A DNA stretch of 28,718 bases from IMG/VR virus record IMGVR_UViG_3300035224_000505, positions 1 through 28,718 of that record; one strand, written 5' to 3'. The position numbers were made by a program, and so were the translations under genes. The notes under the pieces were generated by a model, which saw only the letters and a list, made by a program, of their open reading frames with translations, was not told the DNA's origin and searched no databases. Origin of the DNA: a virus. Shown here one piece after another: positions 1 through 28,718 of this stretch. Numbering within the stretch: position 1 is the stretch's first letter; the number at the start of each line of letters is the position of its first letter.

Positions 1-1
1 C

Positions 2-3000
2 CAACCACCTGCAATTAGTATTGTACAACCAGATGGTGCCACTGAACCAACTTCTGGTGCTGCAATTATTCCAGTATTAACTAGAAATGCAGTAACAACT
101 TACACAACTCAGAATGTCAAATCAGTTGCATCCGAATATGGTTCTGGAAATGCAAACATATTCACTGCAGATGTTGTAGTTGATGATCAGCGCCTAGCAG
201 AAATTAAAGCAGTTACTGATTTTACATTTTTTGGTTCACAGGGATATGATTTTATTGAGTCTACCAGTTATAATGCCGACGCTAGTACATTAGTACAGCA
301 AGGAGATATTGTTCAATTTGCGGATGTAAATAACCACTTAATTCGAGCAACTGTTCAATATGCCACAGAGCAGCAAGGTGTTTCTAAGTCTAGAGTATAT
401 CTAGATATTGCACTTCCTGGAGATGTAGTCAATACTAGTATTGTAAGATTACGTCCAAAAGTACAAAATCCCAACCAAGGAACACTAGTATTCCCAACAG
501 GCAGCAATCAAGTTAAAAAAATTGCGGATAACTCAGAAGATACAAAGATTAAGTATTATCTGCGTAGAGATTTCATCACTACTGCATCTACTAGTGGTGG
601 CACAATTACATTTGCAGCTCAGTTACCCTTCGGAACCCAAAGGTTTGTATCTTTCACAGAGCAAAACTTTATAATTACAGTACTTGATAAAGGTGATGCT
701 ACAAACATTGAAAATGGGGATATCATATATGTCGATTCAGATTCTATAGAAATTACATCATCTACTGATGTTGCTAGTGCATTAACTTCCGGTAGCGTCA
801 GTCTAAATCTTGCATCAACTTACTTTGGGTCTATTGCTGTAAATGGAACATTCCCCAAGTTAAAACTAACTGCTACAATTGAAGTAGAGAATGCAAAACC
901 AAGATTAAAAACATCAATTGAAAATAAAAGAATCATAGTCTCTTCTGCTGGAGATAGAATAATTCCATTCAGAGGAACTGATTATGATTCAAATATCGCA
1001 GAAATTCTTTCGTATTCTGATGCTTACAAATTAAAGTATGTGTATGAAGGTTCTGCTACGCAACCACCTACAGTTGATAGTAGTGGAAACTTGATTTCTG
1101 GTAATGATGTTACTGATAGATTCACGTTTGATAATGGACAAAGAGATACAATCTATGATGTTTCTAGAATTGTTCTAAAACCAGGATATGAGCAGACTAC
1201 AGGACAACTATTAATTGCTTTTGATTACTTTGAGCAATCACAAGGAGATTTCTGTACTATTGATAGTTATCTACACGAATCTGGAATTACTGAAGATGAA
1301 GTTCCTTCGTTTAATTCTTCTGTTCATGGAAATGTAAGTCTAAGAAATGTTATTGATTTCAGACCAAAAGTAGACAGTAATGCATTCATTGCTGGATTCC
1401 AGGACACATCATCATTATCATATTCAGTTGGCGCATTTGCAGGATCTGGTGCTGTAGTAGCATCTACACCAGCACCAGATACTAATTTAGAATATACTTT
1501 ATCATTCAGTCAAGTACAATATCTCGATAGAATTGATGGTGTATTCTTAAACAAGAAAGGGGAGTTTATTGTTAAGGAAGGAAATTCTTCACTGAACCCA
1601 TCTAAACCAGATCCAATAGATGATGCTGTACCATTATTTTATGCACATATTCCTGCATTTACACAATCAAGCAAAGATGTAAGAATTACTCCTGTTGATA
1701 ATCGACGCTATACAATGCGTGATATCGGTAAGTTGGAGAAACGTATTGAACGTCTTGAGTATTATACTACTCTTAGTATCTTAGAGCAACAAGCTCTTAA
1801 TATGCAAGTCAAGGACGAAATTGGACTTGATAGGTTTAAGAGTGGATTCATTGTTGATAATTTTGAAGCACATAGATCAGGAAATCTATCTGCTCTTGAC
1901 TACCAGTGTTCGATTAATTCTCAGCAGTCGGTTCTTCGCCCACAATCAAAGGAAGATTCATTTATTTTAGAAGAAGTAAACACAAGAGATGATCAGCGTA
2001 TTGTTTCTGGATATAAAAAATCTGGAGATATTATTAGTTTACCATACACAAATCTTTCTCTATTGGGAAATAGTTTTGCTAGTAAGACATTAAACCCAAA
2101 TCCTTTTGTTGTTCTTCAGTATGTTGGAGATTCTATAATTTCCCCAAGCATCGATCAATGGTATGATGATTCACAAGAACCATTAGTAGTAGACACCAAC
2201 ACGGACATCTATAAGATTTTCTTAGCAAAAGAAAATGTAAAGGAAAGTCTTTCCAGTTTACATAACTCGTTTGTAATTAATTGGGTTGGATCTTCGTCTT
2301 CTTTTACAAATATCAATTCTTTAGGAGAATTGAATACTCAAGATGCAAATTCTTCTGTAAGTTCTGCATCTGTAGGTAGTACATCTAATATCAGTCCACA
2401 AAACAATGATGTTGGTAAAGGTATCCAAAGTAAAATTACTAGAGGTAATAGCGTTTCTACTGCTCTTCAATTTTTCGCAAGAAGTGTTCCTATTAAATTT
2501 GTTGTAAAAAGAATGAAACCCAACACACAGATTACTGTGTTCTTGGAAGGTAGAAACATTAACCGTTGGACAAACCCCGACCTTCGTTTTACTGGCATTG
2601 CTGGTAATTCATCATCTGCATTTAACGGTACTATCACCACAGATGATGGTGGAAATGCTAGTGGTATTATTCTTTTACCTGCTGGATTACCACCAAGGGA
2701 AAATGCTACTTGGGGAGGTGATGTCGATACCGTAGATTATGATACTTCTGCAGAAGAGATTAAAATTTCTACAGGAATTAAAACATTCAGGTTTACATCT
2801 AGTTCTACCGATGCTGATAAGTCTACAGTAGATACTTATGCTGAAGTAAAATATTATGCTACTGGTATTTTACCGGAAAATCCTGTTAGTATTATTTCCA
2901 CTAAACCAGCATTCTTTAAGGCAAATGAAGGTGTTCAGTTTGTAGATAGTAATACTGATAATCCAGTAAGACCAAATCCACTTGCTCAAACATTCAAAAT

Positions 3001-5749
3001 TGAGAATTATGAGGGTGGACTATTTACGACTGGACTAGATCTATACTTTAGCAAGAAGAGTTCTACGATTCCTGTAAAAGTATATTTGACAAATGTAGAT
3101 TCCGATAAACCCGGAAAGAATATTATTCCTGGAACTGAAAAAGTTATTTCTCCATATACATTCCTTAAATTTCTTACTAATGGAAATGTTTATGTTACTA
3201 AGGGAGAAATGGCAACAGGTGCATCATCTGCTGCTAGTGGTCCTATTGAAAAAATCATTGATAAGAATGGAGTTGAGTTGATTTCTTCTTCGTCTGGTAA
3301 GTATTTGCTTACTAACGAACAAGTGTATACTATGGTCCTTAGCAATCACAATGGTCGTTCATTCTCACAAAACGAAACTTTAATTTTGCCATCTGTTGTA
3401 TTAGCAAATGCTACTGAAGGAAACGTTTCTACTTTAACTATTGCTAAAGATAGTGGAAAACTTTCTAAGATTAAAGTTATCAATCCCGGTGATAATTACG
3501 ATAGTGCAATTCTTAGCATAGAAAGTCCACAACTTCCTGGTGGTTCTGTTGCTACTGCTCGTGTTGGTGTGTCTCTAGGAAAAGTATACAATACAGAAAT
3601 TTCACTTCCAGGATTTGGATACACAGAAGCACCATCAGTAGTCGTCCGAGGCATTGGTAATGGTGCTGGAGGGTGTGTAATTGAGACTTCTATCGAGATA
3701 GACTCACTTGCGGTTAGAATGGGTGTAGCGGTCGATCAGGAGGGTCTCACGAACTCAACTGTCCCAACACATTTTGTGTTTGATTATCCCATATACTTAC
3801 AAAATGATACAGAATATGCTCTAGCAGTAGAAACTGATTCTATTGATTATGAACTTTGGGTTTCTAGACTTGGAGAAATTGACGTATCTACAAGCACAGT
3901 TATTACAACACAACCATCATTAGGTTCTGTTTATAGATCACAGAACGTTGATGTATGGACAGAAGATATTTTTGAAGATCTTAAATTTACTCTTTATAGA
4001 GCAGAGTTCCAAATTGACAGACCTTGTGAAATTCTCCTTACGAACGAAAGCCTAGGATACAAACTAATTGATAAAAATCCTTTCTTGACAAATGCAAGTG
4101 CGAATACAAATGCTACTTCTAAATTATTTAAAAATAATAATTCTATTGTTAAAGTAATTCATAAAGATAATGGATTTGAGGATACAGGAAATTCTTATGT
4201 TTTCTATAGGACTGCACAAGAAACCGGTGGAATTACTTCTGATGTATTGAACACTTCATTATTTAAGGTTACAAATAGTGGAGTAGATTTTTACAATATT
4301 ACATCTTCACTTCAAGCATCTGGAAACTCTATTGGTGGAGGATCTAATGTGTATTCAACCTACAACAGAAAGTATGAAACTCTATATCCACAAGTTCAGT
4401 ATTTGACATTCAGTGGAACTAAAATTAATACTATGGTCAAAACAACAGATATTGTTCCTGTTGATTCTAACACAACCAATTATGTTTCATACGACCAAAC
4501 AGAATACGAAAAAACATTCTTGAATGAGTCCCACTTCTTTACAAATCAAAAAGTTCTTGCTTCTGATATTAATGAGACTTTAAATGATCTCGACACATCT
4601 TTAACTTATAAATTAGATTTTTCTTCTACAGTATCTTATCTATCTCCGATAATTGATCTTGCAACATGCAGTGTTAAAACTGCATCAAATAGAATTGAAA
4701 AATCATCTGGATCTGAAGACCGTTATGGTAGAAGAGATCAAGTTATTGAGTTCTATCCAATTTACTCGTTTACTATTTCTGATATTTCGGGAGTAGATAT
4801 TCTCAATGACCAATCTATTGTGGGATATAATTCTAAAGCAGCTGGAACTATTGCTAAGGTAGATGGCACTACTGTGTGGGTAAGAGTCAAAACATCACAG
4901 TTCTTCCAAAAAGGAGAGCGTATTACTTTAGGCAATCAACTAACTTTAACGGAAACCGTTAATGGAGAGGTTGTTCCTTTAGGAAAAATTGGCACAAATC
5001 CATCACAAGTCATTATTAGTATAAATGATTCTTCTACAATTATTGCTAGAAATCCATCTACTATTACAGAAACATATGATAATGTAATTACTGGCAAGAC
5101 CACAATTTGGAACAATCAATCACAGCAACTTACATTAAGAGTTGACACCCAACCAATCTTAAATGACTTTACTGGAAGAATAAGAGATAACAACGCTTTC
5201 AATAGAAATGCAATCTTACAAGATCAAGTAGATGATATTTTTAGAGTTGGGGATTTTGTTAAGTACCCAGATCAACCCGATGATGAAGCTTACTTCTTAG
5301 AAATCGGGAAACTAGAATACACTAATGGTACTGATTATGTACCAGAAGATAGTTCTAGAAATAGCGCCGCTATCGCAAAATACATAACCAAAGAAGTAGC
5401 AATCGCAACTCCAGCAACTGCTATTGATGTACACCTTACAGTTAACGTAAAAGACTTTGCAAATATCAAAGTCTTATACAAATATAAGAAAGCATCTTCA
5501 CAAGAGAACTTTGATGATCTTGACTGGGAATACTTCAACGAAGATGGATCTCCCAATTCTTTAGAAATTGCTACACCAGAAAATACTATTTCAAGTATTG
5601 TTGAAAAACAATCATCATATCAAGATATTAAATATAGTGTAACTGATCTCCCAGAATTTTCATCTTTTGCTGTCAAAATTGTTATGAGCGGAGCAGATCC
5701 TGCGTATGTTCCAAAAATTCAAGATATCAGAGCTGTTGCTGCATTTTAA
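2..5749 (+). CDS. Giant virion structural protein, 5' end outside window (DUF4815-like)
   Basis: The frame is open from base 2 to the TAA at 5747-5749, giving 1915 visible residues; the start codon lies upstream of the window. A GTG at 1040 is only an internal codon, because the upstream 1 kb is open and has the same composition. Visible residues about 565-650 hold a segment with RYTMRDIGKLEKRIERLEYY followed by LDRFKSG and a QSVLRPQ-like end, which I recognise from large structural proteins of T4-like cyanophages and associate from memory with DUF4815. Near residues 1155-1230 there are two copies of a Gly-Tyr linker module (for example GFGYTEAPSVVV), and the C-terminal third has the conserved-looking block SLTYKLDFSSTVSYLSPIID. 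The composition is beta-rich and Ser/Thr/Asn-rich with no signal peptide, which fits a fibre or baseplate-periphery protein. Position upstream of gp13 matches the T4 gp9-gp12/wac region, but I see no residue-level match to those T4 proteins. The exact role in the virion is not known. Confidence 0.85.
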   Translation, partial: QPPAISIVQPDGATEPTSGAAIIPVLTRNAVTTYTTQNVKSVASEYGSGNANIFTADVVVDDQRLAEIKAVTDFTFFGSQGYDFIESTSYNADASTLVQQGDIVQFADVNNHLIRATVQYATEQQGVSKSRVYLDIALPGDVVNTSIVRLRPKVQNPNQGTLVFPTGSNQVKKIADNSEDTKIKYYLRRDFITTASTSGGTITFAAQLPFGTQRFVSFTEQNFIITVLDKGDATNIENGDIIYVDSDSIEITSSTDVASALTSGSVSLNLASTYFGSIAVNGTFPKLKLTATIEVENAKPRLKTSIENKRIIVSSAGDRIIPFRGTDYDSNIAEILSYSDAYKLKYVYEGSATQPPTVDSSGNLISGNDVTDRFTFDNGQRDTIYDVSRIVLKPGYEQTTGQLLIAFDYFEQSQGDFCTIDSYLHESGITEDEVPSFNSSVHGNVSLRNVIDFRPKVDSNAFIAGFQDTSSLSYSVGAFAGSGAVVASTPAPDTNLEYTLSFSQVQYLDRIDGVFLNKKGEFIVKEGNSSLNPSKPDPIDDAVPLFYAHIPAFTQSSKDVRITPVDNRRYTMRDIGKLEKRIERLEYYTTLSILEQQALNMQVKDEIGLDRFKSGFIVDNFEAHRSGNLSALDYQCSINSQQSVLRPQSKEDSFILEEVNTRDDQRIVSGYKKSGDIISLPYTNLSLLGNSFASKTLNPNPFVVLQYVGDSIISPSIDQWYDDSQEPLVVDTNTDIYKIFLAKENVKESLSSLHNSFVINWVGSSSSFTNINSLGELNTQDANSSVSSASVGSTSNISPQNNDVGKGIQSKITRGNSVSTALQFFARSVPIKFVVKRMKPNTQITVFLEGRNINRWTNPDLRFTGIAGNSSSAFNGTITTDDGGNASGIILLPAGLPPRENATWGGDVDTVDYDTSAEEIKISTGIKTFRFTSSSTDADKSTVDTYAEVKYYATGILPENPVSIISTKPAFFKANEGVQFVDSNTDNPVRPNPLAQTFKIENYEGGLFTTGLDLYFSKKSSTIPVKVYLTNVDSDKPGKNIIPGTEKVISPYTFLKFLTNGNVYVTKGEMATGASSAASGPIEKIIDKNGVELISSSSGKYLLTNEQVYTMVLSNHNGRSFSQNETLILPSVVLANATEGNVSTLTIAKDSGKLSKIKVINPGDNYDSAILSIESPQLPGGSVATARVGVSLGKVYNTEISLPGFGYTEAPSVVVRGIGNGAGGCVIETSIEIDSLAVRMGVAVDQEGLTNSTVPTHFVFDYPIYLQNDTEYALAVETDSIDYELWVSRLGEIDVSTSTVITTQPSLGSVYRSQNVDVWTEDIFEDLKFTLYRAEFQIDRPCEILLTNESLGYKLIDKNPFLTNASANTNATSKLFKNNNSIVKVIHKDNGFEDTGNSYVFYRTAQETGGITSDVLNTSLFKVTNSGVDFYNITSSLQASGNSIGGGSNVYSTYNRKYETLYPQVQYLTFSGTKINTMVKTTDIVPVDSNTTNYVSYDQTEYEKTFLNESHFFTNQKVLASDINETLNDLDTSLTYKLDFSSTVSYLSPIIDLATCSVKTASNRIEKSSGSEDRYGRRDQVIEFYPIYSFTISDISGVDILNDQSIVGYNSKAAGTIAKVDGTTVWVRVKTSQFFQKGERITLGNQLTLTETVNGEVVPLGKIGTNPSQVIISINDSSTIIARNPSTITETYDNVITGKTTIWNNQSQQLTLRVDTQPILNDFTGRIRDNNAFNRNAILQDQVDDIFRVGDFVKYPDQPDDEAYFLEIGKLEYTNGTDYVPEDSSRNSAAIAKYITKEVAIATPATAIDVHLTVNVKDFANIKVLYKYKKASSQENFDDLDWEYFNEDGSPNSLEIATPENTISSIVEKQSSYQDIKYSVTDLPEFSSFAVKIVMSGADPAYVPKIQDIRAVAAF

Positions 5750-5758
5750 TTTCCGCGT

Positions 5759-5965
5759 ATGGATTATATCAAAGTAGAAGGACATGATGGTCTTGTTAGA
5801 GACAAGACCACAGGTGCCATCTTGAATAATGACGTTTCTGCTATTGAAGCAAGACGCAAAGTGAAACACTTGAATTCCGCGTTGGATGACATAAATATGA
5901 TGAAGGATGAAATCTCTGAAATCAAATCCCTACTTAGAGAGTTAGTAAAAAATGCCAGCAATTAA
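5759..5965 (+). CDS. Small conserved cyanophage protein, 68 aa
   Basis: This short acidic/basic mixed protein starts MDYIKVEGHDGLVRDKTTGA and ends in a helix (about residues 30-64) with heptad-like spacing of Ile, Leu and Met (DDINMMKDEISEIKSLLREL), so a short coiled coil is likely. It begins 9 bases after the preceding stop and its last 14 bases overlap the start of the 1610-residue structural gene, so the three are probably co-transcribed and translationally linked. No clear Shine-Dalgarno sequence is visible. I recognise the N-terminal wording as typical of small unnamed proteins in T4-like cyanophages, but no function is known to me. A structural-assembly or scaffold-helper role is inferred from position only. 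The antisense reading frame over the same bases is considered a shadow. Confidence 0.75.
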   Translation: MDYIKVEGHDGLVRDKTTGAILNNDVSAIEARRKVKHLNSALDDINMMKDEISEIKSLLRELVKNASN

Positions 5966-8900
5966 TGTCGCTAGAACTGACACCTTTGAACTTCAAAGGC
6001 AGAAAATTAATAATATTGCAACACAAATTTTTAATATTACTGCTGGTGGTAGTGATCTTGCTACAGGCAATTTAAAAATTGGAGATGGTTCAAAACAATC
6101 TCCGTCATTAGCATTTGAAAATGATCCCTATCTTGGTGTGTACAGAGCCAATGTTGGGGTTATGGGTTTTGTTGCAGCAGATAAAAAGATTTTAAATCTT
6201 TCATCTGCTGATCTCACAGCATTTCAAGATATTAACTTACAAAAAAATACTGTTTCGGAAATTATTATATCTAATGCCGGACAAAATTATGATGCAGGAA
6301 TTTACAACGATGTTTTTGTATCTGGTGGAACTGGTAGTGGACTATCATTAAATATCGATATTCTCTCCCATCAAGGTGTTATCAATAATGATGGTGAAGG
6401 ATATGATCCTGGATCATATGACAATATACTCATTGTTAATGGAAATGGAACAGGTGCATTTGTTAACTTTACAGTACCAGAATTAGAAGGTAGCATTATC
6501 AATGCGGGTAGTGCATATGCTCCAGGAAATTATAATCCAACATTTGTTAGTTCTACTGGCAGTGGATCTGGAGCTTCTGCAAATATTACCATCAGTGGAG
6601 AAGTAGATTATTCTGGATCAATCACAGATCCTGGTACTGGATATACTGAAGGAGAAAACTTAGCAGTTTCACTTTTTAATAATCCAGTTACAACATACAC
6701 ATTAACAGCAATAACGAATCCAGGAACTCCACCTCCTGCTGAAGTTTTTGCAATTAATGGAGTAGCTCAGCAAACTTTAACATTAACTAAAGGAAATACT
6801 TACAGATTTGATATTTCTGATAGTTCATTATCGACTCATCCACTTATTTTTGAAAATTCAGATGATTCTCCTGTAGATGGTCTTCTATTTGTTACAGCAC
6901 AAAATGGTGCTGCTGGAATTAGTGGATCTTTTATTGACTTGATTATCAAACCAGATGCACCTGATGGTGATATCGCATATGATTGTGCCACTCATAATGG
7001 AATGGGAGCAGTCATCACTGTTGTATCAGGATCTGCTGGAAGTTTTGGTAGTGGTATACAAGCAGACATTACAGTAAATGCTACTGGTGTTGTTAGTGCT
7101 ATCACTATTGGCACCAGTGGAAATAATTATACTGTTAATAATATTTTAACAGCTCCTACTCTGGGACTGTCAGGCGGTAGTGGATTTGAATATACGTTAG
7201 GTTCTTCGTTTGTGTATACAGGAACTGTAGCATCTGTCACTATTGATACTCAAGGATCTGGATATGAAGCAGGAGATCTCCTAACTTTCAATGATGCAGA
7301 TATTGGGGGAGGAGGAGGTTCTGGATTTTCTTATGAGGTTACGTCAAATCCAGGAAGCATTACTGATTTGTTTTGGCAAGAACGAGGATCTGGATATCAA
7401 GTAGGTGATCTATTAGAATTAGCAGGGTCTGTAAATGGAGTATCTGCTGTATTAAGCGGAACAGTTTCTGATGTATCTGGTTCATGTTTAGCTGCTAGCA
7501 CAACATTAACAGTTGATGATAGTAGCGGTATTGTTGCGGGCATGTCTATTATTGGAGTGGCAGAAATTCCAGCTGATGCAACTGTCGTTAGTATTCCAAA
7601 TGGTACGTCTGTTGTAATTTCAGCAAACCCAACTGGAGATAATGCAACCGCTACCTTTACATTCAGTGGTCCTGGGTTAGGAAATCAAATTGTTTTGTCT
7701 TCTGCTACCGGCATATTTGCTGGAATGATAATTACAGTTGCCAGTGGATCTGGAACATTGCTTCCAAATACATCGGTAAATTCTATTACAGAATCGGGTG
7801 GTAATTTTACTATTGAGTTATCTCAAGATGCAGAAAGTCCAGGAGCAGTAAATCTTAATTTTACTACTCCATATGGAACTACTCAGACACAAGATTTTGA
7901 ATATGAAGTTGAAGGTGTTGGAGTTATCGATACTATCGAGGTCAATAGTGAAGGCAATGGATATGAAATAACGGATGAAATTACTGTTGATGCAACACTC
8001 CTTTCGCAACCTACATCTTATGTGGTGACAAACGAGGCACTCTCTCGTATTGAGTTTGTAAATCCTCCTGCATCTGGAACTTTTACAGTTGGAGAAAGCA
8101 TTACAGCTGATGGAACTATTTTATTTGAAGTAAAATTTGTAAAAGAATCTGGTGGTCTTACATCATATATTTTAACCCAATCTAACACAGTTTCTGCTGG
8201 GGAGGATATCGAGACTGAAACTGGAGGAGTTGCTTATACGACTCAAAATAATTCAACCACATATAGATATTTTATTGATGGATCAATTGAACCAAATATT
8301 ACACTGTATGTAGATAGTCAATATACTTTCGATCTTTCAGATTCTTCAAATGATGGACATCAATTTGCTTTAAGTGAATTTAAAGATGGACCATATGCAC
8401 CAAGTCTTGCAGAAAATGTAATAACAAATCTTACTTCCGGAAGTGCCGAGATTACTGTTTCCCCATCAGAAGCAGCATTAATTCTGCCAAATATGGCAGT
8501 CACTCAAAATTCTGGAAGTGGAATACCAAATGGTACTACTGTTGTTTCTGTAGATGTGGGAACAAATGTTGTTACTCTAAGTAATGCATCTTTAATTGAT
8601 GCAACATCAGCAGATTTAACTTTTGCAGGTGTAGAATATATTGATGGTGTATCCAGAGCATCAGACGCTTTGAATATTATTGTTAGAGATTCTACTCCTA
8701 CTTTATACTATTATTGTGCATCAGGAACAGGACACGAAAATGAAGGTGGATATGATAATGAAGAAGTTGCTATTACTATAGATGCAAATAATCCAAAAGT
8801 TTTTGGATCTAATGCTCTGTTTGTTGTTTCTGATATCAATAGTCAAAATTCTATTGCAGTGGATATTGTTGATGGATCAATTACATTATCCGATGTTATC

Positions 8901-10784
8901 TCAACTAATGCCACAATTGCAACCTTAATTGCTACTGATATCACAGCAGAATCAGGATCTTTTACAACCCAAGTCGCCACTCCTCTTTTAAACAGAGAAG
9001 GTTCAAATTTTCAATTAAAGGCAAATACATTTAACCTGACTTCAGATTTAAATGTTGACAATAAATTAACTATCTCTAAATCTGCAGGAAATTTAGAGAC
9101 TAGTGGATATATTAAAGTTAATGATTATCTTCTTGTCGATAATATTTTAAAAATTGAAGAAAATACTATTTCTACTATTACACCACAAAATATTATCATT
9201 CAACCTTCTGTAGGTAAACTTGCAGTGGTAGATGCTACTAGTGCATTAGTTCTTCCCTCTGGAAGTACACTACAGAGACCGGGAGCAGCAGTTGCAGTAA
9301 ATGGTTCTGTTAGGTATAACAATCAAACAGAACAATACGAGGGTTATAATGCTAATAGCCTTTCCTGGTCTTCTCTTGGTGGTGTTAGAGACTTAGATGG
9401 AAACACTTATATCTTAGCAGAATTAACTACGGGTTCTAATGATAATACATTATGGTTTATTAATGATAATGTCAACACATTTAAATTCACTCCATCTTAT
9501 ATGGAGTTTACGAATGTAAAAAAAGCAAGATCATTAAGTGTAAGTGCTCCTACATTTACTGAATGGAGAGCAAACATTCCTGTAGTCCTAGGACAGTTTG
9601 TCAAATATAAAAATAATCTATATGAAGTAACAGTTGGTGGTACTACAGGAACTACAGGTTCAGAACCCGTTCACACTACAGGTGCTGTCGTTAATGGAAG
9701 TGCTGAACTTACCTGGTCACAAATTGCTGTTGCTCCAATTACATTTGAAGACTATCAAGAGATGCTATTTGATCCTTTTGGATCAAGTCCAGTCAGAGTC
9801 AACAACAATCTAAAGTTTCAAAATGCTACAATTTCTACAACAGTAGATGACCTTATATTAGCACCAAATAGTGGAAAGAAAATTATTTGTGATGCATCAA
9901 CTACTATTGCTCTTCCAGTAGGTGCTGATGCAGATAGAGGAGTTCCTATTCAAGGATCTGTAAGATTCAGCACAACTTCAAGTCAATTTGAGGGATATGA
10001 TGGAGCAAACTGGGGTTCTTTGGGTGGCGTAAAAGACGTTGACCAAAACACATATATTATTCCAGAAACTTCTCCTGGTGCTAATGAAAATACTTTATTC
10101 TTTTATAACGATGGAGTTAAGAGTGTCGAATTAAGTACTGGTGCTTTAGATTTTTATGCGGTTGATACTATTAGATCAGTTACTTCAGATGAGTTAGAAA
10201 TTACTACTTCTTTACTTACTATTGATCAGGGAGCAACCACAATTGATAATACTTCAGCGACAACTACTTTCTTACATAGTTCAAAACAGTACCTAGACAT
10301 TGGTCTTTCTGCTGGTATTACAGTAGATCCTATTTTACGTCTAGACGATCAAGGTGATGTGTATTTTAATACTACATTTGGTGGCGGATTTAATGGAGTT
10401 AAAATTTTTGATGGGCAATTGAAAGAATTTGAACTTTCAGACACTCGTATTCTATCGGACGAATTTGTTTTAATTAAAGGTTCTGTCGATAATGGTGGAA
10501 CTGATATCTACACAACAACAATTGAAGAGGGAGCAAAAGTAGTTGTCACAGCATTCAACCCAACAACTAATGATAAGGAATTTATAGAATTTGGTGTTAT
10601 CGATAATGGATCTGATGCATACTATACTGAATACGGTAATGTGATTACTGGCACTAAATTAATCACACCAACTTTTGAGTACACCGCAAATAATACCATT
10701 AGACTAAATATTCTAGTAGGTGATTCAGTTGGATCTACTCAAAACGTTAATATCACTGTTGTTTCACACATCACTAAGAAATAA
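5952..10784 (+). CDS. Mosaic virion structural protein with cupredoxin-like domains, 1610 aa
   Basis: The N-terminus (MPAINVARTDTFELQRQKIN) is of the type seen in cyanophage virion proteins. Residues about 95-240 and 360-500 hold many copies of a Gly-Tyr linker module (GSGYEAGDLL and relatives). Residues about 262-357 form a cupredoxin-like domain with a possible full type 1 copper ligand set: H296, C345, H348, M351 (CATHNGM). Residues about 773-945 form a second copy with H803 and C922/H928 but no matching Met, interrupted by an inserted module. Related inserted modules with wording such as IPNGTTVVSVDV lie near residues 510-640. Two copies of a C-terminal unit (about 1070-1195 and 1295-1415) share LP-G-R, GSVRYN, EGY, SLGGV and NTYI motifs. 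The whole is beta-rich, with no transmembrane segment. The ATG overlaps the end of the 68-residue gene. It is probably a fibre or baseplate-attached protein; the exact place in the virion is inferred. Confidence 0.88.
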   Translation: MPAINVARTDTFELQRQKINNIATQIFNITAGGSDLATGNLKIGDGSKQSPSLAFENDPYLGVYRANVGVMGFVAADKKILNLSSADLTAFQDINLQKNTVSEIIISNAGQNYDAGIYNDVFVSGGTGSGLSLNIDILSHQGVINNDGEGYDPGSYDNILIVNGNGTGAFVNFTVPELEGSIINAGSAYAPGNYNPTFVSSTGSGSGASANITISGEVDYSGSITDPGTGYTEGENLAVSLFNNPVTTYTLTAITNPGTPPPAEVFAINGVAQQTLTLTKGNTYRFDISDSSLSTHPLIFENSDDSPVDGLLFVTAQNGAAGISGSFIDLIIKPDAPDGDIAYDCATHNGMGAVITVVSGSAGSFGSGIQADITVNATGVVSAITIGTSGNNYTVNNILTAPTLGLSGGSGFEYTLGSSFVYTGTVASVTIDTQGSGYEAGDLLTFNDADIGGGGGSGFSYEVTSNPGSITDLFWQERGSGYQVGDLLELAGSVNGVSAVLSGTVSDVSGSCLAASTTLTVDDSSGIVAGMSIIGVAEIPADATVVSIPNGTSVVISANPTGDNATATFTFSGPGLGNQIVLSSATGIFAGMIITVASGSGTLLPNTSVNSITESGGNFTIELSQDAESPGAVNLNFTTPYGTTQTQDFEYEVEGVGVIDTIEVNSEGNGYEITDEITVDATLLSQPTSYVVTNEALSRIEFVNPPASGTFTVGESITADGTILFEVKFVKESGGLTSYILTQSNTVSAGEDIETETGGVAYTTQNNSTTYRYFIDGSIEPNITLYVDSQYTFDLSDSSNDGHQFALSEFKDGPYAPSLAENVITNLTSGSAEITVSPSEAALILPNMAVTQNSGSGIPNGTTVVSVDVGTNVVTLSNASLIDATSADLTFAGVEYIDGVSRASDALNIIVRDSTPTLYYYCASGTGHENEGGYDNEEVAITIDANNPKVFGSNALFVVSDINSQNSIAVDIVDGSITLSDVISTNATIATLIATDITAESGSFTTQVATPLLNREGSNFQLKANTFNLTSDLNVDNKLTISKSAGNLETSGYIKVNDYLLVDNILKIEENTISTITPQNIIIQPSVGKLAVVDATSALVLPSGSTLQRPGAAVAVNGSVRYNNQTEQYEGYNANSLSWSSLGGVRDLDGNTYILAELTTGSNDNTLWFINDNVNTFKFTPSYMEFTNVKKARSLSVSAPTFTEWRANIPVVLGQFVKYKNNLYEVTVGGTTGTTGSEPVHTTGAVVNGSAELTWSQIAVAPITFEDYQEMLFDPFGSSPVRVNNNLKFQNATISTTVDDLILAPNSGKKIICDASTTIALPVGADADRGVPIQGSVRFSTTSSQFEGYDGANWGSLGGVKDVDQNTYIIPETSPGANENTLFFYNDGVKSVELSTGALDFYAVDTIRSVTSDELEITTSLLTIDQGATTIDNTSATTTFLHSSKQYLDIGLSAGITVDPILRLDDQGDVYFNTTFGGGFNGVKIFDGQLKEFELSDTRILSDEFVLIKGSVDNGGTDIYTTTIEEGAKVVVTAFNPTTNDKEFIEFGVIDNGSDAYYTEYGNVITGTKLITPTFEYTANNTIRLNILVGDSVGSTQNVNITVVSHITKK

Positions 10785-10786
10785 AA

Positions 10787-11287
10787 ATGGCATCTATAAA
10801 AGAAAAGTTTGATTCTGCTGGTGGATTTTCTGTAGAGAAAACAATTCATATTGACGAATATCATAATGCAAAAAATCTCAATAGTTTTGAATTAAAAAAT
10901 TCTTTCTATACTGATAGTAGAGTAAAAAATGTAATCTTGAGAGGTATCAATACTGCAGTATTATCTGTAGACGATATTGGCACACAAATTACAATTGAAA
11001 ATAATACTATTAATTTTATTACCGGAAGAGTTATTGTTGTAAATCCTCAAGGAACAGCATATTCTGGAAAGTTGGAATCAGTAGTTCAATGTAATTCAGT
11101 TGGTGATGTAAGTATCTTATCTACAATGATAACATCTATTAAGGATGATATCCCTGCAGGTCAATCATGGGTTATTGAACCTTTGGGATCAACCAATCGT
11201 TTTAGTTATAGTACGACAAGAGCAGGAACAACACAAACATTAAAGTGGGCAGTAGCTACAGATATAATTAGTATTGCGTGGACCTGA
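10787..11287 (+). CDS. Hypothetical virion-associated protein, 166 aa
   Basis: The ATG lies 2 bases after the stop of the 1610-residue gene, so the two should be translated from one message. The protein starts MASIKEKFDSAGGFSVEKTI and is predominantly alternating hydrophobic/polar, as in a beta-sandwich. Short tracts such as ITIENNTINFITGRVIVVNP read like beta-helix or fibre-tip strands, and the C-terminal half ends in a hydrophobic strand (ATDIISIAWT). No signal peptide, membrane segment or catalytic motif is visible. I do not recognise a family. Its placement between two fibre-like giants suggests a small structural component or an accessory to its upstream neighbour, but this is inference. 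It is the last gene before the late promoter of the 3002-residue gene. Confidence 0.75.
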   Translation: MASIKEKFDSAGGFSVEKTIHIDEYHNAKNLNSFELKNSFYTDSRVKNVILRGINTAVLSVDDIGTQITIENNTINFITGRVIVVNPQGTAYSGKLESVVQCNSVGDVSILSTMITSIKDDIPAGQSWVIEPLGSTNRFSYSTTRAGTTQTLKWAVATDIISIAWT

Positions 11288-11289
11288 TG

Positions 11290-11296
11290 CTAAATA
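11290..11296 (+). promoter_or_regulatory. Late-promoter-like CTAAATA in a small hairpin
   Basis: CTAAATA sits in the loop of a 5-bp inverted repeat (CTGAT at 11284-11288 and ATCAG at 11298-11302). It lies just upstream of a second, better ATAAATA motif at 11306. The hairpin is too weak and lacks a T-run to be a convincing terminator. It may be a tandem late promoter or chance AT-rich sequence. Confidence 0.35.
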
Positions 11297-11305
11297 TATC
11301 AGAGG

Positions 11306-11312
11306 ATAAATA
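11306..11312 (+). promoter_or_regulatory. Late promoter motif ATAAATA for the 3002-aa gene
   Basis: The motif GATAAATA matches the T4-type late promoter core known from cyanomyoviruses and is followed 19 bases later by the ATG at 11332. It lies in a 44-base gap between genes, one of the few real gaps in this region. The spacing matches the other late motifs in this window (16 to 28 bases to the start codon). Confidence 0.7.
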
Positions 11313-11331
11313 GGCGGAGCTAGATAGCACC

Positions 11332-14300
11332 ATGAGTTTTAATATCAATTCCGATAAAGAGTTCATTAGAGGTTCCAAACCACAACTCATCGGTGATAAT
11401 GAACTTACGATTAGAACTGGATCTGGTTCTCTCGAAAAGGAGATTATCAGAACACAGTTAGATGCAAATACTGGTTTGCCCCGTGTTGGTATCAACCGAA
11501 CCGGACAGAGAGTAAACGAAGTTAAAATTCTTTCTGGTGGATCTGCGTATACTAGTATTCCATCTGTAACTTTAGATCCACCAGGTACTGCTGGAGGAAT
11601 TCAAGCACTAGCATCTGCTTTTATTTTTAACGGTGAAGTAGTTAATATCGCCGTTAATAATCCCGGTAGTGGATACACATCTGCTCCTGCTGTGACCATA
11701 ACAGGTGGTGGTGGATCTGGTGCATCTGGAGAGTCTTTCCTTGATACAGTTGACTTTGAACTTGATATCAACGGCGCAATCAGAACATCAACATCAATTA
11801 TTTCAGACACAGCGAGAGTTCTGAATCTTGATGTTGATAATTTTGTCACTCCAGATCTCGTTTTACGAGGTCCAAATTTCAAAAATTATATGAATGGTAC
11901 TGGAGTTCTATGGGATTCCAATGTTATTGTTCAAGAAAACGCTTACAGATGGTTTGGTTCTAATGTATATCAAGCATTAAATAGTGGAACTACTGCATCA
12001 ACAGCACCAGTTCATACTGATGGTATCGTAACAAATGGTACAGTTCAGTTTAAACATATTGGTATTAGAGCAGAGGATCAAAACGCATTTGCATATGGCG
12101 AGACAGGTGAAGCAGGAATTTTTCCGCGCTCGATTACTCCTTTACTAGGTGATAGATCCGACAAAATTGCAACTACCGAATACGTTTTAAATCTAGCAAC
12201 AAATGATGTTGGTGGTCGTATTTACGTCTCAGAGCAAATTGGTTCTGACCTAAATGATGGTCGTTCAGCAGTTAATCCTGTACGTACAATCAAGAAAGCA
12301 GCACAAGAGGCATGGAAAACTGTTGGTGTTAAAGAAACTCTTATCGTTTCTGGTGGTGAATATCTAGAAGATAACCCAATCTCTTTGCCACCTGATGCTT
12401 CTGTTGTTGGTGATAACTTACGTTTGGTAATTGTCAGACCAAAAAATCCAGGCAAACATATTTTTAAGTTTGGTGATAAGAACTATGTTACTGGTGTAAC
12501 GTATAGAGATAAAATTGATGCCAACGGAGATTCTGTCTCTACTTGGGATTTTGCAATGGTCTTTGATGACAAGCAAAGAGTCATCTTAGATTATGAAGTA
12601 AATGGAGATTTTGGTGTTGAGTTTCCAGTTGGACATCAGATTTTTGGACCTGACCAGTTTAGAATTGGATTTCAGGAAAACACAGGATTAAATGCTCTAC
12701 AAACCGGATTAGAAATTGTTGGTATCAACACAGGTGCTAGAGCAAAAATATTTGATCTCACTTTTACCGGTACAGGAGTTGTAGAAAATAAAGGAACTAT
12801 AGATATTACACTGACCAGTGGTTCTATTCAAGAAGGTGAGACTTTTAAATACATAACTTCTGCTTCTACAAATGCTGCTATTAATGCATTTTCAATTAGT
12901 GCAGTAAGTGGATTCAATACATTCAGAACTAATACAGATCCCACAGGAGAAATTGCTGGTGGTGATTACATATTTTTAGATGATCTAGATGATTCTACTT
13001 TCACTTCTGGATATTATGAAGTTGCAAGTATTACACCAGATGACGAAAACACCCCAACATATTGGGATGTTACTGTTGTTCCAATTCTAAACTCTCCAAC
13101 ATGGAATGCCAATACATCTGAAAGTATTTTAATCTATGAAGCAAGTGTTGTAGAATATCAGTTTGATGGAGTATCACTAGAATCAATTAGAGCAGAAGGC
13201 GAAGTTGTATCTATTGACGAGAATACTACAAATACTCTACCAATTCAAAGACTAGATTTTTCACTTCAAGGAGATCCCAGTATTACAACTGGAGGTTTCC
13301 AAGATGAACAGTTTGGTAATGCAGAAGATTTAGGTGGTGTTGTTTTCTACACCAATGAATTAGTTGGTCGAGAGAATTTTCATGAGTTCAAAGAAGGTCA
13401 AGAAATTTTAATTGAAGGTCTCCCAACTGTTGGTCCCGATTTATCATTTTTAAATGGCAAGCAAAGAATTTACAAAGTTCTAGAAGATGCAGATGGTCGC
13501 TGCCGAAGATTTGTTATACCAAAGAAAGCATCGTCAATTAATGATGCCAATTTTGATCCAGGACAAAATGCTACGGTAAGTACATATTCTAGAAGTGTTA
13601 CCCTATCACTACTAAACTCACCAAATACATTTGCCCTTACAACTCCAGTAGAGAGAAGATTTCAGGATGCATGTGTTTTCATCCGCAATAACAGAGACTT
13701 CATTGCTGATGAGGTAGTAGGAAGAATTAATGATGAATTTAAAAAATCTTATTTTTCAGTTTATGATATTAGTGGCAATGATTTTAAAATTTATCTAGGT
13801 ACTTCCAGATTTGCTCATACTTATGATAACTCAGTTCCAACAGGAACAGTTAAGTTTGGCGGAAGCACTTACAATATTACAGATTTTATATATGATCATG
13901 CAATTACTGGTATAGCTACTATTACAACCAGTGGAACAATTTCTGGTCTTTCAGAAGATGATAACGTTGAACTTGCTGGTATTGAAGTTACTTGCGATAA
14001 TGGAACTAAAATATATCCAAGTGCTAACATTCCAACCAGCGATGAAGAGTGTCGTCAAGATGTTGTCCACTTTTGTAATGCACTTGTAAGAGATCTTGAG
14101 TTTGGCACAAATCATAATATTATTGAGTCATCTCAAAAGTATATTGTTGATGGCAAAATTGCGTATATCGAAGAAGAGATTACTCAAAATGTACGTGCAA
14201 TAGAATATGCTAGAGAACTAGCAGTCTATGCAATGCGTAACTGGAGAACTAAAAATGGTACTCCCAATGATCCAATCTACACTCCAAGGTATTCTTCTGT

Positions 14301-17300
14301 TGTAAGATACTTTGATGATACTGTTATAACATCTACAGCAACTGATGGAGGTACAATTGCATGTGAAGATGTAAGATCGGCAATTGACACTTTATCATAC
14401 CTATGGGTTGATGTCATCACCAATGGTCAAAATGGTACTTATAAAGATGCTGCATATTTAATTACTAGAAATGCTGATGTAATTGCAAGTGAAACATATT
14501 ATCAAACTAAGGTTGCTTATCCTGGACTGAACCATAATAATATTGACGAAAGAAAGTGCCTCAGAGATACCAAATCAGTTTTGAACGCATTAGTCAAAGA
14601 TCTTACTCTTGGAGGAAACTTTGGCATTTTAGAAGCAGGAGAAATATACTTTACTGGAACAGCATTAACTGGTGTTTCTATTGACGAATTGCCAGCAGTT
14701 CGTTATGCATATACGGTAGCAAAAGACTTAGCGCAAAAAGCAATGCGTAATTGGTCTATTAGTGGAAACATTATTGCTGCACAACCAACTAATGCCACAT
14801 ACAATCCATCTAGTGGAGAACTTGTTCTAACGGTAATCACAAGCAATTTGCCAAGTGGTTTCTCGTCTGCTGTCAACTGTAGGGTTGGATTCCAATTAGG
14901 AGCATTGACATTTAGCTGTGCTCATAATGGTGGTGGAGATGATGCAAGTCCTCAAATTTTAGATACAAATCCTGGACAATCCTACTCAGTTCTTGGATAT
15001 AGTGATGGAGGTGGAATTTCTACAATTACACTGAACGTTGGAGCTGCTGGTACTAACACAGATGCACATACCTTCCAGAGTGCATTATCGGGTGGAACAA
15101 TTTTTGTTAATGACTATGCAGTATTAAACACAACTATTCCGAGATTTGAAGATTACACAACTGGAACTGATTTTCCAAACACTCCTATATGTGCTGGTGT
15201 AAAATCTGCTATTGATACCTCTTTCCAGTTATTGGATGATATTCTATTATATGCTGTCGATACGGTTAATGGTATTGAACCAGGAACAACTACTCCAACA
15301 TATGGAACTCTATTTACTATTTCTGATATTATTACATATCCAAACAATTATGTTTATGATCTTAATAATAACAGGATGGCAATCCGTGGAACATATGATG
15401 ACTATCCGATTATTGAGGCATCTCCATACACTCAGAACGCATCTGTTATCTCCTTCCTAGGTGGTGGCGGTGCTTTAATTGACGGTGCTAAAGTCAAGCA
15501 ACCCAACTGTCCTTTCCCCGGTTTAAACCAAGACGGAACAGCTCAGTTCCCAAATCAAGGTAAATCGATGGTTGCTGCGGCATTCACGATTGTTTCTTTT
15601 GGTGGTACAGGTTATAAAATTATTAACGATGGTTATGTCCAGTTAGTTTCAGTCTTCGTTATCTTCTGTGCTGATGGTGTTCTTGCTGAGTCTGGTGGTT
15701 ATGCTTCTATTACAAACTCTGCTACCAACTTTGGTATTCACGCCCTACGCGGTATTGGATACAGAGATGAAGCATACAGTTTCGACGTTGCAACTATTAC
15801 CAATGTATCTTCGACTCCAACAGGTAGAGCAATTTTAACTGTTGATGGTCTTGGCAGAGAACCGCTAGAGCATTATGTTGTTAAAATTGATGGTTATCAA
15901 AATACCAATGAAGATATTGAATACTTTGTTGATGTTGTAGCCAAAGTTGGTGCTGGTCCACCATTCTCCGCTGAACTTACCATTGATGATGGTCAAGGTC
16001 AAGCTATGAATCTTACCGATAGTGCAACTGGTGTTCCTGTAGCAACTTCAGTTCTGGATGGTAAAACAATTAGATTGCATAGACCTTCTATTGTCAACTC
16101 GTCTTCACATACTTGGGAGTATGCAGGTTCTGGTACTAACTACTTAGCACTACCAGAAAACGGTGGTACTAAAAATGAGGCAGAAGAACAAGTATCAGAA
16201 AACTATGGTCGAGTATATGTTTCAGGCACTGACGAATTAGGAGACTTTAAAGTTGGTACGTTTGCTAGGATCGAGAACAGAACTGGTAATATTACTTTCA
16301 CTGGTACTGTTACTATCTCTGAAGTTGAATTCCTGAAACTGAAGGGTGGTGATGTTGTTGTTACTGGATTCTCCGCTGACAACACTCTTGGTGGAGCTAC
16401 TACAAGTAATTCTGTTCTGCCTACACAAAAAGCAGTTAGAGATTACATCACTAACAATTTAGGACCTTTCATCAATAAACCATATTCCACAAATGCTGTT
16501 CCTAGAGCTCTAGTTGAACTTACGGATTCTGGTAAAATTTCTGTTGATCAAATTCCAGCACTCAGACCATTTGAAGTTTTTACTGTTGTTAATGAGGGCG
16601 AAAGACTCCAGTTAGAAGGAGCACTTGCAGGTGATATTGCTATTCAACAAAATAGCGATGTTGTAAATGGATCTCCCCAATCGTTTATTCTTAATAATGA
16701 TTTGGATAGTCAGTTCTTGGCATTTAATCCAGATCCAACAATTCAATTTACTCTTAATGATATTTTCCAGGGTAGTAATACCACCGGTCGCGTTCAAGCA
16801 ACTGAGTATAGAACTGGAGTTGTATTTACAATTAATCTTGTACAAGGTGGTAGTGGATACACAGTACCTCCAACAGTTACAATTGCAGGTACTGTTGGAC
16901 AAGGTGGAATAGAAGCAAAAGCAGAAACAACCATAGCTAATGGTGAAGTTGTTACAATTTCACTAATCTTCTTTAATGGGGTTAAAGGTGGTAAAGGTTA
17001 TACAAGTGCTCCTACTGTTACTATTTCGGCACCTCCAGGATTAGGAACCCAAGCAACAGCAAATGCATTAATTGAATCCAGACTATATGGAAATATTGTT
17101 AATAGAATTGCAATTATTGATACTGATCAGATTGAAAGTAGTGATGTTCCTGCAGTTACCGTTAACCTTACAAGAGTAGTTAATACTTCATCTAGTGATA
17201 TTAATAATTGGGTTGGATTATCATCCAATCAGATTGCTGCTTCTGATATCACTTCTGGTACTATAGAGACTGATAGACTTGCTAATAGCGGCGCTGCAAA

Positions 17301-20300
17301 CTCGTTTACTTTCCTACGAGGTGATAGTTCGTTCGCTCTTGCTGTTCAATCACTCAAAGGAGCAGAAACTCGATACTTTGCTAAGTTGTATAGCAATGTG
17401 AGTAGTGGTCAGAACTCAATGATCTTTACTACAAATTCAGATTTCTTAATTGGTCATTCTGTTCTTTCAAGCATTAATGGCATCCAATCAAATACCAATA
17501 TTACTGGTGTTATTACTGCAGCTGGATTGACAACTATTTCTATCAACAATCCAGTTTCACAAACAATTACTGCTGGAACTATTATTGAGTTCCAGCGTGG
17601 CAATTCGCCAATGATTTTTGAGTCAACTTATACTCAAGGAAACTTTGTTGATCGTATTATTATCGCCAATGGTGGTACTGGATTTACTAATGGTCAGTAT
17701 TCTGATATTGCATTGAGTGGAGGAGCAGGAAATGATTTAAAAGCTTCAATTACTGTTTCCGGTAATACAATTACAAAGGCTCTTGTAACATCTGGTGGAA
17801 CTAACTACACAAGTGATTTTTCAATTACACTCAATCCCACTGAAATTGGTGCTGGATCTGGAATGGTTTTGGAAGCAAAAGTTTCTACCGTTAATAGACA
17901 GTATGCAAACGTTGCATTAGATGTTCAGAGAGTTACAGATCTAACCATTACAGCGGATGAATATGGAACGATTGGTGTATCTAGGTTTAGGAAAGCTCAA
18001 TTTAATCTTGGCACAAAAGGAAATGGTTCGGTTGAACTTAAAACAGGTGCTGGATCTGGACTAGATGCAGATAAATTGGATGATAAGCAAGGTTCTTACT
18101 ACACAAATGCAACAAATTTATTCACAGGAACTGTTCCTACAGATAGACTTGCTGGATCCTATAACATCAATGTTTCTGGTTCTTCTGGAAATACACTAAG
18201 ACTAGCAACTGGTACTAACAACCCAACATCAAACCCAACTCCAAATAATTTCGTTGAAGGTCTTGCTGCTAATACTATCAATAATAGTTCTGATGGTTTG
18301 AATGATGGTGGAGCTCAACACCTTGTGTTGACAATCAGAAACAAAGGTCAAGGTTTAACTGCCGAAGGTGGTGTCAGACAAATGGCATTCACAGACAATG
18401 ACAACATCTGGTTGCGTGGTTCTGGTGATGAAGTAACAACTTTTGGTACTTGGGCGAAGATGTGGACTTCTCTAAATGATGGTCCTGGTTCCGGTCTTGA
18501 TGCTGATAGACTTTCCAACAAACAAGCAGAATGGTATCAAAATGCACTTAATATTAACTATGGAGTTATTTCTGATAATAGAATTCCAACATTCTTAAGT
18601 GCTACTAAATTTAGAGATAATCTTCGCATTCAATCATTTAATGGAGATCCTAAGTTTAGAATTTATGTTGCTGGTCGAATCTTAAATGCAACTCCATTTA
18701 CTCCTGGGGGAAATGTCAACCTATACAATGCACTTTCTCAAGCAATTGGTGCAATTTCAATTGATAACATTGTCATTAATGATGACGCAAGTGATACCTT
18801 TAATGATTACACGATCCTTATTGGTAGATTGACTACCGGTAATTTTATTGGCGGAGAAACTATTGGTACTGCATCTAATAGAGTTCCTTACCAAGACTTT
18901 ACACTTGACGATAATAATGTTGTTGAAGTTGCTACTCTAGAAAGCGATGGTGGTACTGCCAACTTAAGGTTAGGAAGGAAAGATGGCAATGCTACTTCTC
19001 CGGGTGTTTACTTTAATAGTTCTCAGTTAACTGCAAATTATAATAGTGCAATTGTATCCACTGGTGGTACTTCTACTGATGGTTCAGGAACCCTGAATGC
19101 TATAGTAGTAAATGCAGATGGATTTAATATTAATGGTAATGTTATCTGGAACGAAGGCAACATTCAATTTAATTCAACGAACGTTGTAAGTACTGCTGTT
19201 GAACGTGATAGTTCTGGTAATTTTGCCGCTGGCACAATTACAGCATCAATAATCGGTGCGTCTTCACTAAACGTCCTTAAGACGGGTGATACTATGACAG
19301 GACCACTACAACTGTCTGGTGTTAATTCCACTTTAACTATTGCAGGAACTGCAACTTTCAGTAGCACTGTAGGAATCACAGATGATTTAACAGTTGACAG
19401 TGGCGTTTTGTTTGTAGATGCTTCTTCCAATGAAGTTGGTATTAATACCACAGATCCACAGCAAGCACTACATGTATATGGAAACATTAGATTGGATGCG
19501 GTAAACCCAGAAATTCAGTTTAATGGGACTAGCGATACCGGTATTGATATAGCAATCAAGGCAACACCAGAAGGTTTAGATTTTTATGAACCAGAAGATA
19601 GTAATAAAATTCAATTCAGAATTTATGATGATACTGGTGTGGATTCTCCATTCGGTTATCATATTAACGGAACCAGAATTTTCAATCAAGCAAGAGATTT
19701 AACTAACGTTAACTCTACTACTATACAAAATTCAGGTGCTGGTCAACTCAATTTCTATAATAATAGTGGTACAAGATACTGGAGAGTTGGTTCAAATAAT
19801 AATGCAACTAACTACTTTTCGATCGAAGCATCAGATGCAAATGGAGGCACGACATTTAGTGGATCACCTGCTCTCGCTGTAAGTGGAGTTAATAATGCTG
19901 TAACAATTAACACTACTTCAACCTCTGGTACTGACCCATCAGATGGTACTACTGTAAGAAATTACAAATTTAATGTTCAAGGTGATATGAACCTTAACGG
20001 TCAGTTCTTCCAAAATAATGCCGAATTTGTAACCTCCAGATGGACTGAAGCAACTAATGGTGATGACATTTACAGATTGTCTAAGGTTGGTATTAATAAA
20101 GCAGATCCGCAATATACATTAGATCTGGATGGAGATTTTAATATCACTGGTATTCAGTATATTAATGGCAATGCACAATGGTTGGATTCCAATGGAATCA
20201 TCAAAATTGTTCAAAATGCTGATATCTCAGAGAACATTACAATTGGTAATTCTAGTGATTGTTTTTCCAATGGTCCTATTGAAATTGCTACCGGATATGC

Positions 20301-20340
20301 GGTAACTATTGGAAGTGGATCTAGTTGGGCAATTATCTAA
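11332..20340 (+). CDS. Giant tail-fibre-like virion protein, 3002 aa
   Basis: This is one uninterrupted frame starting MSFNINSDKEFIRGSKPQLI. Gly-Tyr linker modules occur near residues 63-133, 1833-1913 and 2103-2183 (for example GSGYTSAPAVTI). Residues about 192-243 share a small module with the 1610-residue protein (GTTASTAPVHT). From about residue 290, GGRIYVSEQIGSDLNDGRSA followed by a TIKKAAQEA segment resembles the start of pectate-lyase-like right-handed beta-helices. Residues about 905-1290 contain a duplicated helical unit (NALVRDLEFG...AMRNW and NALVKDLTLG...AMRNW, each followed by a CxxV[RK]SAIDT segment). The block near 1372-1484 (QGKSMVAAAFTIVSFGGTGY-like) is one I recognise from cyanophage structural proteins. 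The C-terminal 800 residues carry fibre repeats: GSGLDAD twice (about 2242 and 2386), TGDTMTGPLQL (about 2652) and VGINTTDPQQALHV (about 2701). There is no obvious C-terminal autocleaving chaperone. Some cyanophage annotations name a large protein in this area VrlC; I cannot confirm that equivalence. Confidence 0.9.
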   Translation: MSFNINSDKEFIRGSKPQLIGDNELTIRTGSGSLEKEIIRTQLDANTGLPRVGINRTGQRVNEVKILSGGSAYTSIPSVTLDPPGTAGGIQALASAFIFNGEVVNIAVNNPGSGYTSAPAVTITGGGGSGASGESFLDTVDFELDINGAIRTSTSIISDTARVLNLDVDNFVTPDLVLRGPNFKNYMNGTGVLWDSNVIVQENAYRWFGSNVYQALNSGTTASTAPVHTDGIVTNGTVQFKHIGIRAEDQNAFAYGETGEAGIFPRSITPLLGDRSDKIATTEYVLNLATNDVGGRIYVSEQIGSDLNDGRSAVNPVRTIKKAAQEAWKTVGVKETLIVSGGEYLEDNPISLPPDASVVGDNLRLVIVRPKNPGKHIFKFGDKNYVTGVTYRDKIDANGDSVSTWDFAMVFDDKQRVILDYEVNGDFGVEFPVGHQIFGPDQFRIGFQENTGLNALQTGLEIVGINTGARAKIFDLTFTGTGVVENKGTIDITLTSGSIQEGETFKYITSASTNAAINAFSISAVSGFNTFRTNTDPTGEIAGGDYIFLDDLDDSTFTSGYYEVASITPDDENTPTYWDVTVVPILNSPTWNANTSESILIYEASVVEYQFDGVSLESIRAEGEVVSIDENTTNTLPIQRLDFSLQGDPSITTGGFQDEQFGNAEDLGGVVFYTNELVGRENFHEFKEGQEILIEGLPTVGPDLSFLNGKQRIYKVLEDADGRCRRFVIPKKASSINDANFDPGQNATVSTYSRSVTLSLLNSPNTFALTTPVERRFQDACVFIRNNRDFIADEVVGRINDEFKKSYFSVYDISGNDFKIYLGTSRFAHTYDNSVPTGTVKFGGSTYNITDFIYDHAITGIATITTSGTISGLSEDDNVELAGIEVTCDNGTKIYPSANIPTSDEECRQDVVHFCNALVRDLEFGTNHNIIESSQKYIVDGKIAYIEEEITQNVRAIEYARELAVYAMRNWRTKNGTPNDPIYTPRYSSVVRYFDDTVITSTATDGGTIACEDVRSAIDTLSYLWVDVITNGQNGTYKDAAYLITRNADVIASETYYQTKVAYPGLNHNNIDERKCLRDTKSVLNALVKDLTLGGNFGILEAGEIYFTGTALTGVSIDELPAVRYAYTVAKDLAQKAMRNWSISGNIIAAQPTNATYNPSSGELVLTVITSNLPSGFSSAVNCRVGFQLGALTFSCAHNGGGDDASPQILDTNPGQSYSVLGYSDGGGISTITLNVGAAGTNTDAHTFQSALSGGTIFVNDYAVLNTTIPRFEDYTTGTDFPNTPICAGVKSAIDTSFQLLDDILLYAVDTVNGIEPGTTTPTYGTLFTISDIITYPNNYVYDLNNNRMAIRGTYDDYPIIEASPYTQNASVISFLGGGGALIDGAKVKQPNCPFPGLNQDGTAQFPNQGKSMVAAAFTIVSFGGTGYKIINDGYVQLVSVFVIFCADGVLAESGGYASITNSATNFGIHALRGIGYRDEAYSFDVATITNVSSTPTGRAILTVDGLGREPLEHYVVKIDGYQNTNEDIEYFVDVVAKVGAGPPFSAELTIDDGQGQAMNLTDSATGVPVATSVLDGKTIRLHRPSIVNSSSHTWEYAGSGTNYLALPENGGTKNEAEEQVSENYGRVYVSGTDELGDFKVGTFARIENRTGNITFTGTVTISEVEFLKLKGGDVVVTGFSADNTLGGATTSNSVLPTQKAVRDYITNNLGPFINKPYSTNAVPRALVELTDSGKISVDQIPALRPFEVFTVVNEGERLQLEGALAGDIAIQQNSDVVNGSPQSFILNNDLDSQFLAFNPDPTIQFTLNDIFQGSNTTGRVQATEYRTGVVFTINLVQGGSGYTVPPTVTIAGTVGQGGIEAKAETTIANGEVVTISLIFFNGVKGGKGYTSAPTVTISAPPGLGTQATANALIESRLYGNIVNRIAIIDTDQIESSDVPAVTVNLTRVVNTSSSDINNWVGLSSNQIAASDITSGTIETDRLANSGAANSFTFLRGDSSFALAVQSLKGAETRYFAKLYSNVSSGQNSMIFTTNSDFLIGHSVLSSINGIQSNTNITGVITAAGLTTISINNPVSQTITAGTIIEFQRGNSPMIFESTYTQGNFVDRIIIANGGTGFTNGQYSDIALSGGAGNDLKASITVSGNTITKALVTSGGTNYTSDFSITLNPTEIGAGSGMVLEAKVSTVNRQYANVALDVQRVTDLTITADEYGTIGVSRFRKAQFNLGTKGNGSVELKTGAGSGLDADKLDDKQGSYYTNATNLFTGTVPTDRLAGSYNINVSGSSGNTLRLATGTNNPTSNPTPNNFVEGLAANTINNSSDGLNDGGAQHLVLTIRNKGQGLTAEGGVRQMAFTDNDNIWLRGSGDEVTTFGTWAKMWTSLNDGPGSGLDADRLSNKQAEWYQNALNINYGVISDNRIPTFLSATKFRDNLRIQSFNGDPKFRIYVAGRILNATPFTPGGNVNLYNALSQAIGAISIDNIVINDDASDTFNDYTILIGRLTTGNFIGGETIGTASNRVPYQDFTLDDNNVVEVATLESDGGTANLRLGRKDGNATSPGVYFNSSQLTANYNSAIVSTGGTSTDGSGTLNAIVVNADGFNINGNVIWNEGNIQFNSTNVVSTAVERDSSGNFAAGTITASIIGASSLNVLKTGDTMTGPLQLSGVNSTLTIAGTATFSSTVGITDDLTVDSGVLFVDASSNEVGINTTDPQQALHVYGNIRLDAVNPEIQFNGTSDTGIDIAIKATPEGLDFYEPEDSNKIQFRIYDDTGVDSPFGYHINGTRIFNQARDLTNVNSTTIQNSGAGQLNFYNNSGTRYWRVGSNNNATNYFSIEASDANGGTTFSGSPALAVSGVNNAVTINTTSTSGTDPSDGTTVRNYKFNVQGDMNLNGQFFQNNAEFVTSRWTEATNGDDIYRLSKVGINKADPQYTLDLDGDFNITGIQYINGNAQWLDSNGIIKIVQNADISENITIGNSSDCFSNGPIEIATGYAVTIGSGSSWAII
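14047..15270 (+). repeat. Internal duplicated helical unit in the 3002-aa protein
   Basis: Two copies of a Cys-led helical unit lie in tandem, starting near 14050 and 14554. Each has NALV[RK]DL, a second helix ending AMRNW, and a later C-x2-V-[RK]-SAIDT helix. The second copy is longer because a beta-rich segment with TFSCAHNGGG wording (about 14800-15110) is inserted after its AMRNW. This is a protein-level repeat; the DNA has diverged. Confidence 0.7.
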
Positions 20341-20341
20341 T

Positions 20342-20348
20342 CTAAATA
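20342..20348 (+). promoter_or_regulatory. Late promoter-like CTAAATA for first glycine-rich gene
   Basis: CTAAATA begins 2 bases after the stop of the 3002-residue gene and lies 16 bases before the ATG at 20365. It is a variant of the ATAAATA late core. The whole intergenic stretch is 24 bases, so little else can serve as a signal here. Confidence 0.55.
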
Positions 20349-20364
20349 AAAGAAAGTTTAAAAA

Positions 20365-21372
20365 ATGTCAACTGTTAATACTGATAGGGCCAATATTGGA
20401 ATTGGTATTAAAATTCCGTCATTAACTCAGTCTCAAATCAATAGTCGTTCTACGAACGGTGGTGATATTGTATACAATAGCACCGAAGAGACAATGCAGA
20501 TCTACAATTCTGTAGAAGGGCAATGGGAAGTTATTGGAGAGGGAGCATCTTTGTATGATTTCTCAACAGCAACTTTTACTACTCCAATAGAAGGATATCA
20601 AGGTCCTTCTTTGTCGCAAATTAGAGCCGGAATTTCCGGTAATGATGCATGGAAAAACGATACAAGTTTCTTGAGTGTATCATCTGGTATAATTACATGG
20701 GCAGTTCCTGCTGACGGAAATTATGTTATTACCGTAAGAGGTGGTCAAGGTGGCAGAAGTAATTGTTATGGACCTGCTGGCGGCAAAGGTGCTAGGTTAT
20801 CAGGAACATTTGCATTGACTTCAGGTGATACCCTTAAAATGGCTATTGGACAAAGAGGAACCAATAACTGTTATGACTGTGGTGGTGGAGGAGGTACTTA
20901 TGTATGCACATCTAGTAATTCTCCTTTAATTATTGCAGCAGGTGGCGGTGCTGGATCTGCTTCGGGATATCCTTATGGTGGCAATGGTTATCATGGGAGA
21001 CATGATATCACCAATGGATCTTTAGGTTACAGCAGCAGACCTGGAGGCACTAATGGATCTGGTGGAAATGGATATGGTAATGCTGGAGGTGGTGGAGGTT
21101 TAACCGGAAACGGTAGTGGATCCTGGTATGGTAGAGCTTTCACCAACGGATCTCAAGGTGGTCCTGGTCCTGCTCAAGGTGGTTTTGGCGGCGGTGGTGG
21201 CGGTGGAGGCACTAATGGCGCTGGTGGTGGTGGCGGGTATTCCGGCGGTGGTGCAACTCAATGGAGTTTCTGGGGTGCTGGAGGAGGATCATATAATGGT
21301 GGTTCTAGTCAATCAGGAACAACAGCAGAAAATTCAAATGCTGGATCAATAAGTATACAATTTCAAGGATAG
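20365..21372 (+). CDS. Glycine-rich fibre-tip adhesin candidate 1, 335 aa
   Basis: The first 70 residues are a small structural/attachment region with GGDIVYNSTEETMQIYN and a WEVIGE strand, matching a motif (GSVRYN...W..LGG) in the 1610-residue protein. Residues about 72-112 contain PIEGYQGPSLSQIRAGISGN. The rest matches the pattern of the ALK/LTK-type glycine-rich domain as I know it: a GGQGGR strand, YGPAGGKGARL, LKMAIGQRGTNN, CGGGGGTYV, LIIAAGGGAGS, then long glycine runs (about 273-292) and a WSFWGAGGGSY end. Cysteines in NCYDCGGGGGTYVC could form disulfides. In T4-like phages such as Salmonella phage S16, glycine-rich gp38 adhesins form polyglycine II helix bundles that bind receptors; a tip-adhesin role here is inferred by analogy. 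It is paralogous to the genes at 21896 and 23228, with near-identical DNA to the latter over most of its length. A late motif precedes it. Confidence 0.85.
   Translation: MSTVNTDRANIGIGIKIPSLTQSQINSRSTNGGDIVYNSTEETMQIYNSVEGQWEVIGEGASLYDFSTATFTTPIEGYQGPSLSQIRAGISGNDAWKNDTSFLSVSSGIITWAVPADGNYVITVRGGQGGRSNCYGPAGGKGARLSGTFALTSGDTLKMAIGQRGTNNCYDCGGGGGTYVCTSSNSPLIIAAGGGAGSASGYPYGGNGYHGRHDITNGSLGYSSRPGGTNGSGGNGYGNAGGGGGLTGNGSGSWYGRAFTNGSQGGPGPAQGGFGGGGGGGGTNGAGGGGGYSGGGATQWSFWGAGGGSYNGGSSQSGTTAENSNAGSISIQFQG
20567..20630 (+). repeat. 64-bp identical block shared with the third glycine-rich gene
   Basis: These 64 bases are identical to 23454-23517. Upstream of this block the two genes differ in sequence and length; downstream they stay highly similar to the end of the gene. 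It marks an abrupt left edge of homology between paralogues. Confidence 0.85.
21183..21240 (+). repeat. Glycine-codon repeat tract, copy 1
   Basis: A GGN-rich tract encodes FGGGGGGGGTNGAGGGGGY. The core GGAGGCACTAATGGCGCTGG is identical in the other two glycine-rich genes. It is GC-rich relative to its AT-rich surroundings. Confidence 0.8.
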
Positions 21373-21379
21373 AAAGGAA

Positions 21380-21871
21380 ATGAAATATATTAAATTAGTA
21401 AACAACACTCCTATCCATTATACAATAGAACAATTTATTGAAGAATATCCGGAAGTTAAAATTTATACAAAAGTAAAAGGAATTCCCGATAAAAATGTTT
21501 TAAAGCAGTATGATGTATATCCTTTGATTACTACCGCGTCTCCAGAAATAACGGCAGATACAGAAGTAGTAGAGATAGATCCTCAACAAAATTGGAATGG
21601 TGAGTGGATTCAGCAATGGGAAGTAAAAGAGATTCATAAATCAATTGATGATATGGAAGTTGAGGAAAAGAAGGGATTTAAATTTCCTAATCTTGGTGCT
21701 GATGCATTTGCTAGTAATGAACAAAGACTAGAAAGAATGAATATTTGTCAAGACTGTGATAGATATAGAAAATCTACTAGACAATGTAAAGAGTGTGGAT
21801 GTTTTATGGTTCTCAAAGCGCAACTAAAAGTATCCGCATGCCCCCTAGACAAGTGGGGAAAATTAGTCTAA
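21380..21871 (+). CDS. Tail-fibre-assembly-like protein with C-terminal zinc-ribbon-like tail, 163 aa
   Basis: Residues 1-85 follow the pattern of the N-terminal part of phage tail-fibre assembly proteins (Tfa / DUF4376-type): YTIEQFIEEYPEV, then LKQYDVYPL, then an acidic stretch and a WIQQWEV strand. The C-terminus has a compact cysteine cluster, C123-x2-C126-x9-C136-x2-C139-x-C141-x12-C154 followed by PLDKW, a pattern I know from small phage zinc-ribbon domains (possibly DUF6171-like, from memory). The gene starts 7 bases after the first glycine-rich gene, whose last codons include AAGGAT, a usable Shine-Dalgarno at the right distance. Its N-terminal half is paralogous to the 87-residue protein at 22938. 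The tight pairing with a glycine-rich adhesin suggests a dedicated assembly chaperone; the fused cysteine tail is unusual. Function is inferred. Confidence 0.8.
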   Translation: MKYIKLVNNTPIHYTIEQFIEEYPEVKIYTKVKGIPDKNVLKQYDVYPLITTASPEITADTEVVEIDPQQNWNGEWIQQWEVKEIHKSIDDMEVEEKKGFKFPNLGADAFASNEQRLERMNICQDCDRYRKSTRQCKECGCFMVLKAQLKVSACPLDKWGKLV

Positions 21872-21874
21872 ATA
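21868..21874 (+). promoter_or_regulatory. Late promoter-like CTAAATA built on a stop codon
   Basis: CTAAATA includes the TAA stop (21869-21871) of the preceding gene and lies 21 bases before the ATG at 21896. Sequence and spacing match the other late motifs in the window. Confidence 0.55.
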
Positions 21875-21895
21875 AGATATAGAGTACTTTTAAAA

Positions 21896-22933
21896 ATGGC
21901 AGAAACTTCAAAACTTACGGTTGACACAGCTAACGTCTCGCAAAATTTAGTTTTTGCAAGATTATCTGTGGCCGCAAGAGATGCACATTTTGCAGCCAAT
22001 CCTCCAGAGATTGGCATGCTCATTTTTAATGATGACGACAAAGTTTTAGAATTTTGGAATGGTAGTGAATGGAAACTTGCTCTCGGAGAGAGAACGGGTG
22101 GAGGAGGAGCACAACGATATAATTTTCAAGGTTTTGAATATGATGCTAATGAGACGAGCAGGACCGGTCCATCGTTAGCGACTGTTGTAAGCAGAATTTC
22201 TGGTAATGATGAATGGAAAAATAATTCAGAATATTTAAGTGTTAACAGTGGAGTTTGGTCATGGACCCCACCAGGAACCGGAAACTACAAAATTGAATGC
22301 TGGGGAGCCCAAGGTGGTAGAAGTAATTATTATGGACCTGCTGGTGGCACAGGAGTATATGCTACTGGTACTGTGAATATCAAAGGTGGAACTAAATTAA
22401 AAATTGTTGTCGGACAAAGAGGCACAAATAATGGATATGATTGCGGTGGCGGCGGTGGTACTTATGTCTGTGAAGAAGACAACACACCTTTAGTTATTGC
22501 AGGAGGAGGTGGTGGTGGATCTGCTTCTGGAATGAATGGACCAGGACCACAAAATGGAACCACTAGTGAAACTGGAGGTAGCACTGCTTATGGTCCTGGT
22601 GGATCTAATGGATCTGGCGGCGGCGGTAATAATGGTCCTTCTGGAGGTGGTGGAGGAACAACCGGAAACGGTAATGGAAGTTGGGGAGGTCAAGGTCTAT
22701 CTGCCGGATCTCAAGGTGGTCCTGGTCCTGCCCCTGGTGGTTTTGGCGGCGGCGGCGGCGGTGGAGGCACTAATGGCGCTGGCGGTGGTGGCGGATACTC
22801 TGGTGGAGCTATGTCTAGATGGAGTTTTTATGCTGCTGGTGGAGGTTCTTATGTAACTTCTGATGCTACTGGAGCAGTGAAGACGGCAGGGCAAAGACAA
22901 AATGCCGGTAAAATTAAAATTACTAAGGTGTGA
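21896..22933 (+). CDS. Glycine-rich fibre-tip adhesin candidate 2, 345 aa
   Basis: This is the most divergent of the three paralogues. It starts MAETSKLTVDTANVSQNLVF and has the same N-terminal attachment strand pair (IGMLIFNDDDKVLEFWNG, then EWKLALG). Its domain start is different in wording (GFEYDANETSRTGPSLATVV) but keeps ISGNDEWKN. The glycine-rich domain follows the shared order: ECWGAQGGRS, YYGPAGG, KIVVGQRGTNN, CGGGGGTYVC, LVIAGGGGGGS, glycine runs at about 282-302 and a WSFYAAGGGSY end. The WGAQGG and AGGGGGGS pieces are the closest in this window to the ALK/LTK-type glycine-rich domain. It lacks the first cysteine seen in the other two copies (SNYYG rather than SNCYG, and NNGYDC rather than NNCYDC). 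The variable middle (about 210-280) differs most from its paralogues, as would be expected of receptor-contacting loops. Confidence 0.85.
   Translation: MAETSKLTVDTANVSQNLVFARLSVAARDAHFAANPPEIGMLIFNDDDKVLEFWNGSEWKLALGERTGGGGAQRYNFQGFEYDANETSRTGPSLATVVSRISGNDEWKNNSEYLSVNSGVWSWTPPGTGNYKIECWGAQGGRSNYYGPAGGTGVYATGTVNIKGGTKLKIVVGQRGTNNGYDCGGGGGTYVCEEDNTPLVIAGGGGGGSASGMNGPGPQNGTTSETGGSTAYGPGGSNGSGGGGNNGPSGGGGGTTGNGNGSWGGQGLSAGSQGGPGPAPGGFGGGGGGGGTNGAGGGGGYSGGAMSRWSFYAAGGGSYVTSDATGAVKTAGQRQNAGKIKITKV
22741..22800 (+). repeat. Glycine-codon repeat tract, copy 2
   Basis: A GGC/GGT-rich tract contains the same core GGAGGCACTAATGGCGCTGG as copies 1 and 3. The surrounding gene has diverged more than this tract has. 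Confidence 0.8.
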
Positions 22934-22937
22934 TGAA

Positions 22938-23201
22938 ATGACAAGATTAATTAAATTAAATAATCACAATCCTATTGAATATTCAGTAGAACAATTTATT
23001 GAAGATCATCCTGATGTGGATCCATGTGATGCAGAGTATCAAGAACTTTCTGCTGAAATTTTATCAAAGTATGATATTCATATTCTCCACGAAGCAGTAA
23101 AACCGTCAATTGATGGAAATATTGTAGAAGGTCCTCCTGTGTTTCTTGCAGAGAAATGGATTCAAAACTGGATTAATCAAGTGCCACCTCCGTGGGAATA
23201 A
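22938..23201 (+). CDS. Small tail-fibre-assembly-like protein, 87 aa
   Basis: I chose the ATG at 22938, 4 bases after the stop of the glycine-rich gene, because the protein then begins MTRLIKLNNHNPIEYSVEQF, matching the MKYIKLVNNTPIHYTIEQF start of the 163-residue paralogue; an in-frame ATG at 22902 would add 12 unrelated residues inside the preceding gene. The rest follows the same order: FIEDHPDV, ILSKYDIHIL, an acidic linker, then KWIQNWINQV. It stops where the paralogue continues into its cysteine cluster, so it is the minimal form of the domain. By position it would serve the glycine-rich protein just upstream. The N-terminal pattern resembles phage tail-fibre assembly proteins; chaperone function is inferred. 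Confidence 0.78.
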   Translation: MTRLIKLNNHNPIEYSVEQFIEDHPDVDPCDAEYQELSAEILSKYDIHILHEAVKPSIDGNIVEGPPVFLAEKWIQNWINQVPPPWE

Positions 23202-23204
23202 ATA
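23198..23204 (+). promoter_or_regulatory. Late promoter motif ATAAATA built on a stop codon
   Basis: ATAAATA contains the TAA stop (23199-23201) of the 87-residue gene and lies 23 bases before the ATG at 23228. It is one of the good matches to the cyanophage late core. Confidence 0.65.
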
Positions 23205-23227
23205 ATAGTAATAGGTCTATAATATAA

Positions 23228-24259
23228 ATGTCTACCTTAAACGTAAATCATCTTTTTATCAATACTGATCTCAATATTCCACAATATAGTGAGGCAGCTA
23301 GAGATGCTTTGCCAAAAATTATTGGTGCCGTGATTTATAATACAACTTCAGGTCAATTTGAAGTTTGGACGGGAGACCCAGATAGTGATGTAGACTCAGA
23401 ATATGGAGTCGGGTGGATTTCTTCTCCTGGTCCGCAACTATATGAATTCTCATCAGCAACTTTTACTACTCCAATAGAAGGATATCAAGGTCCTTCTTTG
23501 TCGCAAATTAGAGCCGGTATTTCTGGCAACTCTGCATGGAAAAACGATACAAATTTTTTAAATGTATCATCTGGTGTTATTTCTTGGGCAGTTCCTGCTG
23601 ACGGAAATTATCAGATTACCGTAAAAGGTGGGCAAGGTGGAAGAAGTAATTGTTATGGACCTGCTGGCGGCAAAGGTGCTAGGTTAACAGGAACATTTTC
23701 TTTATCCCAAGGTGATACCCTTAAAATGGTTATTGGACAAAGAGGAACTAATAACTGTTATGACTGTGGAGGAGGCGGTGGAACATATGTATGCACATCT
23801 AGCAATTCCCCTTTAATTATTGCAGCAGGTGGGGGCGCTGGATCTGCTTCTGGATATCCTTATGGCGGTAATGGTTATCATGGAAGACACGACATCACTA
23901 ATGGATCTTTAGGTTACAGCAGCAGACCTGGAGGCACTAGTGGAGGTGGTGGAAATGGATATGGTAATGCTGGCGGCGGCGGAGGTTTAACCGGAAACGG
24001 TAGCGGATCTTGGTATGGCAGATCTTTCACCAACGGAGCGAGTGGTGGTCCTGGTCAAGCTCAAGGTGGTTTTGGCGGCGGCGGCGGCGGTGGAGGCACT
24101 AATGGCGCTGGCGGCGGCGGCGGATACTCTGGCGGTGGTGCAACTCAATGGAGTTTCTGGGGTGCTGGAGGAGGATCATATAATGGTGGTAATTCTCAAT
24201 CAGGAACAACAGCAGACAATTCAAATGCTGGATCAATAAGTATACAATTTCAAGGATAG
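23228..24259 (+). CDS. Glycine-rich fibre-tip adhesin candidate 3, 343 aa
   Basis: The first 75 residues are unlike the first paralogue in sequence (MSTLNVNHLFINTDLNIPQY) but keep the attachment strand (IGAVIYNTTSGQFEVWTG). From about residue 76 the protein is almost the same as candidate 1, including PIEGYQGPSLSQIRAGISGN, NCYGPAGGKGARL, GQRGTNNCYDCGGGGGTYVC, SASGYPYGGNGYHGRHDITN and the WSFWGAGGGSYNGG end. Differences cluster in short loops (for example SGGGG for NGSGG, and FTNGASGGPGQAQ for FTNGSQGGPGPAQ). Unlike the other two copies it is not followed by a tail-fibre-assembly-like partner, but by a coiled-coil protein, so it may share a chaperone with the others. A late ATAAATA motif precedes it. 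Role as receptor-binding tip is by analogy with polyglycine adhesins. Confidence 0.85.
   Translation: MSTLNVNHLFINTDLNIPQYSEAARDALPKIIGAVIYNTTSGQFEVWTGDPDSDVDSEYGVGWISSPGPQLYEFSSATFTTPIEGYQGPSLSQIRAGISGNSAWKNDTNFLNVSSGVISWAVPADGNYQITVKGGQGGRSNCYGPAGGKGARLTGTFSLSQGDTLKMVIGQRGTNNCYDCGGGGGTYVCTSSNSPLIIAAGGGAGSASGYPYGGNGYHGRHDITNGSLGYSSRPGGTSGGGGNGYGNAGGGGGLTGNGSGSWYGRSFTNGASGGPGQAQGGFGGGGGGGGTNGAGGGGGYSGGGATQWSFWGAGGGSYNGGNSQSGTTADNSNAGSISIQFQG
23454..23517 (+). repeat. 64-bp identical block, partner of 20567-20630
   Basis: This is the second copy of the 64-base identical block and marks the left edge of strong homology between glycine-rich genes 1 and 3. Confidence 0.85.
24068..24127 (+). repeat. 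Glycine-codon repeat tract, copy 3
   Basis: This GGC-rich tract carries the same core GGAGGCACTAATGGCGCTGG. It is the most GC-rich of the three copies. Confidence 0.8.
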
Positions 24260-24266
24260 ATAAATA
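24260..24266 (+). promoter_or_regulatory. Late promoter motif ATAAATA for the 65-aa gene
   Basis: GATAAATA directly follows the stop of the third glycine-rich gene and lies 28 bases before the ATG at 24295. The message would be short, because a strong hairpin terminator lies at 24500. Confidence 0.65.
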
Positions 24267-24294
24267 GTCTTATACACAATTACCGGTGATAACT

Positions 24295-24492
24295 ATGGAT
24301 CCAGCACAACTTAAGTCTAATTTTGAAGAGCAGATTGCTTCTACAGAAAAGCAAATTGCGGAACTCGAAAAAAATCTAGTCAAAGCAAAAGAATATAAAA
24401 TTAAATTGGAAGGCGGTCTAGAAACTCTAGGTCTTCTAGAAGATAAACCGGAAGAAGAAGCAGAAGTAGCACCCACAGAAGTAGTAGAATAA
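24295..24492 (+). CDS. Small coiled-coil protein, 65 aa
   Basis: I chose the ATG at 24295 (MDPAQLKSNFEEQIASTEKQ) over an in-frame GTG 9 bases upstream. Residues about 5-42 form a strongly predicted-looking helix with heptad spacing (EEQIASTEKQIAELEKNLVK) rich in Glu, Lys and Gln, which should form a coiled coil. The last 20 residues are acidic and low-complexity (EDKPEEEAEVAPTEVVE-like). The gene has its own late motif upstream and a terminator directly downstream, so it is a one-gene late unit. I do not recognise a family. In T4 the fibritin gene wac, whose product is a coiled coil, lies just upstream of gp13, but this protein is far shorter and I do not claim equivalence. Confidence 0.75.
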   Translation: MDPAQLKSNFEEQIASTEKQIAELEKNLVKAKEYKIKLEGGLETLGLLEDKPEEEAEVAPTEVVE

Positions 24493-24499
24493 CTCTCAG

Positions 24500-24534
24500 A
24501 TCCCTTCTTCCTAAATAGGTAAGAAGGGATTTTT
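24500..24534 (+). terminator. Rho-independent terminator with late motif in its loop
   Basis: A perfect 10-bp stem (ATCCCTTCTT at 24500-24509 and AAGAAGGGAT at 24521-24530) is followed by a T-run ending at 24534. The 11-base loop contains CCTAAATAGG, itself a small palindrome, and so carries a CTAAATA late motif. It lies 7 bases after the stop of the 65-residue gene and ends 7 bases before the ATG of gp13. It is the clearest terminator in the window. Confidence 0.9.
24511..24517 (+). promoter_or_regulatory. Late promoter-like CTAAATA for the gp13-gp16 operon
   Basis: CTAAATA lies in the terminator loop, 24 bases before the gp13 ATG at 24542, the same spacing as the other late motifs. It is the only candidate promoter for gp13-gp16 in the short gap. 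A transcript starting about 6 bases beyond the motif would keep only the right arm of the hairpin and so could not form the terminator. Confidence 0.6.
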
Positions 24535-24541
24535 GTGTGTA

Positions 24542-25342
24542 ATGGCGTCTCCAAATTCAAGAGCTGATCTTATCACATATTGTAAGAGGCAACTTGGTGA
24601 GCCTGTATTACAAGTTAACATCGATGACGAGCAAGTAAATAATGTTATTGATGACACGTATCAGTTCTTCCAAGAGAACTGCTACAACGGTATGGAGAGA
24701 TGTTTTCTAAGGCATAAAATTACTGACGAAGACATAACTCGTTTTGATAGTAAAGCGACAACATCATCAGGAACAACAGACTGGGAAGAATCTACTAACT
24801 ATATTCCTATCCCAGATCATGTAGTTGGTATCAGTAAGGTTTATGGTCTAGTCAGCAACTCAATTAGATCTAATCTTTTTGGTGTTGAGTATCAAATGTT
24901 CCTGAATGATCTATATGCATTCGGGTCTCTTGATATTGTCAACTACTTCATGAATAAGCAGTATCTAGAAACTCTAGATATGATTCTGAATAATGGAGCA
25001 TTCCAACAATTTAGATATACACAACGTCGTGATCGTTTATATCTTGACATCAAAAAATCATTCCTCAATAAAGAAAGATATCTTGTAATTGAGGCACATA
25101 GGATGATTGATCCTACAGATGCTACAGAGATGAATAATGATATGTTTGTCAAGAAATATGCTGCTGCTCTTATGAAGAGACAGTGGGGTCAAAACTTGAT
25201 TAAATATAACAACGTTCAACTACCTGGTGGTATCACCCTTAATGGTAGAGAATTATATACAGACGCACTAGCAGAAATTGAGAAAATCGAAAGCGAAGTT
25301 CTCAGTAAGTATGCATTACCACCTATGGATATGATCGGATAA
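24542..25342 (+). CDS. 13: Neck protein gp13 (head completion), 266 aa
   Basis: The protein starts MASPNSRADLITYCKRQLGE at the ATG at 24542; the three codons before it (from a TTG) belong to the tail of the terminator. It matches T4-like gp13 as known from cyanophages: the N-terminal helix and DDEQVNNVIDDTYQFFQENC, then a central YIPIPDHVVGISKVY segment, and the helical LYLDIKKSF...YLVIEAHRMIDP block, ending in a helix rich in Ile and Glu. In T4, gp13 and gp14 complete the head after DNA packaging and form the neck to which the tail attaches. Length is normal for the cyanophage family. It is the first gene of an operon in which the following three genes lie at 1-base gap or overlap. Confidence 0.92.
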   Translation: MASPNSRADLITYCKRQLGEPVLQVNIDDEQVNNVIDDTYQFFQENCYNGMERCFLRHKITDEDITRFDSKATTSSGTTDWEESTNYIPIPDHVVGISKVYGLVSNSIRSNLFGVEYQMFLNDLYAFGSLDIVNYFMNKQYLETLDMILNNGAFQQFRYTQRRDRLYLDIKKSFLNKERYLVIEAHRMIDPTDATEMNNDMFVKKYAAALMKRQWGQNLIKYNNVQLPGGITLNGRELYTDALAEIEKIESEVLSKYALPPMDMIG

Positions 25343-25343
25343 G

Positions 25344-26468
25344 ATGCCTACTAGTCCCTACTTTCCAACTTACTACGCAGGTCATAGCGGCGAGCAAGGT
25401 CTCGCACAGGATCTTGTGGACGAACAAATCAAACTGTTCGGAACAGACATATACTATATTCCTAGAGTAGCTCTAAAAGATAACACTCTTAATGAGGTTA
25501 GATACTCTAAGTATCAAGAACATTTTCAAATTGAGATGTTGCTTCAAAACGTCATGGGATTTGGAGACAACGCTGAGTTTATCTCCAAGTTTGGTTTAAG
25601 GATTACTGATGAGATTATCTTTAGAGTATCTACTAGGAGATGGGATCAAGAAGTAGCAGATCACAATCCTACCATTACTGTTGAGAGTAGACCTAACGAG
25701 GGAGATCTACTTTACTTTCCACTAACAAAAGATATCTACGAGATTAAATTTGTTGGTAAGGAAGAACCATTCTTCCAATTTGGTAAGATCCAATTCTATG
25801 CTATCACTGCTGAGATCTATGAGGTTGGTAGTGATTCGTTCGAGACAGGCGTTGAAGAGATTGATGATGTGGAAGAACTATTTGATCCAGCAATTAAACT
25901 ATTCATGGACCCTGGTGGTTCTGGAGACTTTACTGTAGGTGAAGAAGTTGTTGGTGATGAGTTCTTAGCAAAAGCAACATCTGCTATTACAGGCGATGCT
26001 GTTTCAGGTATTACAATTTCAGATGGTGGAGCACATTATAAAGTTGCTACACCACCATCCGTAACTATTTCTGGAGGAGGTGGAACAGGTGCAACTGCTA
26101 CTACAACGGTTAGCTCTACTGGCATTGTTAACGGCATTGCTATCACCAGTGGCGGGAGCGGTTATAGTTCTGCGCCTACTATCACAATTGATTACTCACC
26201 CAAAGATAACAGAGCAGAAGTCAAGTCTTGGGATAGCGCAACCAGAGCTCTTCAAGTCTACAATAGAACAGGAACCTTTACTACTGCTGAAGTAATTACT
26301 GGTATAACTTCAGGTGCCAAGTGGAGTCCCGAGACATTCGACACTCTAAATAATACCAACAGCAACTACGATCAGAATAGACAGATCGAAGATTCTGGTG
26401 ATGAGATTATCGACTGGACTGAAGGTAATCCATTCGGTGAATTTGGCAACTTTACGGATAGCATCTAA
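25344..26468 (+). CDS. 14: Neck protein gp14 with an inserted Gly-Tyr linker domain, 374 aa
   Basis: The ATG follows gp13 after one base. The N-terminal half (MPTSPYFPTYYAGHSGEQGL, then LVDEQIKLFGTDIYYIPR and RYSKYQEHFQIEMLLQNV) is characteristic of T4-like gp14, which works with gp13 to close the head and build the neck. Residues about 211-289 interrupt this protein with two Gly-Tyr modules (ITISDGGAHYKVATPPSVTI and ITSGGSGYSSAPTITI around an SGGGGTGATATTT stretch), the same module that recurs in the giant fibre proteins. After it the gp14-like sequence resumes with AEVKSWDSATRALQVYNRTG and ends with an acidic ESGDE-like, WTEGNPFGEFGNFTDSI tail. The insertion would be displayed on the neck exterior if it folds as a separate domain; that is inferred. 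Confidence 0.92.
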   Translation: MPTSPYFPTYYAGHSGEQGLAQDLVDEQIKLFGTDIYYIPRVALKDNTLNEVRYSKYQEHFQIEMLLQNVMGFGDNAEFISKFGLRITDEIIFRVSTRRWDQEVADHNPTITVESRPNEGDLLYFPLTKDIYEIKFVGKEEPFFQFGKIQFYAITAEIYEVGSDSFETGVEEIDDVEELFDPAIKLFMDPGGSGDFTVGEEVVGDEFLAKATSAITGDAVSGITISDGGAHYKVATPPSVTISGGGGTGATATTTVSSTGIVNGIAITSGGSGYSSAPTITIDYSPKDNRAEVKSWDSATRALQVYNRTGTFTTAEVITGITSGAKWSPETFDTLNNTNSNYDQNRQIEDSGDEIIDWTEGNPFGEFGNFTDSI

Positions 26469-27268
26469 TGTTAGGATCACATTTTTATAATCAAATTGTT
26501 CGCAAGAACATTATTGCGTTTGGTACACTCTTCAATAATATAACAATGAAGAGTTCTGATCCTGATACAGGAGAAGTTTTAGAGGAAAGTAAAGTTCCTC
26601 TTGCATATGGACCCAAGCAAAAGTTCTTGGTTCGTATTGGAGAGAATGCTAGCAGCAGCAAAGTAGCAATTACTTTACCACGTCTTTACTTTGAGATGAC
26701 AAGTATTGAATACGATTCTTCCCGTAAGACATCACCAATTCAGAAATACAAAACAATCGTTGCTGATAATGGTAATGAAGTCAAAGTGCAGTATGTTCCT
26801 GTTCCTTATAATATAAGTTTTGAACTAGGAATTATTGCTAAGTCTCAAGATGATGCCCTACAAATTCTAGAGCAGATCTTGCCATACTTCCAACCATCAT
26901 TTTCTGTGACTCTTAATATGATTCCAGATATGAATGAGAAAAAAGATATTGCTATTGTATTAAACAATATTGGCAGCGAGGATGAGTGGGATGATAGTTT
27001 TCTAGAACGTAGATACATTAACTACACTCTCAACTTCACAATGAAGTCATACCTCTATGGTCCTTACAGCACTTCTAATATTATTAAGAAGGCAATTATC
27101 CATGAAACTATTGGAGATGCTGCTGTCAATCGTAGAACTATTACACGCACATATACACCCAAAGCAATTGTAGACATTAATGCAGATGGCGTTATCGATG
27201 TAAATGATGATGCACTAGTTGATGCTGGCGATGACTTTGGATTTAATGAAGGAATTGAATTCTTATGA
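26468..27268 (+). CDS. 15: Proximal tail sheath stabiliser / tail terminator gp15, 266 aa
   Basis: The ATG overlaps the gp14 stop by one base (TAATG). MLGSHFYNQIVRKNIIAFGT followed by LFNNITMKSSDP, YVPVPYNISFELGI and DDALQILEQILPYFQPSFSV is typical of T4-like gp15. In T4, gp15 caps the finished tail tube and sheath and joins the tail to the neck. The last 31 residues are unusual: residues 236-247 read DINADGVIDVND, a match to the calcium-binding loop of EF-hand and dockerin proteins (D1, N3, D5, G6, D9, D12), followed by more acidic residues. I cannot tell whether this tail is common among cyanophage gp15 proteins. The gene ends with an ATGA overlap into gp16. Confidence 0.93.
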   Translation: MLGSHFYNQIVRKNIIAFGTLFNNITMKSSDPDTGEVLEESKVPLAYGPKQKFLVRIGENASSSKVAITLPRLYFEMTSIEYDSSRKTSPIQKYKTIVADNGNEVKVQYVPVPYNISFELGIIAKSQDDALQILEQILPYFQPSFSVTLNMIPDMNEKKDIAIVLNNIGSEDEWDDSFLERRYINYTLNFTMKSYLYGPYSTSNIIKKAIIHETIGDAAVNRRTITRTYTPKAIVDINADGVIDVNDDALVDAGDDFGFNEGIEFL

Positions 27269-27678
27269 GTAACCTAGAAGATAACATGGAGGAAATCCTC
27301 AACATTAGTGCTGAAGTTGTTGAGGAATCCAAACCATCCAAACCTCAACCACCAAAGGTTGATGCTGAAGATCGTGAAAAAGATTACAGATATACACGTA
27401 CTGAATTGTACTCCCTCATAGACAAGGGTCAGGAGGCGGTCAACGGGGCGTTAGAGGTCGCTCAGGAGTCAGGGCACCCTAGAGCGTATGAAGTCGCTGT
27501 AGCGGCAATGAAGCACGTTGCAGACATGACAGACAAACTTGCTGATCTTCATAAGAAGATGAAGGATCTTGACGAGGATAAGAAAGGTCCATCCAAGGTT
27601 ACCAACAATGCTATGTTTGTAGGATCTACAGCAGAGCTTCAGAAGATGCTTAAGGATATGAGTGGAGGAAAACGATAA
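27265..27678 (+). CDS. 16: Small terminase subunit gp16, 137 aa
   Basis: The start overlaps the gp15 stop (ATGA). After an acidic, Pro/Lys-rich N-terminal tail of about 40 residues comes the conserved core: DYRYTRTELYSLIDKGQEAV, NGALEVAQESGHPRAYEVAV and a helix with KHVADMTDKLADLHKKMKDL. This matches T4-like gp16, which forms a ring, recognises packaging sites in the phage DNA and stimulates the gp17 motor. The C-terminus has a NNAMFVGSTAELQKML segment known from the family. Codon use shifts in the middle: bases 27421-27480 are 65 percent G+C by my count, against an AT-rich background. The large terminase gene 17, adjacent in T4, does not follow in the next 1 kb. Confidence 0.92.
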   Translation: MSNLEDNMEEILNISAEVVEESKPSKPQPPKVDAEDREKDYRYTRTELYSLIDKGQEAVNGALEVAQESGHPRAYEVAVAAMKHVADMTDKLADLHKKMKDLDEDKKGPSKVTNNAMFVGSTAELQKMLKDMSGGKR

Positions 27679-27681
27679 ATA
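27675..27681 (+). promoter_or_regulatory. Late promoter motif ATAAATA overlapping the gp16 stop codon
   Basis: GATAAATAA contains the gp16 stop (TAA at 27676-27678) and lies 25 bases before the ATG at 27707. It matches the best late motifs in the window. Confidence 0.65.
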
Positions 27682-27706
27682 ATCTTGTTAAACCTCGTCG
27701 GTTGTT

Positions 27707-28132
27707 ATGAGAGATTTTAGAGAATTAAAAGAACTCTGCGAAGCTAAGCGTGGTTTGTATGCAAACATTCACGCAAAGCGAAAACGAGGAGAAGCACCAG
27801 CGAAGTCAGGTAGTAAGGACTACCCCGCTAAGGATGCTTTTCAAAAGGCGGCGAGGACTGCCAAAGAAAGTTTTGAACTCACCACAGAAGCAGCCTGGAC
27901 AAAAAAGTCAGGCAAAAACAAAGAAGGAGGTCTCAATGAAAAGGGACGAAGATCTTATGAGAAGGAAAATCCAGGATCTGACCTTAAAGCACCAAGCAAA
28001 AAGGTTGGAAACCCCCGTCGCGCATCGTTTTGCGCTCGAATGAAGGGCATGAAAAAGAAATTAACCAGTAAAAAAACTGCTGGAGACAAGGATAGTAGAA
28101 TCAACAAATCACTACGTAAGTGGAATTGCTGA
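27707..28132 (+). CDS. Basic cyanophage protein with DUF6321-like C-terminus, 141 aa
   Basis: This Lys/Arg-rich protein has two recognisable parts. The N-terminal 50 residues contain LYANIHAKRKRGEAPAKSGS and DYPAKDAFQKAAR, a stretch familiar from cyanomyovirus proteins. The C-terminal part (about residues 63-141) has WTKKSGKNKEGGLNEKGRRS, ENPGSDLKAPSKK, GNPRRASFCARMKGMKKKL and the terminal SLRKWNC; I associate this from memory with DUF6321/DUF5872. Two conserved cysteines (in FCARM and the last residue) and the dense basic charge suggest nucleic-acid or nucleoprotein contact, but no enzymatic activity is known to me. It has its own late promoter and is the last gene of the late block here. 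The two overlapping alternative frames are shadows. Confidence 0.85.
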   Translation: MRDFRELKELCEAKRGLYANIHAKRKRGEAPAKSGSKDYPAKDAFQKAARTAKESFELTTEAAWTKKSGKNKEGGLNEKGRRSYEKENPGSDLKAPSKKVGNPRRASFCARMKGMKKKLTSKKTAGDKDSRINKSLRKWNC

Positions 28133-28149
28133 CACACTTGTTAAAAGTA

Positions 28150-28158
28150 TGTTAAAAT
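28150..28158 (+). promoter_or_regulatory. Possible host-type (sigma-70) promoter, extended -10
   Basis: TGTTAAAAT fits an extended -10 element (TGN plus TAAAAT), with a predicted start about 30 bases before the ATG at 28194. There is no good -35. A TATAAT at 28182-28187 would instead give a nearly leaderless message. No ATAAATA-type late motif is present in this 61-base gap, so the downstream genes are probably not transcribed from a late promoter here. Confidence 0.35.
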
Positions 28159-28193
28159 AGAGCAATTTTACTCACACAATCTATAATTATATT

Positions 28194-28361
28194 ATGAGTT
28201 CTGATATGACAATGCGTTTAAACGACAGCGACATCACACGTTTAGTTAAAGCCTGCCAACTCTATCAAGAGAAGACAGGTTCGGAATGGATGTGGGACGA
28301 GTATAACGATTTAATTCAAAAACTCAACACTTATAAAGAACAACATTCTGTATCGAAATGA
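28194..28361 (+). CDS. Small hypothetical protein, 55 aa
   Basis: The frame runs from ATG at 28194 to TGA at 28359-28361 and begins MSSDMTMRLNDSDITRLVKA. The rest contains QLYQEKTGSEWMWDEYNDLI and is predicted to be largely helical, with two Trp residues and no cysteine pairs or membrane segment. Methionines 5 and 7 are alternative starts. Its stop overlaps the gnd ATG by 4 bases (ATGA), so it is translationally coupled to gnd and likely co-transcribed. Small proteins with DIT-x-LxxAC and EWMWDEY-like wording occur in cyanomyoviruses, as far as I recall, without assigned function. No Shine-Dalgarno is visible. Confidence 0.7.
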   Translation: MSSDMTMRLNDSDITRLVKACQLYQEKTGSEWMWDEYNDLIQKLNTYKEQHSVSK

Positions 28362-28718
28362 AAATTGGGATGATAGGTCTTGGTAAATTGGGTGAGGGTA
28401 TTTGCCGTCGCCTTATTAAATCAGGACATGAGGTTTGGGGATACCAAACCAACTATGAAAAAGCATGTGAGCAGTATGAATCAAAGTATATTAGTGGTTG
28501 TACTACATCCATAAAGTATTTGGTTCGAGCAGTTAAATCAGATGGTCTCAAATACACCAGTGCTGGTAAAGTTCCTGGTATATTTCAAATAGCACTCCCA
28601 GAAGTAAAGGTAGATGACACACTCGATGAGTTACTACCATTACTTGAGGAGGGTGATATCATCATTGATTATAGTAGTTGTAATGTGGTGAAGTGTATTG
28701 AACTAGAAAAGTATTGTT
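28358..28718 (+). CDS. gnd: 6-phosphogluconate dehydrogenase-like protein (auxiliary metabolic gene), 3' end outside window
   Basis: The frame is open from the ATG at 28358 to the window end (120 visible residues). The N-terminus MKIGMIGLGKLGEGICRRLI carries the GxGxxG dinucleotide-binding motif, and the following HEVWGYQTNYEKACEQYESK, VPGIFQIALPE and DDTLDELLPLLEEGDIIID segments match cyanophage and bacterial 6-phosphogluconate dehydrogenases. That enzyme oxidatively decarboxylates 6-phosphogluconate to ribulose 5-phosphate, giving NADPH; cyanophages carry it to push host carbon through the pentose phosphate pathway. Where the family usually has a DGGNS-type substrate/cofactor motif after IIID, this copy reads DYSSCN, closer to the D-x-S-T signature of other beta-hydroxyacid dehydrogenases. 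The catalytic Lys and the C-terminal domain lie outside the window, so activity cannot be judged. Confidence 0.85.
   Translation, partial: MKIGMIGLGKLGEGICRRLIKSGHEVWGYQTNYEKACEQYESKYISGCTTSIKYLVRAVKSDGLKYTSAGKVPGIFQIALPEVKVDDTLDELLPLLEEGDIIIDYSSCNVVKCIELEKYC

Follow-up and report, generated by a model that had tools for sequence, protein, structure and literature searches.

The window, the entire 28,718-nucleotide stretch of viral DNA analyzed here, derives from a T4-like cyanophage, its gp13 being 99.6% identical to gp13 of Synechococcus phage ACG-2014i; the initial annotation had likewise supposed a cyanophage. Between a gene for a 3002-amino-acid tail fiber protein and gp13 lie three glycine-rich adhesin genes in a row, encoding proteins of 335 (positions 20365 to 21372), 345 (21896 to 22933), and 343 (23228 to 24259) amino acids; the whole record contains these three copies and no more. 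As originally described, adhesins 1 and 2 are each followed by a gene for a small protein, of 163 (21380 to 21871) and 87 (22938 to 23201) amino acids, respectively; for the latter, the ATG at 22938 was used in place of the start at 22902 in the mechanical open reading frame list. A further conserved small protein, of phrog_580 (24286 to 24492), lies between this variable slot and gp13. The five genes of the set with their domains and late motifs, as well as the phrog_580 gene, are on the plus strand. The motifs YGPAGG, GQRGTNN, and CGGGGGTYV and a fourth motif were found in that order in all three adhesins, also in agreement with the earlier description. psbA (PF00124) was absent from the four contigs searched for it, all of which are fragments.

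Each adhesin gene does have its own late-promoter-like motif: TAAATA precedes the start of adhesin 1 by 22 bases (20343 to 20348), that of adhesin 2 by 27 (21869 to 21874), and that of adhesin 3 by 29 (23199 to 23204), and none was found within 60 bases of either small gene. Of the 15 gene starts examined, 8 had the motif within the preceding 60 bases, compared to 0.57 expected from random positions. The cyanophage late promoter is given as NATAAATA in the part of the published report available to us (PMC2984593); the adhesin 3 motif fits this promoter, and adhesins 1 and 2 have CTAAATA. Based on the motif at each adhesin gene and its absence from the small genes, we infer from the sequence that the transcription units would be adhesin 1 plus its small gene, adhesin 2 plus its small gene, and adhesin 3 alone.

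Small protein 1 comprises a chaperone-like N-terminal domain (approximately residues 1 to 85) and a four-cysteine DUF6171 domain (PF19668; residues 115 to 159; 35.6 bits against a curated cutoff of 27), and small protein 2 comprises the chaperone-like domain without DUF6171. The chaperone-like N terminus claimed initially is supported for small protein 1 by its predicted fold, the top BFVD match to which (E value of 1.4e-6 over 84 columns; rmsd of 2.5) carries the name "Phage tail assembly chaperone protein," and for small protein 2 by its 34% identity to the same region of small protein 1; the BFVD matches are predicted structures that bear the chaperone name. Searches of the PDB did not identify a solved structure with the fold of small protein 1, and profiles built from the small proteins matched PDB sequences at chance level only. 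When phages were searched with residues 1 to 85 of small protein 1, even the best match (E value of 0.07) was not solid. Pfam and PHROGs yielded no name for the N terminus, the best match being phrog_4998, which has no description (E value of 0.0014; five of eight members).

Occurrences away from adhesins ruled out DUF6171 as an adhesin-only partner. A DUF6171 profile built from 12 rows of the same adhesin loci matched in 11 of 29 adhesin loci, a sample taken from the matches listed in a viral scan with alignment A1; nine of the 11 matches lay directly after an adhesin gene, one was in a contig (L003) from which the upstream adhesin has been cut off, and one (L032) was some 850 bases from the adhesin. 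Among six named phage records viewed, the domain was found among fiber or virion genes in two (Sf-CH1b and Sf-FP1), before the tape measure gene in PSS2, in a group of hypothetical genes about 3 kb past gp5 in S-MbCM6, among auxiliary genes in S-SSM7, and near tRNA genes in Stenotrophomonas phage IME-SM1. In S-RIM2 records it overlaps features named 2OG-Fe(II) oxygenase. The occurrences outside adhesin neighborhoods and these overlaps favor an alternative in which neither small protein is a chaperone, the shared N-terminal domain remaining on the fiber as a structural cap and DUF6171 serving some other, zinc-ribbon-like purpose. Likewise, Mu Tfa remains bound to its fiber, according to the portion of the report available (PMC10579305), and neither small protein has the C-terminal helical trimerization domain described for Pam3 gp25: small protein 1 ends in DUF6171, and small protein 2 has no C-terminal part. 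However, the predicted N-terminal fold matches proteins named as tail assembly chaperones, the pairing of adhesin gene and small gene is kept across contigs, and the motifs suggest shared transcription units; we consider the cap explanation unlikely, albeit deserving of serious consideration.

Each adhesin is built of an N-terminal anchor and a C-terminal head. Anchor 1 (residues 1 to 62; 20365 to 20550) shares 97 and 74% identity with the corresponding anchors in contigs L002 and L006, respectively, but 22 to 33%, varying with the alignment used, with anchor 3; anchor 2 (residues 1 to 73; 21896 to 22114) is 97 and 75% identical to L002 and L006, respectively. Head 1 (20551 to 21372), a TNF-like plus polyglycine domain that matches phrog_22713 (E value of 2.7e-27), is 92% identical to head 3 (23438 to 24259), its near-copy, and the DNA likeness extends from the start of the domain to the stop codon but not beyond. 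Head 2 (22115 to 22933) is of a second type, 57% identical to head 1 and 55 to 56% identical to head 3, and heads 1 and 3 are identical in the loop with the greatest divergence from head 2. Anchor 3 (residues 1 to 70; 23228 to 23437) is related, with 46% identity over 50 residues, to the anchor of an ACG-2014i protein that occupies the same slot and has another kind of head.

The term "amplified," which the initial annotation applied to this cassette, has to be qualified. Recent tandem amplification was ruled out by matching sets in L002, L006, and L013 and, to the limit of its contig, in L003, and the three-copy set is old, with the five-gene order retained in a contig whose gp13 is just 55% identical; heads 1 and 3 have nonetheless been kept alike. 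The anchors cluster according to their place in the gene order, a pattern that heads 1 and 3 do not follow, and dS between copies 1 and 3 is 0.29 in the head and saturated in the anchors. Heads 1 and 3 evolve in concert, and gene conversion over a tract from the start of the domain to the stop codon would keep them alike. In L006, head dS between copies 1 and 3 is 0.86, compared to 0.97 to 1.28 against the copies in the window; since the L006 copies are barely nearer to each other than to those in the window, homogenization there is weak or old.

The slot itself also differs between relatives. In a blastn comparison with ACG-2014i, matched stretches upstream were 68 to 78% identical, positions 20095 to 24286 had no match, and 97.2% identity started at 24287, which places a recombination junction, to which no strand is assigned, at 24260 to 24287, the end of the adhesin set. 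Against contig L005, the three heads are 88 to 90% identical, the anchors and small genes 95 to 99%, and the compared part of the tail fiber gene 96.4%. Identity dips are not unique to the heads, since gp14 (83.8%) and one 300-base tail fiber stretch (87%) also show them, and this counts against the explanation that we favor below.

It had been suggested that a set of this kind would hold several receptor specificities at once, and this stands insofar as adhesin 2 alone carries a second head. Three separate specificities, with each adhesin recognizing its own receptor in a generalist phage, would accord with the three different anchors, with the divergence of head 2, and with contig L013, in which all three heads differ from one another (34 to 52% identity). 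However, two of the three heads in the window are 92% identical and share the loop most divergent from head 2, on strongly diverged stems, which makes three specificities improbable; in L002 and L006, copies 1 and 3 carry nearly the same loop as well. The near-identity of heads 1 and 3 on different stems suggests, at the sequence level, that the phage maintains matching tips instead of producing a set of three distinct ones.

The structure of adhesin 2 was modeled as a monomer. Its head is predicted (pLDDT of 90.4) to consist of a TNF-like domain bearing a polyglycine lattice, consistent with the polyglycine adhesin proposed at the outset. The nearest precedent is the gp24 fiber protein of the myocyanophage Pam3 and its chaperone, gp25 (PDB 7yfw), in which, in the available part of that report (PMC9608196), a TNF-like domain carries a glycine-rich domain, proposed to be the host recognition part of the solved fiber, and a Tfa-like chaperone gene adjoins. 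Residues 76 to 345 of the model matched 7yfw_a with a Z score of 7.7 (rmsd of 2.8 over 130 residues), which is weak taken alone; the other TNF/C1q rows had Z scores of 5.2 and below. Unlike the window adhesins, Pam3 is described as having a single fiber protein and a helical trimer as its N-terminal shaft; no alpha-helical trimer shaft was seen in the modeled anchor (residues 1 to 73), which has one helix of at least four residues and four strands. The comparison with S16/T2-type gp38 adhesins (PDB 6F45) made in the initial annotation holds in part: both have a polyglycine II lattice (predicted, in the window) with variable connecting loops in a separate small gene product, which in the window is a putative fiber tip, but the accessible description of gp38 (PMC6851490) places its lattice on a beta-helix and its docking in a helical bundle, whereas the window head is TNF-like and the anchor mostly beta in the model. 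S16 gp38 was not among the structure matches listed for the model, the head of which matched TNF-like structures. Haloarchaeal hafunaviruses also pair a glycine-rich adhesin gene with a downstream gene for a small protein, in a host range locus that is hypervariable; however, the text at hand (PMC8651126) reports one adhesin gene per virus, and the likeness is one of description rather than sequence.

We propose, with a probability of roughly 0.75, that the adhesins are receptor-binding tips of the tail fiber system of a T4-like cyanophage, with two head types and small Tfa-like helpers, and that the region from the long tail fiber gene to gp13 is an exchangeable host recognition slot. The N-terminal anchor of each adhesin would decide its docking place on the virion, and the TNF-like beta-sandwich of the head would present a polyglycine II lattice whose connecting loops may touch the host, with anchors 1 and 3 carrying head A and anchor 2 carrying head B. 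Adhesins 1 and 2 would each be cotranscribed with a small Tfa-like folding helper, and adhesin 3, given its head, is probably served by the helper of adhesin 1. This proposal draws on the position between the fiber gene and gp13; on the TNF-like, glycine-rich fold and sequence and the occurrence of the same domain near the C terminus of phage proteins of 859 to 1,175 amino acids; on the related anchor with a different head in the slot, the drop in head identity against L005, and the grouping of anchors by position; and on the low head dS alongside saturated anchors, the chaperone match of small protein 1, and the motif layout. Weighing against it, besides the identity dips in gp14 and the tail fiber gene, are the failure of small protein 1 to match any PDB fold, the Pfam scores of the adhesins given below, the presence of DUF6171 at sites remote from adhesins, and the weak or old homogenization in L006.

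Cyanophage whiskers and decorations exist, and the adhesin genes adjoin the neck genes gp13 and gp14, so the adhesins might instead decorate the virion surface or neck, with loose binding of sugars or debris and no effect on host range. This seems doubtful, since a domain of this kind has been proposed as the host recognition head of the Pam3 fiber (PMC9608196) and occurs near the end of fiber-sized proteins, and since it is the heads that change faster and are exchanged.

The likeness of the head to the glycine-rich domain of ALK and LTK, which the initial annotation had noted as a parallel, is borne out by fold and sequence and goes further than a parallel. All 21 Foldseek matches to the adhesin 2 model with E values under 0.001 were ALK, LTK, or SCD-2, with structural Z scores of 21.8 to 32.9; human LTK and ALK scored about 33, compared to 7.7 for the Pam3 fiber, and LTK (7nx0_B) matched residues 75 to 345 with a Z score of 32.9 and an rmsd of 2.1 over 241 residues. 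The sequence profile match to ALK/LTK spans both halves of the domain. Against the Pfam family (PF12810, ALK_LTK_GRD), adhesin 2 scored 14.6 bits, below the curated gathering cutoff of 24.5, and adhesins 1 and 3 did not match at an E value of 0.1, so that Pfam does not place the window adhesins in this family. A homologue in L013 passes the cutoff (29.7 bits), 21 of the 40 members of alignment A3 match at an E value of 0.01, the family was absent from 14 control genomes, and a scan of genome contigs found at least four relatives. The phage protein differs from ALK/LTK in that it has no kinase or membrane part and sits on a phage anchor. Convergence, in which a glycine-rich lattice on a jelly roll arose twice, could be argued from score inflation by glycine-rich composition and from the presence of polyglycine bundles on scaffolds of a different kind, for instance the beta-helix of S16 gp38 (PMC6851490), but it is a poor explanation, as the TNF-like part alone (16% glycine) still finds ALK (E value of 2e-18), LTK (6e-17), and SCD-2 (5e-12), with the next match at 0.013, and the predicted fold matches across the whole domain. 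Similarity at the level of homology is supported by the sequence profiles and by the predicted model. More tentatively, the phage heads and the ALK/LTK ligand-binding domain may be one by descent, animals having taken the domain from a prokaryotic or phage adhesin; the phage head would then be a plug-in receptor binder on several docking anchors of one virion, matched by gene conversion so that different fibers engage the same host.

In conclusion, if our proposal is right, phrog_22713 and phrog_7388, which are now filed as being of unknown function, would gain a role as the receptor-binding tip of cyanophages, and attention would be drawn to loops by which cyanophage host range may be set. 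It would also show that multiple adhesins per genome need not imply multiple specificities. Furthermore, it would supply phage relatives of the ALK/LTK ligand-binding domain that are similar enough for phylogeny, by which the origin of this receptor domain would become testable.

The head-tail adaptor (Ad2) of this locus, gp13, shares 99.6% identity with its counterpart in Synechococcus phage ACG-2014i, a member of the family Kyanoviridae; therefore, the cyanophage assignment made in the initial annotation is sound. From left to right, the locus, part of a 28,718-base virus record (the window), encodes a 3002-aa protein (11332-20340), which occupies the position of the ACG-2014i tail fibre-like protein and partially matches it, adhesin 1 (20365-21372), small protein 1 (21380-21871), adhesin 2 (21896-22933), small protein 2 (22938-23201), adhesin 3 (23228-24259), a 68-aa phrog_580 protein of unknown function (24286-24492) that separates the variable adhesins from gp13, gp13 itself and, in the gp14 place, a 374-aa protein (25344-26468). 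Each adhesin comprises an N-terminal anchor and a C-terminal head (predicted TNF-like plus polyglycine domain), and every motif quoted in that annotation was found in all three.

Gene order and identity across contigs indicate that the three-adhesin set arose long ago. L002/L005 (one contig), L006/L012 (likewise one contig) and L013 all have the arrangement adhesin-small-adhesin-small-adhesin-phrog_580-gp13; in L013, gp13 is 55% identical to that of the window and the best adhesin segments are 37-43% identical. The L003 contig starts past the expected position of the first adhesin, and its remainder agrees with the conserved order; L001 encodes proteins identical to those of the window, and its contig ends short of gp13. 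At least two such adhesins were present in 14 of the 29 IMG/VR loci carrying these proteins among the matches listed, a set in which L016/L018 and L030/L031 are apparent duplicates. The anchors, judged by identity, stay with their own gene position across contigs: each is 97% identical to its same-position counterpart in L002 and 74-76% in L006, as against 22-34% among the three anchors of the window (20-37% by a second alignment).

The heads have a different history. In the window, heads 1 and 3 share 92% protein identity, as against 55-57% between head 2 and either of them, and the DNA likeness of copies 1 and 3 extends from the domain border (~20551 and ~23438) to the stop codon. In the head tree, copies 1 and 3 from the window and from L002 formed one group (85/93), unsorted by gene; in the anchor tree, built from the same 14 rows, the anchors of copy 3 clustered (79/87), and supported groups were also recovered for the close copies 1 and, separately, for the close copies 2, the deep part of the 14-row trees being unsure owing to the long branches of L013. 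Head dS between copies 1 and 3 was 0.29 in both the window and L002, compared with 1.06-1.28 between window heads and the matching L006 copies, and the anchors of copies 1 and 3 were saturated in both genomes. Because the anchors indicate that the copies split before the window and L006 did, these trees and distances imply that the window and L002 heads must have been homogenised after that split, whether by gene conversion or by some equivalent exchange. Between copies 1 and 3 of L006, head dS was 0.86, only slightly below the 0.97-1.28 seen against the window, a weak sign of homogenisation. Window copies 1 and 3 have the same sequence over the ~27-residue stretch that starts with SGYPYGGNGYHGRHD, and those of L002 and L006 have almost the same; on visual inspection, copy 3 of L003 carries the copy-2 type of this stretch.

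Heads at least 76% alike on anchors no more than 33% alike were found in 5 of the 22 within-genome pairs examined, and in 5 of 14 loci (the window, L002, L006, L023 and L033); the L023 anchors were 27% identical on remeasurement. In the other 17 pairs, two of which had anchors too short to compare, the heads were 38-58% identical and the pattern was absent. Since the contigs of L023 and L033 are unlike that of the window, the pattern seems to be recurrent, yet it is not the rule.

Comparison with L005 identifies the heads as the fastest-changing part of the adhesin locus: the three heads were 87.7, 88.4 and 90.4% identical, compared with 96.4% for the compared part of the tail fibre, 95-99% for the anchors and small genes and 97.0% for gp13. 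The gene in the gp14 position was 83.8% identical, dropping to 77% around 25765, and one 300-base tail-fibre stretch was 87.0% identical; recombination is therefore not confined to the heads. The gp14-position gene forms a further divergent patch directly past the neck gene, gp13.

A recombination junction is placed directly 3' of adhesin 3 by comparison with ACG-2014i, which is 97.2% identical from 24287 onward and 68-78% identical in matched upstream stretches, with no match across the adhesin cassette. Other genes occupy the same slot in ACG-2014i, ACG-2014e, S-CAM4/ACG-2014j and Sf-CH1b. The slot proteins of ACG-2014i and Sf-CH1b have a related anchor (46-49% over ~50 residues) and other heads. 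The ACG-2014i head belongs to a different family (phrog_4831); the Sf-CH1b protein (L043, 6001-7104) is annotated PE-PGRS, and its head is glycine-rich but went undetected by the profile of the window family at an E value of 1e-5. Linked weakly to the window family via phrog_7388 (E value, 3e-8), the Sf-CH1b head may be a distant relative; a DUF6171 protein lies two genes past it. The phrog_580 protein also occurs in named cyanophages with quite different slot genes (L038 to L041 and L043), its gene marking where the exchangeable module ends. No such protein was found in L020, where gp13 is only 30% identical.

The separate late motif previously proposed for each adhesin gene was borne out: TAAATA lies 21-31 bases 5' of all three, and likewise of the tail-fibre gene (11332), the phrog_580 gene, gp13 (from its start as listed) and the gene at 27707. 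It lies within 60 bases upstream of 8 of 15 gene starts examined, whereas random positions give 0.57 on average and none of the 14 other same-letter permutations exceeds 4 starts; it is absent from that interval upstream of both small genes. The motif type is not enriched across the whole window; its placement is the striking feature. The late promoter reported for S-PM2 is NATAAATA (PMC2984593). We infer three late units: adhesin 1 with small protein 1, adhesin 2 with small protein 2, and adhesin 3 alone.

The AlphaFold2 model of adhesin 2, built with 40 aligned sequences, had a mean pLDDT of 90.4 and a pTM of 0.80. In a Foldseek search of the PDB, all 21 chains with an E value below 0.001 were ALK, LTK or SCD-2. 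Structural alignment (VIA-align) gave a Z score of 32.9 to LTK (7nx0_B; rmsd, 2.1; 241 residues), 31.5-32.9 to ALK and 21.8 to worm SCD-2, compared with 7.7 over 130 residues to the Pam3 fibre and no more than 5.2 to TNF/C1q folds. The 40-sequence profile matched ALK at an E value of 5e-38; cut to the TNF-like part (16% glycine), it still matched ALK (2.3e-18), LTK (6e-17) and SCD-2 (5e-12), the next match being at 0.013. Over 55-59 columns of this part, human ALK and worm SCD-2 are 35% identical, a value to ALK reached or passed by 25 of the 40 phage proteins (best, 46%), a count biased in favour of the phages, since a local alignment to a phage protein was used to trim the fragments; the three window proteins, at 32-34%, fall just under it. 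They also fall below the Pfam cut-off for the ALK/LTK glycine-rich domain, which L013 reaches. ALK-like heads also lie towards the C-terminal end of 859-1175-aa proteins (adjoining a separate short adhesin in L016), whereas L034 and L037 have them close to the N-terminus of proteins exceeding 1900 aa. The Actinomycetia phage DSL-LC01 (L042, 5551-12402) has a protein with an ALK-like domain publicly annotated 'ALK tyrosine kinase receptor', an animal receptor name transferred onto a phage protein.

The small proteins have homologous N-terminal domains (34% identity). Small protein 1 was modelled (pLDDT, 81.7; pTM, 0.44) as two domains of uncertain relative orientation, and the model had no fold match in the PDB. 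In BFVD, where names are annotations rather than tests, 5 of its first 12 matches are named 'Phage tail assembly chaperone protein' (best E value, 1.4e-6), the others covering the DUF6171 part alone or being unnamed. DUF6171, its C-terminus, has unknown function, and the term was not found in the literature searched; features labelled 2OG-Fe(II) oxygenase in many S-RIM2 cyanophage records overlap a stretch resembling DUF6171.

According to the Pam3 report (PMC9608196), the TNF-like and glycine-rich domains of gp24 are proposed as a host-recognition head, the Tfa-like chaperone gp25 embraces that head, mass spectrometry of virions detected gp24 and not gp25, and a likeness to Caenorhabditis elegans ALK (2.6 Å over 125 residues) had already been remarked. 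Other papers state that the Klebsiella phage fibre most resembling gp24 recognises LPS (PMC12671077), name the Pam3 fibre, S16 gp38 and ALK/LTK as polyglycine/PPII bundles (PMC13243192) and describe variable host-recognition regions in marine phages (PMC3909814). A limited literature survey found no report of a three-copy adhesin set of this kind, and none of phage head-ALK sequence homology, apart from the likeness in structure noted by the Pam3 authors; ALK structure papers may discuss prokaryotic relatives.

As we read it, Pam3 gp24/gp25 illustrates the principle of head and chaperone in a cyanophage. Unlike Pam3, the window has three adhesins bearing two types of head, one type being kept alike across two anchors, and its head is much nearer to ALK/LTK. 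On this reading, docking would be set by the anchors, binding by the heads and the receptor by the loops; adhesin 3 may lack a small gene of its own since its head is the same as head 1, which would already be served by an existing helper.
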